From Bdellovibrio svalbardensis (GTDB lineage: Bacteria > Bdellovibrionota > Bdellovibrionia > Bdellovibrionales > Bdellovibrionaceae), in contig NZ_JANRMI010000004.1 of the NCBI RefSeq assembly GCF_029531655.1, positions 248,001 through 312,000 of the forward strand: a DNA stretch of 64,000 bases, read 5' to 3'. Numbering within the stretch: position 1 is the first letter of the stretch; each line of letters starts with the position of its first letter. Below are positions 1 to 64,000 of the stretch, piece by piece. Both the position numbers and the translations under genes were made by a program. The notes under the pieces were generated by a model. The model did not search any database. It was given only the letters and a program-made list of their open reading frames with translations, and was not told the origin of the DNA.

Positions 1-222
1 CACTTTCAAAGAGGGATGACCGCCCAAGGCAGTGATCTTTTCACCGATCAATGAAGCATGCATATAACCTTCATTAGCTTGCTCGTGGAACCATTTTACG
101 ATGGGAATACGATTAGGCCCCTTGATCATCAAAGCATAGTGAAGGTAGCGAACGACCCCGGAAATTTCCATCTCGATGATTTCATTCAAAGCGGTCACAA
201 TCTTTTTATTATCTTTAGACAT
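1..222 (-). CDS. Ferritin-like / bacterioferritin-family protein (C-terminal part cut by window edge)
   Basis: The first 74 residues are present. The ATG is the reverse complement of 220-222 and the frame stays open to base 1. Visible are helix-like segments with EMEISGVVRYLHYALM and EQANEGYMHASLIGEKI, the spacing of carboxylate and histidine ligands (E17/E19, E47/E51, H55) expected of the first two helices of a diiron ferritin-like bundle. Such proteins store iron or protect against peroxide in the cytoplasm. It is transcribed away from the pil cluster, whose terminator lies just downstream of pilR at about 316-347. The missing second half prevents a choice between bacterioferritin, Dps-like and other ferritin-like families. 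Confidence 0.6.
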   Translation of the reverse strand, partial: MSKDNKKIVTALNEIIEMEISGVVRYLHYALMIKGPNRIPIVKWFHEQANEGYMHASLIGEKITALGGHPSLKV

Positions 223-315
223 TCTTGACTCCCCATTTTCTGAATTCTATTTCAGTCACAATCTTATCTGGGGAAAATCGCACAGAGCAAATCAAAACAA
301 TTGAAGTCCAAGAAA

Positions 316-347
316 CAAAAAAGAGCAGGTTTCCCTGCTCTCTTTTT
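316..347 (-). terminator. Rho-independent terminator of the pil operon
   Basis: An 8-bp perfect stem (AGAGCAGG / CCTGCTCT) with a four-base loop is flanked by A-runs and T-runs on both sides, so it could work in either direction. It lies about 20 bases after the pilR stop and would end the pilB-pilR transcript. Confidence 0.8.
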
Positions 348-367
348 CAATCGTTAAGTTTTAGAGA

Positions 368-1774
368 CTATTCATCATCCAGTTCGTCATCGCCCACGAC
401 ACCTAGATTGTATTTTTCTATGCGATAACGCATAGATCGGAAGGAGATATGAAGTAGCTTCGCAGCTCTCTTCTTCACGCCCCCCGCAGAGTGAATGGCT
501 TTAACCAACAACTCTTTTTCGATTTGCCCCATCACCTTGTCCAAATCAACGCCATCATCACCGATCTCGATTTCATTGGATGATGCCATCTTGCGACCTG
601 AAGCCGTGTTAACCATTGGCGGCAATGACTCTGGTAAAATCGTCGCACCGCTCTCTAGAGCCACCGTGCGTTCAATCATATTTTCGAGCTCACGCACGTT
701 TCCTGGATAATCGTACTTTTTTAGAATTTCCATCGCTTCGGCACTGATCGCACCGATATTCTTATTCAAACGCTCATTATACTTTTTTAAGAAATGATTC
801 GCCAACAACGGAATATCTTCACGACGCTCACGAAGACCCGGGGTTTTAATATTGATAACATTCAAACGATAGAACAAATCTTGACGGAAAGTCCCCTTAG
901 CAACCATCTCTTCAAGATTTCTATTGGTAGCAGCTATGATACGCACATCGACTTTGTTGTCATCTGTGGCACCCACTCTGCGAATCACGCGTTCTTGAAT
1001 CGCACGAAGAAGTTTTACCTGAATCGACATCGGCAACTCGCCGACCTCATCCAGGAACAGAGTTCCCGTATCAGCCACTTCGAAAAGACCGGCTTTATCA
1101 GAAACTGCGCCCGTGAATGAACCTTTTTTATGACCGAACATTTCTGATTCCATCAAATTTTCTGGAATCGCTCCGCAGTTCACAGTGATAAACGGCTTGT
1201 CTTTCAAAGGACCGTTATAGTGAATCGCTTTTGCAACGACCTCTTTACCGGTACCTGACTCCCCCGTAATCAAAACATTCGTAGGAGTTTGCGATACACG
1301 TTTTACCATATCGTAAATAGCGTGCATTGCCGGCGAATTTCCAACCATGTTTTGGAAGGAGTATTCTTTGACCAATTCTTTTTTAAGAGATCTATTTTCT
1401 ACTTCGAGATTGCGTGAACGAAGAGCGTTGTGGATGTTCAGGCGAACTTCATCGATCTTGAACGGCTTCGTCAAATAGTCGTAAGCGCCCATCTTCATCG
1501 CCTCAACTGCAGTCTCCGTGGTACCGAAGGCTGTGATGAGCATGAAAACGATCTCTGGATAAGTCTCTTTAACGAACTTCAAAAGCTCAATACCTGTGAC
1601 ATGAGGCATTTGAAGATCTGAGATAATCATATCGAAAGTTTTTTTAGCAAGAAGGTCTTTCGCCTTTTGACCATCCTCGGCCAAAGTGACTTCATACCCT
1701 TCTTTCTTGAGCATAATTTCTAAAAACTCGCGTATTGATTCTTCGTCATCGACGACCAGAATTCTCGACTTCAT
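368..1774 (-). CDS. pilR: PilR-like sigma-54-dependent response regulator
   Basis: This 468-residue NtrC-family activator has three parts. The receiver carries acidic residues at D9/D10 and phospho-acceptor D53 in the ISDLQMP motif. The AAA+ domain carries Walker A GESGTGKE near residue 167, a sigma-54 contact loop reading GSFTGA (serine in place of the usual first alanine of GAFTGA) and the LFLDE Walker B. A Fis-type helix-turn-helix closes the protein. It lies directly after the membrane kinase gene pilS and in line with pilB and pilC. In the family, PilS-PilR controls pilin transcription from sigma-54 promoters; no pilA gene is in the window, so its target must lie elsewhere. Confidence 0.85.
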   Translation of the reverse strand: MKSRILVVDDEESIREFLEIMLKKEGYEVTLAEDGQKAKDLLAKKTFDMIISDLQMPHVTGIELLKFVKETYPEIVFMLITAFGTTETAVEAMKMGAYDYLTKPFKIDEVRLNIHNALRSRNLEVENRSLKKELVKEYSFQNMVGNSPAMHAIYDMVKRVSQTPTNVLITGESGTGKEVVAKAIHYNGPLKDKPFITVNCGAIPENLMESEMFGHKKGSFTGAVSDKAGLFEVADTGTLFLDEVGELPMSIQVKLLRAIQERVIRRVGATDDNKVDVRIIAATNRNLEEMVAKGTFRQDLFYRLNVINIKTPGLRERREDIPLLANHFLKKYNERLNKNIGAISAEAMEILKKYDYPGNVRELENMIERTVALESGATILPESLPPMVNTASGRKMASSNEIEIGDDGVDLDKVMGQIEKELLVKAIHSAGGVKKRAAKLLHISFRSMRYRIEKYNLGVVGDDELDDE

Positions 1775-1812
1775 GTATCCGCTCCCACGTCCTGTGTATA
1801 GACGTTATTCTC

Positions 1813-3393
1813 TCAGTTAGCTTTTGGAAAAGTCAAAATAAACTCAGTACCTACACCCTGTTCACTCTCAACAAAGACCTGCGCTCCGTGACCTTCTAAA
1901 ATCTTATGAGTCACAGCTAGACCAAGGCCCGTACCTTTGGGTTTCGTTGTATGAAAAGGTTCAAACATTTTCTTCCTTGTGGCTTCGCTCATTCCACTGC
2001 CGGTATCGCGAATTCGCACTTTCAAGTTCTTGTCTTCAACCGAAGCACTGACCGTTAATTGTGGCTTCTTTGCTTCATTCATGGCTTGATACGAGTTCAA
2101 AACAATATTCAAGAAGACTTGCTTCAACTTATCACGACGACCCAAGATGACTAAATTAGAATCAAACTCGCGAATCTGCTCAATGTCAGCGCGCAACTTT
2201 GCATCAGTCTTAATCGCATCAAGAACTTCATTCAATAGCGGCGCCAAGTCCACAGGATCCGTCGGCGGAACCTCAGGGCGAGAATAATCCAAGAATTCTG
2301 TGATCAAGTTATTCAGACGATCAATCTCGCGCAAAATAATCTTCATCAATTTACGATCATCATCATTGTTCACAGTTTGAGTGAGCATTTCAATGCTGCC
2401 GCTAATGCCCGCAAGAGGATTGCGAATCTCATGGGCAATCCCCGCAGCCAAACCACCCACAGCGGCAAGTTTTTCATTCTGACGAGCGGCAAATTCAAGC
2501 TGACGCACTTTCGTCAAATCATCGAACAAAGCTATCGAAAGATGGGCTTGCAATTCAGGACTGTAGACTTTGGAGATCGTCATACCCAGAATTTTTGCAG
2601 CCTGCTGCGGATCCAAACTATAGCGAACATCACCTTTGTACAAAGTTTGCTCGGCCATTTGAATATCTGGAAAAATCTCCGACCAGTTGACTTGAGTCAG
2701 ATTGCTTTTCTCCAAGATCGCCTCTGCAGAAGCATTGGCCTGGACAATTTCGCCACTGTCCGTAAATGACATCATGCCTGACGGGATATTATTCACCAAA
2801 ACCTGATTCAGCTCTTGAGCGGAACGCAGACTGAGACCGGTCTTTTTAAGCTCTTTGCCGACTGTCTGCAATTGTTCACTGAGGTATCCCGAAAGCCCCG
2901 CGACCGAGAAGAATGCAATATTATTCAGAACCAACAGAAAGAAGAAATTTAAAGCCTTCATCTCTGGAGAGAACAATGCCGCCAGAGTGAAGAAGATGCT
3001 TGTGAACAGAGCCAGAGTCAAAGCCCCGACACCACGACAAGCAATACCCGCCAGAAGAATGTTTACCAGATGCAAAAACAGAAACAACGACTGATTCACA
3101 CCAAAATAGAAAATCAAAAGAGATATAAAGAAGGCATCGAGAACAAAACCCAGGAAAAGCACTCGGGGCTTTTCAATGGTCTGCTCCCAGCTCGCAAGCC
3201 AATAGATATGCAATCCCAGGGCAACAGTCAGGATTCCATAAAATGGACCCAACACTCCCCAGTTAACAAAGCTCCCCTGCACCAGCGCAGAAATGACACT
3301 GACCCCGAGGATCAGAATGAAAAGGCTGACTCTGACAAATTCAACTGTCAGCCCTTTATTTTTGCTGTTCTGAAGTGCAAAGCTAAGACGCAT
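1813..3393 (-). CDS. pilS: PilS-like membrane sensor histidine kinase
   Basis: The open frame extends to 3474, but I place the start at 3393 (MRLSFALQNSK): that ATG falls one base after the pilC stop, whereas the longer form would overlap pilC by 80 bases. The 526-residue product has an N-terminal array of about six membrane helices, a PAS-like region (LVNNIPSGMMSFTDSGEIVQ), an H-box AGIAHEIRNPL with the phospho-acceptor His near residue 321, an N-box (NIVLNSYQAM), and G1 and F boxes (DTGSGM, FEPFHTTKPKGTGLGL). This is the PilS/NtrB-type layout. The partner is the regulator encoded immediately downstream. In the PilS family the sensed signal is the level of pilin in the inner membrane. Confidence 0.85.
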   Translation of the reverse strand: MRLSFALQNSKNKGLTVEFVRVSLFILILGVSVISALVQGSFVNWGVLGPFYGILTVALGLHIYWLASWEQTIEKPRVLFLGFVLDAFFISLLIFYFGVNQSLFLFLHLVNILLAGIACRGVGALTLALFTSIFFTLAALFSPEMKALNFFFLLVLNNIAFFSVAGLSGYLSEQLQTVGKELKKTGLSLRSAQELNQVLVNNIPSGMMSFTDSGEIVQANASAEAILEKSNLTQVNWSEIFPDIQMAEQTLYKGDVRYSLDPQQAAKILGMTISKVYSPELQAHLSIALFDDLTKVRQLEFAARQNEKLAAVGGLAAGIAHEIRNPLAGISGSIEMLTQTVNNDDDRKLMKIILREIDRLNNLITEFLDYSRPEVPPTDPVDLAPLLNEVLDAIKTDAKLRADIEQIREFDSNLVILGRRDKLKQVFLNIVLNSYQAMNEAKKPQLTVSASVEDKNLKVRIRDTGSGMSEATRKKMFEPFHTTKPKGTGLGLAVTHKILEGHGAQVFVESEQGVGTEFILTFPKAN

Positions 3394-3394
3394 G

Positions 3395-4606
3395 TTACTG
3401 GATTGTTCCTGCCATGTTGAAGATTGGAAGATACATCGCCACCACGAGAACTGCGATAATACCACCGAGAACAACCATCAAGAGAGGCTCCAATAAAGAA
3501 GTCATCGCCTTGACTGCTGTTTCCACTTCGTCCTCATAAAAGTCAGCAATTTTACCAAGCATGATATCCAATGTACCGGACTGCTCACCGATAGAGATCA
3601 TTTGCACGACCATCTCAGGGAAGGCTTTTTCACGCCCCAATGGAGCCGCGAAAGAACGCCCTGAAGTCACAGACTCTTTACAACGAAGCAAAGCCTGCTC
3701 AATGACGATATTCCCTGATGTCTTTGCGGCAATATCGATCGCTTCAATAAGGCCCACGCCTGAAGACAACAACGTGCCCAAAGTGCGCGTCAAACGGGCA
3801 ATCGCAGATTTCTGAATAACTTCCCCAAAAACTGGCGCTTTGAAAAGAATGCGATCGAAGGTGTCTCGTCCCTCATCGGTCTTCACGTATTGCATAATCG
3901 CCATAGGTGCACCAATGATGACTCCCAAATAAACATACCAATGGGCCGTCAGTGAATGTGAAAGATCGACAACCAGTTGGGTTAACATCGGAGGCTTCTG
4001 ACCTGAAGAGGCGAAGAACTCCATAAATTTAGGAATAATGAAAATCAAAATACCGGCAATTACGAAAATTGCCACAATGATGATAACGATCGGATAAACC
4101 AACGCTCCTTTAACTTGCCCCTTGAGCTTCTCTGATTTCTCCATATAAACCGCAAGACGCTGAAGGATCCCATCCAGGATACCGGCTTCCTCACCTGCTT
4201 GAATCATATTGCAATAAAGCTTATCAAAGACCCCTGGAACTTGCGCCATGGAGTCAGCCAAACGGCGACCACCTTCAATAGAGGTCTTCACCTGCGCCGA
4301 GGCTTCCTTCAACAAACCAGGACGCAAACCTTCAGACAAAATCTTCAGGGAATCCACAACCGGGATACCGGCATTGATCAAAGTCGCAAACTGACGGGTG
4401 AAAATTTGCAGGTCTTTACCCTTTACGCTGGGCGCGAAAAGTGAAGTGGACTTACCCACTCCAGGACGAGCTCCCAAACCAACACGAACAGGCAACAATT
4501 GCTGGGCACGCAAGCGAATGATCGCCTCTTGCTGAGAGTTCGCTTCGATCTCCCCTTGCACCATTTGTCCGCTGGCATTTTTCGCTTGGTATTGGAACTT
4601 CGCCAT
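3395..4606 (-). CDS. pilC: Type IV pilus inner-membrane platform protein PilC
   Basis: The 403 residues contain two type II secretion F domains (about residues 70-190 and 275-395). Long hydrophobic helices follow each (LVYPIVIIIVAIFVIAGIL and, at the C terminus, MVVLGGIIAVLVVAMYLPIF). The N terminus MAKFQYQAKNASGQ is typical. PilC sits in the inner membrane, binds the PilB/PilT ATPases and turns their motion into pilus assembly or removal. It starts one base after the stop of the pilT-like gene and is followed at one base by pilS, so pilB to pilR look like one transcript. Confidence 0.93.
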   Translation of the reverse strand: MAKFQYQAKNASGQMVQGEIEANSQQEAIIRLRAQQLLPVRVGLGARPGVGKSTSLFAPSVKGKDLQIFTRQFATLINAGIPVVDSLKILSEGLRPGLLKEASAQVKTSIEGGRRLADSMAQVPGVFDKLYCNMIQAGEEAGILDGILQRLAVYMEKSEKLKGQVKGALVYPIVIIIVAIFVIAGILIFIIPKFMEFFASSGQKPPMLTQLVVDLSHSLTAHWYVYLGVIIGAPMAIMQYVKTDEGRDTFDRILFKAPVFGEVIQKSAIARLTRTLGTLLSSGVGLIEAIDIAAKTSGNIVIEQALLRCKESVTSGRSFAAPLGREKAFPEMVVQMISIGEQSGTLDIMLGKIADFYEDEVETAVKAMTSLLEPLLMVVLGGIIAVLVVAMYLPIFNMAGTIQ

Positions 4607-4607
4607 C

Positions 4608-5651
4608 TTAGATGCCTACCTTTTTTAACAGGAGATCCAAGTTGTCTGGGTCACGCGAAGTTTCGAAGGCAGTCTTAAGATCCACTCTGCGACGAATCAA
4701 ATGCTGCAAGAGTGATTGATTCAAGGTCAGCAAACCTGAATTTTCCGGCGCTGCCAACATCAAGGACTCAATGCTTTTCAAGTTTTCAGTTTCAATGAGT
4801 TCTCTGATCTGAGGTTTAACCAAAAGAACTTCATGTGCAAAGATGCGCTCATTGTTCAGACCAGGCATTGAATACTGAGCAAAAGCCAAAGAAAGAACTT
4901 CCGCCAAGCGAGGCGCACCATGTTCAGCATATCTTTCAGACAAAGCGCCCAGACTACGACGAAGAGCATTTGGCAACGAAGGAGCCTTCATCGAATAGAT
5001 GACAAAAACGCCTCTTTCCGCCAATGCCAATGCTTCAAGAAAGGTTTCCTCATCGGAATACCCATCGAACACCACCATATCGGCGCCGCTTAGTAAGTTA
5101 TCTCTTTCCTCTTTGCGGGCGAAAGCTCCTGAGTGATACAGGAAGCTGGCCTTGGCTTCGCGAATTTGAGGAAAGGCTTTCGGAGAAAAAACCACACCGA
5201 GGAACGACTTTTCCTCGCCCATTTTATTAAGAATTTTATAAAGTGATGTCACTTGCCCTGCTTCACCAGGACCGGACAACAAGACCAATCCCTTCATGCG
5301 CAGACAGGTTTCCATCACGCTGGCTGGGACTTGAATGTCTTGGCGAGCGCCGTCCACATCCAAATCCAAAACCGCCTTCATCGTGCTATCTTGTTGAAAG
5401 AACGAAAAACCAATTCGAAGATTTTCAAAAGAGGACTCCCCCTGCACAACGCCTGTTGTTTCAAGAACAGCCTTTTGATGAGAATCCAAGAAACTTTGCT
5501 GAAGAAGATTCCATTCTGTCATCAGACCCGGAGCCGGTCTCAAACTCTCCCACCCCGTCGCGGCACGAGCGCGGGGCTCGCTTCCGACGATGAAAAGAAA
5601 TTCTTGAGCTCTTTTGGCTTTCGCCTGCAATAGAAGTTCGGTCAAACTCAT
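4608..5651 (-). CDS. pilT: PilT-like protein with degenerate ATPase motifs
   Basis: The 347-residue length and position between pilB and pilC are those of the retraction ATPase PilT, and the C-terminal pattern (ALRRSLGALSERYAEHGAPRLAEVLSLAFAQ, split here only by its own length) follows PilT. The catalytic motifs are gone. The Walker A position at 127-136 reads GPGEAGQVTS, without lysine, where PilT has GPTGSGKSTT. The Walker B/Asp-box region at 190-201 reads DMVVFDGYSDEE instead of the GEMRD type. The HTN histidine motif is replaced by VIYSMKAPS. The frame is intact and translationally coupled to pilB (shared base at 5651), so it is a maintained gene and not debris. I infer a structural or regulatory partner of PilB/PilC without ATP hydrolysis; retraction would then need another PilT. 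Confidence 0.75.
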   Translation of the reverse strand: MSLTELLLQAKAKRAQEFLFIVGSEPRARAATGWESLRPAPGLMTEWNLLQQSFLDSHQKAVLETTGVVQGESSFENLRIGFSFFQQDSTMKAVLDLDVDGARQDIQVPASVMETCLRMKGLVLLSGPGEAGQVTSLYKILNKMGEEKSFLGVVFSPKAFPQIREAKASFLYHSGAFARKEERDNLLSGADMVVFDGYSDEETFLEALALAERGVFVIYSMKAPSLPNALRRSLGALSERYAEHGAPRLAEVLSLAFAQYSMPGLNNERIFAHEVLLVKPQIRELIETENLKSIESLMLAAPENSGLLTLNQSLLQHLIRRRVDLKTAFETSRDPDNLDLLLKKVGI

Positions 5652-7354
5652 TAGATGTCCTTCACTGATGCATTTAAGACTTCTTCAATTGTTGTAATGC
5701 CACGTTTTAATTTTAACAAAGCACTACGACGCAAAGTTCTCATCCCTTGCTCGCGCGCCAGATAACGAAGCTGACCTGTCGAGGCCCCTTTAAGGATCGC
5801 TTCTTTCATCTTTTCTGACATGCTCATCAATTCGTAAATTGCCGCACGTCCTTTAATTCCTGTACCGGCACAGTTCGCGCAACCCTTGCCTTTGGCAAGC
5901 TTGTACTCACCGACGTCATTGGGCGCGACACCCAAATTTATTAAAGTCTGTGCGGGCACCTCAAAAGGAGCTTTACAAGACTCACAAATACGTCCCACAA
6001 GACGTTGAGCGACGATTAAATTGACCGTGGAAGTGATGATATAAGGAGCGACACCCATCTCAGTAAGACGAATCACCGTCCCTGGAGCATCATTGGTATG
6101 CAGAGTACTTACAACCAAGTGACCCGTCGAGGCCGCTTTAAACGCAATCTCTGCCGTCTCCAAGTCACGAATCTCCCCCACCATAACAATGTCGGGGTCT
6201 TGACGAAGGAACGATTTCAATGCGCTCGAGAAAGTCAGATCAATATCAGGATTCATCTGCACCTGATTGATACCTTCCAAGTTGAACTCTACAGGATCTT
6301 CCGCCGTCGATATATTCACGTCGGTTTGATTCAACTCCTGCAAGGCTGAATAAATTGTCGTAGTTTTACCGGAGCCCGTAGGACCCGTAATCAAGACCAT
6401 CCCTTGTGGAAGATGAATACAGCTTTTGAAGATCTTTAGATCATCTTCTTCAAATCCCAGTTTGGTCATATCCAACTGAAGATTTGATTTATCCAACAAA
6501 CGAAGAACAACTTTTTCACCCCAAATAGTTGGAAGGACACTCACACGGAAGTCCATCTCTTTACCTTTGGTGGTTCGAACCTTCAAACGACCATCTTGAG
6601 GACGGCGTTTTTCTGCGATATCCAGCTTGGACATGATCTTAATACGCGAAGCAATTGCCGCAGCGGCGCCCTGAGGAGGTGCGGTCGCTTCGACCATGTT
6701 TCCATCGATGCGGAAGCGCACGCGATATCTTTTTTCATAGGGCTCAAAATGAATATCAGAAACTCTTTTTCGGATGGCATCCGATAAGATGGAGTTCACA
6801 AACTTAACAATGGGGGCATCATCACTGGCGCCCTCTTGGTCAATAATTTCCGCAGTCGGACCCGCGCCCGCGAACTCATCGTCAAAGCTCTCTGAATTCA
6901 TTGAATTCAAAGACTTAGTGCTGATACTGCCACCGTAATATTTTTCGATAGCAGAGACGATAGCGCTTTCCGTTCCAACCACCGCTTGAATGCGGCATCG
7001 AGCGATGAAACGCAAATCTTCCTTCACCATTATATTAGATGGATCCGCGAAGGCCACGACCAAGGTGCTTCCCGCACGTTGCAGCGGAATCAGTGTGTGT
7101 TTTTCACACAAGTCACGTGGCACCATCGCAATAACAGAGGGTTCGATTTCGAAAGTATTTACTTCGACACCAGGAACCGCATAGTTCTTTTCAAGTGCGC
7201 GAAGGATTTGATTCTCTTTAAGAAATCCCAGTTGAATGATGGCAGTTGTCAGTCTGTGTCCAGATTTTTTTTGCTCTTCAACAGCCAATGCAAATTGGTC
7301 CGCTTTCAGCAGACCATGCTTAACTAAGATTTCACCAACTTTGAGTGAAGACAT
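5651..7354 (-). CDS. pilB: Type IV pilus extension ATPase PilB
   Basis: The 567-residue GspE/PilB ATPase has an N-terminal MshEN domain (MSSLKVGEILVKHGLL..., the domain that binds c-di-GMP in some relatives). The C-terminal motor domain carries Walker A GPTGSGKTTT near residue 325, the Asp box (STAEDPVE), Walker B (VGEIRDLETAE), the His box (STLHTNDA) and a four-cysteine zinc site (CESC...CANC). It powers pilus polymerisation on the cytoplasmic face of PilC. It is the first gene of the pil block; its stop overlaps the start of the degenerate pilT-like gene. Confidence 0.95.
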   Translation of the reverse strand: MSSLKVGEILVKHGLLKADQFALAVEEQKKSGHRLTTAIIQLGFLKENQILRALEKNYAVPGVEVNTFEIEPSVIAMVPRDLCEKHTLIPLQRAGSTLVVAFADPSNIMVKEDLRFIARCRIQAVVGTESAIVSAIEKYYGGSISTKSLNSMNSESFDDEFAGAGPTAEIIDQEGASDDAPIVKFVNSILSDAIRKRVSDIHFEPYEKRYRVRFRIDGNMVEATAPPQGAAAAIASRIKIMSKLDIAEKRRPQDGRLKVRTTKGKEMDFRVSVLPTIWGEKVVLRLLDKSNLQLDMTKLGFEEDDLKIFKSCIHLPQGMVLITGPTGSGKTTTIYSALQELNQTDVNISTAEDPVEFNLEGINQVQMNPDIDLTFSSALKSFLRQDPDIVMVGEIRDLETAEIAFKAASTGHLVVSTLHTNDAPGTVIRLTEMGVAPYIITSTVNLIVAQRLVGRICESCKAPFEVPAQTLINLGVAPNDVGEYKLAKGKGCANCAGTGIKGRAAIYELMSMSEKMKEAILKGASTGQLRYLAREQGMRTLRRSALLKLKRGITTIEEVLNASVKDI

Positions 7355-7418
7355 TGTGGCTCCCCTTTATTACCTTAATATAGGGTGCCGTTTTTTGTAA
7401 CTAGACGGAGGATGAGTT

Positions 7419-8249
7419 TTAAGGAGAGATTTGCTTCAAAAAGCTTTTCCAGCTTTCGCGAAGATCCTCGACTTTCAACGAGGCACCAAGCTGCAACTTC
7501 TCTAACCACAAATGCGTTAGCGAAGCCGCCACCAAATGAGGATGCAAAACTCGCAACTCAGCACGCTCCGCCTCCTCAAGAAGTGGGTTGTGATAAGGCA
7601 TCAAATTAAGATCCATAACATAGCCATCTCGTTTCAAAAAATTGAAATAAGACAAGTCACTCAGAAGAGATTTATTCTGAGAGACATCCAGCGTGTTCAC
7701 AATGATCGATCCACTCACCGATTGAATCGTCAATTCGTCGGCAAGCAGTTCATGAAATTTAATACCCAAGTGATTCCGTCGCAGAACTTCCATTTGCTCA
7801 GCCAGGCGGGACTTGTCCTCACCCACAACATAAATTTCTGAAAATCCTATTTGCGCAAACACGGAAGCAACCACTCGTGCACGCTCCGTATCACCAACAA
7901 CAAAAGCCGGGACCCGAATATCCAGATCCCGCGCACAATCCACCAGGACTTTACGAAGAGCTTCGTAAAAATAAAGCCGTGGATACCATTTGCCGTCCTC
8001 TTTCACAAAACAATCCATCGAACGCACTGTGCGCACCAAGGTCGGTTGTATATGCAACTGAGGCAAAATCATCGCTGACAGTTCAAAATCCACTTTCGCC
8101 ATCTCTGCGGTTTCCAAAATCTCTGCAGAGTACTCAGTATGATTCTCAAACTGCAGGTCCCAACCCTGCTCCTTTGCAAGGAATTCCAAATGACGACAAA
8201 ATAGTCCCGGGCCAGCCGGATTGAACTCAAGAATTTTTCGCGCGCTCAT
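7419..8249 (-). CDS. Shikimate-dehydrogenase-like Rossmann protein, function unknown
   Basis: The frame is open to 8306, but I start at the ATG at 8249 (MSARKILEFNPAG), which overlaps the ribF stop by 23 bases rather than 80. The 276-residue product resembles the two-domain AroE fold. There is a middle nucleotide-binding region (VVGDTERARVVASVFAQIGF), where AroE has GAGGAARA, and a C-terminal INTL...YVMDLNLMPYHNPLLEEA segment like the INTTP...YDxxYNPxxTPLL strand of AroE. The substrate-binding N-terminal half is not recognisably AroE-like and I do not see the catalytic Lys/Asp pair, so the substrate is open. It is probably co-transcribed with ribF. Confidence 0.5.
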   Translation of the reverse strand: MSARKILEFNPAGPGLFCRHLEFLAKEQGWDLQFENHTEYSAEILETAEMAKVDFELSAMILPQLHIQPTLVRTVRSMDCFVKEDGKWYPRLYFYEALRKVLVDCARDLDIRVPAFVVGDTERARVVASVFAQIGFSEIYVVGEDKSRLAEQMEVLRRNHLGIKFHELLADELTIQSVSGSIIVNTLDVSQNKSLLSDLSYFNFLKRDGYVMDLNLMPYHNPLLEEAERAELRVLHPHLVAASLTHLWLEKLQLGASLKVEDLRESWKSFLKQISP

Positions 8250-9174
8250 TAAAGTACCTACGGGCTGCTTGCATGTCGTTTTGGATCTGTGCTTTAAGCT
8301 GTTCAATGCCGTTGAATTTCATCTCATCCCGCAAGAAATGCAGAAGGAACACCTCGATTTCAACGCCGTAGAGATGAGCATCGAAATCAAACAGATGAGT
8401 TTCAATTTTGATGGGACTTTTTTTATCTTCATGAAATGTCGGATTGATACCGATATTCGTGATCGATGGATGCATGTGACCACCGAACTTCGTCAATGTG
8501 AAATACACTCCTTGGCGAGGCACAAACTCCACATCCGGATGCAGATTTGCTGTCGGTACACCAATGGTACGACCTCTTTGGAAGCCCTTTTCAACATGCC
8601 CCCGCAAATAGTAAGTGCGCCCCAACAATTCATTGGCTTTTTCGATATTACCGGCCTTCAAGGCATCACGAATCTTAGTAGAAGAGACCACTAAATTCGC
8701 CTGCTGAAATGGCGGAATGATAATAAGACGAATGCCATTTTCAGCGCAGAACTTCTCCAAGAAAGGAATATTCCCGGCGCGATCCACGCCGAACGAAAAA
8801 TCATGCCCGACGACCAAGGTCTTTGGATGCAAATTTTTAACGATATAATTCTCAAGAAATTCCTGAGGCGTGATTTGCGAAAAGTCCTTCGTAAACTCTT
8901 CGATAATGACGGCATCAATGCCTTTGGCGGCGAACTGCTCTTGCTGATCACGAAGGTCGAAAAGCCTCTCCGTGGCCCTTTCAGGATGCAAAACTTTCAC
9001 AGGGTGAGGGTGAAAAGTATAGACTACAGAGGGAACCCCAAAATACTGGGCCTCTCGAGTCACGTTCTCGACGAGCTGTTGATGCCCTAAGTGGACCCCA
9101 TCAAAATTGCCTATTGTGACCACCGAGGCCGCCAGAGGTGTCTTAAGCTGTTTCACGCCTTGATAAACTTGCAT
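8227..9174 (-). CDS. ribF: Bifunctional riboflavin kinase / FAD synthetase
   Basis: The start is the ATG at 9174 (MQVYQGVKQL) with GGGT just upstream; a longer frame to 9288 would run into the divergent kinase gene. The 315-residue product begins with the nucleotidyltransferase domain (VVTIGNFDGVHLGHQQL, the HxGH-type signature; VVGHDFSFGVDRAGN; STKIRDALKAGNI). It ends with the flavokinase domain (GFQRGRTIGVPTANL, TNIGINPTF, FDFDAHLYG). The enzyme converts riboflavin to FMN and then FAD in the cytoplasm. Confidence 0.95.
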   Translation of the reverse strand: MQVYQGVKQLKTPLAASVVTIGNFDGVHLGHQQLVENVTREAQYFGVPSVVYTFHPHPVKVLHPERATERLFDLRDQQEQFAAKGIDAVIIEEFTKDFSQITPQEFLENYIVKNLHPKTLVVGHDFSFGVDRAGNIPFLEKFCAENGIRLIIIPPFQQANLVVSSTKIRDALKAGNIEKANELLGRTYYLRGHVEKGFQRGRTIGVPTANLHPDVEFVPRQGVYFTLTKFGGHMHPSITNIGINPTFHEDKKSPIKIETHLFDFDAHLYGVEIEVFLLHFLRDEMKFNGIEQLKAQIQNDMQAARRYFNERAKNS

Positions 9175-9247
9175 ACCCTCAAATATACCCCCAAAGACCC
9201 ACCCTCGGTAAGTACTTTTAATTGTTGATATTTCTAATATTTTTGCT

Positions 9248-11122
9248 ATGTTGCAACGCGTGCAAAACCAGAGATTTAAAGAGTTCATTTATCGTAGCGA
9301 AGTCCTGCTCCGCTTCTTCTCGCGCCGCCGAGGTTTTTGGCTGCGTTACCTTCTGTGTTGGGTGATCGGATGCGTGACTCTTTCCACCGATGAAATCAAT
9401 TCTTACGACCAGCGCTTTCAATTGCGCGGAGATCAAAAGGTCAGTTCTGACATCGTGATGATCACGATCAAACAGTCTGATATTTCAAACATCTACGATG
9501 CCCGAACAAACTCTTTGGGCAACATCAACGAAGCGACGGATATCACGGACAGCTTTTTCTGGGATAAGAAAACCTGGACTGGACTCCTCACTCGCCTGCT
9601 TAAACAAAATCCCAAATCCATCGGGGTCGTTCTGTATTTCGGGGATAATATTGGCGCGGTGTACATGACGCCTGATGAGCGCAAATTGTTTGATGACCCT
9701 CGTATCACCTGGGCCAGCACCACAAACAACTTAGAGCGTGTTCTGACCCCGGTCTTCGCCAATCGTGATAAAAACAATTTAGGAAACAATGAACTGCGCA
9801 GAGACGAAGATGGCATCGTTCGCCGTGTCTTCCCTTCCCGCGACGACACACCTCATTTGGTTGAGAAGATCACGGGTAAGCACTTCCCCACAACATTGGC
9901 GGGACTGCCTATCAACTTCCGCGGTTCAAGCCGCGTCTTTGCCCAGTACTCTTTGAGCGAAATTCTTTACGATGAATTACCGGCAAATACTTTCACCAAC
10001 AAGATTATTCTTATTGGTGCAGAAACCTCGTCAGCTCCAGTCTACTCAACTCCGGTCGGCACCCTGTCACGCACCGAAATCATGGCGCATATCACGGACA
10101 CGGTATTAGGGAATAAATGGATCAAACGCCTGGGCTTCTTATGGTATGCCGCAGGATTTATGGTCTTGATGTGGCTCGCGGTTTTCATTATCACCACCTA
10201 CCCTCAATCCGTGGCCTTGTTCTTCATCATCTGGATAGCGACTTTGCTGGCCGCTTTGTCAGCCTGGGTTTTTGATAGTTTCTATTTCTGGTCCCCGGCT
10301 TTTTCGCCGTTCGTGCTTCTGGCTGCGACATGGACCATTTTCATCGGCTATCAAGCGACCAAGATTGAAAAACAAAACTTCGCACTTCAGCAAGAACAAC
10401 AGTATCTGGCAGAGCTAGAACAATTAAAAAATAACTTCGTCAGTCTGATTTCTCATGACTTGAAAACTCCGATTGCAAAAATTCAAGCCATTGTGGATCG
10501 CCTGATGACACAGCATCAGGACAATGAACTGGGACAGGACTTAAAGTCTCTTCGTTCTTTCAGTGACGAATTAAATCGCTATATTCAATCCATCCTGAAA
10601 GTACTCCGTGTTGAATCCCGCGATTTTAAAATCAATACAGATGTTGCCGACATCAATGAAGTCATCGAAGAGGCCTTGCAACAACTTCGTCCCCTGGCCC
10701 GCGAGCGAGGCATCCAAGTTCATACTTCACTGGAGCCCATGTTTTCTTTGGAGTTTGATAGCACCTTGATTAAAGAAGTGGTTATCAACCTGGTCGAGAA
10801 TGCGATCAAATACTCCCCGGCGGGTGGCAGTATTGAAGTGGTCTCACATGAAGTGGACGAATATGTTCACGTTCTGGTGAAAGACACCGGAGAAGGTATC
10901 AAACCTGAAGACCTGGATAAAGTCTGGGGAAAATTCACTCGCGGTAGTGATCAGGATTTGAAAACCAAAGGGACAGGACTTGGCTTGTATCTCGTTAAAT
11001 ATTTTATTGAACTGCATGGTGGCAAGGTCACCATGGAAAGTAAATTGGGTCACGGAACCACTGTGACTTTTACTTTGCCGCTTGAATCTGAAAATAACTA
11101 CTCCGACAGTGTCGGAGTGTAG
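9248..11122 (+). CDS. CHASE2-domain membrane sensor histidine kinase
   Basis: The 624-residue protein has a first membrane helix near residues 33-50 and a periplasmic CHASE2 sensor domain (IVMITIKQSDI near 60; INFRGSSRVFAQYSLSEIL; NKIILIGAET). Three closely spaced membrane helices follow (about 297-370), then a coiled-coil linker, a HisKA domain with the H-box SLISHDLKTPIAK (His403) and an HATPase domain (NLVENAIKYSP, KDTGEGI, KGTGLGLYLVKYF). No ribosome site is evident. It starts about 70 bases from divergent ribF and is followed after 14 bases by an NtrC-type regulator, its likely partner. Its last codons are provided by a short palindromic repeat at 11099-11124. The ligand is unknown. Confidence 0.87.
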   Translation: MLQRVQNQRFKEFIYRSEVLLRFFSRRRGFWLRYLLCWVIGCVTLSTDEINSYDQRFQLRGDQKVSSDIVMITIKQSDISNIYDARTNSLGNINEATDITDSFFWDKKTWTGLLTRLLKQNPKSIGVVLYFGDNIGAVYMTPDERKLFDDPRITWASTTNNLERVLTPVFANRDKNNLGNNELRRDEDGIVRRVFPSRDDTPHLVEKITGKHFPTTLAGLPINFRGSSRVFAQYSLSEILYDELPANTFTNKIILIGAETSSAPVYSTPVGTLSRTEIMAHITDTVLGNKWIKRLGFLWYAAGFMVLMWLAVFIITTYPQSVALFFIIWIATLLAALSAWVFDSFYFWSPAFSPFVLLAATWTIFIGYQATKIEKQNFALQQEQQYLAELEQLKNNFVSLISHDLKTPIAKIQAIVDRLMTQHQDNELGQDLKSLRSFSDELNRYIQSILKVLRVESRDFKINTDVADINEVIEEALQQLRPLARERGIQVHTSLEPMFSLEFDSTLIKEVVINLVENAIKYSPAGGSIEVVSHEVDEYVHVLVKDTGEGIKPEDLDKVWGKFTRGSDQDLKTKGTGLGLYLVKYFIELHGGKVTMESKLGHGTTVTFTLPLESENNYSDSVGV

Positions 11123-11124
11123 AC
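11099..11124 (+). repeat. Short palindromic repeat, copy A (overlaps 3' end of the CHASE2 kinase gene)
   Basis: TACTCCGAC-AGT-GTCGGAGT forms an 8-bp hairpin followed by the tail GTAGAC. Related copies are at 20174-20198, 35776-35801, 43194-43217 and 53800-53826. Here it encodes the final residues YSDSVGV and the stop of the upstream gene. Confidence 0.8.
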
Positions 11125-11136
11125 CGAGGAACCAGT

Positions 11137-12546
11137 ATGAACAAACTCCACACATTGATCGTAGATGACGAAGCAGAACTGCGCCGTTCCGTTATCTCTA
11201 TTTTGCAATCTGCAATGCCGGAAATTGAGTTTTCAATTGAAGAGGCTGCGACTGGCAAAGAGGCGCTGGACAAAGTAAAAGCAAAAACCTGGGATCTGGT
11301 GTTGATGGACGTAAAGATGCCAGAGATGAACGGCCTCGAAGCACTCACTGCTATTAAAGAGCACGATCCGCGCACATTCGTAGTGCTGATGACCGCGCAT
11401 TCAAATTTGCATGATGCTGTTCAAGCCATCAAAGACGGCGCCTATGATTACGTGGAAAAACCAGTCAAACCAGAGTTGCTCACTGAAATCGTGCGCAAAA
11501 GTTTGGAAGCCCGCGACTTGGTTTCCAGCCTGGCCCTTTCAAATCCCGTATTTGATGATGATATCGAAAGTGAATTTGTTGGCGGCAATTCGAAAATGAA
11601 AGAGGTGTTCAACCTCATCTATCGTCTTTGCAAAGTCGACACCACTGTTTTGATTCGTGGTGAAAATGGAACCGGTAAAGAACTTGTTGCACGCGCCATC
11701 CATTTCAACTCCCCTCGCAAATCGGGCAGCTTTGTCGCGATCAACTGTGGGGCGATTCCAGAGTCCTTGATGGAAAGTGAATTGTTCGGTCACGAAAAAG
11801 GTGCTTTCACCGGCGCGGTGGAAAGAAAAATCGGAAAATTCCAAATTGCCAACAACGGAACTTTATTCCTGGATGAAATTGGTGAACTTCGCCCAGACAT
11901 GCAGGTTAAGCTTTTGCGCGTTCTTCAGGAAAAGAAATTCACGCCCGTGGGTGGAAATCGTGAAGTGAAAACCACGACACGTATTATTGCCGCCACCAAC
12001 CGCAACTTGGAAAAAATGATGGCCGACGGAACATTCCGCGAAGACTTGTTCTATCGTTTGAATGTTATGCCCATCTTCTTGCCGAACTTGCGTGATCGTC
12101 TGGATGACATTGAAGCTCTGGCTCAGCACTTCATTAAGAAATTCGCCCGCCAGCATGCTCGAAACATCACCGGCGTCACACCAGAGGCGTTGGATATGTT
12201 GAAGTCTTATCGCTGGCCGGGAAATATTCGCGAACTTGAAAATGTCGTTGAGCGCGCGTTTATTGTTGAAAACAGCAATCAGATCACCGTCGACTCGTTA
12301 CCTGAATCTATTCGTTTGGCGCCAAAGGATTCTGCAGATAAAACAGCCAGCGTTGGCTACTCTGGCCCATTGGACTTCGATGCTTTCAAAGAAGGAATGG
12401 AAAAAGAATTTATTGTGAGTGCTTTGAAAGCGAACCAAGGCCGCATCAATCAAACAGTGGCGCAAGCGAATATTCCGAAGAACACCCTTCTTCGCAAGAT
12501 TCGTAAGTATGGAATCAATGTTAAGGATTATTCGGGCGAAGAATAA
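11137..12546 (+). CDS. NtrC-family sigma-54 response regulator
   Basis: The 469 residues comprise a receiver (acidic D10/D11, phospho-acceptor D58 in VLMDVKMP), an AAA+ domain with Walker A GENGTGKE, the intact sigma-54 loop GAFTGA, and [11 protein letters not shown]-terminal Fis-type helix-turn-helix ends in [12 protein letters not shown]. It is 14 bases downstream of the CHASE2 kinase gene, so the two form a two-component pair that should activate sigma-54 promoters. Its 3' end overlaps the convergent glycosyltransferase gene by 26 bases. The target genes cannot be read from the window. Confidence 0.88.
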
Positions 12547-13621
12547 AGCCCGCCGATTTAAGAACCTCGTCTGCTGAAATATTTTTCATGCAGACGTGGG
12601 TTTTAATTGGACACACCTGATGTCCATGTTTTCCACAAGGGCGACAAGCCAGCTCCTCGTTTTGCACCACATAGCTTTGTGCCGACCACGGGCGAAATCC
12701 AAACTCTAAAATTGTCGGCCCGAAGACTGCAATGAGCGGCGTTTCACAAACCGAAGCCAGATGAGTTGATGCGCTGTCGTTACCAATCAATAAGGCCGCT
12801 CGCGCAATGAGCTGCGCGGATTCAAAGATCTTGGTTTTTCCGGCCAGTGATACTGTGTCTGGAATTTGTGCCGCCACTCGTTCAGCAAGTTCTTCCTCGC
12901 CAGGGCCACCCATCACATAGATTACATACCCTTGAGCTTTTAAGGCCTGTCCGGCTTTAATAAAACCTTCGTCAGTCCATCGCTTCGTGGCCCACACACT
13001 GCCAGGGAAAATCAAAACGGCTTTGCCTTCTTTAAATCCTTGAAGCTGAAATTTCTTTTCAAGTTCTGCGAAGAGTTCATTATTCAACACTGTTGAACGC
13101 AAACTCATAGAGGCCCATGCGGGAGGCGCTGAAAGACGTCCATACTCCTGAGGAGCATAAGGTCTTTCTTGATCGCGGTAGTCCTTCAGCAGGCTTTCCA
13201 ACTCTTTATCGACGGTTTGCAAAAGACTCATTTGCCTTAAAGCATCCGGCAGAAATGAATTTCGCGGGATGCGCGAGTCATAGGCAAAGAAGCTCCAGAA
13301 ATTTTTGTAGCCAATTTTATGTTTTGCCTGAATCTGTCGACAAAAGAATGCCGTACGCACCGATTGATGTGGCGAAATTACGTAATTAACTTCTTGAGTT
13401 TTAAGGTGCTCGACAATTTTTCGATAAGATTCTTTATTACCTTTTTGGATTTCAAATACTTGATCCACCAATTGGGTTTTAAGAAGGAAGTCGCCCAAGC
13501 CTTGACGACAAACCAGAGCCAACTTGTGATCAGGCCACAGCTCTTTACAGCGCTTCAATAGCGGGATCGACAGCAGCAGATCCCCTAGAAAGGCAGTTTG
13601 TACGACTAGATTTAACGGCAT
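12521..13621 (-). CDS. Glycosyltransferase family 9 (heptosyltransferase, WaaF-like)
   Basis: The 366-residue GT9 protein opens with the family start motif VVQTAFLGDLLLSIPLL. It carries IFPGSVWATKRWTDEGF, MGGPGEEE and LLIGNDSASTHLASVCETPLIAVFGPT, the ADP-heptose-binding region of LPS heptosyltransferases. It probably adds a heptose or similar sugar to the LPS inner core on the cytoplasmic side. The true start is clear from the N-terminal motif, so the overlap of 77 bases with the upstream glycosyltransferase gene is real. It converges with the response regulator gene (26-base overlap). Confidence 0.85.
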   Translation of the reverse strand: MPLNLVVQTAFLGDLLLSIPLLKRCKELWPDHKLALVCRQGLGDFLLKTQLVDQVFEIQKGNKESYRKIVEHLKTQEVNYVISPHQSVRTAFFCRQIQAKHKIGYKNFWSFFAYDSRIPRNSFLPDALRQMSLLQTVDKELESLLKDYRDQERPYAPQEYGRLSAPPAWASMSLRSTVLNNELFAELEKKFQLQGFKEGKAVLIFPGSVWATKRWTDEGFIKAGQALKAQGYVIYVMGGPGEEELAERVAAQIPDTVSLAGKTKIFESAQLIARAALLIGNDSASTHLASVCETPLIAVFGPTILEFGFRPWSAQSYVVQNEELACRPCGKHGHQVCPIKTHVCMKNISADEVLKSAGFILRPNNP

Positions 13622-14699
13622 CCAGAATCTCCATCAGAGAGACCTGATCGTAGCACATTATGTCTTTTTCACAAGCTCTCTTCCAGCAAGGAGCACAAGG
13701 GCTTTTTGTCAAAATCTTTGCGCCCCGCTCATAAATGTCAATCTCGTGAGCACAAGTGGGCCCAAACCAGGCAATGACCTGCTTTTGCTGAGAAATCGCC
13801 ATATGCATTCCCAAACTATCACCTGTAATAACAATGTCACAGGCCGCAACGCTGACCAACCCATCACGCAAACCGGAACGAGTCTCTGATGAAATCACAG
13901 GCAACCCCGTCGCAATCAACACATTGCGCTCGGTATCTTCGGGGCCTCCCAGCAGAACCAACTGAGCATCTGGAATTTCATGAGATAATTTTTGAATGAG
14001 AATTCGATGATATTCGACCGTCAATTTCTTATGGGCAATCACATTGCTGCACCCAGTATTTAATCCGATGATCAGGGACTTTCCCTGTAACCATTCTGAG
14101 CGACGAGCTTGGCGTGTCAGGTCCTCTTGCTTATTCAATGGAAGCCAGTACTCATCTCTTTGGAAAGGACCTAACTCTAAAGCTTCGACCATAAGCTGGG
14201 TCTCTGCCTTGGTATTCTCAAAGAATTTTTTTTCATCATTCAAACCGAGTTGCCACAATTCATTGGCAGCCGCGGTAGCGGGCACAATTGCCCCATTGCG
14301 CGGGTTCACCGTAAATCCAAAGATTTGATCCACAGTTGTTCGTTTAAGAACTCCCACGGCCTTAAGAGACTTATCAATGACCAAAGCGACTTCGAACTCC
14401 AAAGTGGATAACTGCAAGAGATCGGCTTCGGTCGTCGTCAAGACGCGGTCAATGGCAGGATGATTATGCAATAGTTGGTGCGCGGGAGCATCCGTCACCC
14501 AGGTCACCATACTCGAAGGGTATTTTCTTTTGATGGCTCTCAACAAACTGGTGCTACGAACCACGGCGCCTAAGGCCCCCAGATGAACGACTAACAAAGA
14601 GATCTGCGGAATGTCTTTATGCGCGCATGAAGAGTCACAGAACTCATTTTTTTTGCAAGGCTTGTATCCTGAAAAATGTCGACAATCACTTACTGGCAT
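13545..14699 (-). CDS. Glycosyltransferase family 9 with Cys-rich N terminus
   Basis: The 384-residue heptosyltransferase-like protein has the GT9 entry motif LVVHLGALGAVVRSTSLLRA near residue 35, GLNTGCSNVIAHKKLT in the donor region, LLGGPEDTE and VITGDSLGMHMAISQQKQVIAWFGPT. The 30 residues before the GT9 fold hold six cysteines counting both clusters (CRHFSGYKPCKKNEFC and CDSSC share one), suggesting a small metal-binding extension. The C terminus adds about 25 residues encoded over the start of the next gene. It probably works with the following GT9 enzyme on LPS core assembly. Start choice is moderate: MPVSDC has no strong ribosome site. Confidence 0.8.
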   Translation of the reverse strand: MPVSDCRHFSGYKPCKKNEFCDSSCAHKDIPQISLLVVHLGALGAVVRSTSLLRAIKRKYPSSMVTWVTDAPAHQLLHNHPAIDRVLTTTEADLLQLSTLEFEVALVIDKSLKAVGVLKRTTVDQIFGFTVNPRNGAIVPATAAANELWQLGLNDEKKFFENTKAETQLMVEALELGPFQRDEYWLPLNKQEDLTRQARRSEWLQGKSLIIGLNTGCSNVIAHKKLTVEYHRILIQKLSHEIPDAQLVLLGGPEDTERNVLIATGLPVISSETRSGLRDGLVSVAACDIVITGDSLGMHMAISQQKQVIAWFGPTCAHEIDIYERGAKILTKSPCAPCWKRACEKDIMCYDQVSLMEILDAVKSSRTNCLSRGSAAVDPAIEAL

Positions 14700-14835
14700 C
14701 TCTCAATTCTATATGAATTCACGACATTCTTAAGGGGAAGCTTGTCACCCCTATGGACTTCAGGACCTCAGAGAGGCAGAATCAGGACCTTTGTTGAGGC
14801 GACCGGGTCTTTCCTTTTTCCGATAAGTCCCCTAC

Positions 14836-15969
14836 ATGAAAATTGAAAAAGAGAACCTGCAATTCCACCCCTTCCAACTCACGCCCCAAGAGCAAGGCGG
14901 ACTGGTGACCTTGAGCGGTCGCAAAGACAGCTTCCGCTTAACTCCCCTGCAGTATTCTTACTTGGATGTTTTAAAAAATGGTCTCTCTATTGAGGGATTG
15001 GTGCAGTTTTTCTTAGGTCAAGGTTGGCTGGTCAACTTCCGCGAACTTTATGCGCTCATTCAATTTTTGGTGACCGAACGAGTGATTCGCAATCCTGCCG
15101 TCATAGATTATTTTAAAAAAGCGCTTTCAGATGATGCGCCCATGATATTCAGTTCCCTCTCAGCAATGACAGGAATAGCAGCGACTCAGGTGAATCCCGC
15201 CGAACTCCCCTTCTTTCGCTCCCTTGAATTGAATCTGGCTAAATATTTACTAAAAGGCGCTGAGCGCTTTCAAGTGCCTGCGCAAATTCGCCTCACCCAT
15301 GCGGGGCAAACCGATCGTGATCTCTATATTCTTCTGAAAGGCCAAGCTGCTATCTACAAAGTGATTGATCAACATCGTCGGCAAATGGTCGCAACTTTGA
15401 ATGAAGGATCTCTTTTTGGCGAAAGAGGATTTTTACTAAATCAGCCTCGCAACGCCGATGTTATTACGACCGCTCCGTCTGAGGTTCTGCGCGTCCGTCA
15501 TCTGCCTGAATTTGATCAATTGATTAAAACAGATAAAGCACAAAGCCTTCAACATCGCTTCTGGGTGATGCAAGCGCTGTTGTCCTCTGATATTTTCAAA
15601 GAACTTCCTACAGACACCCTGGATGCCCTGGTCTTTGCAGGACGCTTGGTGCAGGCCCCTGCCAATCAGGTGCTCTTCCAAGAAGGGCAACGTGGAAATA
15701 CTTGTTATATTCTCATTCAAGGGGCTGCTGTCGTTTCAAAACAGGGTCGCGCCATCAATGTGATGAACCAAGGGTCATGCTTCGGGGAAATTTCATTGCT
15801 CGTCAGCGGCGGAGTGCGCACGGCCTCTGTCATCACTCAACGTGATTCAGTGCTGCTCGAAATTCAACAGAATGATTTTTACAAAATGCTTTCGCAAAAT
15901 CTCATTCTTGCAAAAGAAATTGAGACTCTTGCAGCCGCCCGTCTTCAGAAAGATGCCACTCGAAAATAA
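14836..15969 (+). CDS. Protein with two cyclic-nucleotide-binding (cNMP) domains
   Basis: The 377 residues begin with an unrecognised segment of about 110 residues (a repressor-like or PilZ-like fold is possible but unsupported), followed by two CRP-type sensor domains. The first reads SLFGERGFLLNQPRNADVIT and the second SCFGEISLLVSGGVRTASVIT. The second keeps the FGE...RTAS phosphate-binding cassette; the first has RNAD, which may weaken nucleotide binding. There is no helix-turn-helix, so it is not a CRP transcription factor. It is cytoplasmic, transcribed alone, and divergent from the glycosyltransferase genes. No function can be assigned beyond nucleotide-responsive regulation. Confidence 0.7.
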   Translation: MKIEKENLQFHPFQLTPQEQGGLVTLSGRKDSFRLTPLQYSYLDVLKNGLSIEGLVQFFLGQGWLVNFRELYALIQFLVTERVIRNPAVIDYFKKALSDDAPMIFSSLSAMTGIAATQVNPAELPFFRSLELNLAKYLLKGAERFQVPAQIRLTHAGQTDRDLYILLKGQAAIYKVIDQHRRQMVATLNEGSLFGERGFLLNQPRNADVITTAPSEVLRVRHLPEFDQLIKTDKAQSLQHRFWVMQALLSSDIFKELPTDTLDALVFAGRLVQAPANQVLFQEGQRGNTCYILIQGAAVVSKQGRAINVMNQGSCFGEISLLVSGGVRTASVITQRDSVLLEIQQNDFYKMLSQNLILAKEIETLAAARLQKDATRK

Positions 15970-16027
15970 GTCTGCCCACCTTTGGTGAGCCCCCTAATGC
16001 GCCGAGCCTCAAAAAGGTACGGCGTAC

Positions 16028-17125
16028 CTATTTTCCGGGTTTGATTTCTACGACTTCGGAGATAAGGGTGCCGATTTTGATTTTGGCTTCGATGCGGAGG
16101 ATATAGCGACGATCGTCGTCGGAAAGCCAGATCAGGTTTTCGCCGATGGATTTGAACTTCCCTTTAAGCATGATGTTCGGTTGAATCACAATGGCCTTCA
16201 TCGGACCCAATTTGGTCTCTAAGACTTCCTTGCGCAAAGCTTTGCCAGAGAACACCAGATTCTCTTTATCGTTGGCAACACGGAAAGCGTATTCTTTGCC
16301 CACTTCCCATTGGAAAAATCTCATATAGAAAACAGCGCTATAGACATTCTGAGTGTAGGGCAAAATGTCCCAGTGTTGCTTCTTTTCTTCGACGCCGTCT
16401 TTTTCAGTCACTTTCTTTTCCCAGAAAGTTGCTGTGCTGTCTTTGTCATTGAAAAGCATTTTGGCTTCGCGAAGCTGACCAGATTCTTTGACATGCAATT
16501 GGAAAACGCTTGGCACCAAAGAGTTGTAGTCCATAAAAATATCAACGCTGTCGTCGACACTGTAAAAAGACGAAAACAACGAGCTTGTACTGATAAACAT
16601 TTTCAAAGAATAAGCTTTGCGATCATTCACAGTCACAAAGGGATCGACGCGCATTTTCAAAGTTCCTGCGGAAACTTTGAAATAATTCACATCGTGAATG
16701 ACTTCTTCTCCGACTCGGATTGGATCTTGAATGGGACGACGACCGTCAAAACCCGCATCGTCTTCGATATCAGGCTGTCGACGTGTCACCACAGCTTCCG
16801 CGACTGGGGCCGCAGCAACGACTGCCGCTTCTTTCTTAGATTTTGCTTTTACCTTCGTTTCAGTTTTTTTCTCTAAGGAAGGCGAAGTTTTACCAGCTGA
16901 CTTTGCTGGTTTCTTTGCTGGAGCAGGAGCTACTTCGGTTTTCGCAGGTGGGCTGACCGCGGAGGTGGCTTCGGGAGTTGCGGTCGCAGAGGGCTCGACA
17001 ATCTTCACTTTCTCATCGAACTCATCCATCTTCTTGAGTTGATCCGCTTTTTCATACTTCAAAAATGAAGTCGAGCAAGAAGAGAGCAGAAGAGTTGAGA
17101 TGATGAGAAACGAGCTGTACTTCAC
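16028..17125 (-). CDS. DUF3108-domain lipoprotein
   Basis: Translation starts at a GTG (17125) directly after the acyltransferase stop at 17126. The N terminus has a lipoprotein signal (LLLSSC, Cys17). A Pro/Ala/Lys-rich low-complexity stretch (about residues 40-115) would act as a flexible spacer. The C-terminal DUF3108 domain (VGEEVIHDVNYFKVSAGTL, FYSVDDSVDIFMDYNSLVPS, GENLIWLSDDDRRYILR) is a beta-rich fold related to the outer-membrane lipid-handling protein families. It is the last gene of the lpx operon, so a periplasmic role in lipid A or LPS handling is a reasonable inference; the biochemical function is not established. Confidence 0.75.
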   Translation of the reverse strand: MKYSSFLIISTLLLSSCSTSFLKYEKADQLKKMDEFDEKVKIVEPSATATPEATSAVSPPAKTEVAPAPAKKPAKSAGKTSPSLEKKTETKVKAKSKKEAAVVAAAPVAEAVVTRRQPDIEDDAGFDGRRPIQDPIRVGEEVIHDVNYFKVSAGTLKMRVDPFVTVNDRKAYSLKMFISTSSLFSSFYSVDDSVDIFMDYNSLVPSVFQLHVKESGQLREAKMLFNDKDSTATFWEKKVTEKDGVEEKKQHWDILPYTQNVYSAVFYMRFFQWEVGKEYAFRVANDKENLVFSGKALRKEVLETKLGPMKAIVIQPNIMLKGKFKSIGENLIWLSDDDRRYILRIEAKIKIGTLISEVVEIKPGK

Positions 17126-18019
17126 TTAAAAGTCCTTCCAACGCCGATGCACCCACATCCACTGTTCAGGGTGCTTCCTAATAATCGACTCCAGCTTGTC
17201 ATTGAAGGCCTGAGTCATATTAGAGATGGTCTGATCCTTATCATCAACGACACATTTCGCTAAGTCCATTGCTGGTTCAATAACTGTGTGAAGTTTTTTA
17301 TCAGGCCCCTCGTAGGTATAGATCGGAAGAACCGGCGCCTTGGTTTTTTGCACAAACAGAGCTAGACCATAGGCCGTCCCCGTCCGTTTTCCAAAAAAGG
17401 TGCTCGCGATTCCGAAAGGCTTTCCCATGTATTGATCCAAAACAAAAACCAAAGCGGCTTTCTTTTTTAAGGCCTTTAAAATCTCAAAGGCATTGTTCGG
17501 AGAATGGGCATCAATGTATTGAACACCTTGAGATCCACGAACTGCAAACCACATGTCATCGAACCATTTGGTTTTGAAACGCTTGGTAATGATATAGATC
17601 TCTTGTCCACGCATGGCGACAGTGTTGGCCCCCATATCGCCATTGCCTAAATGCAAAGTCAGAAAGAAGATCCCTTTGTTTTGCTTAGATGCTTCTTCTA
17701 AGTTTTCCCAACCTTCAATCACGGCATTCTTATCGAGCCATTTTTGGTTCATCGAAGGAATTGTAAAAATCTCGGCAAAGTTATATCCCAATTGATAAAC
17801 AGATTCGCGACCGACCGCACGTCTTTGCTCGTCAGTCCACTCTGGAAAGGCGAGTTTCAAGTTATCCAGGACAATTTGGCGACGAAAGCCAAAGACATCA
17901 AACCACAAAAAACCCACCCAAGAACCCATCTTGCGGAGGACTTGGCGAGGAAACAAAGAACTGATGGCCGTAGCAATTTTAACGATGAGCTGAACTAAGA
18001 ATTTCACTGATAACCTCAT
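17126..18019 (-). CDS. lpxL: Lipid A biosynthesis acyltransferase (LpxL/HtrB family)
   Basis: The 297 residues match the lysophospholipid acyltransferase family. There is an N-terminal amphipathic or membrane helix, the catalytic HX4D motif in LTLHLGNGDMG, then LVFVLDQYMGKPFGIASTFFGKRTGTAYGLA (given here as two joined parts, the second being the GKRTGTAYG substrate loop), and the WMWVHRRWKDF C terminus typical of LpxL/LpxM. It transfers a secondary acyl chain to the lipid A precursor at the inner membrane. It overlaps lpxK by 41 bases and abuts the DUF3108 gene, so it is co-transcribed with both. Which acyl position it serves cannot be read. Confidence 0.85.
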   Translation of the reverse strand: MRLSVKFLVQLIVKIATAISSLFPRQVLRKMGSWVGFLWFDVFGFRRQIVLDNLKLAFPEWTDEQRRAVGRESVYQLGYNFAEIFTIPSMNQKWLDKNAVIEGWENLEEASKQNKGIFFLTLHLGNGDMGANTVAMRGQEIYIITKRFKTKWFDDMWFAVRGSQGVQYIDAHSPNNAFEILKALKKKAALVFVLDQYMGKPFGIASTFFGKRTGTAYGLALFVQKTKAPVLPIYTYEGPDKKLHTVIEPAMDLAKCVVDDKDQTISNMTQAFNDKLESIIRKHPEQWMWVHRRWKDF

Positions 18020-19010
18020 AAAGACGACCTTTTTTTCCCAATTCTGCCACTTCTAAGGAGGCACTCCACAGAGTCGGAGTTTTGGGCATCAAGGGGCGTA
18101 ATTTCACGGCGTCTTTTTCCGTTGTGATCAAGTAATCACATTGAGATTTTTCGAATTCTTCCACGATCTGGCGGGCATCATTCTCCGTGTATTGATGATG
18201 ATCACGGAAGTGCAGGCTCTTTTTAGAAACCTCACCGATTTCCCTCATCATTTTCTCGAAAACATCAGGACGCGCGATCGCCGAAACCAAGAACAGTTTC
18301 TTCCCCTGCAATTCTTCTCGAGACTTAAATTCGGATTGTTTTTGATTCCAAAACTTTCGAATATCATAACCGAAATACAAAACTTCTTTGTTCTTCGGAA
18401 GCTTTGCTTCCAGAGCCTTCAGATTGGCCTCGTCAGCCAGGTTGCATTTGGTCAGAACAATCAAGTCAGCTCGTTCCAGGCCTGCCCAAGATTCACGGGC
18501 ACGCCCCTCCGGAACCACTTCATAGTTCGCCATGTCTTCGGTGGCATCCAAAATCACAATATTCAAATCACGTTGCAGTTTGCGGTGCTGAAAACCGTCA
18601 TCAACGATGACGACATCATACTTTTCTTTACGGACTGCATATTCAGCAGTTCGCCACTTCGTCGAGCCTACAAAGACTGCGACTTCCGGGTTTGCTTGCG
18701 CCAACAACAATGGTTCATCACCATAATAACGTGCTCCGAAGGGATGACTGACATCCACCCAACAAGGTGCTTGCGCATCCGCGCGGTAAGAGCGGCTGAC
18801 AACAGCCACTTTTCTTCCCGCCTGAACCAAATATTTAAGACAAAAATCCGTCAGTGGGGTTTTGCCGGTTCCGCCAACTGTCAAATTTCCAATACTGATG
18901 ACTGGAATTGGAGCCTTATAAGCTTCGATCACGCCGCGATCATAGAGGGAGTTTTTAACCCCCACGATCTGATCATACAAAAATGACAGCGGACGAAGAT
19001 AAGGTCTCAT
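17979..19010 (-). CDS. lpxK: Tetraacyldisaccharide 4'-kinase LpxK
   Basis: The 343 residues include the LpxK Walker A SIGNLTVGGTGKTPLTDF, the DDGFQHRKLQRDLNIVILDA segment (split at its known DDGFQH motif) and the LITTEKDAVKLRPL motif near the C terminus. LpxK phosphorylates the 4' position of the lipid A disaccharide on the cytoplasmic face of the inner membrane. The start codon overlaps the lpxB stop (ATGA). Its presence is notable because the lipid A of B. bacteriovorus HD100 is reported to carry mannose in place of phosphates. Confidence 0.95.
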   Translation of the reverse strand: MRPYLRPLSFLYDQIVGVKNSLYDRGVIEAYKAPIPVISIGNLTVGGTGKTPLTDFCLKYLVQAGRKVAVVSRSYRADAQAPCWVDVSHPFGARYYGDEPLLLAQANPEVAVFVGSTKWRTAEYAVRKEKYDVVIVDDGFQHRKLQRDLNIVILDATEDMANYEVVPEGRARESWAGLERADLIVLTKCNLADEANLKALEAKLPKNKEVLYFGYDIRKFWNQKQSEFKSREELQGKKLFLVSAIARPDVFEKMMREIGEVSKKSLHFRDHHQYTENDARQIVEEFEKSQCDYLITTEKDAVKLRPLMPKTPTLWSASLEVAELGKKGRLYEVISEILSSAHR

Positions 19011-20158
19011 GGCTTTAGGTACTCATCCAAAGCAGCAACCACACGCTGAGTTGCGCCCTTATCACCAAGATAAGAACGAAGCTCGCCCAGGTCTGATTTA
19101 ATTTTGGAATAGTAAGCGGGATCCACTATATAGCGTTCCAACAAAGCCGCGATTTTCTCTGGAGTGACTTCGCTCTGGAATCTTTCCGGAACCGCTTCGC
19201 GATTCAAGATCAAATTCACCAAACCAAAATATTTGGTTCCACGAACGACAAGCTTCGCAAAAACGCCCGTGAGCCATTTCATCTTGTACATGATAACCAT
19301 CGGTTTCTTCAGCAACCCCACTTGAAGGGTGGCAGTGCCCGAAGCGACCAACATCATGTCCACCAAGTGGATCATACGGAAGGGCTCGTCTTTAAGAAGA
19401 ATATAAGGCAAGCGGAAGTCTTCGAGATAGTCCTGCATTTGCTCTTTGCTAAAGGTCGGTGCCGTCAGAATCACAACTTTCAAATTAGGATATTTCTTGG
19501 CAAGAATTCTTGCCGCATCCAATTGAATCTGAAAATGCTGTTTGAGTTCCAAACGACGACTGCCCGGCATCAAGCCCAAAACAATTTCATCATCCCGGAT
19601 ACCGCATTGATTGCGATGGGTCTTTAGATAAGCCTCATCGTCGATCAAACGCTCATCCAATTCGTCTAACAAGGGATGTCCCACGAAATCACAGGGAACC
19701 CCGTGCTCCTCATAGAAAGGCACCTCAAAGGGAAAAAGAACGAAAACTTTTTTGCAGTATTTTTTGATCGTCTTAACACGGCCCTTACGCCATGCCCAGA
19801 CTTGTGGGGAAATATAATAAACAACCGGAATGCCCAACGCATGAAGCTTCTTCGCCAACATTAAATTGAACTCAGGGTAATCCATTACTACTGCCACTTT
19901 AGGGCGGCGCTTTTCAGCTTCCGCCACCAAATTGTCAAATACGCCTTTAAGAAGGCTGAAGTGATTGATGATCTCTGCCGCGCCAACTACAGCCATCTCT
20001 TCGGATTTACCAAGACGTTCAAATCCCAGATTTTCCATTTCCTGACTGCCAACACCGAAAGCATGGACTTTACGCCCCTGCTTCTTCCATGTTTCAAGAA
20101 TACGCTGAGCATAGGTAACACTGGATGCTTCAGCTGCGACAAATAAAACCTGATCCAT
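19007..20158 (-). CDS. lpxB: Lipid-A-disaccharide synthase LpxB
   Basis: The 383-residue GT19 enzyme begins MDQVLFVAAEASSVTYAQRIL and contains VVMDYPEFNLMLAKKLH, YYISPQVWAWRKGRVKTI and LGLMPGSRRLELKQHF, all LpxB signatures. It joins UDP-diacyl-sugar and its lipid X-type partner to make the beta-1,6 disaccharide of lipid A at the inner membrane. GAGGA precedes the ATG at a good distance. It lies 13 bases after the Gfo/Idh/MocA gene and overlaps lpxK by four bases. Confidence 0.96.
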   Translation of the reverse strand: MDQVLFVAAEASSVTYAQRILETWKKQGRKVHAFGVGSQEMENLGFERLGKSEEMAVVGAAEIINHFSLLKGVFDNLVAEAEKRRPKVAVVMDYPEFNLMLAKKLHALGIPVVYYISPQVWAWRKGRVKTIKKYCKKVFVLFPFEVPFYEEHGVPCDFVGHPLLDELDERLIDDEAYLKTHRNQCGIRDDEIVLGLMPGSRRLELKQHFQIQLDAARILAKKYPNLKVVILTAPTFSKEQMQDYLEDFRLPYILLKDEPFRMIHLVDMMLVASGTATLQVGLLKKPMVIMYKMKWLTGVFAKLVVRGTKYFGLVNLILNREAVPERFQSEVTPEKIAALLERYIVDPAYYSKIKSDLGELRSYLGDKGATQRVVAALDEYLKP

Positions 20159-20171
20159 GAATCCTCATTTT

Positions 20172-21116
20172 CTAAACCGACGAAGCCGGCGTACAGACCA
20201 AATTCTGAACTTGCTCGATGGCTTTAAGAGCCTTGAGACCATCCAAACCCGTTACAACAGGAGTCGTGTTATTCAATACGCAATCAACAAAGGCGTCTGT
20301 TTCCTTTTGAAGTGCGTCTTCTTTGTTGACGGTCCACTTCGTCACTTTCGTGAGATTGTCTGGAGTGCCATCACCTTTTTCAACTTTTTCGATTTCATGA
20401 ATGCCAGTATTGCCGAAGATCGTGCAATCATCCTGAACAATGCGAACAGATCTTGTTGGTGTTGTCGCCACGCGAGACACCGTGATGATTCCTTGCACAC
20501 CGTTTTTCATTTTGAAAGAGGCAGAACAAGTATCCAACTCTTTGGACACCAACATAGTGCCCGAGGCGATCATGGAGTCGATTTCACTGCCACTCAACCA
20601 GAATAGCAAATCCATATCATGAATCATCAAATCATGGAGAACGCTGACATCCGCACCACGAGTTTTGTAAGGCGCAGTACGCACCAACTCAATGGTCTTT
20701 GGATTCTTAATATGTTTTTTAATTTCATTTACAGAAGGGTTGAATCTTTCGATATGCCCCACCGCAAGTTTCAAATTGTTTTTTGCAGCCAAAGCGACAA
20801 GTTCCTCGGCTTGAGGGACTGTCGCTGTAATTGGCTTTTCAACGTTCACATGAACGCCATTTTGCAAAAACATCTTAGCCACTTCAAAGTGGCTAAGAGT
20901 GCTGGCTGCGATTGTCACCAGATCCACTTGACCGATAAGATCCTGCGGACGATGGAAACTTTTAACACCCAACTCGGCCGCTACTTTATCAGCTTGCGCA
21001 GGGAAGGCATCACAAACACCCACCAGCTCCACATTCGGATTATTTTTATATTTCTGAGCATGGAAAGTACCCAGATAACCTACACCGATAACCGCGCCGC
21101 GAAGTTTTTTACTCAT
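20172..21116 (-). CDS. Gfo/Idh/MocA-family dehydrogenase, candidate UDP-GlcNAc 3-dehydrogenase (GnnA-like)
   Basis: I start at the ATG at 21116 (MSKKLRGAVIGVGYLG), giving 314 residues and an 8-base overlap with lpxA. The N-terminal Rossmann motif GVGYLG, the catalytic EKPITATVPQAEEL segment (Glu-Lys-Pro) and HDLMIHDMDLLFWLSG place it in the Gfo/Idh/MocA family. The position between lpxA and lpxB matches GnnA of bacteria whose lipid A contains 2,3-diamino-glucose: GnnA oxidises UDP-GlcNAc at C3 before GnnB transaminates it. B. bacteriovorus lipid A is reported to have this sugar. No GnnB-type aminotransferase is in the window, so the assignment is inference. The C terminus is encoded by palindromic repeat copy E. 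Confidence 0.8.
   Translation of the reverse strand: MSKKLRGAVIGVGYLGTFHAQKYKNNPNVELVGVCDAFPAQADKVAAELGVKSFHRPQDLIGQVDLVTIAASTLSHFEVAKMFLQNGVHVNVEKPITATVPQAEELVALAAKNNLKLAVGHIERFNPSVNEIKKHIKNPKTIELVRTAPYKTRGADVSVLHDLMIHDMDLLFWLSGSEIDSMIASGTMLVSKELDTCSASFKMKNGVQGIITVSRVATTPTRSVRIVQDDCTIFGNTGIHEIEKVEKGDGTPDNLTKVTKWTVNKEDALQKETDAFVDCVLNNTTPVVTGLDGLKALKAIEQVQNLVCTPASSV
20174..20198 (+). repeat. Short palindromic repeat, copy E (in the 3' coding end of the lpx-operon dehydrogenase)
   Basis: ACCGACGAAGCCGGCGT followed by ACAGAC matches the core and tail of copies A-D with a divergent 5' flank. It lies antisense to the gene and encodes its last residues (CTPASSV) and part of the stop. Confidence 0.55.
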
Positions 21117-21933
21117 CGTCTTGCCAGCCTTTAGGACTTCTGTCGATTGCAAGTCCACGTTTCGTCGTTTTCATAAAGTTAATGAAATAGATAATGTTTT
21201 CGCTCATCACGCACTCTTGCTCAACGCGCGCAATGCCTTCTTCAACAGTGTGCGAACCCAAGATCATGATACGGATGGCTTTATGAACATTGGAAACCTC
21301 TTCACGAGAGAATCCTTTACGTGAAAGACCAATCTTATTGGTCGCACGAGCCATTGCATAGTTCCCTTGAGCGCGGCAGAACGGCAGAATGTCTTTATTA
21401 ACAACTGCTGAGCCCGCAACAAAAGCACCACGCCCAACACGCACAAATTGATTGAAGGCACTCACCCCACCAATCGTCACGCCGTCATCAATAATACAGT
21501 GACCACCCAAATGAGAGTCATTGGCGATGATGACGTTGTTACCAACTTTACAGTCATGACCAATATGCGTGTAAGCCATAAAGTAACCGTTGTTACCAAT
21601 TTCGGTCTTTTTATCATGCTTACTTGTCGCCAAATTCACAGTGGAAAACTCACGGAAGGTATTATTGTTGCCAATAATCAAAGAGGTCGGTTCGCCCTTA
21701 TAAGAAATATCCTGAGGAGCGCCGCCGATAACTGCACCGGGACTGAAATGATTGTTTTCGCCAATTTCCAAGATACCGTGGCGACTTCCCAAGGTCACAT
21801 GACCTTCTACAAACGTGCCTTTACCAATTTTAACTTTACCTTGAATCAAGCAATAAGGTCCGATTTCCACATCGTCCGCGATCTCTACATCGGCTGAAAT
21901 AACACTGCTTGGATGAATTTTATAATTTGCCAT
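21109..21933 (-). CDS. lpxA: Acyl-[ACP]--UDP-sugar O/N-acyltransferase LpxA
   Basis: The 274-residue left-handed beta-helix protein has hexapeptide repeats from residue 5 on and the catalytic His in THIGHDCKVGNN. The acyl-chain region is GGVSAFNQFVRVGRGAFVAG, and the conserved QGNYAMARATNKIGLSRKGF turn leads into the C-terminal helical domain. LpxA starts lipid A synthesis by transferring a 3-hydroxyacyl chain to the C3 position. With a GnnA-like gene next to it, it may use the 3-amino sugar and make an amide. A terminator hairpin separates it from the upstream skp gene, so the lpx operon probably has its own promoter around 21940-21995. Confidence 0.95.
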   Translation of the reverse strand: MANYKIHPSSVISADVEIADDVEIGPYCLIQGKVKIGKGTFVEGHVTLGSRHGILEIGENNHFSPGAVIGGAPQDISYKGEPTSLIIGNNNTFREFSTVNLATSKHDKKTEIGNNGYFMAYTHIGHDCKVGNNVIIANDSHLGGHCIIDDGVTIGGVSAFNQFVRVGRGAFVAGSAVVNKDILPFCRAQGNYAMARATNKIGLSRKGFSREEVSNVHKAIRIMILGSHTVEEGIARVEQECVMSENIIYFINFMKTTKRGLAIDRSPKGWQDDE

Positions 21934-21960
21934 AATCTGTCCTAAGTACGTTTAAATTTA

Positions 21961-21985
21961 AAAAGGGCCTTCGTGAGGCCCTTTT
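21961..21985 (-). terminator. Rho-independent terminator between skp and lpxA
   Basis: AAAAGGGCCT / AGGCCCTTTT form a roughly 9-bp stem with a short TCGTG-type loop; read on the minus strand it is followed by a T-rich tract. It lies 11 bases after the distal skp gene and would end the bamA-skp-skp transcript. Confidence 0.8.
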
Positions 21986-21995
21986 ATCTCTCTAA

Positions 21996-22496
21996 CTATT
22001 TTTCTTTCTCGTAGGCCTTAATCACTTCGTCTGTCAGATCACTTTCAGGCGTTGCGAACAAGATCGCTTGATTATTTTCCATAATCAGCGAGTAACCTTT
22101 TTCTTTAGCGATCTTAGCGATCACTTTTTTCATTTTCTCAAGAATTGGAGCAGTTAGGTCTCTTTCCTTTTTTTGGATTTCAACTTGGCTTTTTCCAACC
22201 ACATCGCGGTATTTCAGCATCTCTTCTTGGAACTCAGCTTGTTTTTTACCAAGAGCTTCTTCTGAAAGAACAGACTTTTTCTTTTCCAAGTCCTCGCCCA
22301 TTTTTTTCAAATCGGCTTCTTTCTTCTCAAGTTCTTTTTTCTTTTTGCTAAAATCGCCTTCAAGTTCCGCTTTTGCCTTTTTACCAGCAGAAGTAGATTG
22401 AATAGCTTTTTGCATATCTACGAAACCAACTTTTGTCTCTGCATGTGCTGCGGCTGCCATCAATAGAGCACTCAACACCACGACCATTTTTTTCAT
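21996..22496 (-). CDS. Skp/OmpH-family periplasmic chaperone (distal copy)
   Basis: The ATG at 22496 (MKKMVVVLSALLMAAAAHA signal peptide) is preceded by AAGGAG at 6 bases, which decides the start over an upstream TTG. The mature protein is a Lys/Glu-rich coiled coil (about residues 45-115) between two small beta segments (KVGFVDMQKAIQ near the start, YSLIMENNQAILFATPESDLT near the end), the Skp tentacle layout. Skp holds unfolded outer-membrane proteins in the periplasm on the way to BamA. It is a close paralog of the neighbouring gene (22622-23122) and ends at a terminator. Confidence 0.88.
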   Translation of the reverse strand: MKKMVVVLSALLMAAAAHAETKVGFVDMQKAIQSTSAGKKAKAELEGDFSKKKKELEKKEADLKKMGEDLEKKKSVLSEEALGKKQAEFQEEMLKYRDVVGKSQVEIQKKERDLTAPILEKMKKVIAKIAKEKGYSLIMENNQAILFATPESDLTDEVIKAYEKEK

Positions 22497-22621
22497 TGTA
22501 TACTCCTTCAAAATCTTTAAATCCGACTAGGTAATTGTGCCAGCTTCCGCCTGCAAAAGGAAACGATAATTTCGTTCCCCAGAGCGCGCGAATCACAGAC
22601 CTGTGGTCGAAAAGCTACGCT

Positions 22622-23122
22622 CTATTTATCTTTTTCGAACGCTTTGATTACTGCATCCGTCAAATCAATCTCAGGTGTTGCAAAAAGAACTCCCTGTGTG
22701 TTTTGCAAGACAAGTGTATAGCCCTGATCTTTAGAAACTTTTGCGATAGTTTTTTGCATCTTCTCCAAAATAGGAGCCGTCAATTCTTGCTGTCTTTTTT
22801 GAATTTCAGACTGACTCTTAGCCACTTCGTCTCTGAATTTCATCATCTCACTCTGGAATTCCATCTGTTTCGTGCGCAATGCTTCTTCAGACAAAACAGT
22901 CTTCTTCTTCTCAAAGTCTTCATTCATCTTCTTCAAGTCAGCTTCTTTTTTCTCAAGCTCTTTCTTCTTCACATTAAACTGACCCTCAAGTTCAGCCTTA
23001 GCCTTTTTACCAGCCGAAGTAGCCTGAATAGCCTTAGGAACATCCACAAACCCAATTTTAGACTCAGCCTTAGCCACAACCGTTGCCAAAACCACACACA
23101 AAAAAAGCAAACCCTTATTCAT
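22622..23122 (-). CDS. Skp/OmpH-family periplasmic chaperone (proximal copy)
   Basis: The 166-residue protein starts with MNKGLLFLCVVLATVVAKA, followed by ESKIGFVDVPKAIQATSAGK, a long charged coiled coil and the C-terminal YTLVLQNTQGVLFATPEIDLT segment. It is alignable without gaps over nearly its whole length with the distal copy, so the pair arose by tandem duplication. In the family it is a soluble trimeric periplasmic chaperone for beta-barrel precursors. It lies between bamA and the other skp gene, separated from bamA by the 125-nt structured repeat at 23187-23311. Confidence 0.88.
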   Translation of the reverse strand: MNKGLLFLCVVLATVVAKAESKIGFVDVPKAIQATSAGKKAKAELEGQFNVKKKELEKKEADLKKMNEDFEKKKTVLSEEALRTKQMEFQSEMMKFRDEVAKSQSEIQKRQQELTAPILEKMQKTIAKVSKDQGYTLVLQNTQGVLFATPEIDLTDAVIKAFEKDK

Positions 23123-23186
23123 AAAAAAATCCCCTTAAATATAAAAAACAAATCTACTAAACCCGCCTCATACCCCACAAAACCAA

Positions 23187-23311
23187 GGACCGGTCAAAAA
23201 GGTCCGATCGCAAGGCGGAGGGTTTTTCGCGAAACGCAGGCGTGGCAGCGCCACGTCGGAGTGAAGCGAAAGGCCCGACAACGCAGTCGAGCGGGCCTTT
23301 TTCACCGGTCC
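23187..23311 (-). repeat. 125-nt structured intergenic repeat, copy 1 (after bamA)
   Basis: The outer arms GGACCGGT-C-AAAAAGG (23187-23202) and CCTTTTTCACCGGTCC (23296-23311) pair with a single mismatch. An inner hairpin CGTGGC-AGC-GCCACG and an intermediate stem GGGTTTTTCGC / GCGAAAGGCCC (two G-U pairs) nest inside. It starts two bases after the bamA stop codon. The second copy at 25874-25998 is exactly as long and keeps the same stems with changed bases. The U-rich 3' arm could act as a terminator. Confidence 0.85.
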
Positions 23312-23313
23312 GC

Positions 23314-25758
23314 TTAGAAGCTAGGCCCGATGGAGAATTCGAAGACTGTGGCATCATGATACAAAGGATCACGATTCAAAGGGAAGCCCCACTCGAAACG
23401 CAACACCCCAATTGGTGAATACCAACGGATACCAAAACCCACATCGGCAAAGAAATTATCTGACGTCAAAACATCATCTGCCGCACCGATATCGAAGAAT
23501 CCCGCACCATAAATCTGCGCATCTTTAACCAATGGGAATTGCAGCTCTGTTTGATACAAGGCTTGTTGAGTACCGCCGTAGAAACGCATGGCTTGCTGAG
23601 TTGCTGATGGTTCTGGCACCGGCCCACCAACATGCGCTGGATCCGTCAGCTCATTATGAATCTTCTTAGAGAACTTCATTTTACCAACGCGGTACGAACG
23701 ATAACCCCTCAACGAGTAAGGTCCACCAAGTAGATACAATTCATTGAATGGCACATCTTCCCCGCCAATGCTGGCAATCTTCGCGTACTGAAGTGAATTT
23801 CTCCAAGTAACATCCCAGAAGATGTTTTTAAAGAAACGGAAAGTTCCGTTCATGCGATTGTATTTGATAGTCCCAGCAAGACCTGCGTACTCATAAGAAG
23901 CACTCGCGAAGATACCTTTTGTCGGAGAAAAACGATCATTTCTTGTGTCATACTCAAGAGTGCCTGTGACCGAAGCCGTTTCACCGGAAGCTGTCGACAA
24001 TGGGAACAAGTCCTGATCCGTAATTACTTTTCCAGAAGAATCATAGGTCGGATCCAATTCAGACTTATCATATTTCAAGCGCAAATAACCGCGTGTGTTT
24101 TCCGCCACCGGGTGACCAAAACGAACAGCCGCACCAGTGTGAGCCTCTTCGTAGTCAAGACGTGCGGAGTTGGCACTGCGATACACATCGGCACCGGCTG
24201 ACCAGAGAGTGTCATTCACGTAAGGCTCGGTGAAAGACAAACTGTAGTAACTACCTGTACCACTCAGATTCAAAGAGGCACCAAGGTTTTGACCTTTACC
24301 CAAGAAGTTTGACTGATTCACAGATCCTTGAAGAGTAAAACCTTGTGAGGTTCCGTAACCAGCACCCAATTGGATTTGCCCGGTATTACGCTCCTTCACA
24401 TTGATATCCACGTTCATGATCTCATTGTGCACAGGGTCGACTGACGTCTTAAAGTTCACTTCCTCAAAGAAGCCCAGACGTTGAATATTTTCCAATGATT
24501 GACGACGACGAGTCTCATTATAGAGCTCCCCTTCATGAACTTTCAATTCACGACGTACAACCTTGTCACGAGTCTTGGAGTTACCGATCACATTGAATTT
24601 GCCGAAGTAAACTTTTGAACCCTTGTCGAATTCAAACACCAAATCCACTTTGCGCTCTTTATCATTGAAGCGCGTACGTGGAATAACGTTGGCATAAGCA
24701 TATCCCAAATCGCCGTACTTCGCTGTCAACTCACTGATATCCTTTTGCAAGACATCGTAAGCAAAGACACCGTTTTTATCGATTTGAATGGCAGAATAAA
24801 GCTCCTCTTTCGGGAACAAAATATCACCGGCGAAGTCAACATCCCCTACAGAGTACTGCTCACCTTCTTCGATATGGATGGTGATATAAATATTCTTTTT
24901 ATCAGGAGTCACCGTCACCTGTGGACGGTCCACTTTCGCCTGAACATACCCTTGATTGTAGTAAGCGAAACGCAAGATTTGAACATCGCGCTCAAACATC
25001 TCTTGCTTGTATTGGCCAGAGCCGCTCATTGCAGAAAAGAATCCACCCTCTTGCGTGAGCATTTTTGTTTTCAACTCGCGCTCTGTCAGATGCTTATTAC
25101 CGAGGAAAGTGATCTTTTTCACTTTCACTTTATCATTCTCACGGACTTTGAAGATTAAGCGAACAGTTTCATCTTTCGTGATGATTTCCACTTCCGCTTC
25201 AACTTTAGCCAGGAAGAAACCTTTGTCTTCATAAAGCTTTTGAACTTTCTCAACCGCCTCTTTAATCTTTGGCATATTGAGAAGCTGATAAGGCTTAATC
25301 CCTGCGGCTTCAGCAATATCATCAGATTTAATTTCGTTATTACCTTCGTAAGCAATCTCTGCAATCGAAGGTTTTTCCAGAACCTTGTAAGTCAAAGACA
25401 CATCTTTGCCCGCAACAGAACGATCTACTTCAATATCATTGAAGTAGCCCAGCTTGAAAAGAGCTTCAACATCCTCACGAATATGCTTCGCGGAATACTC
25501 TTCATTCACTTTGGAAGTGAGCTTCGCGACGATCGCGTCTTTTTCAATTTTGCGATTGCCAGTGATCTCAATGTTTTTGATGGTCAAACCAGAAGGAAGA
25601 TTGGAAGTATCCACAACCTCTGATGGTTTCTTTTGGGATGATTTCTTCGCCTTAGGCGCCGCTAAAAGCGGCGAAGTCGAAGTAACTATAAGCAGAGCAC
25701 AAAGAAGCTTAAACAAAGTTCGAATTCCCCAACATGTTGTTTTTTTCGAAAAACCCAA
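23314..25758 (-). CDS. bamA: Outer membrane protein assembly factor BamA
   Basis: The 814-residue Omp85 protein has a signal peptide (LFKLLCALLIVTSTSPLLAA), five POTRA domains (about residues 55-415; the first begins GLTIKNIEITGNRKIEKDAI) and a C-terminal 16-strand barrel. The barrel holds the conserved LYLLGGPYSLRGYR segment (the RGY-type lid motif) and ends in a phenylalanine (IGPSF). BamA folds and inserts beta-barrel proteins into the outer membrane. The start is a TTG at 25758; an in-frame TTG about 14 codons on, preceded by GGGGA, is an equally plausible start and would still leave a good signal peptide. It follows lolD after the second structured repeat. Confidence 0.95.
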   Translation of the reverse strand: MGFSKKTTCWGIRTLFKLLCALLIVTSTSPLLAAPKAKKSSQKKPSEVVDTSNLPSGLTIKNIEITGNRKIEKDAIVAKLTSKVNEEYSAKHIREDVEALFKLGYFNDIEVDRSVAGKDVSLTYKVLEKPSIAEIAYEGNNEIKSDDIAEAAGIKPYQLLNMPKIKEAVEKVQKLYEDKGFFLAKVEAEVEIITKDETVRLIFKVRENDKVKVKKITFLGNKHLTERELKTKMLTQEGGFFSAMSGSGQYKQEMFERDVQILRFAYYNQGYVQAKVDRPQVTVTPDKKNIYITIHIEEGEQYSVGDVDFAGDILFPKEELYSAIQIDKNGVFAYDVLQKDISELTAKYGDLGYAYANVIPRTRFNDKERKVDLVFEFDKGSKVYFGKFNVIGNSKTRDKVVRRELKVHEGELYNETRRRQSLENIQRLGFFEEVNFKTSVDPVHNEIMNVDINVKERNTGQIQLGAGYGTSQGFTLQGSVNQSNFLGKGQNLGASLNLSGTGSYYSLSFTEPYVNDTLWSAGADVYRSANSARLDYEEAHTGAAVRFGHPVAENTRGYLRLKYDKSELDPTYDSSGKVITDQDLFPLSTASGETASVTGTLEYDTRNDRFSPTKGIFASASYEYAGLAGTIKYNRMNGTFRFFKNIFWDVTWRNSLQYAKIASIGGEDVPFNELYLLGGPYSLRGYRSYRVGKMKFSKKIHNELTDPAHVGGPVPEPSATQQAMRFYGGTQQALYQTELQFPLVKDAQIYGAGFFDIGAADDVLTSDNFFADVGFGIRWYSPIGVLRFEWGFPLNRDPLYHDATVFEFSIGPSF

Positions 25759-25873
25759 AGGTTTTCCATACTTACAATTTATTTGAGGAATCGTAGCCTA
25801 AGACCAAGGTCCTGTCAAATAGGAGCGCTGCAACTTAATTTCCAGAACGACCGAACAGACCCACTTAGATCTT

Positions 25874-25998
25874 AAACCGTTCAAAAAGGGTCAGATGCAA
25901 GGCGGAGGTAGTTTTGTGAAATGTAGGCGTAGCAGCGCTACGCCGGAATGGAAGAAAACTGCCGACAACGCAGTCAGCTGATCCTTTTTCAACGGTTT
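25874..25998 (-). repeat. 125-nt structured intergenic repeat, copy 2 (after lolD)
   Basis: The outer arms AAACCGTT-C-AAAAAGG (25874-25889) and CCTTTTTCAACGGTTT (25983-25998) pair with the same single mismatch as copy 1. The inner hairpin is CGTAGC-AGC-GCTACG and the middle stem GGTAGTTTT / AAAACTGCC. Base changes relative to copy 1 are compensated on the opposite strand. The arm overlaps the lolD stop codon by two bases. Confidence 0.85.
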
Positions 25999-26677
25999 AG
26001 ACCCATTGACCGTCTTTCATTCGGTAGACCTTCGGAAATCTAGTGGCAAAAGTAAGATCGTGAGTGACGATGACGATGGCCAATTTTAGCTCTTCCTTGA
26101 GTCTGAAAAAGAGTTCTTGGATTTTTCCGCTGGTCTGAGAATCCAGGTTCCCCGTAGGCTCGTCAGCAAAGAGGATTTTAGGACTGCGGACTAATGCGCG
26201 AGCAATAGCGACACGCTGCAACTCGCCGCCTGACAGCTCATTCGCGTAATGCTGGGCGCGCTCAGCCAGCCCCATAAATTCCAAAAGATGCAAAGCTTTT
26301 TCTTTTGCAATCTTTGGTGACTCCCCTGCCACGCGACAAGGAATCATGACATTTTCAAGGGCCGTGAACTCACTCAAGAGATGATGAAATTGAAAGACGA
26401 AACCCATTTCCGAGTTTCTAAATTTTGACAGTTCTTCGTCACTCATCGCCAACAAGTCACGTCCTTCACAGGTCAATTGCCCGCGAGTGGGACGATCCAG
26501 AGTCCCCATAATTTGCAACAAGGTGCTCTTGCCGGCGCCTGAAGAACCCAAAATCGCCAAAGCCTCGCCCTCTTTAATTTCCAGGCTCACTCCGCGCAAA
26601 ATCTCGAGTTCACCCTTCGCATGAGAGTAGGATTTATGAATGTCTGTGGCTTTCATGAAAACATTTGCATCACTCAT
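25997..26677 (-). CDS. lolD: Lipoprotein-release ABC transporter ATPase LolD
   Basis: The 226-residue ABC ATPase has Walker A GSSGAGKS, Q-loop FQFHHLL, signature LSGGELQRVAIARAL and Walker B ILFADEPTGNLD. The FQFHHLL sequence and the adjacency to a LolC/E permease identify LolD rather than a general MacB-type ATPase. LolCDE extracts outer-membrane lipoproteins from the inner membrane and hands them to LolA. The start overlaps the permease gene by eight bases. The stop codon lies in the arm of the structured repeat. Confidence 0.93.
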   Translation of the reverse strand: MSDANVFMKATDIHKSYSHAKGELEILRGVSLEIKEGEALAILGSSGAGKSTLLQIMGTLDRPTRGQLTCEGRDLLAMSDEELSKFRNSEMGFVFQFHHLLSEFTALENVMIPCRVAGESPKIAKEKALHLLEFMGLAERAQHYANELSGGELQRVAIARALVRSPKILFADEPTGNLDSQTSGKIQELFFRLKEELKLAIVIVTHDLTFATRFPKVYRMKDGQWV

Positions 26678-27899
26678 TACGAAGTCCTTCCATTGGCGTC
26701 AGCTGCCCGCCTCTGCGTGCCGGAGCCAAGGTAGCAATAAAACAGATCAATAAAGTCGCAAAACAAATCGCGATGGTGTCGGAAAAACGAATGCTCAAAC
26801 TGATGCTGTCGACTCGGTAAACCATCCCCGAAATCAGCCCCAGACTGCTTTGCGCCATATTGAAAAGGCCACACAGAATGAAGCCCAGCACAAAGCCCCC
26901 CAACAGCCCCAAGGCGCCCATAAAAAGCCCCTGGAAAGTGAAGATTTGAATGATGTCTTTACGACTCAGTCCCACAGTTTTAAGAATGGAAATGTCTTTG
27001 TAGCGCTGGACAACGTTAACAAATAACGTGGAGGAAATATTAAAGGCCGCTACGAAAATAATAATGGAGACCACAAAAAAGATCGCCGGGCGCTCCACGC
27101 TGACAGCATCAAAAAGATTTTCATTTGAATCACGCCAGTCCCGAACCCAGTAAGGAGAACCCAAGCTGCGACTCAAGTTAAAACCCGCCTCCCGAGCGTA
27201 TTGCGCGGATTGAAAACGCAAAAGCAATCCACTATAGCGGTCGCCAATATCCGCAACCTGTTGTGCGGCCGTCAAACCGGTAACGACAAAGCGCTCATTC
27301 CAGTCGTACTTCCCGAGCTCCATAATGCCTTGAACTTTGAACTGCCCCACTCGTCTTTGCAGACTTGAAGGATCCACAGTTTCTGTCACCGGCACAACGA
27401 CGCGAAATACATCGCCCACTTTAAGGTTCATCTTCTTGGCAAGACCCGAACCAATCAAAGCCAGCGGGACCTCTGACGGCTGAGTCAGATCATCGCTGCC
27501 ACTTTGCACCCGAGCTTTGAAACGCAGAACACTGTTCACACGATCGGTATCAAGGCCTTCCAAAAGAACGCCAGAAATTTGACCATTATGAGCCATGATT
27601 CCTTCGACGAACACGAAGCGCGTAGCCCCCTGCAAAGTTGGCTCTGCCTTTTTGATTCGCGTTTCCAGATCTTTCCAGTCATCAGGAAAGCGGGAACGCT
27701 TCACAACCTGGACATGCCCCGAGACATCGGTCATCGCTTGTTGCAAAGTGGATTCAAATCCACTCATCACGGCCATAGATACAACCAGGGCCGCGACCCC
27801 TAAGACCAAGCCCAAAAGAGCGAGAGGAGCGGTCCCACCAAAGAGTGTTTTTCTCGACAGCAACAACCGCCAAGAAATCCACGCCAATGCTGGGTTCAT
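26670..27899 (-). CDS. LolC/LolE-type lipoprotein-release permease (single copy, LolF-like)
   Basis: I start at the ATG at 27899 (MNPALAWISWRLLLSRK), the usual LolC/E N terminus; an upstream GTG at 27929 would add ten charged residues. The 409-residue protein has a first membrane helix (LALLGLVLGVAALVVSMAVM, residues about 25-45), a large periplasmic domain, and three C-terminal helices with the FtsX-type segment (IFVAAFNISSTLFVNVVQR, DISILKTVGLSRKDI). Only one such permease gene is present beside lolD, so the transporter probably contains two copies of the same subunit, as reported for LolF-type systems. It follows prfB. Confidence 0.85.
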   Translation of the reverse strand: MNPALAWISWRLLLSRKTLFGGTAPLALLGLVLGVAALVVSMAVMSGFESTLQQAMTDVSGHVQVVKRSRFPDDWKDLETRIKKAEPTLQGATRFVFVEGIMAHNGQISGVLLEGLDTDRVNSVLRFKARVQSGSDDLTQPSEVPLALIGSGLAKKMNLKVGDVFRVVVPVTETVDPSSLQRRVGQFKVQGIMELGKYDWNERFVVTGLTAAQQVADIGDRYSGLLLRFQSAQYAREAGFNLSRSLGSPYWVRDWRDSNENLFDAVSVERPAIFFVVSIIIFVAAFNISSTLFVNVVQRYKDISILKTVGLSRKDIIQIFTFQGLFMGALGLLGGFVLGFILCGLFNMAQSSLGLISGMVYRVDSISLSIRFSDTIAICFATLLICFIATLAPARRGGQLTPMEGLRNE

Positions 27900-27952
27900 T
27901 TTGCCAAACTTCACTTTACCGACTCTCACTTTAAGATTTTCATTTTAAACTT

Positions 27953-29084
27953 TCACAGCGCTGGAGTTTCAGCTGTGATTTGCGATTTAAGATAAGACAT
28001 AATGAAATCATCCAAATCGCCATTCATCACGTCATCAACCTGATTGGTCTCAAAATCCGTGCGATGATCTTTCACCAGCTGATAGGGATGCATGACATAC
28101 GAGCGGATTTGCGATCCCCACTCATTGGCCTTTTTCACCGAATTCATTGCGTCTTTTTCCGCATTGCGCTTTTCGATTTCTTTTTCGTAAAGCTTCGCCT
28201 TCAACATCTTCATCGCCTTTTCACGGTTCTGAATCTGCGAACGTTCAATTTGGCAAGAAACCACTATACCTGTCGGCAAATGGTACATACGAACTGCAGA
28301 GTCGGTTTTATTGACGTGCTGTCCACCGGCGCCGCTGGAACGGAAGGTTTCCACTCTGATTTCATCAGGCTTCACTTCAATATTGATATCGTCATCAACC
28401 TCTGCCCAGGCAAACACAGAGGCAAAAGAAGTATGACGTCTTGCACTCGAATCAAATGGTGAAATACGCACCAGGCGATGCACACCTGATTCAGCCTTAA
28501 GATACCCGTAGGCATAAGGGCCTTCGATCAAAAGCGTGCAGGATTTTATCCCCGCGCCCTCACCCTCGGTGACATCGATCATCTGATACTTGTAGCCGTG
28601 TTTGTCGGCGTAACGCATGTACATACGAAGAAGCATCTCTGCCCAATCGCAGGATTCCGTACCACCGGCTCCTGAGTTGATCGATAGATAAGTACTATTG
28701 CTGTCGAGCTCGCCATTAAGAACTCGCTTTAATTCAAGTTCTTGTCCGAATTTTTCAAGAGCCGCGACTTCGGTTTTTACTTCCGTAAAACTGTCTTCGT
28801 CCTGCGCCTCTTCAGCCATCTCAAGCAAAACCTTGGCGTCGTTCATACGGTTTAAAAAACCCTCGAACTCACCCACTGCTTTTTCGAGCAGACTTTTTTC
28901 TTTGTTCAATTTTTGCATTTCTGCAGGTTTTTCCCAAAGAGCCGGATTCTCTGCTTGGATCGCAAGCTCATCCAGACGCTTCTTTTTCTTATCTAGGTCA
29001 AAGATACCCCCGGAGTTCCTTTGAAAAACTCTCGAGAGCTAAGATTTTACTTTTTACTTCTGAAGCTTCAGTAACGATAGACAT
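27953..29084 (-). CDS. prfB: Peptide chain release factor 2, expressed by programmed +1 frameshift
   Basis: The coding region is split. A 28-residue first part starts at 29084 (MSIVTEASEVKSKIL) and ends ELRGYL at an in-frame TGA at 28998-29000. Reading then resumes one base forward at 28999 (GAC) and runs to 27953, for 376 residues. The slip site reads CTT-TGA-C and is preceded by CGGGGG three bases upstream of CTT, the same arrangement as in the E. coli gene. The main part carries the tripeptide anticodon SPF (ISPFDSSARRHTSF) and the catalytic GAGGQHVNK. RF2 terminates at UGA and UAA, so poor UGA termination promotes its own synthesis. It lies between ybeY and the lol genes. Confidence 0.96.
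28994..29012 (-). promoter_or_regulatory. prfB recoding site
   Basis: On the minus strand the segment reads CGGGGG, then TAT, then CTT TGA C. The internal Shine-Dalgarno-like run, the slippery CTT and the UGA with 3' C are all present, which is the complete known signal for the autoregulatory +1 shift. Confidence 0.95.
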
Positions 29085-29115
29085 GCAAACAATGTCATTT
29101 TTTACGGGAGCTATG

Positions 29116-29562
29116 TCAAGAGCCGCTCTGCAGCAACTTTTCGAAAACAGCATCCTGAAGGTCGAACATTTCTTTGGCGTCCTTCTCAGATGTTTCGTGG
29201 TCATAACCCAAAAGATGCAGAACGCCGTGGAGCAACATGTAGCCAAGTTCTTTTTGGAAAGTCAGGCCGTGCTCTTTCGCCTGGCGTTTGAGCACCTCGG
29301 GACACAACACCAGCTCCCCCAAAGATAAAGGGTCCATGGAATCAAAACTCAAAACATCGGTGGCATAGTCTTTTCCGCGGAACTCTTTGTTGATCTTCTG
29401 AGCAGGCTTCTTATCCAGGAAGACCATCGCGAGCTCACGTTTGGCCTTGTCTGCTGAGATGACTTTGCGTTTTTTTAACTCAGCAGTAAGAGCTTTCATC
29501 CATTCTTCAACGAATTTGCGGGGAATGGCGTGCTTGGATTCATTCACGATTAGAACTTGCAT
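29116..29562 (-). CDS. ybeY: Endoribonuclease YbeY
   Basis: The 148-residue UPF0054 protein carries the zinc-binding HGVLHLLGYDH motif (H-x3-H-x5-H) near residue 115 and the conserved FRGKDYATDVLSF segment. YbeY is a metal-dependent RNase involved in 16S rRNA 3' maturation and ribosome quality control. It begins five bases after the 7TM-HD gene, a neighbourhood also seen in other bacteria (PgpH-type HD protein next to ybeY), and prfB follows after 31 bases. Confidence 0.95.
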   Translation of the reverse strand: MQVLIVNESKHAIPRKFVEEWMKALTAELKKRKVISADKAKRELAMVFLDKKPAQKINKEFRGKDYATDVLSFDSMDPLSLGELVLCPEVLKRQAKEHGLTFQKELGYMLLHGVLHLLGYDHETSEKDAKEMFDLQDAVFEKLLQSGS

Positions 29563-29567
29563 ACGAT

Positions 29568-31970
29568 CTATGTTCCCTTACTCACTTCACCCAAACCACC
29601 ACCCGCACTGCGAGGATAGTCGATGCGTTGATGGTAAATTCCCAATAAGATGCGGATAAAGGCCGCTTCCACTTTTGAAATATCTTTCAAAGTCAGATTG
29701 CATTCATCCAACTGCCCATCCGAGAACTTTCTTTGAATGATATTTCGCACAATGTTCTGCAAACGCGCCGGGGTCGGCTCATCCAATGAACGTGCGGCAG
29801 CCTCGATACTGTCAGCCAGCATACATAATGCAGATTCACGGAACTGCGGTTTGGGCCCTGGATAACGGAAGTCCTGATCGCTAATTTCTGGGTCATCTCC
29901 CTTTTTTAGATCCAAGGCCTTGTTGAAGAAGTATGAAATCAAGGTGGTGCCGTGATGCTGAATCACTCCGTCAATAATAGGCTTGCCGAGCTTATAAGAA
30001 ATCCCCATTTCCACGCCATCCTTAACGTGGGCAATCAGAAGGGTTTTACTCATAAACGGAGAAATATGATCATGAGGATTGTGCCCCGGCTTTTGATTCT
30101 CAATGAAGTAATTTGAGTGCTCCATCTTGCCGATATCATGATAGTAACACATCACTTTACCCAGCAATGGATTGGCCCCAATTTCTTCAGCCGCCGCTTC
30201 CACCATTGATCCCACCATCATAGAGTGATGATAGGTTCCCGGCGCCTTGACGATCATCTCTTTCAACAGAGGGTGATTCAAATTGCTCAGCTCAAGCAAT
30301 TTAACATCCGTCGTGTAGTTAAAGATCGATTCCAACAGAGGAATGAACATCATCGCAAACAAGGCACTGAAAATACCCCCGATGAAACCACCCGGAATAG
30401 CAAAGAGGATCTCTTTGACTCCGCCCTCCTGATCGTACTTGGTCATCGTCAGAATAAAGGCAATCATCAGAGCATTCACAATACCCGTTCTCACCCCGGC
30501 GAAGTAAATGTCATTACGAGTTTTGCAGTTAAAGACCCCGCGAGCTGCGGCAATCCCGCCAACCAAACTGACAATCATAAACGCATAATTGTAGTCTACC
30601 ATCACACCCAGGCAGACAGAGATAAAGGCCGTAAAGAGCCAAACCACTTCACCGGAGGTTACAAGCAAGCCTACCAACATCGGACCCGCCGCAACGGGAG
30701 CTGCAAACAACCAGAAAGTCGCCGGCAGCAAATGGCCCAATTTGGAAACGAAGGCGGCGTCCGTGATAAATAGATATAATTTCGTGAACAGGATCATCCC
30801 AAAGGCGATCAACATCATGACCACGAGATCTTTAAACTCCACTTTCACGCGATTTAAGCTAAATCGCTTCAAGTAAGAAAAGAACACCAGGATGGAAACA
30901 GAAAGCAACAAGGCCATGGAAAGCGACATGATGTCTTTGCGTTTATCGGCGCGAATATTCTCAATTTGTTTGATTACGGCCATCTGGAATGGCTGAACCA
31001 CTGACCCTTGAGCGATGATCGTTTGATTTTTCTTAATCGTGATTGAAACCGGGATAACCGCCTCTCGGGCCGCTTGACGACGAGTTGCGATTTCCTGCTT
31101 GTTCAAAGTCATATTCGGAACCAGCAACGAACGTGCAAAATACAAGATATTCGCACGATCACTTTCACTAAAGCGCTCGAGATCTTTTTTATCATCGAGG
31201 TTAAAGTTTTCCGGCCCCTGCAAATCCAGCACTTCACTGCGGCTTACTGAGAACTCTCTGCCAAGATTATTCTTGTGCACCACTCTGGCAACGATGTTGG
31301 TTTGATTTGCCGGAATAAAGCGATCTGGAGCCTCTGCAATCTTCTTTTCATACCAGTTCTCAAGATTGCGGATCAGAACAGATTCAATACGTGGATTGAA
31401 CTTGTTATCAATCAACCATTCAAACATGAAGTCAGAAACTTGAACGCCCAGCTCTTTTTCAAATTCCTTTTTGTACTGAAAGAACTCTTTCACCTTCGCG
31501 CGATGCTCAGCAGATGACTTGGGCCAATTCGTTTCACGGTAATAAGCCCTTAAAGTACGGAAAGAATGAATCAATCCTTGCGAGACCCGTTCAAAAACAT
31601 TCGTGTCATAGTCATAAACCATGGGCACGGCGAACTCACTTTTAAGTCGCTTCTCTTCAGTCGTGACCTCATCGGTCATCTCAAAGCCGATCGGCGAACT
31701 GACATCAAATTTCGCCACATCGCCGACATTGAAGTTATAAGGAATATCGAACTGATAAAAGATGGTATAGGAAAGTAGAACGCAATAGAGGAAAATCAAA
31801 GCCGCACGACGAATAAAGAATTTTTCTTCCATCAACTGCACAACACGGCCGAAGAAAGTTTTCTCCAAACCAATGGAGTCCACCCAGTCCAAAAACTTCA
31901 GACTGTGATCTTCGTAGTTAACACGCGTCGTAGGACTGTCGCCCTTTTTTGAGTGCTTGTTTCGCTGCAT
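29568..31970 (-). CDS. 7TM-HD family protein (PgpH-like cyclic-dinucleotide phosphodiesterase)
   Basis: The 800 residues start with a cytoplasmic tail and a first membrane helix (about residues 52-72). A large extracytoplasmic 7TMR-HDED domain follows (to about residue 345), then seven closely spaced membrane helices and a C-terminal HD domain with TYHHSMMVGSMVEAAAEEIG and YYHDIGKMEHSNYF. PgpH of Firmicutes, with the same layout, hydrolyses c-di-AMP; the substrate here is not proven, and c-di-AMP synthesis genes are not in the window. It heads the ybeY-prfB-lol-bamA direction and diverges from mazG. Confidence 0.85.
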   Translation of the reverse strand: MQRNKHSKKGDSPTTRVNYEDHSLKFLDWVDSIGLEKTFFGRVVQLMEEKFFIRRAALIFLYCVLLSYTIFYQFDIPYNFNVGDVAKFDVSSPIGFEMTDEVTTEEKRLKSEFAVPMVYDYDTNVFERVSQGLIHSFRTLRAYYRETNWPKSSAEHRAKVKEFFQYKKEFEKELGVQVSDFMFEWLIDNKFNPRIESVLIRNLENWYEKKIAEAPDRFIPANQTNIVARVVHKNNLGREFSVSRSEVLDLQGPENFNLDDKKDLERFSESDRANILYFARSLLVPNMTLNKQEIATRRQAAREAVIPVSITIKKNQTIIAQGSVVQPFQMAVIKQIENIRADKRKDIMSLSMALLLSVSILVFFSYLKRFSLNRVKVEFKDLVVMMLIAFGMILFTKLYLFITDAAFVSKLGHLLPATFWLFAAPVAAGPMLVGLLVTSGEVVWLFTAFISVCLGVMVDYNYAFMIVSLVGGIAAARGVFNCKTRNDIYFAGVRTGIVNALMIAFILTMTKYDQEGGVKEILFAIPGGFIGGIFSALFAMMFIPLLESIFNYTTDVKLLELSNLNHPLLKEMIVKAPGTYHHSMMVGSMVEAAAEEIGANPLLGKVMCYYHDIGKMEHSNYFIENQKPGHNPHDHISPFMSKTLLIAHVKDGVEMGISYKLGKPIIDGVIQHHGTTLISYFFNKALDLKKGDDPEISDQDFRYPGPKPQFRESALCMLADSIEAAARSLDEPTPARLQNIVRNIIQRKFSDGQLDECNLTLKDISKVEAAFIRILLGIYHQRIDYPRSAGGGLGEVSKGT

Positions 31971-32079
31971 AACTTAGTTTGCGTCCAATCTCAACTTTGA
32001 TACTCAATTTAGATCTTCCATTAGGCTCTCGGTTTAGGCTAGCATTGATACCATTCCAATAAGAAAGTCGAGGCCCTAA

Positions 32080-32907
32080 ATGGCAAAATCTCCCTCTAAC
32101 TTACGTCAAATTGAGTCCTTAGTCGAGATCGTAAAATCACTGCGGGGTCCGGACGGCTGCCCTTGGGATAAAGAGCAAACTCATGAGTCTTTGACCCAGT
32201 ATGCAATTGAGGAAACCCACGAACTGGTGGAAGCCATTGAAGACAAGGGATCGCATCGCGACAAAAAAATGAAGGAAGAACTGGGGGACGTTCTTTTCCA
32301 AGTGCTGTTGCACTCAGAGATGGCCGGCGAGCGTGGCGCATTCACCCTTGCTGATGTGATTGAGAGCATTTCCGAGAAACTCATTCGTCGTCACCCCCAT
32401 GTTTTTGCTGATGTCAGCGTCGCAGATTCTGCTGAAGTGATTCGCAACTGGGAAGAAATTAAGAAAAAGGAAAAAGCCCTGAAAGGCGAAGAGGCTAAAT
32501 CTGCTTATGCCTTGAATGTTCCTCCCCTGCCAGCTCTGCAACGCGCTTTCAAAATAGGCAAACGCACCGAGAAGTTGCAATTTGATTGGGCGAATGCCGA
32601 GGGTGTTATGGTCAAAGTTGAAGAGGAATTGGATGAATTGCGCGAAGCGCTGGATTTAGTCTCTGCCGCGGAAATCGAACACGAACTGGGTGATGTCCTG
32701 TTCTCTCTGGCCCAACTCGGTCGTCACCTGGGCATGGATCCGGAACAAGTTCTGCGCAAAGCCAACTCCCGCTTCGAAGCTCGCTTCAATAAAATGATTG
32801 AATTCAGCGAAGCCGACTCCAAAGATTGGGGCACGTTGAGTCTTGATGACAAAGAAGCTTACTGGCTGAAGGCCAAAGCAGCTTTAAAAAATACCGAAAA
32901 AGCATAG
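32080..32907 (+). CDS. mazG: Nucleoside triphosphate pyrophosphohydrolase MazG
   Basis: The 275-residue protein has two MazG domains. The first carries DGCPWDKEQTHESL and the metal-binding EETHELVEAIED; the second carries KVEEELDELREALD and HELGDVLFSLAQLGRHL. It hydrolyses NTPs to NMP and pyrophosphate, cleaning the nucleotide pool and modulating stress responses. GAGG precedes the ATG. It is monocistronic and followed by a hairpin at 32919-32946. Confidence 0.93.
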   Translation: MAKSPSNLRQIESLVEIVKSLRGPDGCPWDKEQTHESLTQYAIEETHELVEAIEDKGSHRDKKMKEELGDVLFQVLLHSEMAGERGAFTLADVIESISEKLIRRHPHVFADVSVADSAEVIRNWEEIKKKEKALKGEEAKSAYALNVPPLPALQRAFKIGKRTEKLQFDWANAEGVMVKVEEELDELREALDLVSAAEIEHELGDVLFSLAQLGRHLGMDPEQVLRKANSRFEARFNKMIEFSEADSKDWGTLSLDDKEAYWLKAKAALKNTEKA

Positions 32908-32918
32908 TTCCGCTCTCT

Positions 32919-32946
32919 GGGAGCGTCGCAATTTTGACGACGCTCC
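32919..32946 (+). terminator. Hairpin after mazG
   Basis: GGAGCGTCG and CGACGCTCC form a 9-bp perfect stem around a CAATTTTGA loop, about 12 bases after the mazG stop. There is no T-run, so factor-independent termination is uncertain. Confidence 0.5.
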
Positions 32947-32949
32947 TCT

Positions 32950-33350
32950 ATGCTTGAACATCGAACCCCATCTCAAGTCGCCAACCAGACTGATCTAAAG
33001 AAGAGTTTTCGCGAGACCTTGATCCCTAGCCAGTGTTACGAAACACGGTTTAAAATTTCAATTTTAAGGCGACGAAAAGTTCATCACTCTTTTCAGACTT
33101 CCCAAATAAACGCGCACTTAGCCACCTCACCAAGCTGAATTTTCAAGTAAAGTGCGCAAAGGTTTAACAGTGGAAAATTATTTTGAGGCTGGTCTTTTAG
33201 CCAAACACGCATGATTTCAATCATTTAGCACGTGTCAAAAAGAGACTCTTAACAAATTAAAAAACGAATTCACGCACTTAGGGGGCATTTCAGTTTTCGA
33301 CCTTCTTCAACGAAACTAACTTCATCACGAAACGCAAACGTGGTGGGGAT
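32950..33350. other. Intergenic stretch without a supported gene, upstream of the gliding operon
   Basis: About 400 bases with only a 62-codon open frame (32950-33138) that has no ribosome site, no recognisable motif and an unusual Arg/Ser/His-rich composition. I take the stretch as non-coding and as the likely site of the gliding operon promoter and control region; I could not identify a clear promoter. Confidence 0.4.
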
Positions 33351-33368
33351 GCCTAGGAGGGCAAGAGT

Positions 33369-34421
33369 ATGGTTAACAAAGTCGCACGCAAAGCAATGAC
33401 ATTCGCCTCAGCGGTAGCAATGCTTGCAGGTTGCGCTAAAGGTGGAGGATCTTTCTCTACTCTCGCAGACTCTGCAGACTTCAAGCAGGAAGCTGTGTAC
33501 GTCCCTAAGAAGATCGATATCCTTTGGGTGATCGACAACTCGGGCTCTATGGCATCATCACAAGCTAACTTGGCAAGTAACTTTCAATCATTCATTTCAC
33601 GCTTCAACCAATTCAACTATGACTTCCACATGGCAGTGGTCACAACAGACGGCTGGGAAAAGCAATTCAACGCGAACAGTGTAAAAGCAAAAATCAGAGA
33701 TGGAAATACAACTCATTCTGGTGTGTTTGTTATGGATAAGAACACTCCAAACCTCAGCAGTGTCTTTGATATCAACGCCAAGGTTGGCGTAAATGGGAAT
33801 GGTGACGAACGTGCCTTTGAAAGTCTTTATCAGTCTTTAAGCAATGAACCAACGAATGATGCCCTTGGTTTCCGTCGTTCTGACGCATTCCTGGCGGTTA
33901 TTATCGTGAGTGACGAAGACGACTTTTCAAATTCAACAACTGGTTTGATAGAAGACTACAACAGCGCCAGTGTTTATCCTGTTTCAAAATATACTAACTT
34001 CCTGGACTCTTACACTGGTGGCTTGGCGGCTGGAAGAAACTACTCCGTAAATACAATTTCCATCCAAGATACAGCTTGTTTGAATCAGTTGAATACCGGG
34101 GCGCAAAAGGTTGCTCAGCGCTATGCTGCGATTTCGGATGCAACAGGCGGCGTGAAAGCTTCGATCTGCTCTAACTTCGGAACTTCATTGTCACTCATCT
34201 CTGACTCAATCATCCAGCTTTCCAGCGCTTTCAAGCTGACTCGCGAACCAATCCCAGAAACTATCGTGGTAAGTGTTGATGGAGTCGTCGTTCCGCAAGA
34301 TGCAACGAACGGCTGGACATATGATGTAGCAACTATGATTCTGACTTTCCATGGCAGCGCAGTTCCTGGCGCGAACACAAGCGTGAAGATTAACTTCGAT
34401 CCAAAATCGATCCAATTGTAA
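33369..34421 (+). CDS. VWA-domain lipoprotein, candidate CglB-like gliding adhesin
   Basis: AGGAGG lies 10 bases before the ATG. The 350-residue product has a lipoprotein signal (AVAMLAGC, Cys22) and a von Willebrand A domain with an intact MIDAS start, DILWVIDNSGSMASSQANL (DxSGS near residue 56), plus IIVSDEDDFSNS, the third metal-ligand region. Two further cysteines (DTACLNQL, ASICSNFG) may form a disulfide. A small beta-domain with PETIVVSVDGVVVPQDATN closes the protein. It is the first gene of an Agl/Glt-type operon, 11 bases before the next gene. In Myxococcus the gliding adhesin CglB is also a VWA lipoprotein, so I infer a surface or outer-membrane adhesin role; sequence homology to CglB itself is not shown. 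Confidence 0.75.
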   Translation: MVNKVARKAMTFASAVAMLAGCAKGGGSFSTLADSADFKQEAVYVPKKIDILWVIDNSGSMASSQANLASNFQSFISRFNQFNYDFHMAVVTTDGWEKQFNANSVKAKIRDGNTTHSGVFVMDKNTPNLSSVFDINAKVGVNGNGDERAFESLYQSLSNEPTNDALGFRRSDAFLAVIIVSDEDDFSNSTTGLIEDYNSASVYPVSKYTNFLDSYTGGLAAGRNYSVNTISIQDTACLNQLNTGAQKVAQRYAAISDATGGVKASICSNFGTSLSLISDSIIQLSSAFKLTREPIPETIVVSVDGVVVPQDATNGWTYDVATMILTFHGSAVPGANTSVKINFDPKSIQL

Positions 34422-34432
34422 GAAGGTGTTGT

Positions 34433-35044
34433 ATGAGCGGTGGGGCACAAGCAACAGTTACAAAAGGTCAAGAGTGGTTTATTCTTCGTGGGGACATGAA
34501 ATACGGTCCTTACGAGTACAGATCCTTGATCACAATGATCCAAAATGGCGAGCTCTATGATTATAACTTCGTATGGGCGCCGCACCTCGAGAATTGGACT
34601 CTCGTAGGTGATCTTCAGGATTTCTCCAAAGATCGTCTTTGCCGTCTCATCGAAAGCAAAGATCATCTCGCGGGATCTTTCAAAGACCGAAAAGTACCAC
34701 GTGTTGATTTAACGACACCGGTATACGCTCACAACGATCATTCATTCTTTGATGGTCAGACCGTCAGCGTCAGCGAAAATGGAGCTCTCGTTCTTTTGAA
34801 CGATCCCCTTCTTCTGCCTGGTCAAAAAATCATGCTTCATTTCAGAGTGTCTGAAGTGAATTCCCAATCTTTTAATGTTCTTTGTGAGATCGTTCGCAAG
34901 AACTATTCAAAGCAAAGACTGAATGTAAAATCCGGCCTGCATTATGCTGTTCGTTTCCTCGAAGTGCAAGGGACTGGTTCTGAGCAACTTACAAAATGGT
35001 CGCGCGGTGGCGTTGCCAAGGAGGAAACAAATGGCATTTCTTAA
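34433..35044 (+). CDS. GYF-like plus PilZ domain protein of the gliding operon
   Basis: The 203-residue cytoplasmic protein has an N-terminal GYF_2-type domain (EWFILRGDMKYGPYEYRSL ... YNFVWAPHLENWTLV, residues about 14-62). A PilZ domain follows (about 85-190) with the c-di-GMP-binding RxxxR motif (RKVPRVD) and a near-canonical second motif (SVSENG, with Ser for the usual Asp/Asn). GYF domains also occur in the cytoplasmic part of GltJ of Myxococcus. The gene overlaps the TolQ-like motor gene by 14 bases. I infer that it binds c-di-GMP and docks to the motor or spanning protein to switch gliding. Confidence 0.75.
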   Translation: MSGGAQATVTKGQEWFILRGDMKYGPYEYRSLITMIQNGELYDYNFVWAPHLENWTLVGDLQDFSKDRLCRLIESKDHLAGSFKDRKVPRVDLTTPVYAHNDHSFFDGQTVSVSENGALVLLNDPLLLPGQKIMLHFRVSEVNSQSFNVLCEIVRKNYSKQRLNVKSGLHYAVRFLEVQGTGSEQLTKWSRGGVAKEETNGIS

Positions 35045-35735
35045 ATTCATGAATGAATCCGGTGTCGTAGGCTGGACAATTCTTTTGACTGGTATCGGAT
35101 CTTTGATCCTTGTCGCAGAACGAGCAAAAATGCTCTACAAAGAGTATGGGATGAATTCCGAAGAATTCATGGGCAAAGTCCAAACTCTGGTGCTTGCAAA
35201 AAAACTTGATGAAGCTCTTTTGATGTGCGCACAGCTTGAGAAAAAACCTCTGGCGGCGGCTTTCAAAACGATCTTGGAAAAAGCCGATCGTGATGACGAT
35301 TCAATCTTCCAGGCTCATGATATCGCTTTGTCAGAGAATATTCCTTTGTACACAAAACGCCTGCACTATCTTTCAATGCTTGCCAACGTTGCAACATTGC
35401 TGGGTCTTTTGGGTACGATCCACGGTTTGATCCTGTCGTTCCAAGCGGTTGCACAAGCCGATCCTGCGCAGAAACAAGCTTTGCTGGCGCAAGGTATCTC
35501 GGTTTCAATGTATACGACAGCTTTGGGCTTGGCGGTTGCGATTCCGGCGATGGTGTTCTTCTCATTCCTGACTTCACGTCAAAATGAATTGATGGAAGAG
35601 ATGCAGGAAAAATGCAGCAAGCTTGCGGAACTTCTCACAAGCGCTCATATCCCGAACCTTACTCGTCAGAATGTTTTCCCTGACCATGTGACTGCAACTA
35701 TGACACCTCCAGCTCCCGGCGCGAAAGTCTCTTAA
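35031..35735 (+). CDS. aglR: TolQ/ExbB/MotA-family motor subunit (AglR-like)
   Basis: The start at 35031 (MAFLKFMNESGVVG) has AAGGAGG at six bases; longer in-frame starts lie inside the preceding gene. The 234 residues contain three membrane helices (VGWTILLTGIGSLILVAE; NVATLLGLLGTIHGLILSF; GISVSMYTTALGLAVAIPAMVFF) and the family LGLLGT motif. With two TolR-like partners it would form a proton-driven channel in the inner membrane. The arrangement TolQ-TolR-TolR next to TPR, FHA/TonB-C and barrel genes is that of AglR-AglQ-AglS in Myxococcus, which powers gliding. A Tol-Pal or Ton role is less likely because no tolA, tolB, pal or tonB gene is present. Confidence 0.8.
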   Translation: MAFLKFMNESGVVGWTILLTGIGSLILVAERAKMLYKEYGMNSEEFMGKVQTLVLAKKLDEALLMCAQLEKKPLAAAFKTILEKADRDDDSIFQAHDIALSENIPLYTKRLHYLSMLANVATLLGLLGTIHGLILSFQAVAQADPAQKQALLAQGISVSMYTTALGLAVAIPAMVFFSFLTSRQNELMEEMQEKCSKLAELLTSAHIPNLTRQNVFPDHVTATMTPPAPGAKVS

Positions 35736-35775
35736 CCGAGACGAAGCACTAACTGAGAGATGTGGGTAGACTCAG

Positions 35776-35801
35776 TACTCCGGCGAAGCCGGAGTGTAGA
35801 C
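35776..35801 (+). repeat. Short palindromic repeat, copy B (between motor genes)
   Basis: TACTCCGGC-GAA-GCCGGAGT plus the tail GTAGAC. A degenerate second unit (TCCGGACGAAGGACGGAGT) follows at 35806-35826. Both lie in the 104-base gap between the TolQ-like and first TolR-like gene. Confidence 0.8.
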
Positions 35802-35839
35802 AAAAATTCCGGACGAAGGACGGAGTAAAATTGTGAGGT

Positions 35840-36385
35840 ATGAGACGCGCTAAAAAAATTAAAATCAATCATCACAGTGAATTCGACCTGGATTTGGCTC
35901 CCCTGCTTGCCGTGATGGTAAAACTTGTACCGGTTCTTCTGGTTTCATCAGCCTTCGTGCAAATGATGGTTATCGAAACTGAATTGCCACAAGTTGTCAG
36001 TGAAGCGATTCAAAAGCAGGACCAAGATAAAACACCTACCATTATCGCTCTCGAAGTGGATGGCAAAGACGGCTTTAACATTGTAGTGACTGAAAAAGGT
36101 CAGGACAAAGTTGAAAATGTTCCGATGAAAGATGGCGCTTATGATCTGCCAGCTTTGCATCAAAAACTGGTTGCCGTCAAAAAAGCACATCCTGAAATCT
36201 TTAAACTTGAGCTCAATCCCGACTCCAAAGTTCCTTACAAAGAGATCGTGAAAATCATGGATGAAGTCCGTCAAGCTCACGACCCTTCCGTAAAATTCCC
36301 TGTTTTCGACACAAAACAAGGAAAGAACGTGGACACACCGTATATGTTTCCAGAGATCGTATTCTCTAACATGATGGAGGGCTAA
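35840..36385 (+). CDS. TolR/ExbD-family protein lacking the membrane aspartate (AglQ/AglS-like)
   Basis: The 181 residues begin with a basic tail and one membrane helix (LAPLLAVMVKLVPVLLVSSA, residues about 19-45), then a periplasmic ExbD-type domain. In TolR/ExbD the helix carries a proton-binding Asp in a PLLD motif; here the position is Ala24 (PLLA), with Lys28 one turn later. The second TolR-like protein encoded three bases downstream keeps the Asp. The pair therefore looks functionally asymmetric: one proton-carrying and one structural subunit. The periplasmic part would bind peptidoglycan or couple to the transducing proteins. Confidence 0.75.
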   Translation: MRRAKKIKINHHSEFDLDLAPLLAVMVKLVPVLLVSSAFVQMMVIETELPQVVSEAIQKQDQDKTPTIIALEVDGKDGFNIVVTEKGQDKVENVPMKDGAYDLPALHQKLVAVKKAHPEIFKLELNPDSKVPYKEIVKIMDEVRQAHDPSVKFPVFDTKQGKNVDTPYMFPEIVFSNMMEG

Positions 36386-36388
36386 ACC

Positions 36389-36886
36389 ATGTCACGCCGA
36401 CGTCGTTATGACCCGAATATTAAAAAGAATTCCACCTTTGCTTTGAATATCACTTCGATGACGGACATGTTCACCATCCTCCTGGTGTTCCTGCTCCAAA
36501 CTTATTCGACGTCAGATGTTCAAATCATACCTGAAACAGGTCTGCGTCTTCCAAGCTCGGCTTCACAGTCGAATCCGGTGGAGGCAATCAAGATTTCACT
36601 TTCAGGCGAAGCACTTAAAATTGACCAGACAAAAATCGCTGATGTGAAGAATGAAGATTTCCTCCCACAGGATTTGGAAGAAAAAGATTCAAACTTCATT
36701 AAGCCTCTTTTCGAAGAGCTTGATAAGCTTGCAAAAAATTCTTCTGACAAAGCTCATGTGAAAGAAGGCCGTATTCTCCTCCAAGCTGACAAAGAACTCC
36801 CTTATGCAACTTTGCGCAAGGTGATGTACACAGCATCTATGGCAGGTTTTCCTCAGTTGAAACTGGTTACATTAGTTGGAGAGTAG
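36389..36886 (+). CDS. TolR/ExbD-family motor subunit (AglQ/AglS-like)
   Basis: GGAGGG precedes the ATG. The 165-residue protein has an Arg-rich cytoplasmic start (MSRRRRYDPNIKK), a membrane helix with the proton-binding aspartate (NITSMTDMFTILLVFLLQ, Asp26) and a periplasmic domain ending in RILLQADKELPYATLRKVMYTASMAGFPQ, the ExbD/TolR C-terminal pattern (joined here from two short parts). It should provide the proton path with the TolQ-like channel. It lies between the Asp-less paralog and the large TPR gene, which starts five bases later. Confidence 0.83.
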   Translation: MSRRRRYDPNIKKNSTFALNITSMTDMFTILLVFLLQTYSTSDVQIIPETGLRLPSSASQSNPVEAIKISLSGEALKIDQTKIADVKNEDFLPQDLEEKDSNFIKPLFEELDKLAKNSSDKAHVKEGRILLQADKELPYATLRKVMYTASMAGFPQLKLVTLVGE

Positions 36887-36890
36887 TTTT

Positions 36891-39800
36891 ATGGCACTGC
36901 GTACAGTAGTTCTTCTTATGGCGATACATCTTTTTTCGATTTACTGTTTTGCAGAGACAGAAAAAGGTCTATTGCCCGAAGTTCGTTTGAATAACAACGA
37001 AGATGACAATGAGAAAAAGGCTTTCAGCAGCGAAATCCTGATCACTCGCTCTGAAAACAAGGCCATCGAGTCCCTGCAAGCCATTCTTAAAAAACAAAAA
37101 GGTTCTAAAAACGAAGCGGATCTTTGGTATCGTTTGGCTGAACTCTATATGAGAAGATCGAAATCAGGTCGTTTCTTTGACCTGCACAAAGACACGCCGA
37201 TGATGAAACTTTCCTCGTTCCCAGTACCTAACGAAAAAGGTTCTGAGGCGATGAAGCGCGCAATTAAAATTTACTCCAAAATTGAAACTGAGTTTCCCCA
37301 ATTCAAACAGATGGACTCGGTTCTGTTTAACAATGCTTTTGCACATCAGCAAATTGGCAAATTTAAAGAATCAGATCTTCTTTACGGCAAACTCCTTCAA
37401 AACTTTCCAAAGTCCCCACTGGTTCCTGACGGAACTCTGGCCTTGGGCGAACTCCTTTATGATCAAGGCAAATTCACCCAGGCTTTGGAACAATTCCAAC
37501 GCCTGGAAAAGTTCCCGCAAAGTCGCGTGTACTCTTACGGAATGTACAAGGCGGCCTGGGCTTACTACAATCTTCATGACAGTGAAAACGGCATCAAAAA
37601 ATTGGTTGAGGTCGTAAAAAACAATCCTCCTCTTCAAGAAGGTGAAGTGCCAACAAACCGCCATAATCTCCGTCGCGAAGCAATGCGTGATTTGACGGTT
37701 TTCATTGGTGACACCTACCCTGCAAATAAACTCTATTCTTTCTTTGAGGATATCACGACGGAAGAGGAGCTCGGCCAGTCTATGACGGACCTTGCGAAAC
37801 TTTATGATTCCCACAGCCGTCAAAAGGAAATGAACATCTTCCTCGAAGAGTATATCGAAAAACGCTCTTCCGGTCCTGACGTGGTTAAATCCCATTTAGC
37901 CTTGGTGGAAGCTAATGAGGTCTTGAAAAAGCGCGATAAAGTTCTTGATCACTTGCAAACAGCCAGCGATCTTTGCCGCAAGGACTCTACCTGGAGAACC
38001 TTGCAAAAGCCTGATGTTGTTCAATCCTCATGTACAGAAGGCTTCCGCCACACCAGCCTGGATATGGCTAAAAAATGGTGGGACATCTGGACGAAGAACA
38101 AACAAAACGTGGCTTTCTCTGACCTGACTCAAAAATTGTTCAAATTGATGTTGGACAACGAAGACCCAGCAAAACCTGATTTGAAAACACGCTTTGCGTA
38201 TGCCGAGCTTCTTTTCCAATTGGAAAACTATGATGACGCTAGCGTTCAATACAAGATGGTTGGCGAAAAAGCTTCAGAAGATCCAATGCGCCATGACGCA
38301 AACTATGCCGCTCTTTTCTCTAAAGAGAAAAGCATCGACAAGAAAAAAGACGCTTTGAAAGAAGCGGAACGTAAAGAATTGGCGTTGAACTACCTGGCGA
38401 AACACCCGACTGGCAAATTTGCGACAGCCGTCAAATTCAAAATCGGTCACATCGCTTACGAAGAAAACAACTATCCTGAAGCAGAAAAATGGTTGAAGCC
38501 TTTGACTTTGGTTAAAGGCACTGAGAACGCAGATATCAAAAAGAAGTCCGAGGACTTGGTTTTGGATATGCTCAATATCAAGAAAGACTACGCGGGAATC
38601 AAAGCCTTCTCTAAACAAGTCATGACTTCTTCAACCGACGAAAATCGCAAGAAGAACATGAATAAAATCTTCGAAGAGGCTCATTTCACGGAAGTTCAAG
38701 AGTTTGCCAAAGCTGGCGACAAAGACGAAGCAGCGCAAAAACTTATTGCCTACGCGAAAGAGCATGATGGATCTAAACTTGCCCAGGACGCTACTTGGCA
38801 GGCCATCGGTCTTTACTACACTGAAGGCAAAGTCTTCGAAGGCGCGGAACTCTGCTTGAAATATGCCGGCAAATATCCTGATGACAAAAAAAATCTGGAT
38901 GCTTTGAAGGACGCTGCCAAAGCTTATGCTGAAATCGGCCAAGTTTCAAAATCAGCGGAAACCTTGGTTAAAATTGCGGATCTCGACAAGAAAAACCGCA
39001 ATTCACACCTTGAAACCGCTGCTGACATCTATTTGTTGGAAAAGAAAATCAAAGATGCTCGTTCTGCTTATATGAACATCCTCTCTGCGGCTGACAATAA
39101 AACGCAGGAGCGCATTTACGCAAAATTGATGGATTCCTATAAAGACGAACAGAATTCCCCTGAGTTCGCGAAACTGCAAAACCAGGTTCAAGCGAAGGGT
39201 TTGGAGCCTTATACAACTCAAATCATGATTGATAAGGCGAAGGCATTGCTGGCAGCCGGAAAAATGACTGCGGCTTTTGATCTTTCTATGAAAGCCAACG
39301 GTCGCAACGTACCGGCAGAGGTTCGTGCGGAAGCCCGCTTGATACAAGCCCGTGTCCTGGAAAAAGAATTGACTCAACAAAGTGTTAAAGCTCGCGAAGA
39401 GAAATTTGCGACAGTCCTGGGAATTAAAACCGAAAAACTCGACAAAGCCCAAACTGCTTATGTGACAGCTTTGAAAATGAGTAAAGATCCCTACCAACAA
39501 CTTGAAGCCATGCGCGGCATTGACCGTTGCTACGGTAACTATATCGAGGCGCTAACAAGCATGCCTCTTCCTGCTTCATTGAAACCAGAAGAGCAACAAC
39601 AGTTGCGCGCTGAGCTCGCAAAACTCATCACGCCTATTCAAGACAAGAAGAATGATAACGAGGCGAAGCTTAAAGTTCTGGCCGCCTCTAAAGGGCAAGC
39701 CGCAACGACAGAAAGAGTTTACGCAAACATCCGTGTTGATCAGACCGTGACTCCAAATGTGCAGTACCCTTCTGTTGAAAAGATGACAGCCTTTTTACCT

Positions 39801-40610
39801 GCATCGACAGATATGAGCATCGGAAAGGTGTCTCGTTTCGAGATACGTCCAGAGACTCGCAGTGGAAAAACCTGCAATAAATCTGCGGTTTTAACAGGGC
39901 AACTTGCGAAGCTTAATCCGATCGAAATTGCAGGAAATTGTTATGGTTCTAGACAGTTCGAAATCGTTGAAAAGCTGGGTCTTGAGCTTGCGAAAAACAA
40001 AGAGACCAGAGCTCTGGGTTTGTTCTACGCCAGCGTTGGCGCAGAAGCTCGCGGATTCTCTGAAAAATCTTTGTGGATGATTGAAGCGGCATTGAAGCTT
40101 CAACCTGAAGCTTCACCATTCATCTATCAGAAAGCACGCTTGGTTTATAAAGACGATGGCTTGAATGCAGCAATGCAATTTTTCGATAAAGTTTTAGACA
40201 TGCAAATGCCTTCTACAGAAATGCAAACTTTCGCAGGAGTGAAGGCTTTCTCAGAGGGAGATTTTACTAAAGCAATTGAAAAATTCTCTTCGCTTAGTAA
40301 AGAACAGTTGTATACTTTCAATGTAGGCGCCGTGATGAGTGAAGCATACGCTCAGAAAGGTGAAGTCGATAAAGCCTTGAGCACAGTGAAAGACTTGCTT
40401 AACGCGAAGAAAGACAATGTCGACTTCCTCTTGGAGCAAGCTCACTTGTTCGAAACTTACAAAGGCAGCCCAACACTCGCTTTGGATTCTTATGAAAAGG
40501 CATTCAAAGCAAGTTCACAAGTTGAGCTGCGCGATTGGTTAGGTAAGAAGATACAGTATTTGAAAAATCAAAACAAAGTCGGTCAGAACGTAATCTCAGG
40601 AGACTTGTAG
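36891..40610 (+). CDS. Large periplasmic TPR protein of the gliding operon (GltD/GltE-like)
   Basis: The start at 36891 gives the signal peptide MALRTVVLLMAIHLFSIYCFA; 1239 residues in all. The mature protein is almost entirely tetratricopeptide-like helical repeats (for example DLWYRLAELYMRRS, SVLFNNAFAHQQIGKFKES, TLALGELLYDQGKFTQALEQ, AAKAYAEIGQVSKSAE, and near the end GAVMSEAYAQKGEVDKALS). An insertion around residues 950-1010 (YPSVEKMTAFLPAS, CNKSAVL) has few repeats. It is soluble and periplasmic, or loosely held at the outer membrane. Large TPR proteins of similar size are part of the Glt complex in Myxococcus, where they help bridge inner and outer membrane. The specific orthology is not established. 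Confidence 0.75.
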   Translation: MALRTVVLLMAIHLFSIYCFAETEKGLLPEVRLNNNEDDNEKKAFSSEILITRSENKAIESLQAILKKQKGSKNEADLWYRLAELYMRRSKSGRFFDLHKDTPMMKLSSFPVPNEKGSEAMKRAIKIYSKIETEFPQFKQMDSVLFNNAFAHQQIGKFKESDLLYGKLLQNFPKSPLVPDGTLALGELLYDQGKFTQALEQFQRLEKFPQSRVYSYGMYKAAWAYYNLHDSENGIKKLVEVVKNNPPLQEGEVPTNRHNLRREAMRDLTVFIGDTYPANKLYSFFEDITTEEELGQSMTDLAKLYDSHSRQKEMNIFLEEYIEKRSSGPDVVKSHLALVEANEVLKKRDKVLDHLQTASDLCRKDSTWRTLQKPDVVQSSCTEGFRHTSLDMAKKWWDIWTKNKQNVAFSDLTQKLFKLMLDNEDPAKPDLKTRFAYAELLFQLENYDDASVQYKMVGEKASEDPMRHDANYAALFSKEKSIDKKKDALKEAERKELALNYLAKHPTGKFATAVKFKIGHIAYEENNYPEAEKWLKPLTLVKGTENADIKKKSEDLVLDMLNIKKDYAGIKAFSKQVMTSSTDENRKKNMNKIFEEAHFTEVQEFAKAGDKDEAAQKLIAYAKEHDGSKLAQDATWQAIGLYYTEGKVFEGAELCLKYAGKYPDDKKNLDALKDAAKAYAEIGQVSKSAETLVKIADLDKKNRNSHLETAADIYLLEKKIKDARSAYMNILSAADNKTQERIYAKLMDSYKDEQNSPEFAKLQNQVQAKGLEPYTTQIMIDKAKALLAAGKMTAAFDLSMKANGRNVPAEVRAEARLIQARVLEKELTQQSVKAREEKFATVLGIKTEKLDKAQTAYVTALKMSKDPYQQLEAMRGIDRCYGNYIEALTSMPLPASLKPEEQQQLRAELAKLITPIQDKKNDNEAKLKVLAASKGQAATTERVYANIRVDQTVTPNVQYPSVEKMTAFLPASTDMSIGKVSRFEIRPETRSGKTCNKSAVLTGQLAKLNPIEIAGNCYGSRQFEIVEKLGLELAKNKETRALGLFYASVGAEARGFSEKSLWMIEAALKLQPEASPFIYQKARLVYKDDGLNAAMQFFDKVLDMQMPSTEMQTFAGVKAFSEGDFTKAIEKFSSLSKEQLYTFNVGAVMSEAYAQKGEVDKALSTVKDLLNAKKDNVDFLLEQAHLFETYKGSPTLALDSYEKAFKASSQVELRDWLGKKIQYLKNQNKVGQNVISGDL

Positions 40611-40624
40611 TATGGAGGGTACAG

Positions 40625-40891
40625 GTGAAAACTATCATCGAAGCGACGTTTATAAAAACGTTGATGATCAGTTTCATTCTCTTGGGGGCAACGACTGCTT
40701 TGGCCAAACAAAGAACAGTCCGTAAAGTCCAAGAAGTAAATTTTGGTGACATGAACCTCAAGGGTACGATTCGTAATCCTGACGGAGCCTATCTTGTGCA
40801 GAAAAAAGGTATAAAATTTATGCCTCTTTATGATGTGCAAAAAGATATGGATGGCCGTATTCGCGAATCCGCATTGTACCTGAACAACTAA
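40625..40891 (+). CDS. Small periplasmic protein of the gliding operon
   Basis: A GTG start with GGAGGG upstream opens an 88-residue protein with a signal peptide (FIKTLMISFILLGATTALA). The 55-residue mature domain contains VNFGDMNLKGTIRNPDGAYL and FMPLYDVQKDMDGRIRESA. I do not recognise the family. Its place between the TPR protein and the FHA/TonB-C protein, 16 bases before the latter, indicates a component or stabiliser of the same envelope complex. Confidence 0.7.
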   Translation: MKTIIEATFIKTLMISFILLGATTALAKQRTVRKVQEVNFGDMNLKGTIRNPDGAYLVQKKGIKFMPLYDVQKDMDGRIRESALYLNN

Positions 40892-40907
40892 ACACAAGAG
40901 GTGTTAC

Positions 40908-42386
40908 ATGCTCACTCTGATTGTACGTCAGTCTCTTAAAAACGGGACTGCGAAAACTTGGAAGTTGCGCTCATCAAATTCGGCTCAAACCTTCGGTTCA
41001 TCCCGTTTGGCCGACGTTATCTCCATCGCCCCAACGACAAAGGGAATTCAAGGCATTTTTGAATTCCGCGACAATCAATGGTGGTATGTGAATATGGATA
41101 TGCAGACCGGTGCCAAAATCTCTGGCTCCCCGGCTCTACTGCTCAATAAAGAGCAAACTCTTGAAATGGAAGACTGCACTCTTTCGTTCACTCCAGTGAA
41201 ACGAGAATCAGATCTTTACCAACGCCTGGAAACTGTGGGTCGCGACAGCTCTGCGATGGGCGTGGAATTGGGAAAGCAATTCCAGCTGTATATGGTTAAG
41301 CAATCAGGTCGCGTTCTTGAAACAAGAATCCTTCCTGTAAATAAAAAATTTAAACCTGCTTTCTCCAATAACAAAGTCGCTTGCATTCCATCGCCTGAAT
41401 GGCACCGCCAAATGGTGGATGACGTTGAAGTGAGCCAAAGAACCTTGTCTTTGGAAGATGCCGCAAGACTGGCGCGCTTCTCTCCAAGTCAATTGGTCGA
41501 TCAAGACTCTAAAAAAGGTGTGATCTTGATGTTGGGAGCAGCTGCTTTCTTCATCACAGTAGCGATTTTCTCTCCAAAGAGTTCACACACTGTGGCTGAA
41601 ACGGCCCCTCCGAAAGTGGCGCAAAAGATTATTGTTAAAACTGAATTGAAACCAAAACGCAAAAAATCAGAAGTGGCGAAGCCTGCTCAACAGGTTGTTG
41701 TGAAACAAGCTCCTGCTGCAGCAGGTCCTAAGGCAGAAATGCCCACTGGCGGTGGTGGTGGCAAAATTGCCAACATGATGAAATCCATTTCTGGTGGTCG
41801 TATTTCTCAATTGATCGGAAAGGTTTCCGCTCAAGGTGCTAAAAGTGCCAATGTCGTTTTTGCAAATGGCGTAAAAGCCGGTGCCGGTCCATCCGGTCGT
41901 GCTCTTGCCGCCGTTGGAAATATGGAACGCTCCGGTCGTGACTGGGGTGCTGCAGGAACAGGTACTGGCGTGATGATTTCCACCAATGGTAAAGGAGGCG
42001 GTAAAAACGCATCTGGCATGGGCGGATTGGTTGCTGGGGGCACAGGCTCTGGCGGTGTTGGTTTGATCGAGGAAGAATCAGAGATTATTGGCGGTTTGGA
42101 TCGCGAAATCATCGCTCAATATATCAAATCGAAATTGGGCCAAATTCTTTATTGTTATGAAAGACAACTCAGTGCCAATCCTGATCTATTCGGGAAAGTC
42201 GCTGTGAAATTCACTATTGGACCGACAGGTTCAGTAGAACAACAGTTAATTGGGGACACAACGCTTAAGAACGCAACCGTCGAGGGATGTATATTGAATA
42301 GGGTTGCCGCATGGAAGTTTCCGAATCCGCAAGGGGGAACTCGCGTGCTCGTAACGTATCCATTTTTATTCAAGAGTACAAACTAA
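40908..42386 (+). CDS. FHA-like / transmembrane / TonB-C-like spanning protein (GltG/GltJ-like)
   Basis: The 492-residue protein has a cytoplasmic N-terminal FHA-like domain (residues about 1-95; SAQTFGSSRLADVISIAP stands where FHA domains have the GRxxxxDI motif, but the Arg is displaced). One membrane helix lies at 203-221 (GVILMLGAAAFFITVAIF). A Pro/Lys-rich and then Gly-rich periplasmic linker follows (230-395), and a C-terminal TonB/AgmX-type domain (about 400-492: YIKSKLGQILYCYERQL, VKFTIGPTGSVEQQ, AAWKFPNPQGG). This is the architecture of GltG/GltJ, which in Myxococcus reach from the cytoplasm to the outer membrane and couple motor force to the barrels. It starts 16 bases after the small gene and is followed by an outer-membrane barrel gene. 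Confidence 0.8.
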   Translation: MLTLIVRQSLKNGTAKTWKLRSSNSAQTFGSSRLADVISIAPTTKGIQGIFEFRDNQWWYVNMDMQTGAKISGSPALLLNKEQTLEMEDCTLSFTPVKRESDLYQRLETVGRDSSAMGVELGKQFQLYMVKQSGRVLETRILPVNKKFKPAFSNNKVACIPSPEWHRQMVDDVEVSQRTLSLEDAARLARFSPSQLVDQDSKKGVILMLGAAAFFITVAIFSPKSSHTVAETAPPKVAQKIIVKTELKPKRKKSEVAKPAQQVVVKQAPAAAGPKAEMPTGGGGGKIANMMKSISGGRISQLIGKVSAQGAKSANVVFANGVKAGAGPSGRALAAVGNMERSGRDWGAAGTGTGVMISTNGKGGGKNASGMGGLVAGGTGSGGVGLIEEESEIIGGLDREIIAQYIKSKLGQILYCYERQLSANPDLFGKVAVKFTIGPTGSVEQQLIGDTTLKNATVEGCILNRVAAWKFPNPQGGTRVLVTYPFLFKSTN

Positions 42387-42403
42387 TACGACGGGGGTAA
42401 TTC

Positions 42404-43192
42404 GTGTTTAAGAAATCATTACTAGTAATCAACATGTCTGTCATCTTGTGGGGCATCGGTGCCGCATCAACAGCAACAGCTCAAGATACCAAACCAGAAG
42501 CCAAACAAGAGCGTGGTAGCGACAAACTCGATATCAAAAAGCTCGAACAAAAATATTGGGCGGCTAAAGATGACGATTTCAGTGTCGTGCAAAATCGTCG
42601 CTACACCAAGGCCGACAGATTTTATTTAACGGCGTCAGCGGGTATTCCCTTCAATGACCCTTACAGCACAGGTTCTATCTTTGCTGCGAATTTGGGTTAT
42701 TTTATGAATGAGCGCTGGGGCTTTGAGTTCAACTACAATTCCGCGAACATGAAAGATAATGATGCCGTTGACCAGTTCGTGAATACTTACAAAGTTATGC
42801 CAGATCATAACATCTTTAAGTCTTCACAATTTGTCTCAGCAATCTGGGTTCCCTTCTATGCGAAAATGAGCGCTTTGGATAAAGCGATCATCTACTTCGA
42901 TATGGGACTTTCAGTCGGCGTAGGTAACTTGAACTATGAAATTGCAAAAGTTGAAGGCAATGATTCCAAAGGAACTTTTGCTTACAAACTTGGCGTCTTC
43001 CAACAGATTTTCTTCTCTGAGCACTTTGCCGTGAGAGTCGACCTGAACAACACCTGGTCGAGCCAAAACAAGATGAAGTATTATGTTCCAGGATCTACGG
43101 TCAACGGTAACGCCATCACAGGTACCCGTGATCAGGGAAGCGAAACTGTGAACGACACCTCATTGATGATTGGTCTTACTTACTGGCACTAA
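42404..43192 (+). CDS. Outer-membrane beta-barrel protein of the gliding operon (GltA/B/H-like)
   Basis: A GTG start preceded by GGGGG opens a 262-residue protein with a signal peptide (ILWGIGAASTATA). It has alternating beta strands with aromatic girdles (RFYLTASAGIPFND, WGFEFNYNSANMKD, AIIYFDMGLSVGVGNLNYEIA, FAVRVDLNNTWSSQNKM) and ends in YWH, an aromatic residue near the C terminus as needed for BamA recognition. It resembles the 8-stranded outer-membrane barrels linked to gliding clusters in myxobacteria. In that model it receives force from the spanning TonB-C protein encoded just upstream. The stop codon is directly followed by palindromic repeat copy C. Confidence 0.72.
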   Translation: MFKKSLLVINMSVILWGIGAASTATAQDTKPEAKQERGSDKLDIKKLEQKYWAAKDDDFSVVQNRRYTKADRFYLTASAGIPFNDPYSTGSIFAANLGYFMNERWGFEFNYNSANMKDNDAVDQFVNTYKVMPDHNIFKSSQFVSAIWVPFYAKMSALDKAIIYFDMGLSVGVGNLNYEIAKVEGNDSKGTFAYKLGVFQQIFFSEHFAVRVDLNNTWSSQNKMKYYVPGSTVNGNAITGTRDQGSETVNDTSLMIGLTYWH

Positions 43193-43193
43193 C

Positions 43194-43217
43194 TACTCCG
43201 ACAAAGTCGGCGTGAAC
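43194..43217 (+). repeat. Short palindromic repeat, copy C
   Basis: TACTCCGAC-AAA-GTCGGCGT with a shortened tail (GAAC). It lies one base after the barrel gene stop, in the 55-base gap before the next gene. Confidence 0.75.
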
Positions 43218-43247
43218 AAAGTACGATTCCTTGGGGCGGGGGTCCTT

Positions 43248-45368
43248 ATGAATAAGTCATTGATGATATTTTTCAGTCTTCCACTACTCTGCATGTCTGC
43301 ATGGGCGGATCCTGCTTTGACCGTCAAGAAAGCAGCGCGCCCAGCAGCGGCAAACTTAAAAGTTAAAACAAGCCTGGTTCCTACCTTCGAAGTTTATCAA
43401 AAGAAGGTAGTGAAAGGAAAAACGGAAGTTTACAAGGTTAAGAATATTCCTTTACTTGACCTCGGCGAAGAGCGCGAAGTGCAAGCGGCGACTTTAAGTC
43501 CTCTGCGCCTCCCCGCCGCCGCCGAAGTCAAAGAACAGGAAGTTCGCCGCCACCCACCCGTTCAGGCGCTGAACTTTGCGGTCACACCTTATACCTTGAC
43601 CGTCGAGAACCCAAAACAAATTACGAGCGCCGAAGCCTTTGCAAAGATTCCGGATGTCAAAATCTTGAATCCAGTGGCGGCACCAGTAACCCAGGAACCT
43701 CAGGTCACTCTCGTAAAAATGGACGAGCTTAAACCAAACGACTACAAGCTTTTGCAAGCTTTGATTTTCCTCGAGATTCAAAAGAACTATGAATTGGCTA
43801 TGGGTTTGTTTGCGGAGTTGATGGATGATCCCGAACACCGCATTGAGGCATTGTACAACTATGCACAAACTGCCAAGGGCATGGGACTTAATTCTGAATT
43901 CAGAGAATACATGATCCAGGTTGCCAAAGAGACAAAAAACAAGGATTGGCAACAACGTGCCACTGAAGCACTGGTGAAAAACATCACAGTTCTTCAACAC
44001 TCTGATATTGCCATGATTGACCCTTTGGTCAGTAAATACGAATTGGATGTCACAAAAAACGATGACTACCAATTAACTCGTGCAAAATACTACTCTGAAG
44101 TGGGACAGTTGGGTCTGGTCGAAGACGCTCTGATCTATATCTCAGAAACATCTCCTCGCTATCCTGACGCTTTGATGCTGTCTTCTTTGTTGAGCTACCG
44201 TCAAGGCAAGGTCGATGAAGCTATTATCAATTTGGAAAGACTGATGCAAATTACAGAGGCCAATAAAACGTCACAGATTCGTTCCGTCGGTGCATTGACC
44301 TTGGCGCGCATGCAATTCCAAAAAAGCCAATACAAAGACGCTTTCCAATCTTACTTGAAAGTGGACAAATCCAACCCTCTTTGGTTGCAAGCAATGATTG
44401 AAAGTGCCTGGACGCAGATTCTGGGTGAAGACTACGAAGGTGCTGCAGGGAATATGTTCTCATTGCACACGGATTTCTTTAAAAACGCCTTTGCTCCGGA
44501 ATCATACGTAGTTCGTACCGTAGGCTACTTGAATCTTTGCCAATATGGTGACGGCGCGGAAGTCCTCAATGATATGCGCCAAAAATACAGCCCATGGAAG
44601 AAGAAGCTGGAAGCTTACAACTCCACACATAAAGATCCCCTCAACTATTATGATACCGTCAAGAGCTGGATTAAAAATTCAGACTTAAAAGAAGTTGATG
44701 GTTTGCCAAGATCCTTCATCGTCGAGCTGGCTCGCCATCCCGGCTATATGAGCGTACAAAAGCAAATCAACACTTATGAAGACGAAATCAGTCGTTTCAA
44801 CAGAATTGCTTTGAACTTGATCAACATGGAACGCGATCTTCTAAAGAAACAAAATGCGGCGAGCAAAGAACTTGCTGATGCAAAAACAAAAATAGGCAAA
44901 AACAGTCCTTCCGAAGGTGCTGTCCAAGCCATACAGACTGCCGAGAAGAAGCTATTGAGCTACCGCATTCAGTACCATATCGCCAACAAAGCCCGAACTT
45001 CGATCAAAAATATCAGAGCGCAGGGCTTGGCACGTATTGATAAAGAAAAAGATGTACTTCGCAAGGCCGCGGCAAAAACGTTACAAACCCGCTTCACTGA
45101 GATGTATGCCAGCTTGAATAAGGTGTTGGACCAAAACGACGTGCTTCAGTATGAATTGTACTCTGGCGCGGGCGAGCATCTTCGCTATCAAATGGCCGGC
45201 GGTGATGTAAATACGAAAGAACGTGCTGAATTAAAAGTGCAAAAAGAAAAAAGTTTGAACTGGAAATTTAAAGGTGAAATCTGGGAAGATGAAGTAGGTC
45301 ACTACCGTTCTTCTTTGAAAAACGTCTGCCCACAAGAATCAAATGTGGCTGGTTTGTCTGAACAATAA
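43248..45368 (+). CDS. Secreted TPR/helical repeat protein of the gliding operon
   Basis: The ATG at 43248 (MNKSLMIFFSLPLLCMSAWA signal peptide) is chosen over an upstream in-frame start that would read through the palindromic repeat. The 706 residues contain a Pro/Val-rich first 130 residues and TPR-like repeats in the middle (EALYNYAQTAKGMGLNSEF, ALMLSSLLSYRQGKVDEAI, LTLARMQFQKSQYKDAF). A long coiled coil follows near residues 500-640 (RDLLKKQNAASKELADAKTK). It is periplasmic or held at the outer membrane. It is comparable in type to GltE/GltC-class periplasmic parts of the gliding machine, but the family was not recognised precisely. Confidence 0.7.
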   Translation: MNKSLMIFFSLPLLCMSAWADPALTVKKAARPAAANLKVKTSLVPTFEVYQKKVVKGKTEVYKVKNIPLLDLGEEREVQAATLSPLRLPAAAEVKEQEVRRHPPVQALNFAVTPYTLTVENPKQITSAEAFAKIPDVKILNPVAAPVTQEPQVTLVKMDELKPNDYKLLQALIFLEIQKNYELAMGLFAELMDDPEHRIEALYNYAQTAKGMGLNSEFREYMIQVAKETKNKDWQQRATEALVKNITVLQHSDIAMIDPLVSKYELDVTKNDDYQLTRAKYYSEVGQLGLVEDALIYISETSPRYPDALMLSSLLSYRQGKVDEAIINLERLMQITEANKTSQIRSVGALTLARMQFQKSQYKDAFQSYLKVDKSNPLWLQAMIESAWTQILGEDYEGAAGNMFSLHTDFFKNAFAPESYVVRTVGYLNLCQYGDGAEVLNDMRQKYSPWKKKLEAYNSTHKDPLNYYDTVKSWIKNSDLKEVDGLPRSFIVELARHPGYMSVQKQINTYEDEISRFNRIALNLINMERDLLKKQNAASKELADAKTKIGKNSPSEGAVQAIQTAEKKLLSYRIQYHIANKARTSIKNIRAQGLARIDKEKDVLRKAAAKTLQTRFTEMYASLNKVLDQNDVLQYELYSGAGEHLRYQMAGGDVNTKERAELKVQKEKSLNWKFKGEIWEDEVGHYRSSLKNVCPQESNVAGLSEQ

Positions 45369-45384
45369 GGAAGGAATCTTTTAT

Positions 45385-46041
45385 ATGAAAATTTCAACTC
45401 TGACTCTTGGAATGTTAACTCTTGGTGTTTTGATGAGCCTTCATTCAACTGCTTTTGCCCAGAACTCGGCGAAAGAGGGTCTTGAACGCATCAAATCAAA
45501 CCTTAACAATTCAAAAACCAATCTGACTGAATACGAAAAGAACCTCAAAACTGTTGAAGGCAACTTAGGCGAAGTCGGCAAAGCCAAAGGCCAAGTTGAA
45601 GGACAACAAAAACAAGTCCTGCAACAAGTCGAGGAAAATAATCAAGCCATGGGCAAAGTGGGAAGCAAGGAAAAAGACATCACCGCTTTGATCAATGAAG
45701 AAAAGTCCAAGACAGCCCTGGAGAATCAAAAAATCCAAGAATACGAAGCCATGATTGCCAAGATCAAAGAAAACCAAAAAAAGCGTGAAGCCAACGTCGC
45801 TGACTATCAAATGCAGCTGAACCAACTGCAGGAAGAAAAAAAGATTTGGCAATCTCGTGCTGCAAATCTTAAAGATCAGCATGAACAAGTGAGCCAAAAA
45901 ATCAGAACTTTGGCGAACGAGGAAAAAGAATGGAAAGCCAAGCAGCAAGGCTACCAAGGCGAAGTCAAACGCTGGAGTAAGGAAGTTGAAAGACAGCAAA
46001 AAATTAGCGACTCTTACAACTCGTTGGCGGAAGTAAAATAA
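45385..46041 (+). CDS. Periplasmic coiled-coil protein, last gene of the gliding operon
   Basis: GGAAGGA precedes the ATG at 45385. The 218-residue product has a signal peptide (MLTLGVLMSLHSTAFA) followed by one nearly continuous coiled coil rich in Glu, Lys, Gln and Asn (NLTEYEKNLKTVEGNLGEVG, YQMQLNQLQEEKKIWQSRAA). No enzyme motif is present. It lies 16 bases after the preceding gene and 30 bases before a strong terminator, so it ends the transcript. I infer a structural role in the envelope complex; no family is recognised. Confidence 0.7.
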   Translation: MKISTLTLGMLTLGVLMSLHSTAFAQNSAKEGLERIKSNLNNSKTNLTEYEKNLKTVEGNLGEVGKAKGQVEGQQKQVLQQVEENNQAMGKVGSKEKDITALINEEKSKTALENQKIQEYEAMIAKIKENQKKREANVADYQMQLNQLQEEKKIWQSRAANLKDQHEQVSQKIRTLANEEKEWKAKQQGYQGEVKRWSKEVERQQKISDSYNSLAEVK

Positions 46042-46070
46042 ACTCAGATTTCAAAAACTAATTACCCCAA

Positions 46071-46097
46071 GGAGGTCTTAACGACCTCCTTTTTTTA
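46071..46097 (+). terminator. Rho-independent terminator of the gliding operon
   Basis: GGAGGTC-TTAAC-GACCTCC is followed directly by seven T. It lies 30 bases after the last gene of the operon. Confidence 0.92.
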
Positions 46098-46238
46098 TCA
46101 AAAAAAGAATCTCCTCCCCCACCCGACACGGTGGACATTCAATCAATTCCGCCTAGACCAACTCGCGATTCGCCCGCAATTCACCGAAAATAAATTTGTA
46201 GTCTGTAACATTTTTTTCAAAGAAAAAGGGCATCAAAT

Positions 46239-47879
46239 ATGACGTCATCTATGGGCAGTTGGTTTCGAGGGATCAAGGGGAAACTTCTCTTTGCGGCAGC
46301 ACTTCCTGTTTTGGGTTTCACCATCGTATATTTTATTGCGCACGCAAACTTCAATACCCTGGGAGACCTGCTCAGCACCTCCAATAAATTCATTATCCCT
46401 AATCTTCAAGGCGTCGGAGAAATGCGCCAGGCGCGAAATAAATTCGGCTATCAAATTTGGGCGGCGATGAACATGCCCACCACAGAAAAACGCATGGAAC
46501 GTTTGAAAATCGTTCACCAAGCCATCGAAGAGTTTGATAAAGGTTTTAAGCTCTATAATTCAGTTCCCAGCCCTGCAGAACTGGCGCCCACTGACAAATT
46601 GGGTAATGACAATATTGTAGAGTACCTGGCTCTTCTGAAAAAATGTGCCGACCTTGTGGAGAGTGGTAAACCCGAAGCCTATGATGAGGTAAAACACCAA
46701 CTTGATGGCCGTCTTTGGGAGCTGGGCACAACCATGAACAAAATGACGACTGCGGCATTAAAATACTTTGATGAGACGGCCCTTGCAAATACAAAGACTG
46801 CAGAAGACACCATCAAGACTGCAAACAACATCATCTTGTTCACAACACTGACGGCCTGTCTTTCGATTTTTGCTATCCTCATGTTTATCGCCGGCCGGAT
46901 ATCCTCATCAGTGGGCTCCATTGCCTCTCGCCTGACAACAGCAGGAAGCAATGTCGCATCTTCTGTGGAGCAGCTCAATGAAGCTGGCAACAGCCTTTCT
47001 CAGTCTTCCACTGAAGCAGCCGCCTCTTTGGAAGAAACCGTGGCAGCCCTCGAGGAATTAACTTCAATGGTGCAAATGAACTCGGACAATGCCAAACAAG
47101 CGGCGACTCTTTCCGCGTCTTCACGAGAAGCCGCCGAACGGGGCGAACGCGAAATTCAAAGTCTCATTCAATCGATGACGACCATTTCTCAATCATCAAA
47201 GAAAATTGAAGAGATCATCTCAGTCATCGACGATATCGCCTTCCAGACTAATTTGCTGGCATTGAATGCCGCTGTCGAGGCCGCTCGAGCTGGCGAACAA
47301 GGAAAAGGATTTGCCGTCGTTGCCGAAGCCGTTCGCAGCCTGGCTCAGCGAAGCTCTGCTGCTGCCAAGGATATCACCAGCTTAATTAAAGATTCAGTAT
47401 CTCAAATCGAAGATGGCAGTCAGATCGCAGACCAAAGCGGCGCTGTTCTTACAAACATTGTGACTTCGGTCAAAAAGGTTTCTGATCTCAACAGTGAGAT
47501 TGCAGCGGCGAGCTCTGAACAAACCACCGGCATCCAACAAATCAGCAAAGCGATGAATCAGCTGGATCAAGCTTCGCAGTCGAACGCCGCCTCAGCGGAA
47601 GAGATTGCCGCGACCAGTGGGGAGATCAATAACCTTGCGGTGACAGCTCAGAATCTCACAGTTGAGCTCAACCTGGTTGTTATGGGGGCGCAAGAAGGGT
47701 CCAACTTCCCTACGCTTGAATCCAGTTCAAAAGCGACCCGAGTCACCGCCTCGAAGCAGTCCAATCTCACACCGTTACGAAGAAACGCCTCAGGAAAAGA
47801 CACCAAGAGAACTTCCACAAATGCGATTCCGTTCGATGAAGATACAAGGTCTCGTGTTGGAACAACGGATGGTTTCTAG
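46239..47879 (+). CDS. Methyl-accepting chemotaxis protein 1 of 3
   Basis: The 546 residues contain a first membrane helix ([19 protein letters not shown]), a periplasmic helical-bundle sensor region (about 40-190), a second helix ([21 protein letters not shown]) and a cytoplasmic signalling domain. The strongly conserved hairpin tip is [20 protein letters not shown], with methylation-type Glu/Gln/Ala heptads on both sides. There is no evident HAMP domain: the second membrane helix leads straight into the adaptation helix. After the signalling domain comes a flexible tail with AIPFDED and the terminal VGTTDGF, shared by the next two receptors. It should signal to CheW/CheA encoded elsewhere. 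Confidence 0.92.
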
Positions 47880-48006
47880 ATGGAACAAAAACATGTTTGC
47901 GTTTGGGTATCCGAGTCTTCCTAGTTAAAATGTATTAAAGGACAACCCGACCATTGTGGGGCTCCTCATGATCATAACTTGAACGTAACTTGTAATGAAA
48001 CTGGAC

Positions 48007-48035
48007 TTAGCCTGGTGTTGCAAAGAACCGAACAA
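48007..48035 (+). promoter_or_regulatory. Candidate sigma-28-type promoter of chemoreceptor 2
   Basis: TTAG at 48007 and CCGAACAA at 48028, 17 bases apart, match the chemoreceptor 3 upstream pattern (TAAG, 17 bases, CCGAAGAA). Both recall the FliA-type TAAA / GCCGATAA promoter of motility genes, with one base more spacing than the enteric consensus. Confidence 0.4.
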
Positions 48036-48082
48036 GATAACATTAAATATAATAAATAGTACTAATTACTCGAGAGGATCTT

Positions 48083-49741
48083 ATGAAGAATAATTCAATA
48101 TCAGGTTGGTTTCAGGGGATTAAAGGCCGCCTTTTACTTGCCGCCTTTTTACCATTAATTGGCATCGGCATCATCTTTGGTGTCGCTTTCAATGGTCTCA
48201 ATAAGACCAACGTCATACTCAACACCGCGCACGAATCGATCATCCCAAATTTCGCAGCAATCGGAGAAATGCGTCAGTCCCGAAATAAATTTTCATCAAA
48301 AATTCTTGAGGCCACCTTACATGGTCAAAAACCAGACGAGCGTGCTGCTTTTTTGAAATCAGCTCGAGAGGGAATCAAAGAGTTTTCTGACAACTACGTA
48401 GCTTATACGAAAGCTCCCTTCCTTCCAGGTGAAGAAGTCATCCACGACAAGGTAAAAGCAGAAATTCCCGAGTTCATCAAAACCATGGAAACCATCGCAA
48501 CCTTGATGGAAGCCAACGATCCAGAAAAAACAAAACAAGCGGGCGACTTGCTTGAAGGACCGTTTGCTAAGATCGGCGCCCATGTTCGCGACTTCAATCG
48601 CGCTGTCGCAGATCTCTATGATAAAACTGCTGAAGCCCAAGCTTTAGAGGCTAAAGCCACACAAAAAGAAGTCTTCAACATGATGCTTCTTATCACTGCT
48701 ATATCTGCAGTGGCGATCTTCGGGGTCCTTCTTTGGATCGCTTCAAAAATCTCTCACTCAGTGGGCTCGATTGCTGATCGCCTTACTGGCGCCAGCACAC
48801 AAGTTGCCACCGCCGTTGAACAACTCAATGAAGCCGGCAACAGTCTTTCCCACTCTTCGACAGAAGCTGCCGCTTCTTTGGAAGAAACCGTGGCTGCACT
48901 TGAAGAATTGACTTCAATGGTGCAGATGAACTCAGACAATGCGAAACAAGCCGCAGCTTTGTCAGCATCATCTCGTGACGCTGCTGAAACAGGTGAAAAT
49001 GAAATCAAAAACCTGATCACGTCTATGACAGAGATCTCCCGTTCTTCTAAGAAAATCGAAGAGATTATTTCAGTGATTGACGATATCGCGTTCCAAACAA
49101 ATCTTTTGGCTCTGAATGCGGCGGTCGAAGCTGCTCGCGCTGGAGAACAAGGTAAAGGTTTCGCGGTTGTTGCAGAAGCAGTTCGCACACTCGCACAAAG
49201 AAGTGCCGCCTCTGCCAAAGACATCAACTCCTTAATCAAAGAGTCCGTTTCACAAATTGATCGCGGCAGTGAGATTGCTGACCAAAGCGGGACTGTCCTT
49301 TCGAATATTGTGAATTCCATCAAAAAGGTTTCTGATTTGAATAACGAGATCGCAGCCGCAAGCTCTGAACAAACGACAGGAATCCAGCAAATCAGCAAAG
49401 CGATGAATCAGCTGGATCAGTCATCTCAGTCAAATGCAGCATCTGCCGAAGAAATTGCAGCGACCAGCGGTGAGATCTCGAATCTTGCCGTAAACACAAT
49501 GAACCTGACTGTTGAACTGAATACCGTCGTCCTTGGGGGAGACACCGGACGCAGTGCCCCTCCTGCAGAGACAACTTTGAAAACAAATAAACCAACTCCA
49601 AAGACTGCCTCTAAGAAAACCAATGTTATTCCTATGCGAAAAGCCGCCTCTGTAGTCGCCGAAAAGAATGTAAAATCAGCAGAAGCAATTCCGTTTGATG
49701 AAGACGACAGAGCCAAAGTAGGCAATACAGACGGTTTCTAA
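48083..49741 (+). CDS. Methyl-accepting chemotaxis protein 2 of 3
   Basis: The 552-residue paralog of the neighbouring receptors has membrane helices at about residues 14-35 and 190-215 ([21 protein letters not shown]) and a diverged periplasmic bundle. Its signalling domain is almost identical in the tip ([20 protein letters not shown]) and adaptation regions to the other two. The linker is Lys/Thr-rich and ends IPFDED...VGNTDGF. GAGAGGA precedes the ATG. The sensor region differs most, so ligands probably differ while the downstream partners are shared. Confidence 0.93.
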
Positions 49742-49754
49742 AATCGATATCTGA

Positions 49755-49789
49755 CCCCGTGTCCTTCTCCACCGAGGGAAGACACGGGG
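49755..49789 (+). other. Hairpin between chemoreceptor genes 2 and 3
   Basis: CCCCGTGTC (49755-49763) and GACACGGGG (49781-49789) form a 9-bp perfect stem with a 17-base loop. There is no T-run; it may stall or stabilise the upstream transcript. The 3' arm and following GGACATT recur upstream of chemoreceptor 1 (about 46122-46140). Confidence 0.5.
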
Positions 49790-49817
49790 GACATTACATC
49801 CAATTAACTAACTAGAC

Positions 49818-49846
49818 TAAGCTCCCTCCAAGCGAGAACCGAAGAA
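49818..49846 (+). promoter_or_regulatory. Candidate sigma-28-type promoter of chemoreceptor 3
   Basis: TAAG at 49818 and CCGAAGAA at 49839, spaced 17 bases, in the same arrangement as upstream of chemoreceptor 2. A GAACCGAA core is common to both. Confidence 0.4.
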
Positions 49847-49871
49847 AGGTTTCATTTGCAAGGAGCATTCA

Positions 49872-51503
49872 ATGAATCAGTCCCCGTTTTCATCTTGGTT
49901 TCGCGGTATCAAAGGTCGCCTACTTGGCGCGGCCCTCATCCCCGTTGTCGGATTCGGCATCGTCTTTTATATTTCTCACGGTGGCTTCGAAAAATTAAGC
50001 GCCGTGATCGACAGTGCCCATGGCGACATCATCCCCAATCTTTCCGCCCTCAGCGAATTGCGCCAAGCCCGCAATAAATTTGGTTATTCCACATGGAGCT
50101 ACATCAATGCAGAGAATGCGGAAGAACGAACTTCCGCGGCAAAAGGCATTGCATCTGCCTTGGAAGAATACGAAACAAACTTCAAGAGCTATACAGAAGC
50201 CACTTTCTCTCCTGAAGAAAAGAAGGCCTTCGACGCCGTCAAAGACAAGTACACAGGCCTCATCGCCTCAATGAACAAAATCAAAAAATTTACTGAAACT
50301 GACAAGGCGGAGAACAATGCTGCAATGAAGGCCGAACTCAAAGGTGATTTCGCTCAGTATGGAGAGGTCGTCGGTGGTTTCACACGAAATACAGCTCTGG
50401 GATATGTAGCCCGCGGGGTCGCTGAATCAAAAGAAGCCGTCGTTGTCCGAAACAATGCTTTCAACATGCTGACAGTTACAACGGGCCTTTGCTGTTTTGC
50501 TATCTTTGGAATACTCATGTGGCTGGCTGCCGCAGTAACAAAATCAGTAAGCTCCATTGCCGAACGTCTGACCGTCGCTGGTGGACAAGTCGCCTCTTCA
50601 GTGGAACAGCTGAACGAAGCCGGAAACAGTCTTTCTCATTCTTCCACTGAAGCTGCGGCCTCTTTAGAAGAGACTGTCGCCGCCCTGGAGGAAATGTCTT
50701 CGATGGTTCAAATGAATTCAGACAACGCGAAACAAGCGGCGGCTCTGTCAGCCTCCTCTCGTGATGCGGCTGAAAATGGAGAACGCGAAATCAAATCTCT
50801 CATCACGTCTATGACCGAAATTTCTCAATCATCCAAAAAGATCGAAGAAATTATATCCGTGATCGATGATATTGCTTTCCAAACAAACCTCTTAGCCTTG
50901 AATGCGGCCGTTGAAGCAGCCCGCGCTGGCGAACAAGGTAAAGGATTTGCGGTTGTCGCTGAAGCAGTCCGCGCCTTGGCACAAAGAAGTGCGGCCTCTG
51001 CGAAAGATATCAACTCATTGATTAAAACATCGGTCAGCCAAATTGACAGCGGCAGCAGAATTGCCGACAAGAGCGGAACCGTGCTTGGCAATATCGTAAC
51101 TTCAATCAAAAAGGTCGCTGACCTGAATAATGAAATTGCGGCGGCAAGCTCAGAGCAAACAACAGGAATTCAACAGATCAGTAAAGCCATGAATCAGTTG
51201 GACCAGGCATCTCAGTCGAATGCGGCCTCTGCGGAAGAAATCGCAGCGACCAGTGGCGAGATCAACAATCTGGCGACAACGAATCAAAATCTAACTGTTG
51301 AATTGAACAATGTGATCCTTGGAACGAATGACCAAGGCCTGGAGCTGGCTCCAACGGCGAAGTCAGGCGGCACAGCCATCAAAAAGAAGAGCAACGTTGT
51401 TCCCATGAGAACTGCCGCTTCTTCTCAAAAGAACACTCAGCCTGCTGAGATGATTCCCTTTGACGAAGAACCGCGCAAAGTGGGCTCCACAGACGGCTTC
51501 TAG
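49872..51503 (+). CDS. Methyl-accepting chemotaxis protein 3 of 3
   Basis: The 543-residue protein is the third member of the tandem set. Its N terminus ([20 protein letters not shown]) is close to those of receptors 1 and 2. The periplasmic region has about 150 residues, the second membrane helix is followed directly by the signalling domain, and the tip sequence is the same. The tail ends MIPFDEE...VGSTDGF. AAGGAG precedes the ATG at seven bases. Its stop codon TAG shares the palindromic CTAG with the stop of the convergent murJ gene. Confidence 0.93.
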
Positions 51504-53095
51504 TTCTTTCGTTTCAAAGACGACAATAGAAACTGCGCCTGCTCCAGGCGCAGTGCCATTGAACACGTAAAGTAAACCACTGCTCCAGCCAAAATCGCTA
51601 AAACCAAAGCCATCAATTTTCCCAAAGAACTAAATTCCAAAACTTCTGCGAGCGGAAAGTAAATTTGCACGGCACCTGCCAACCCCACTCCAGCGAAGAA
51701 AATTTTCAAAGCTTCGGTCAAAGTTTTACGCCACTCTATTTTCATAATTAGAATTCGCAAAGCCAACGACATCACAATAAACTGCAGAGCCATCGCCACC
51801 AAACTGGAAAGAACCAATCCCTGCAACCCTGCCCTGCGAATCCACCAAGCAGCCCAAGATAAGTGCAGCAATAAAGCCCCAGCGGAAGTCAGTGCCGGCA
51901 ACCAGGTGTTTTTCACTGCATAGAAAGCCGGAGAAAGAATGCGCACGCCAGAGACAAACAATAAGCTCACGGCATAAACTTGCAAAACAATCGCGGTGTT
52001 TTTCGCATCCAAGACTGTGAAATGCCCACGTTTAAAAAGCACCTCGATGATCGGCTCCGCCAGGAAAAACAACCCTAGAGTGGCAGGCCACGCCAGAAAA
52101 AGCGAAAAGAGAAAGTGCTCTTGAACCACCTCGCGAAATTTATTTCTTTCATTTCGCAAAGCCAGCTCACTGAGTGTCGGCAACAATGCGGCCCCCAAAC
52201 TGACTGACACCAAAGAAAGAGGCATCTCCAGCAAGCGATCCGCCCAATAGATATAAGAAATCGCCCCTTCACCCATGGAGCTTGCGAAATGCAAATTCAC
52301 CAAGGTCGTAAACTGCAAAAGCCCCATACCTAGAAGGCCTGGCAACATGTTCTTCAAGACTCTTCTGACATCTTCATTCCAAATCTGGCGCTGCACCCTT
52401 GGCAAATATCCACGTCCCCGCAAAGCCAACCACAACAACAAAGCTTGCAATATCCCGCCAACCAGCACCCCCCACGCCAAGCCATCCCCTATTTGCGGAA
52501 ACCATGACGGCGGCAGAAAAGTGAACACCAACATCGAAATATTTAACAGTGCGGGCGCAACAGCCGGCAGACCAAAACTTCCCAGAGCATTTAAAACTCC
52601 CATGAAGTAGGCATAGCTACAGACAAAGTAAACAAAGCCAAACATGATGCGCGCCATTCGCACCGTCAGCAGCCATTTTTCTGGATTCTTGGCGTAATCA
52701 GCGGAAAGAATCAGCCCCAACACCTGCTCCATATAGAGGATGCCCAAAACCGTCAGACTGCCGAGGAAAATCAAAAAAACAGTATAGAGAGCATTTAAGA
52801 GGTTCTGAGCACGAATCCCGCTGGAATCTTCAGCCCGAGCCTGCATAAAAACCGGAATAAAACTCACGGATAAGGAGCCCTCGCCAAATAAACGGCGAAA
52901 GAGATTGGGAAGCCGGAAAGCCGCTGTCCATGCGTCAGTGACGGAACGCTCGAAGAGCGCTGCCAAGGCCATATCCCTCAAGAGCCCAAGAATGCGGCTC
53001 GTTAGAGTACCTGACGCCATAAAAAAGGCCCTCTTGAGGACCTTTTTTCGATCTTGCTGGCTATGTTGTTTTAATGTGCTTGCTTCGTGAGACAC
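51500..53095 (-). CDS. murJ: Lipid II flippase MurJ
   Basis: The 531-residue MATE-like protein has about 14 membrane helices, the MurJ/MviN N-terminal motif [22 protein letters not shown] and [19 protein letters not shown], then [20 protein letters not shown] and [22 protein letters not shown]. It moves lipid II across the inner membrane for peptidoglycan synthesis. The reading frame begins at 53095, about 50 bases from divergent rpsT. A 12-bp terminator-like hairpin with a T-run sits in its first codons (53021-53048). Confidence 0.94.
53021..53048 (-). promoter_or_regulatory. Terminator-like hairpin inside the 5' coding region of murJ
   Basis: On the minus strand AAAAAAGGTCCT and AGGGCCTTTTTT pair over 12 positions (one G-U) around a CAAG loop, ending in six T. 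It encodes residues of the KKVLKRAFF segment, about 16-25 codons into the gene. It could act as an intragenic attenuator, or could be fortuitous. Confidence 0.4.
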
Positions 53096-53147
53096 CCTAT
53101 GTTAATCCCTTTGGTTCGTCTAAAAAGATTACTGTGGAGGTTATCCC

Positions 53148-53411
53148 TTGGCAAATCATAAGTCTGCAGCAAAAAGAGCTCGTCAGTCTGTTCGCAAAAC
53201 CGCTGTTAACAATGCTCGTAAAAGCACTGTAAAAACAGTTGAGAAAAAACTAGTTAAAGCAATTGAAGCGAAAGACCTTAAAGCTCTTCCTGAATTGTTG
53301 AAAGCTTTCACTTCTTCAGTGATGAAAGCTGCTAAAACTGGCGTTATTAAGAAAGAAACTGCTTCTCGCAAGATCAGCCGTCTTTCTACTCGCGCTTCTG
53401 CTGCTAAGTAA
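53148..53411 (+). CDS. rpsT: Ribosomal protein S20
   Basis: The 87-residue basic protein MANHKSAAKRARQSVRKTA... with RKISRLSTRASAAK at the end is a full-length S20, which binds 16S rRNA in the small subunit. The start is a TTG with GGAGG at eight bases; E. coli rpsT also uses UUG, and S20 there represses its own translation, so weak initiation may be part of a similar control. It stands alone between divergent murJ and the convergent PilZ gene. Confidence 0.97.
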   Translation: MANHKSAAKRARQSVRKTAVNNARKSTVKTVEKKLVKAIEAKDLKALPELLKAFTSSVMKAAKTGVIKKETASRKISRLSTRASAAK

Positions 53412-53422
53412 TTAGTTGTAGA

Positions 53423-53791
53423 TTAGCTATTAGATAGCGATTCGGTACGGGCTGATACGTAAGCCCGTATTTGTCGTTTAATTGAGAAAGCGATTTCGCT
53501 AAAGCTCAATCCGTGGGTGACCTTCGAGTCACCTTCTTTTTTTCTTGTTGATCGCACGATGGCGCGCAAGAACACAAAATCCCCTGATGGAATTTGCAAG
53601 CTAACAACCAGTTCATGACCTTCAGTCAAAATGAACTCGGAAATGATGGACATTCCGCCCTCTCCCAATTCACCCGTTTCGCAGACAAAATAAGAGCCAT
53701 CGCAAAGTACGCCTACTTTACGTCTTAGCGCGCGTCTTGGATATTGACGGCGAAAATGGCCTTTGTCTTCGAGATCGAACTTAGTATTCAT
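53423..53791 (-). CDS. Single-domain PilZ protein
   Basis: The 122 residues consist of one PilZ-type domain with an Arg-rich entry (RRQYPRRALRRKVGV), which contains the RxxxR pattern, and a second motif ELGEGGMSI in place of D/NxSxxG. Positively charged residues remain but the serine is lost, so c-di-GMP binding is possible but not assured. The C terminus (KRQIRAYVSARTESLSNS) is a helix. It is convergent with rpsT and downstream of holA. Palindromic repeat copy D lies 9 bases upstream of its start. Confidence 0.75.
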   Translation of the reverse strand: MNTKFDLEDKGHFRRQYPRRALRRKVGVLCDGSYFVCETGELGEGGMSIISEFILTEGHELVVSLQIPSGDFVFLRAIVRSTRKKEGDSKVTHGLSFSEIAFSIKRQIRAYVSARTESLSNS

Positions 53792-53799
53792 ATGTCCCT

Positions 53800-53826
53800 T
53801 ACTCCAGCAAAAGCCGGAGCCTAGAC
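53800..53826 (+). repeat. Short palindromic repeat, copy D
   Basis: TACTCCAGC-AAAA-GCCGGAG followed by CCTAGAC. It lies between holA and the PilZ gene, oriented opposite to both. Confidence 0.7.
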
Positions 53827-53859
53827 AACTTGTCGGAATTTTAGAGGGGAAGCTTAACC

Positions 53860-54873
53860 TTAGTGGGCCGCGTGAGAGCTACAAGTTTTAAGAACCATAT
53901 TCTCAAGCCAGATGTGACTGGACAATGGGGAAGACTTGAGGGCCTTATCTGTCTCAGAAAGAACCACTAATGTCTGCTCTAGCTTTTTAGCAGTCCAACG
54001 TCGAGATTGGTCCGTATAGGTATCCAAAAAATAAGGAGGCACCTGCGCATAGTGAGCGAGCTTCGCCCCTTGCAGACCCTCTTCCATGCCCTTCTTCACC
54101 GTCAGAAGAATACGCACATGACGGGCCACCAAAGAAATAATACCGATCTCGTTTTGCCCCTGATCCAACAGATGAACCAAATGCTCCAAAGCTTTCACGC
54201 GATCATTTTCACCAATAGCTTTGGTAAAATCGAAAACGTTTTCCTCTTTAGAGCGAGACACTACTTGCGCGACATCAGACACTTCAATACGACGCGAACC
54301 TTCGACAAACTCACCGAGCTTTTTCAACTCCCCTTCAATTTCAGTCAGATGATGTCCGGCCAATTTATGAAGAAGATGAATCGCTTCATTGCTGATCGTC
54401 AGACCCAAGCTTTGTGCGATATAGTTGATCCAGGAAGGAATTTGATTTTCGTAAGGTTTTTTAAATTCAACGCATTCTGCTTTATCCAACAACGAGCGAA
54501 TGGATTTTTTACGTTTATCGACTCGCGAAGCCAAAAGAACAAAGACTGTGCTATCTACCGCGTTTTCAATCAACGGTTCTAACTCTGCCCATTCTTTATC
54601 CGTGAGCTCTTGAGATTCCTTCAGGATCACCAAACGGCGCGGCGCCATCATCGGCAAGGTTTCCACAGCGTCACGAACTACGCTGACATCTGCATCACTG
54701 GCATAAAACAAACTATAATTGAAATCGATGGCGCCTTCGTTAAGGACTGCATATTTGAAACGATCAACACTTTGATTGAGCAAATAAGGCTCTTCGCCAA
54801 ACAGAAAATAAAGAGGAGACAATTGTCCCTTTTCTAGATCCCGATAGAATTTCTGCGCATCAATTACTGCCAT
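53860..54873 (-). CDS. holA: DNA polymerase III subunit delta
   Basis: The 337-residue clamp-loader wrench subunit has the N-terminal DNA_pol3_delta region (LYFLFGEEPYLLNQSVDRF), VVRDAVETLPMMAPRRLVIL and KRKKSI-type basic loop. The C-terminal collar domain carries HHLTEIEGELKKLGEF and LVARHVRILLTVKKG. It opens the sliding clamp within the delta-gamma/tau-delta' complex in the cytoplasm. It follows lptE, the usual gene neighbour of holA in many bacteria, after about 30 bases. Confidence 0.93.
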   Translation of the reverse strand: MAVIDAQKFYRDLEKGQLSPLYFLFGEEPYLLNQSVDRFKYAVLNEGAIDFNYSLFYASDADVSVVRDAVETLPMMAPRRLVILKESQELTDKEWAELEPLIENAVDSTVFVLLASRVDKRKKSIRSLLDKAECVEFKKPYENQIPSWINYIAQSLGLTISNEAIHLLHKLAGHHLTEIEGELKKLGEFVEGSRRIEVSDVAQVVSRSKEENVFDFTKAIGENDRVKALEHLVHLLDQGQNEIGIISLVARHVRILLTVKKGMEEGLQGAKLAHYAQVPPYFLDTYTDQSRRWTAKKLEQTLVVLSETDKALKSSPLSSHIWLENMVLKTCSSHAAH

Positions 54874-54903
54874 TACAAAGCTGCCTAAATCTTCCGTTAA
54901 CTA

Positions 54904-55485
54904 CTAGAAATTTTCGGTAATACGATCATGAGCTTCCAACATGAGGTCGCTTGCCATGAGGTCAATGTTTTGCCTTCGTGCAGAAAGATTGTAAAGAGGA
55001 TTCACGGAGTTTACGCCCGCAAGCGTCACCTGAGGTGCCTGATAAGTACGCTCCCCGCTGAAGGAACCTTTCCACAACTCTGTGCCATCAGCCTGTCTCA
55101 CCACTCTCACAGTGACTGTAAGAATAATTCGATACTCAGAAGCTAGAGCCGAACCACTTGGTAAAAGAGGTGTTGCCGAGTCCCCGGAAAGACGCTTTGC
55201 TCCCGGAAAGTATTGAACCGAATCAATGGTCCCAATGACCGCGACTTCGGACAAAGCATTGTCCACAACTCGCGCCACACGTGAACGCTGAAACTCTTGA
55301 ATTATCGAGTTTGTAAATGACACCTCAATGCCAGTTTCTTGAGTTTTATTTTTAAAAACAGGCACGGAGATCTGCTTATAACCACCCGGAATGCTGCGAT
55401 TGGCAGCGCCAAGATGATAGGCACATCCAGAGAGAAAAAGAGGAAAAATCAAAGTAATACGAAGAGCTTTAAAGATTGCGTCCAC
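54904..55485 (-). CDS. lptE: LPS-assembly lipoprotein LptE
   Basis: The frame is open to an ATG at 55536, inside the start of the divergent aminotransferase gene. I prefer the GTG at 55485, which leaves a compact signal (FKALRITLIFPLFLSGC) with the lipobox cysteine near residue 21. The mature part starts AYHLGAANRSIPGGYKQISV and contains FKNKTQETGIEVSFTNSII, typical of LptE. LptE plugs the LptD barrel and delivers LPS to the outer leaflet. The pairing with holA supports the call. No strong ribosome site decides the start. Confidence 0.85.
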   Translation of the reverse strand: MDAIFKALRITLIFPLFLSGCAYHLGAANRSIPGGYKQISVPVFKNKTQETGIEVSFTNSIIQEFQRSRVARVVDNALSEVAVIGTIDSVQYFPGAKRLSGDSATPLLPSGSALASEYRIILTVTVRVVRQADGTELWKGSFSGERTYQAPQVTLAGVNSVNPLYNLSARRQNIDLMASDLMLEAHDRITENF

Positions 55486-55529
55486 AGAGCCAGTTGAGTA
55501 TAAATTGAACAAGATATCAAGGAAGAAAA

Positions 55530-56714
55530 ATGACATCTGATGATGGTTTTAATGATGTTTCGAATGAATACAGCCTTCTAGCGCCTGGCCCGGTCAATCT
55601 TCATCCTGAAGTGCGTAAAGCATTGGCACTTCCAATGATTCATCACCGCACTCCTGAATTTGATAAAATTTTAAAGCGCGTTCTTGAGAATATTAAAAAA
55701 GTTTTCCAAACAACTCAGGAAGTCTTTCTATTGACCACCACAGGTTCTGGCGGCATGGAAGCACTTCTCGTCAACACTCTTTCGCCGGGCGACAAAGTTC
55801 TGGCGATTGTCTCTGGAAAATTTGGCGAACGTTGGGCCGATATGGCAAAGCACTATGGCGCGAGCGTCACCGTTCTTGAAGTTCCATGGGGTGAAGCGGT
55901 TCAGGTTTCCTTGGTGGAAGATCATCTAAAAAACAATCCCGACACCCGCGCAGTTCTTTGCCAGGCTTGCGAAACCAGCACTGCGGTTTCGCACCCGATT
56001 CGTGAATTGGCTGATGTCATTTCAAAATATTCTGAAACTCTTTTCTTGGTCGATGCCATCACCGCGTTGGGCGCCTATCCACTCCCAATGGATGAATGGA
56101 AAATTGACGGCTTGGTGGCCGGCTCGCAAAAAGCCTTTATGTTGCCAACGGGAATGGCTTTCATTTCTTTCTCGCAAAAGGCCTGGAAATTTATCGAAGG
56201 CGCAAAATTCCCCCGTTACTATTTTGACGTGCGCAAAGAGAAAAAAGCCAACGCCAGCGGCGAAACCTTTTTCTCTTCCAATGTGGCCATCATTCGCGCC
56301 CTCGACGTGGTTTTGAATTTGATTCAAGCTCAAGGCTTAAACAAACTCTTCCATGATATTCATCGCCGAGCAGAACTCACTCGTATCTTCGCGCAAAAAT
56401 TAGGCTTCACTCTTTACGCCAAGTCACCGAGCGATTCGGTCACTGCCTTGACGGTACCTTCGCATATGGACGGCCAAAAAATCCGTCTTCATTTGGAAGA
56501 AGCACACAATATCACCATCATGGGTGGTCAGGACCAGGCAAAAGGAAAAATTATTCGCGTAGGACATATGGGCTATATCCAGGATCAGGAATTGATTCGC
56601 CTGATCGCGTCTTTAGGACATTGCCTTCGTCATTTCGATCCCGCCTTTATTTCCGTGGAGCAAATTTCAATGGTGGCTGATGAAGCCAGAAAATGGTTGG
56701 AGCAAAATCCATGA
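55530..56714 (+). CDS. Class V aminotransferase (serine--glyoxylate / phosphoserine type)
   Basis: AAGGAAG precedes the ATG at six bases. The 394-residue PLP enzyme begins LLAPGPVNLHPEVRKALALP and has LTTTGSGGMEALL for cofactor phosphate binding, the Asp in LFLVDAITALGAYPLPMD and the Schiff-base lysine in VAGSQKAFMLPTGM. The family includes alanine/serine--glyoxylate aminotransferases and alternative phosphoserine aminotransferases. Its stop overlaps the start of a SerA-like dehydrogenase (ATGA), which points to phosphoserine formation from 3-phosphohydroxypyruvate. It is divergent from lptE. Confidence 0.85.
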   Translation: MTSDDGFNDVSNEYSLLAPGPVNLHPEVRKALALPMIHHRTPEFDKILKRVLENIKKVFQTTQEVFLLTTTGSGGMEALLVNTLSPGDKVLAIVSGKFGERWADMAKHYGASVTVLEVPWGEAVQVSLVEDHLKNNPDTRAVLCQACETSTAVSHPIRELADVISKYSETLFLVDAITALGAYPLPMDEWKIDGLVAGSQKAFMLPTGMAFISFSQKAWKFIEGAKFPRYYFDVRKEKKANASGETFFSSNVAIIRALDVVLNLIQAQGLNKLFHDIHRRAELTRIFAQKLGFTLYAKSPSDSVTALTVPSHMDGQKIRLHLEEAHNITIMGGQDQAKGKIIRVGHMGYIQDQELIRLIASLGHCLRHFDPAFISVEQISMVADEARKWLEQNP

Positions 56715-57697
56715 AGAAAAAAATCCTCATTACGGATCGCTTCGCTCAAGACAGTTTCTTGTATCTTCAGCAACACAGCCACTTTGAAGTCGTGCGAGCT
56801 GATCATCCTCAGCATCTGCCACTAGAGCACTTGGTGAGTGCTAATTGTTTAATCATTCGCAGCCGCACCACTATCGATGAAGAACTTCTCAAGAAGGCCC
56901 GTCAACTGCAGCTCATCATCACTTGCACGAGCGGCTTTGATCACATTGACTTGGATGCGACTCAAAAATGGGGTGTTACCGTCATGCACACGCCGACAGC
57001 CAATATTGAGTCCGCCGCTCAATTGACCTGGGGCTTGGTGTTAAGCTGCGTGAACAACGTTCAGCAGGCCCACAAGATGGTCAAGGCTGGCGAATGGAAA
57101 CGTGATCTGATCACGGGCATCGAGTTGTGTGGTCGAACTTATGGGGTCATCGGCTTGGGCCGCATTGGCTCCCGAGTCGCCGAAATTGCACAGGCCTTCG
57201 GAATGAATGTCGTTGCCTTCGACCCTTATGCTGATGACGAAAATTTTGAACGACTGAAGATACCTCGGTTGAGCTATGAGGAAGTTTTAAAAACTTCTGA
57301 TGTGATCAGCTTCCACGTGCCAAAAACAGTGGAAACAGATCATATGCTCAACCGCTCTCATTTTGAGTACATTCATCGTGGCATTGTTTTGATCAATACG
57401 TCTCGTGGTTCGGTGATCAACGAGAATGATCTCTGTGAAGCTATCGAAAAGGGCTGGCTGCGTTCCGTCGGCCTTGATGTTTTTGAGAAAGAGCCTCTCA
57501 ACAGAAATTCCAATTTGCTGACCTATCCCAATGTGGTTTTGACTCCACACATTGGAGCTAATACGGAAGATGCTTTCTTTAAGGCGTCTCAGATTGCCGC
57601 TAATAAGCTTATGGCCTTCTTTATCGACGGCAGCACCTCTGACACCCTCCCCCCAAGAACGCCCTGGTATGGAGCGACTGGCTTTAAAGGAGAATAA
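56711..57697 (+). CDS. serA: D-3-phosphoglycerate dehydrogenase-like enzyme (short SerA)
   Basis: The start at 56711 (MKKKILITDRFAQDS) is coupled to the aminotransferase stop. The 328-residue D-2-hydroxyacid dehydrogenase has the NAD motif VIGLGRIGSRVAEIAQAFGM and the catalytic triad Arg (INTSRGSVINE), Glu (VGLDVFEKEPL) and His (VVLTPHIGANTED). There is no C-terminal ACT domain, so serine feedback through ACT is absent. Together with the aminotransferase it would give the first two steps of serine synthesis; no serB is in the window. Another 2-hydroxyacid substrate cannot be excluded. Confidence 0.82.
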   Translation: MKKKILITDRFAQDSFLYLQQHSHFEVVRADHPQHLPLEHLVSANCLIIRSRTTIDEELLKKARQLQLIITCTSGFDHIDLDATQKWGVTVMHTPTANIESAAQLTWGLVLSCVNNVQQAHKMVKAGEWKRDLITGIELCGRTYGVIGLGRIGSRVAEIAQAFGMNVVAFDPYADDENFERLKIPRLSYEEVLKTSDVISFHVPKTVETDHMLNRSHFEYIHRGIVLINTSRGSVINENDLCEAIEKGWLRSVGLDVFEKEPLNRNSNLLTYPNVVLTPHIGANTEDAFFKASQIAANKLMAFFIDGSTSDTLPPRTPWYGATGFKGE

Positions 57698-57771
57698 AAC
57701 TTGCCTCTGACTTTCACATAAAAGATTATTTGTGTGGCCAATTTAACGGTCAGCTACTGAGGGGTTTTAGA

Positions 57772-59070
57772 ATGTCTGGAGTCGTTGTTGTCGGCGCCCA
57801 ATGGGGCGATGAAGGTAAGGGTAAACTCATTGACGTGTTTGCAGAAAAAGCAGACATGGTTGTTCGCTACCAAGGTGGCGCCAATGCAGGACACACTCTT
57901 GTTGTTAACGGTCAAAAAACTATTCTTCACTTGGTTCCGTCTGGCATTCTTCGCGCGGAAACGACTTGTGTGATTGCTTCAGGCGTTGTGATTGACGTAT
58001 TCGCCATCAGCAAAGAAATTCAAGGCCTGAAAGCTTCAGGTCTTTTACAAAATCCAAAACAATTGATGATCTCCGACACGGCGACTGTGATCCTGCCTTA
58101 CCACAAGGCTTTGGATGCCGCTCGTGAATCTGCCCTGAGCGATGAGAAAATCGGCACCACGGGTAAAGGAATTGGCCCGGCTTATGAAGACCGCGCTTCG
58201 CGCCGAGCGATTTTGTTCGGCGACCTTTTCGATCGCGATTCTCTTCGCAAGAAATTGGAACTGGCTCTTCGCGAGAAAAATTTCATTCTTGAAAACTACT
58301 ATAAATCCACTCCTTTCAATATCGATGAGATTCTAAAAGATCTTGAAGCGGTGACCGAAGAGCTGGCTCCTTACCGTGCCAAAGATTGTTCACTGTTTAT
58401 TTCTAAAAACCTGAAGGCTGGAAAACGCGTGTTGTTTGAGGGTGCACAAGGCACGATGCTGGACGTTCTTCACGGAACTTATCCTTTCGTGACAAGCTCT
58501 TCGACATTGTCATCGAATGCGTGCGCCAGCACTGGTATTGGCCCAATGAGCGTGAACAAGGTGATCGGCGTATTTAAGGCTTATACGACTCGTGTAGGCA
58601 GCGGTCCTTTCCCGACAGAGCTGCATGATGAAGTTGGAGAGAAGATCCAGGCGGATGGCCATGAGTTCGGCTCTACAACAGGCCGCGCGCGCCGTTGCGG
58701 CTGGTTGGATCTTGTTGCCTTGAAATATGCGATCCGAGTCAATGGCATCACCAACTTGGCAATGATGAAAATCGACGTCCTCACAGGCCATGAGCGCTTG
58801 GGCGTTTGCACGGCTTACAAGTTAAATGGCGAAATCATCACCGAACTTCCGACTTCGCCTTATGAGTTGGAAAAAGTGGAGCCAATTATTGAGTGGCTTC
58901 CTGGCTGGAACCAGGATTTGACGAAAGTAAAAACACTTTCTGATCTTCCACGCCCAACAACAAACTATATTGACTATATCGGTTCACAATTAGGCACTCC
59001 AATTGACGTTATTTCAGTGGGCCCAGGCCGCGAACAGACGCTTTGGGTGAAGCCTTTGTTTAACAATTAA
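57772..59070 (+). CDS. purA: Adenylosuccinate synthetase
   Basis: The start at 57772 (MSGVVVVGAQWGDEGKGKL) with GAGGGG at ten bases is decided by the P-loop-type GDEGKGK motif. The 432-residue enzyme carries GGANAGHT, GTTGKGIGPAYEDR, EGAQGTMLDVLHGTYPFVTS and TTGRARRCGWLDL. It makes adenylosuccinate from IMP, aspartate and GTP, the committed step to AMP. It is transcribed after the serine-pathway pair and followed by an 11-bp hairpin at 59092-59122. Confidence 0.97.
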   Translation: MSGVVVVGAQWGDEGKGKLIDVFAEKADMVVRYQGGANAGHTLVVNGQKTILHLVPSGILRAETTCVIASGVVIDVFAISKEIQGLKASGLLQNPKQLMISDTATVILPYHKALDAARESALSDEKIGTTGKGIGPAYEDRASRRAILFGDLFDRDSLRKKLELALREKNFILENYYKSTPFNIDEILKDLEAVTEELAPYRAKDCSLFISKNLKAGKRVLFEGAQGTMLDVLHGTYPFVTSSSTLSSNACASTGIGPMSVNKVIGVFKAYTTRVGSGPFPTELHDEVGEKIQADGHEFGSTTGRARRCGWLDLVALKYAIRVNGITNLAMMKIDVLTGHERLGVCTAYKLNGEIITELPTSPYELEKVEPIIEWLPGWNQDLTKVKTLSDLPRPTTNYIDYIGSQLGTPIDVISVGPGREQTLWVKPLFNN

Positions 59071-59091
59071 GCATAGATAAGAGATTCTCAC

Positions 59092-59122
59092 GAAGTGTTG
59101 CTGATCTTGTAAGCAACACTTC
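59092..59122 (+). terminator. Hairpin after purA
   Basis: GAAGTGTTGCT and AGCAACACTTC form an 11-bp perfect stem around GATCTTGTA. No T-run follows, so termination strength is uncertain. Confidence 0.55.
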
Positions 59123-59174
59123 GCCGCACCCCAAAAAAGTTCAAAATATTTTTAAATAACTGCAAGAAATCGTA

Positions 59175-59201
59175 TTGACATTAAGGTCCAGTTACTACAA
59201 A
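59175..59201 (+). promoter_or_regulatory. Candidate sigma-70 promoter of the tRNA pair
   Basis: A consensus -35 TTGACA (59175-59180) and a -10-like TACAAA (59196-59201), with a short spacer of 15 bases, lie about 25 bases before the tRNA-Lys 5' end. Confidence 0.5.
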
Positions 59202-59226
59202 TTAGCACTTCCTGAAACGGACACGT

Positions 59227-59302
59227 GGTTCGCTAGCTCAGCTGGTAGAGCACTTCACTTTTAATGAAGGGGTCGATGGTTCGAATCCATCGCGAGCCAC
59301 CA
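59227..59302 (+). tRNA. tRNA-Lys (anticodon TTT)
   Basis: The 76-nt cloverleaf has acceptor GGTTCGC / GCGAGCC (one G-U), anticodon stem CTTCA / TGAAG with loop CTTTTAA giving anticodon TTT, T-loop GTTCGAATCC-type sequence and an encoded CCA end. Confidence 0.97.
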
Positions 59303-59360
59303 TTTTTTACTTTTTCGATTTTATCGGGAAAACTAAAAAGGTCTGTTCTTTTCTCTACAC

Positions 59361-59436
59361 GTTCCCATCGTCTAGGGGCCTAGGACACCTCCCTTTCACG
59401 GAGGATACAGGGGTTCAAATCCCCTTGGGAACGCCA
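59361..59436 (+). tRNA. tRNA-Glu (anticodon TTC)
   Basis: The 76-nt cloverleaf has acceptor GTTCCCA / TGGGAAC, anticodon stem CCTCC / GGAGG with loop CTTTCAC giving anticodon TTC, T-loop GGTTCAAATCC and an encoded CCA. It is 58 bases after tRNA-Lys, probably on the same transcript. Confidence 0.97.
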
Positions 59437-59452
59437 ATTTTTTTTGAATTCA

Positions 59453-59482
59453 AAACCCGATCCAAAAGATCGGGTTTTTTAT
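59453..59482 (+). terminator. Rho-independent terminator after the tRNA genes
   Basis: AACCCGATC-CAAAA-GATCGGGTT is followed by a T-run, about 17 bases after tRNA-Glu. Confidence 0.9.
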
Positions 59483-59559
59483 TTTCAGCCACTTCAATTC
59501 CAGTTATCAATTTTTAAAGTCATTCGAAACAGCCTCCCATCCCCACTCACAACAAAACT

Positions 59560-59727
59560 TTAGGGAGCTTGCTCCTCGACATTTTCTTCAATTGTGCCTG
59601 CTGGGGTGCGGATCACTTTTTGGCTACTTGGCTGCTTCTTGTGAGCATCACCATGAGTCGGTCGAATACTATGTTTATTCTCAGTCTTAGATCCGGAATG
59701 ACCTTCGGTTTTTTTTATTTTCTTCAC
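59560..59727 (-). CDS. Small basic hydrophilic protein (55 residues), unknown function
   Basis: A GTG start preceded by AGGAGG at nine bases opens a 55-codon frame: MKKIKKTEGHSGSKTENK at the start and TPAGTIEENVEEQAP at the end. It is rich in Lys, His, Ser, Thr and Glu, has no hydrophobic segment and is probably disordered. The ribosome site and the ending close to the convergent tRNA terminator support a real gene. I recognise no family. The HGDAHKKQ segment could bind metal or nucleic acid, but that is speculation. Confidence 0.6.
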   Translation of the reverse strand: MKKIKKTEGHSGSKTENKHSIRPTHGDAHKKQPSSQKVIRTPAGTIEENVEEQAP

Positions 59728-59968
59728 TGAAACGCCTCCTGTTGTGATGAGTTTTACTAAGGCGTTTTATGAGAGCAAGTTGTGACGGGGAAAAACAATT
59801 GATGATCAAAAATTTGATTCGGATATTGGCTTAACAACGTCCGTCTTTCCTTAGGCCGGGACGTCTGGGACAAGAGTTGTTCCTTGAGTTTTCCTCTATT
59901 ACTAAATCTTACATTACCGATGTGTAACCATATCTAACTTCTTTACGAATAAATATGGAGAAGACTTC
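59728..59968. other. Divergent control region between the small basic gene and the XRE regulator
   Basis: About 240 bases with no open frame of note. It must hold the promoters of the 55-residue gene (leftward) and the leader/regulator transcript (rightward). I see no clear operator, but an imperfect GGGACGTCTGGGACAAG stretch lies near 59856. Confidence 0.35.
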
Positions 59969-60055
59969 GTGAACGTAACTAAATGGCCCGACAAAAAAAC
60001 GAATTTAGACTCTTCAACGATCCCACAGCATCACACTTCAAACTACGAGCACTGA
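59969..60055 (+). CDS. Candidate 28-codon leader ORF of the XRE/TPR regulator
   Basis: A GTG at 59969, eight bases after GGAG, opens a 28-codon frame (NVTKWPDKKTNLDSS... ending SNYEH) that stops at 60053-60055, six bases before the ATG at 60061. The ribosome site belongs to this frame; neither candidate start of the regulator has one. It looks like a leader peptide coupling translation of the regulator. Confidence 0.45.
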   Translation: MNVTKWPDKKTNLDSSTIPQHHTSNYEH

Positions 60056-60060
60056 TACAC

Positions 60061-61359
60061 ATGCCGAATCATCTAAATTCAGAATTAATAGAAATTGACC
60101 AGAATGAACTCCGAGCTTTGTTGCAAGCACGAGGATTCACTCGCTATGACCTTGCGAAAAAACTAAATATGTCTACGAAGACAGTACAACGCTGGCTTAA
60201 TGCAACAGTTCGGCGCATACGCATGGACACCCTTGAAAAGCTGGCACTTGCTCTGGATGTAAAGCCAGAGCAGCTTAAAAAACATACGACTTCGATTTCA
60301 ACTCGCGCTACCAATCGAGCTATCGAAGAACTATGCTCCCAACACTTTATTAGAAAAGTACACACAAGTGAGGATTGGGAAAATTTCCTAGCCATTCTGA
60401 AAACATTTTGTCCAAATTCACTGTCTTCTGAACAGCGTTTAAAGCTCTTCAAACACATTGGCATATCTTCTTTGCATTTGCGCAAATACCGGGCTTGCAA
60501 ACTCTATCTTAATGAAGCCGCATCCATTGCGAAGGCTCTGGACCTGCCAATTGAGAATTTAGATATTCTGAACTGGCTGGCAATCCGTGAACAGTGCGTT
60601 GGAAACTTCGTGGAGGCGGCCCTCTACTTTCAAATTGCAGAAGAACTTCTGATACAAGTGAAGTGTTCCAAAGTTCACGCCTTCTATTACCATAAAAAAG
60701 CACGACTTCTTCATCACACGGAAAGTTACCAAGAATCAATCGTTTGCAACAAAAAGTCATTGGCTTTGGAGTATCAGCACAATGACAAACCCAATATGCT
60801 CAGCGTTTCCTGCAAATATTTTTTGTTAGGAACCACTTATATGCACATAAAGAATTATTCCAAGGCACGGGTTATGTTCCTCAGGAATATCAGAGCTGCC
60901 GAAAAAGCTGGCTGGGTTCAGGGCTGCGGTTTAGGTCATTTTTATCTTGGCATCATCAGCAAGCTTTCAGGTCAAAATCCACAATTGATACGCAGTCATT
61001 TTGGCAAAGCCCGAACTCTGAATCATTTTACCAGCGAGAAAAAAAATGACCCACGATTAGAGAAAGTGGAATTTCTAAATCTTATTTTCAATGGACGATT
61101 TGAAGAGGCCAAACAAAATCTCAATCTTCGCCTTAAAAAGAATCGCAACAGCCGCCTGCATTTTTCATACGCTATCTTGGATTGCCTTTTCCTACAAAAG
61201 CTTCAACCAGGTCTTTTAGCTGTTAGAGAAAGTCATGTCGAGGTCGCGGAAGAGTTCTTTTCGAAGAATAAAATGAAACACAGTGCTCAACTACTTGAGA
61301 CAATGAAAAAAAGACGAACGATCACGGAACAGGAATTACTTGATTGCTACCCATTTTGA
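60061..61359 (+). CDS. XRE-type helix-turn-helix regulator with TPR-like domain
   Basis: I prefer the ATG at 60061 (MPNHLNSELIEIDQ), 432 residues; the frame also has an ATG at 59983, but that start lacks a ribosome site and would add 26 poorly structured residues. The N-terminal HTH (residues about 14-65) reads LRALLQARGFTRYDLAKKLN, then MSTKTVQRWLNATVRRIRMD and LEKLALALDVKPEQL. The rest is helical repeats (KYRACKLYLNEAASIAKAL, NFVEAALYFQIAEEL, YHKKARLLHHTESYQESIV), as in RRNPP-type peptide-responsive regulators. A peptide or protein ligand is therefore possible. It is not near an obvious target operon. Confidence 0.75.
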   Translation: MPNHLNSELIEIDQNELRALLQARGFTRYDLAKKLNMSTKTVQRWLNATVRRIRMDTLEKLALALDVKPEQLKKHTTSISTRATNRAIEELCSQHFIRKVHTSEDWENFLAILKTFCPNSLSSEQRLKLFKHIGISSLHLRKYRACKLYLNEAASIAKALDLPIENLDILNWLAIREQCVGNFVEAALYFQIAEELLIQVKCSKVHAFYYHKKARLLHHTESYQESIVCNKKSLALEYQHNDKPNMLSVSCKYFLLGTTYMHIKNYSKARVMFLRNIRAAEKAGWVQGCGLGHFYLGIISKLSGQNPQLIRSHFGKARTLNHFTSEKKNDPRLEKVEFLNLIFNGRFEEAKQNLNLRLKKNRNSRLHFSYAILDCLFLQKLQPGLLAVRESHVEVAEEFFSKNKMKHSAQLLETMKKRRTITEQELLDCYPF

Positions 61360-61394
61360 GTAACCCGAAATGCGCAGCAATCAACGATGAACAA

Positions 61395-62069
61395 CTACTT
61401 GATACTTCCAGGCACTCCGTCAAACATCAAACCGACAGTAAAATAGGATCCAGAAAGATCCACGGTATCAAGACTGCTGCTCACTGTTCCAGAGCGTTTG
61501 AAGCCATCCACTTTGTTCGTTTCAACGCCGCCCTCAAAGACCACATAAAACTGCTTATAGCCAAAGGCTACAGAGGCACCAACCGCCGTGTACGGTGTCG
61601 CAAACCAACCTTCAGCCTCTTTGCGGGTCAGCTCCCCATTTTGACTGGCCGACTTCAGTGTGAAGGTTGTATTGCTTCCACCGACGCCCCCAAAAACATC
61701 CAACCGCACGAAGTCTGATTTCACTATCGGCACTCTCGCCACCAAAAGCATGGCATCCTGTTCAATCTTCGCACTGTAGTCGGTGCTGGCATTGGATGGC
61801 TGCTCGTCCTTTTCCGCATTTCTTTTCGTATAGCGAAGCCCCACATCCAAATACTTCAAAAGAGGATAAGTGATCTCAATCCCCAATTGCATGGCAGTAT
61901 CGATTTTCTGAAGTCCCTGAGCCTCGATAGTTTCATTGACGTTCTTTGGATCAATACTTGTCGAACCTGCGAACAAACGACCTTGAACGGGAATTTCTTT
62001 GGCATAAGCGATATTTGAACTGATGGCGAAAAACAAACAAGCCGCAAGGGCCAAACGATAATTCAACAT
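61395..62069 (-). CDS. Outer-membrane beta-barrel-like protein
   Basis: The ATG at 62069 has AAGGAA at six bases and gives a signal peptide (MLNYRLALAACLFFAISSNIAYA); an upstream start at 62156 lacks these. The 224-residue protein shows alternating strands typical of a small OmpA/OmpW-like barrel (IEITYPLLKYLDVGLRYTKRN, ASVAFGYKQFYVVFEGGVE in two parts, LSGSYFTVGLMFDGVPG). It lacks a terminal aromatic residue (ends PGSIK), which is atypical for a BamA substrate. Function unknown. It converges with the XRE regulator gene. Confidence 0.6.
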   Translation of the reverse strand: MLNYRLALAACLFFAISSNIAYAKEIPVQGRLFAGSTSIDPKNVNETIEAQGLQKIDTAMQLGIEITYPLLKYLDVGLRYTKRNAEKDEQPSNASTDYSAKIEQDAMLLVARVPIVKSDFVRLDVFGGVGGSNTTFTLKSASQNGELTRKEAEGWFATPYTAVGASVAFGYKQFYVVFEGGVETNKVDGFKRSGTVSSSLDTVDLSGSYFTVGLMFDGVPGSIK

Positions 62070-62175
62070 AGAATTTCCTTCGAAAGTTGAACCCAGAATA
62101 TGCGTTGCAACAAACCACCTCAAGTCCAGTGCGTGCTTCGAGACTTTCATCCCCACCTAAATCTACAATAAACGG

Positions 62176-62712
62176 ATGAAAAAAAGGAATTATCCACTCA
62201 AAGATGTTTATCGTTTGCTGGAACCTGGCCCAGTGGCCCTTGTAACTACGTCCTACCGGGGCGAATCCAACATTATGACGATGTCCTGGCAGACAATGAT
62301 CGACTTCGAGCCACCGATTGTGGCCTGTGTGATCAGCAATCGAAACCATAGCTTTGAGATGATTAGAAAAAGCAAAGAATGCGTACTCAACATTCCGACC
62401 TTGGAAATTGCCAAACAAGTTGTTGGCTGCGGGAATACCTCCGGAGATTCCGTCGATAAGTTTAAAAAGTTCAAATTGACGGCTCTGCCTGCGACCACCG
62501 TCAAAGCACCCCTCATTGACGAATGCTATGCCAGTTTAGAATGCAAGGTCATCGACAGTAAATTGGCCAATAAGTACAACTTGTTCTTTTTAGAAGTTCA
62601 AAAAGCATGGGTGGCGCCACTTAAAAAATATCCCTCCACGCTTCATCATTTTGGGGATGGTCACTTTATGATTGCAGGTAAAACCATCAAACTCGCTTCC
62701 AAAATGAAATAA
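62176..62712 (+). CDS. Flavin reductase-like (FMN-binding split barrel) protein
   Basis: The 178-residue protein belongs to the flavin reductase / DIM6-NTAB family: LEPGPVALVTTSYRGESNIMTMSW at the start (in the family xxPVxLVTT... binds FMN), CVISNRNHSFEMIRKSKE, VLNIPTLEIAKQVVGCG and the C-terminal HHFGDGHFMIAGKTIKL. Members use NAD(P)H to reduce flavin, or bind FMN in other redox roles. It diverges from the outer-membrane protein gene and converges with the DUF2805 gene. Confidence 0.85.
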   Translation: MKKRNYPLKDVYRLLEPGPVALVTTSYRGESNIMTMSWQTMIDFEPPIVACVISNRNHSFEMIRKSKECVLNIPTLEIAKQVVGCGNTSGDSVDKFKKFKLTALPATTVKAPLIDECYASLECKVIDSKLANKYNLFFLEVQKAWVAPLKKYPSTLHHFGDGHFMIAGKTIKLASKMK

Positions 62713-62720
62713 CAATCCTA

Positions 62721-63026
62721 TCACTTCCATCCTTTGGTGGACCCGTCAGAACGCTGTCTTCTGCATTTAAAGCGCCCTTCCACAAAGGGTCTTTGCATTT
62801 CATGCTTCAGATGCCCCTGTTCATTGGCGCGACGTCGCCAGCGCTTATAGGCTTTTTCATCAAGCTGCGTGCGCATGAACTTCACGACTTCATTCGGCGT
62901 GAGTTGAAACTGCTCTTTAATGGCATCAAAGGCCGTGCGATCTTCCCAGGCCATGCGCACAATGCGGTCCTTATCATCCGCCGTCAAAGAGCTCCATTTT
63001 TCGCGATTACGCGCTGAGATTGACAT
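62721..63026 (-). CDS. DUF2805-family small protein
   Basis: The 101-residue basic protein contains DKDRIVRMAWEDRTAFDAIK and LTPNEVVKFMRTQLDEKAYKRWRRRA, the helix-turn-helix-like pattern of DUF2805 (TIGR03643). Family members are often encoded next to the photolyase-related gene, as here (58 bases downstream of it, same strand), so a link to DNA repair or light response is inferred. The C-terminal tail is Arg/Lys-rich. Confidence 0.8.
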   Translation of the reverse strand: MSISARNREKWSSLTADDKDRIVRMAWEDRTAFDAIKEQFQLTPNEVVKFMRTQLDEKAYKRWRRRANEQGHLKHEMQRPFVEGRFKCRRQRSDGSTKGWK

Positions 63027-63084
63027 AATGACTTCCTATAAGCTTAAAAAAAAGATCGTTAAACCAAACAACCGAAGAAGGCGG

Positions 63085-64000
63085 TCATACCATCTCCGTC
63101 AACTCATTTTTCAAGGCTTCTCCAGCCGCAAATATCTTCTTTTTTCTGGCTGGATCCAATTTGTCCAGGTTTTTAACCATCATCGAAAGACGCGGATTTT
63201 GTGCAAAAAAATCGCGGTGCTTTTCAATAAAGCCCCAATACAGACCATCCAAACCCTCGCACCAGTCCCCGGCCTTTTCCTTACTCATTTTGCGCCAATA
63301 GTTTGAACCACAAATATAGGGTTTGGTCGCAAAAATGCCGCCATCACTGAACAAGGCCATTCCGTAAACATTCGGTCCCATTACCCAATCCGATGAATCT
63401 ACAAACATCTCCATGAACCAACGATGTGCATCCCGGGGGTCCACTTCCAGGAGTAACATGAGATTGCCCAGCACCATGAGGCGCTCAATATGGTGGCAGT
63501 AACTGTATTTGAAAACTTTCTTCAGAGTTCTTTCCAGTTGTGGAAGATGACTCCCGCCCTTGTACCACACTGAAGAAAGCTTGCGATGATGTCCCCAAAA
63601 ATTGACCGTATCCTGAGTGGCACTGAAGTTCTGGTAGATTCCGCGAACAAACTCTCGCCAGCCAATCACCTGCCTGACAAAGGCCTCCAGAGAGGCTATC
63701 GACACTTTATTCCTTTTTGCAAAATGGAGTGCCTCCTAGATAACTTCCTGAGGCGTGAGCAATCCCGTATTTAAAAAGGGAGTGAGCACCGAATGAAACA
63801 CGAAATCCGAGTGAATCGCCAGCGCATCTTCATAGGGGCCGAAAGAATTCAGTTTGTTTTTTAGAAAGTCTTCAAGCCATTGTTTGGCTTGATCGCGCCG
63901 GACCGGCAGCCAAAACTCTTCGACATCTCCTGGATGATTCTCAAAAAAAACGTCACAAACTTTTTGCACCGCTCGAACATGGGGATCTTTGGGAAAGCTT
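63085..64000 (-). pseudogene. Cryptochrome/photolyase-related gene with an in-frame amber codon (5' end beyond window)
   Basis: Two segments in the same frame, 63739-64000 (PHVRAVQKVCDVFFENHPGD ... GLLTPQEVI) and 63085-63735 (EALHFAKRNKVSIASLEAF ... LKNELTEMV), together form the middle and C-terminal part of a FeS-type bacterial cryptochrome/photolyase. Family landmarks include FWLPVRRDQAKQWLEDFL, FGPYEDAL, FHSVLTPFLNTGLLTPQEV, QVIGWREFVRGIY, and the DWVMGPNVYGMALFSDGG and CGSNYWRKMS regions with the cysteines expected for the cluster. The only defect is a TAG at 63736-63738 between ...QEVI and EALHF. No frameshift or loss of conserved blocks is visible, so the lesion is recent, is read through, or is a sequence error. 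A GTG at 63705 with AGGA upstream could restart translation. Confidence 0.8.

What the first reader, a model, noticed from the sequence alone, without database searches (positions are those of the whole stretch)
33369..46041. Complete gliding-machine operon headed by a VWA lipoprotein and a GYF+PilZ protein
Eleven closely spaced genes run from a VWA lipoprotein through a TolQ-TolR-TolR motor, two repeat proteins, a TonB-C spanning protein and a barrel, and end at a strong terminator. The motor and spanning genes match the Agl/Glt layout of Myxococcus (established knowledge). Having the candidate adhesin (VWA, intact DxSGS) as first gene, cotranscribed with the motor, suggests a self-contained focal-adhesion module: motor, transducer, barrel, adhesin and switch. 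Myxococcus CglB is also a VWA lipoprotein, but the link here rests on domain type and position.
Basis: partly seen in the sequence, partly recalled or inferred. Interest (0 to 1): 0.8.

Follow-up and report, generated by a model that had tools for sequence, protein, structure and literature searches.

The report
Bdellovibrio gliding-type motor operon with adhesin
This is the Bdellovibrio version of a known bacterial gliding-machine operon, carrying a surface-adhesin gene and a second-messenger sensor, and one of its two motor 'axle' proteins has lost the proton-carrying acid that the same protein needs in Myxococcus.

Summary
Eleven same-strand genes (33369-46041) end at a terminator. The window lies in a Bdellovibrio genome. 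In B. bacteriovorus HD100 the operon is Bd1473-Bd1483, described as an agl/gliding operon since 2008-2010. The VWA protein is Bd1483, a published MIDAS-family lipoprotein; the PilZ protein is Bd1482.

What I add by comparison:
(1) The order VWA > GYF-PilZ > TolQ > TolR1 > TolR2 > fused GltD-GltE > GltF > GltG > barrel > GltC > coiled-coil is unchanged in 15 of 16 Bdellovibrionaceae operons read whole.
(2) VWA lipoproteins joined Glt-type operons at several different positions.
(3) TolR1 (AglQ) has lost the proton-carrying Asp, which is Asp28 in Myxococcus AglQ and essential there, in 45 of 56 operons (A/S/G). Every such TolR1 has an Asp six residues earlier. TolR2 keeps its Asp in 65 of 65.
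(4) TolQ has an extra C-terminal tail, mostly with Pro-Pro; two relatives that lost GYF-PilZ lack the tail.

'Complete' and 'CglB-like adhesin' are only partly supported: the VWA domain is homologous to CglD and to a putative CglB, but is not a reciprocal best match. Gliding by this operon remains unproven.

The parts
33369..34421 (+). VWA/MIDAS outer-membrane lipoprotein, orthologue of B. bacteriovorus Bd1483; candidate adhesive head
   Evidence: Lipobox Cys22, DNSGS MIDAS (D56, S58, S60 invariant in 14 relatives); NCBIfam MIDAS adhesin 2e-17 and CglD 3e-14; AlphaFold model pLDDT 79.5, integrin I-domain Z 15.7 and integrin beta headpiece Z ~14
34433..35044 (+). GYF_2 + PilZ cytoplasmic protein (Bd1482 orthologue); candidate c-di-GMP/cGAMP-responsive regulator
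   Evidence: Pfam GYF_2 7e-8, PilZ 2.3e-12; RxxxR and the last Gly in 52/52, first Asp/Asn of (D/N)xSxxG usually S or E
35031..35735 (+). TolQ/AglR motor wheel subunit (Bd1481 orthologue) with extra C-terminal tail ending TPPAPGAKVS
   Evidence: Pfam MotA_ExbB 1.7e-26; polar Thr129 and Thr163 invariant in 68 sequences; tail alignment
35776..35796 (.). REP-like hairpin between tolQ and tolR1
   Evidence: about 60 copies genome-wide with matched stem changes, none for the reversed control
35840..36385 (+). TolR1 = AglQ orthologue (Bd1480); transmembrane Asp replaced by Ala, Asp present six residues earlier
   Evidence: ExbD 7e-21; motif LDLAPLLAVMVKLVP versus LNIVPYLDILMNL in Myxococcus AglQ
36389..36886 (+). 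TolR2 = AglS-type axle subunit; keeps the transmembrane Asp
   Evidence: ExbD 1.2e-16; Asp in 65/65
36891..40610 (+). Fused GltD-GltE periplasmic TPR protein, 1239 aa
   Evidence: TPR domains; two separate ORFs in most other families of the order
40628..40891 (+). GltF/CglF-like small periplasmic protein, 87 aa
   Evidence: NCBIfam CglF 6.7e-5, below its cut-off; conserved position
40908..42386 (+). GltG transducer: cytoplasmic N-terminal part, one TM, Pro-rich linker, TonB-C-like tail
   Evidence: NCBIfam GltG 1.8e-37 (below cut-off), AgmX/PglI C-terminal domain 5.9e-31 above cut-off
42404..43192 (+). Outer-membrane beta-barrel (GltA/B/H-like position)
   Evidence: TIGR04565 OMP_myx_plus 1.6e-24 above cut-off
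43248..45368 (+). GltC-like TPR protein
   Evidence: NCBIfam GltC 2e-31, below cut-off
45385..46041 (+). Exported coiled-coil protein, last gene, conserved order-wide
   Evidence: signal peptide and coiled coil in sequence; position conserved
46069..46091 (+). Intrinsic terminator
   Evidence: 9-pair stem then T-run

Best explanation
This is the order-wide Agl/Glt-type trans-envelope motor operon of the Bdellovibrionales (HD100 Bd1473-Bd1483). Shown: gene content, conserved order, homology of the parts, loss of the AglQ aspartate with an Asp six residues earlier, and the TolQ tail. Inferred: a TolQ5 wheel turns a TolR1:TolR2 heterodimeric axle driven by protons. GltG passes the force through GltD-E, GltF and GltC to an outer-membrane barrel. 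The VWA lipoprotein, held at the surface by this complex, grips the substrate or biofilm matrix through its MIDAS metal site. The GYF-PilZ protein reads c-di-GMP or cGAMP and docks by its GYF domain on the Pro-Pro tail of TolQ; it would thus do the switching job that GltJ and MglA do in Myxococcus. Because only TolR2 keeps the usual channel Asp, the axle is asymmetric, so TolR1 should not be able to form a working motor alone.
For: Family hits for each part. Same 11-gene order across genera of the family; order-wide core with GYF-PilZ next to TolQ. VWA genes in Glt-type operons at different positions: head in Bdellovibrionaceae; between GYF-PilZ and TolQ in G037, G040, G044, G045, G053; after GltC in G058; after TolR2 in G131; at the end of HD100 Bd0412-0420 and Bd2368-2377. 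Integrin-like fold. Putative CglB's best match in HD100 is Bd1483 (1e-11). TolR1 Asp swap 45/56, TolR2 Asp 65/65; AglQ D28N abolishes proton conductance and paralyses the machine (PMC3858216). TolQ tail absent in the two relatives lacking operonic GYF-PilZ, G029 and G031. Literature: insertions in Bd1481 and Bd1483 lower biofilm predation; bd1480 and the VWA gene bd3099 are surface-induced and depend on Bd0367; Bd1482 was already proposed as a receiver for DgcA; MglA is not needed for gliding in Bdellovibrio.
Against: No published gliding assay of this operon was found. HD100 has three other Glt-type operons; Luciano 2011 preferred Bd0828-0838, and Bd0838 (AglS) is needed for prey attachment. 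Deletion of bd1483 has no prey-invasion defect. The VWA is not a reciprocal best match of CglB. The GYF-tail link is weak after phylogeny: Pro-Pro in 40 of 51 with and 1 of 5 without GYF-PilZ, but only three independent pairs, and several families keep GYF-PilZ without Pro-Pro. The PilZ motif is not fully canonical.
Confidence: 0.62

Rival explanations
1. The operon powers something other than gliding, such as envelope remodelling, polymer or slime transport at the surface, or biofilm adhesion, as the Agl-Nfs machine does for the Myxococcus spore coat.
For: Four Glt-type operons in HD100 with different expression patterns; Agl-Nfs precedent; knockouts of Bd1481/1483 tested only for biofilm and lawn predation; Luciano preferred another operon for gliding.
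Against: bd1480 is induced on surfaces and lowered in the Bd0367 mutants with the gliding defect; the operon is kept in most genomes of the order.
Confidence: 0.3
2. TolR2 forms a homodimeric axle that alone drives the motor; TolR1 has become a non-motor accessory, for example a peptidoglycan anchor or inhibitor.
For: TolR1 lost the channel Asp while TolR2 kept it in 65/65.
Against: TolR1 stays as a complete TolR-like protein, directly before TolR2, with an Asp at -6 and a conserved TM in all 45 swapped copies; AglQ is essential in Myxococcus.
Confidence: 0.3
3. The VWA lipoprotein is an independent adhesin that only shares a transcript with the motor; it is not a part of the machine.
For: Outside Bdellovibrionaceae the closest VWA relatives often sit without a motor gene (L052-L057); the bd1483 deletion mutant invades normally.
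Against: Different VWA paralogues entered Glt-type operons at several positions and in several families; the Myxococcus gliding lipoproteins CglB and CglD carry VWA domains.
Confidence: 0.25

Closest known systems
B. bacteriovorus HD100 Bd1473-Bd1483 agl operon (Bd1483 MIDAS lipoprotein, Bd1482 PilZ, Bd1481 AglR, Bd1480 AglQ)
   Same: Orthologous operon, same 11 genes in the same order (L045; mapping from a 3,782,950-base single-contig genome, motor positions and published gene roles)
   Different: A different Bdellovibrio species; the VWA is 62% identical. The AglQ Asp loss, GltD-E fusion and TolQ tail were not found in the papers read.
Myxococcus Agl-Glt gliding machine (AglRQS, GltA-K, CglB)
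   Same: TolQ-TolR-TolR motor, GltD/E/F/G/C-like proteins and barrel, VWA lipoprotein
   Different: One operon; no GltH/I/J/K matched in it; GYF sits on a soluble PilZ protein rather than on GltJ (GltJ domain content from memory); AglQ lacks Asp28; VWA not a reciprocal best match of CglB
Bd0875 MIDAS-family adhesin (NCBIfam NF052240)
   Same: Lipobox plus MIDAS domain inserted in a small beta domain; profile match 2e-17
   Different: 63 bits against a cut-off of 700; the orthologue Bd1483 lacks the cap unique to Bd0875
Integrin beta headpiece and integrin I domains
   Same: VWA fold, and in beta subunits a VWA inserted in a beta-sandwich domain
   Different: Sequence identity about 8-18%; fold likeness only

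Membership tests
Agl/Glt-type motor complex | TolQ plus two TolR proteins next to each other | tested here: met
   MotA_ExbB and ExbD hits; order kept
Agl/Glt-type motor complex | GltD, GltE, GltG, GltC core | tested here: met
   GltG 1.8e-37, GltC 2e-31 (below the curated equivalog cut-offs); GltD-GltE fusion
Agl/Glt-type motor complex | Conserved transmembrane Asp in both TolR-like subunits (AglQ D28); a feature of AglRQS, not used here to define the wider class | tested here: not met
   TolR1 has Ala; TolR2 keeps Asp
Agl/Glt gliding machine sensu Myxococcus | GltH, GltI, GltJ, GltK | tested here: inconclusive
   No such gene matched in the operon; the rest of the genome was not searched for them here; reported absent from B. 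bacteriovorus by Luciano 2011
Agl/Glt gliding machine sensu Myxococcus | Loss of the genes stops gliding | not testable with these tools
   No assay found for this operon
CglB | Reciprocal best match with a CglB | tested here: not met
   Putative CglB (L222) best HD100 match is Bd1483, but the best Myxococcus match of the VWA profile is a 998 aa protein. L222 as CglB rests on size, lipobox and Cys content only
MIDAS-family lipoprotein (Bd0875/Bd1483) | Lipobox plus intact DxSxS MIDAS domain inserted in a small beta domain | tested here: met
   orthologue of Bd1483 by operon position
PilZ c-di-GMP receptor | RxxxR and (D/N)xSxxG | tested here: inconclusive
   RxxxR 52/52, Ser 48/52, Gly 52/52, but the D/N position is mostly S or E

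The most novel reading that the evidence does not exclude
A natural asymmetric 5:2 rotary motor: the axle is an obligate TolR1:TolR2 heterodimer in which only one subunit has the usual mid-membrane proton carboxylate, the other carrying it about 1.7 helix turns nearer the cytoplasm. This would break the ten-fold stepping said to be almost certainly universal for such motors, and would settle whether the AglQ and AglS counterparts pair with each other in this lineage.
Probability: 0.4. Interest if true: 0.8.

Novelty: new variant of a known kind. Interest (0 to 1): 0.55.

Why it matters
A 2026 review calls the motor, adhesin and force path of Bdellovibrio gliding a major open challenge (PMC13104615). 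The comparison singles out one operon, kept across most of the order, with a candidate adhesin and a candidate second-messenger switch. The missing AglQ aspartate is sharper: it is not known whether AglQ and AglS pair as hetero- or homodimers, and ten-fold symmetry is treated as almost certainly universal in 5:2 motors (PMC9389320). A lineage with one Asp-less axle subunit makes both questions testable by point mutation.

Tried and rejected
CglB membership of the VWA: rejected as a membership claim for lack of a reciprocal best match. Riboswitch or other known RNA in the operon or its leader: none. Sequence search of solved structures with the VWA profile: nothing. GYF-PilZ structure: low confidence (pLDDT 63.5), not used. 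GYF presence against Pro-Pro tail as a general rule: Fisher p 0.015, but only three independent pairs on the tree, so suggestive only. Promoter scan: no excess over shuffles. My first idea of a simply 'missing' acid in TolR1 was revised when Asp at -6 appeared in every Asp-less Bdellovibrionales copy.

Full report
Where the window lies. The window is part of a Bdellovibrio genome (3.9 Mb, 10 contigs). Genome G006 of the same genus has exactly 3,782,950 bases in one contig, which I know as the length of B. bacteriovorus HD100. Its motor genes at 0.398, 0.787, 1.403 and 2.282 Mb fit the four published agl operons Bd0412-0420, Bd0828-0838, Bd1473-1483 and Bd2368-2377 (PMC2797640). Our operon matches the one at 1.403 Mb. 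Its eleven genes on the minus strand give VWA = Bd1483, PilZ = Bd1482, TolQ = Bd1481 and TolR1 = Bd1480. This agrees with the papers: Bd1483 lipobox MIDAS protein, Bd1482 PilZ at the 5' end of a gliding operon, Bd1481 aglR, bd1480 aglQ.

Check of the observation. All eleven ORFs, the lipobox, the intact MIDAS motif and the terminator are there. Domain searches agree. The order is the same in 14 of the 15 other Bdellovibrionaceae operons read whole (L038-L051, L074); the exception, L047, lacks GYF-PilZ. A close TolQ relative (E at or below about 1e-60) is found in about 116 of 141 genomes of the order (my count), so this is an old unit. In other families GltD and GltE are two ORFs; here they are fused.

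The VWA protein. It is an outer-membrane lipoprotein type with an integrin-like VWA fold. It is related to CglD and to a putative CglB of Myxococcus sp. CA023, and the putative CglB finds Bd1483 first in HD100. But the VWA profile finds a 998 aa choice-of-anchor protein first in Myxococcus, so I do not call it CglB. Most informative is the shuffling: VWA genes lie at the head of the operon in Bdellovibrionaceae, between GYF-PilZ and TolQ in five genomes of four other families (f2, f5, f6, f9), after GltC as three tandem copies in G058, after TolR2 in G131, and at the end of two other HD100 operons. The two HD100 proteins were read through and carry lipobox and MIDAS-like motifs. Recurrent linkage of different paralogues supports a working tie to this type of motor; by itself it does not show adhesion.

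The GYF-PilZ protein. It is next to TolQ in most of the order. HD100 also has a motor-free pair, GYF-PilZ followed by a VWA gene, at 3.008 Mb (L067). This is probably Bd3100-Bd3099, by rough position and because Bd3100 is listed as a pilZ gene and bd3099 as a VWA gene; the numbering is not verified. TolQ carries an extra tail of about 25-30 residues, usually with Pro-Pro near the end. In G029 and G031, which lack the operonic GYF-PilZ, TolQ stops right where the tail begins. Over 56 operons Pro-Pro occurs in 40 of 51 with and in 1 of 5 without GYF-PilZ nearby, but the tree gives only three independent pairs. I take GYF-to-tail docking as a plausible, unproven idea. In Myxococcus the GYF domain sits on GltJ (from memory of Attia 2024), which Luciano 2011 finds absent from Bdellovibrio, and Bdellovibrio glides without MglA. 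A PilZ-borne GYF would fit a change of input signal.

The motor. In Myxococcus sp. CA023 the aglRQS-like genes (L221) have Asp in both TolR proteins, and that of the first is residue 28. This identifies it as AglQ, whose D28N abolishes proton conductance. In the Bdellovibrionales operon TolR1 has A, S or G there in 45 of 56 copies, and all 45 have Asp instead of Asn six residues earlier; the other 11 have Asn or Ser there and keep the usual Asp. No copy has both or neither. TolR2 has its Asp in 65 of 65. On a TolQ tree the change needs at least two events, so the perfect pairing is not 45 independent cases; it shows long retention. A Nannocystis AglQ-like protein has Asn at the place. The TolQ threonines of the ion path are kept. 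The other HD100 operons, and their copies in the window genome that were aligned, keep Asp in both. Hence TolR1 is unlikely to make a standard ion channel alone, which favours a TolR1:TolR2 heterodimer, with a TolR2 homodimer as rival.

Verdict. The gliding role is likely but not proven here or in the papers read. The parts that look new, as far as the papers read tell, are the relocated acid in AglQ, the TolQ tail, the GltD-E fusion and the repeated recruitment of VWA lipoproteins.

Noticed in passing
35776-35796 (and about 60 places in G000): REP-like hairpin TACTCCGGCGAAGCCGGAGTG between tolQ and tolR1; other copies show matched stem changes (GGC/GCC, GAC/GTC, AGC/GCT); none for the reversed control pattern.
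   Followed up: partly
46239-51503: Three consecutive methyl-accepting chemotaxis protein genes with near-identical signalling domains directly after the operon.
   Followed up: no
G000:C1:968012-969588; L067:5912-7749: Motor-free pair GYF-PilZ followed by a VWA lipoprotein, a duplicate of the first two operon genes in the other order.
   Followed up: partly
L281 (G058): Three tandem VWA lipoprotein genes at the end of the Glt operon.
   Followed up: no
L228, L229 (Nannocystis): AglQ-like TolR with Asn in place of the channel Asp in L228; in L229 another such TolR stands next to a large VWA protein without a TolQ matched nearby.
   Followed up: partly
G025 (single contig, 2.7 Mb): A same-family genome without an operon-type TolQ that still keeps a short GYF-PilZ gene.
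   Followed up: no
L079: Record titled 'Comamonas sp. KCTC 72670' carries an MglA 98% identical to the Myxococcus query and Myxococcus-like VWA genes; the title looks wrong.
   Followed up: no
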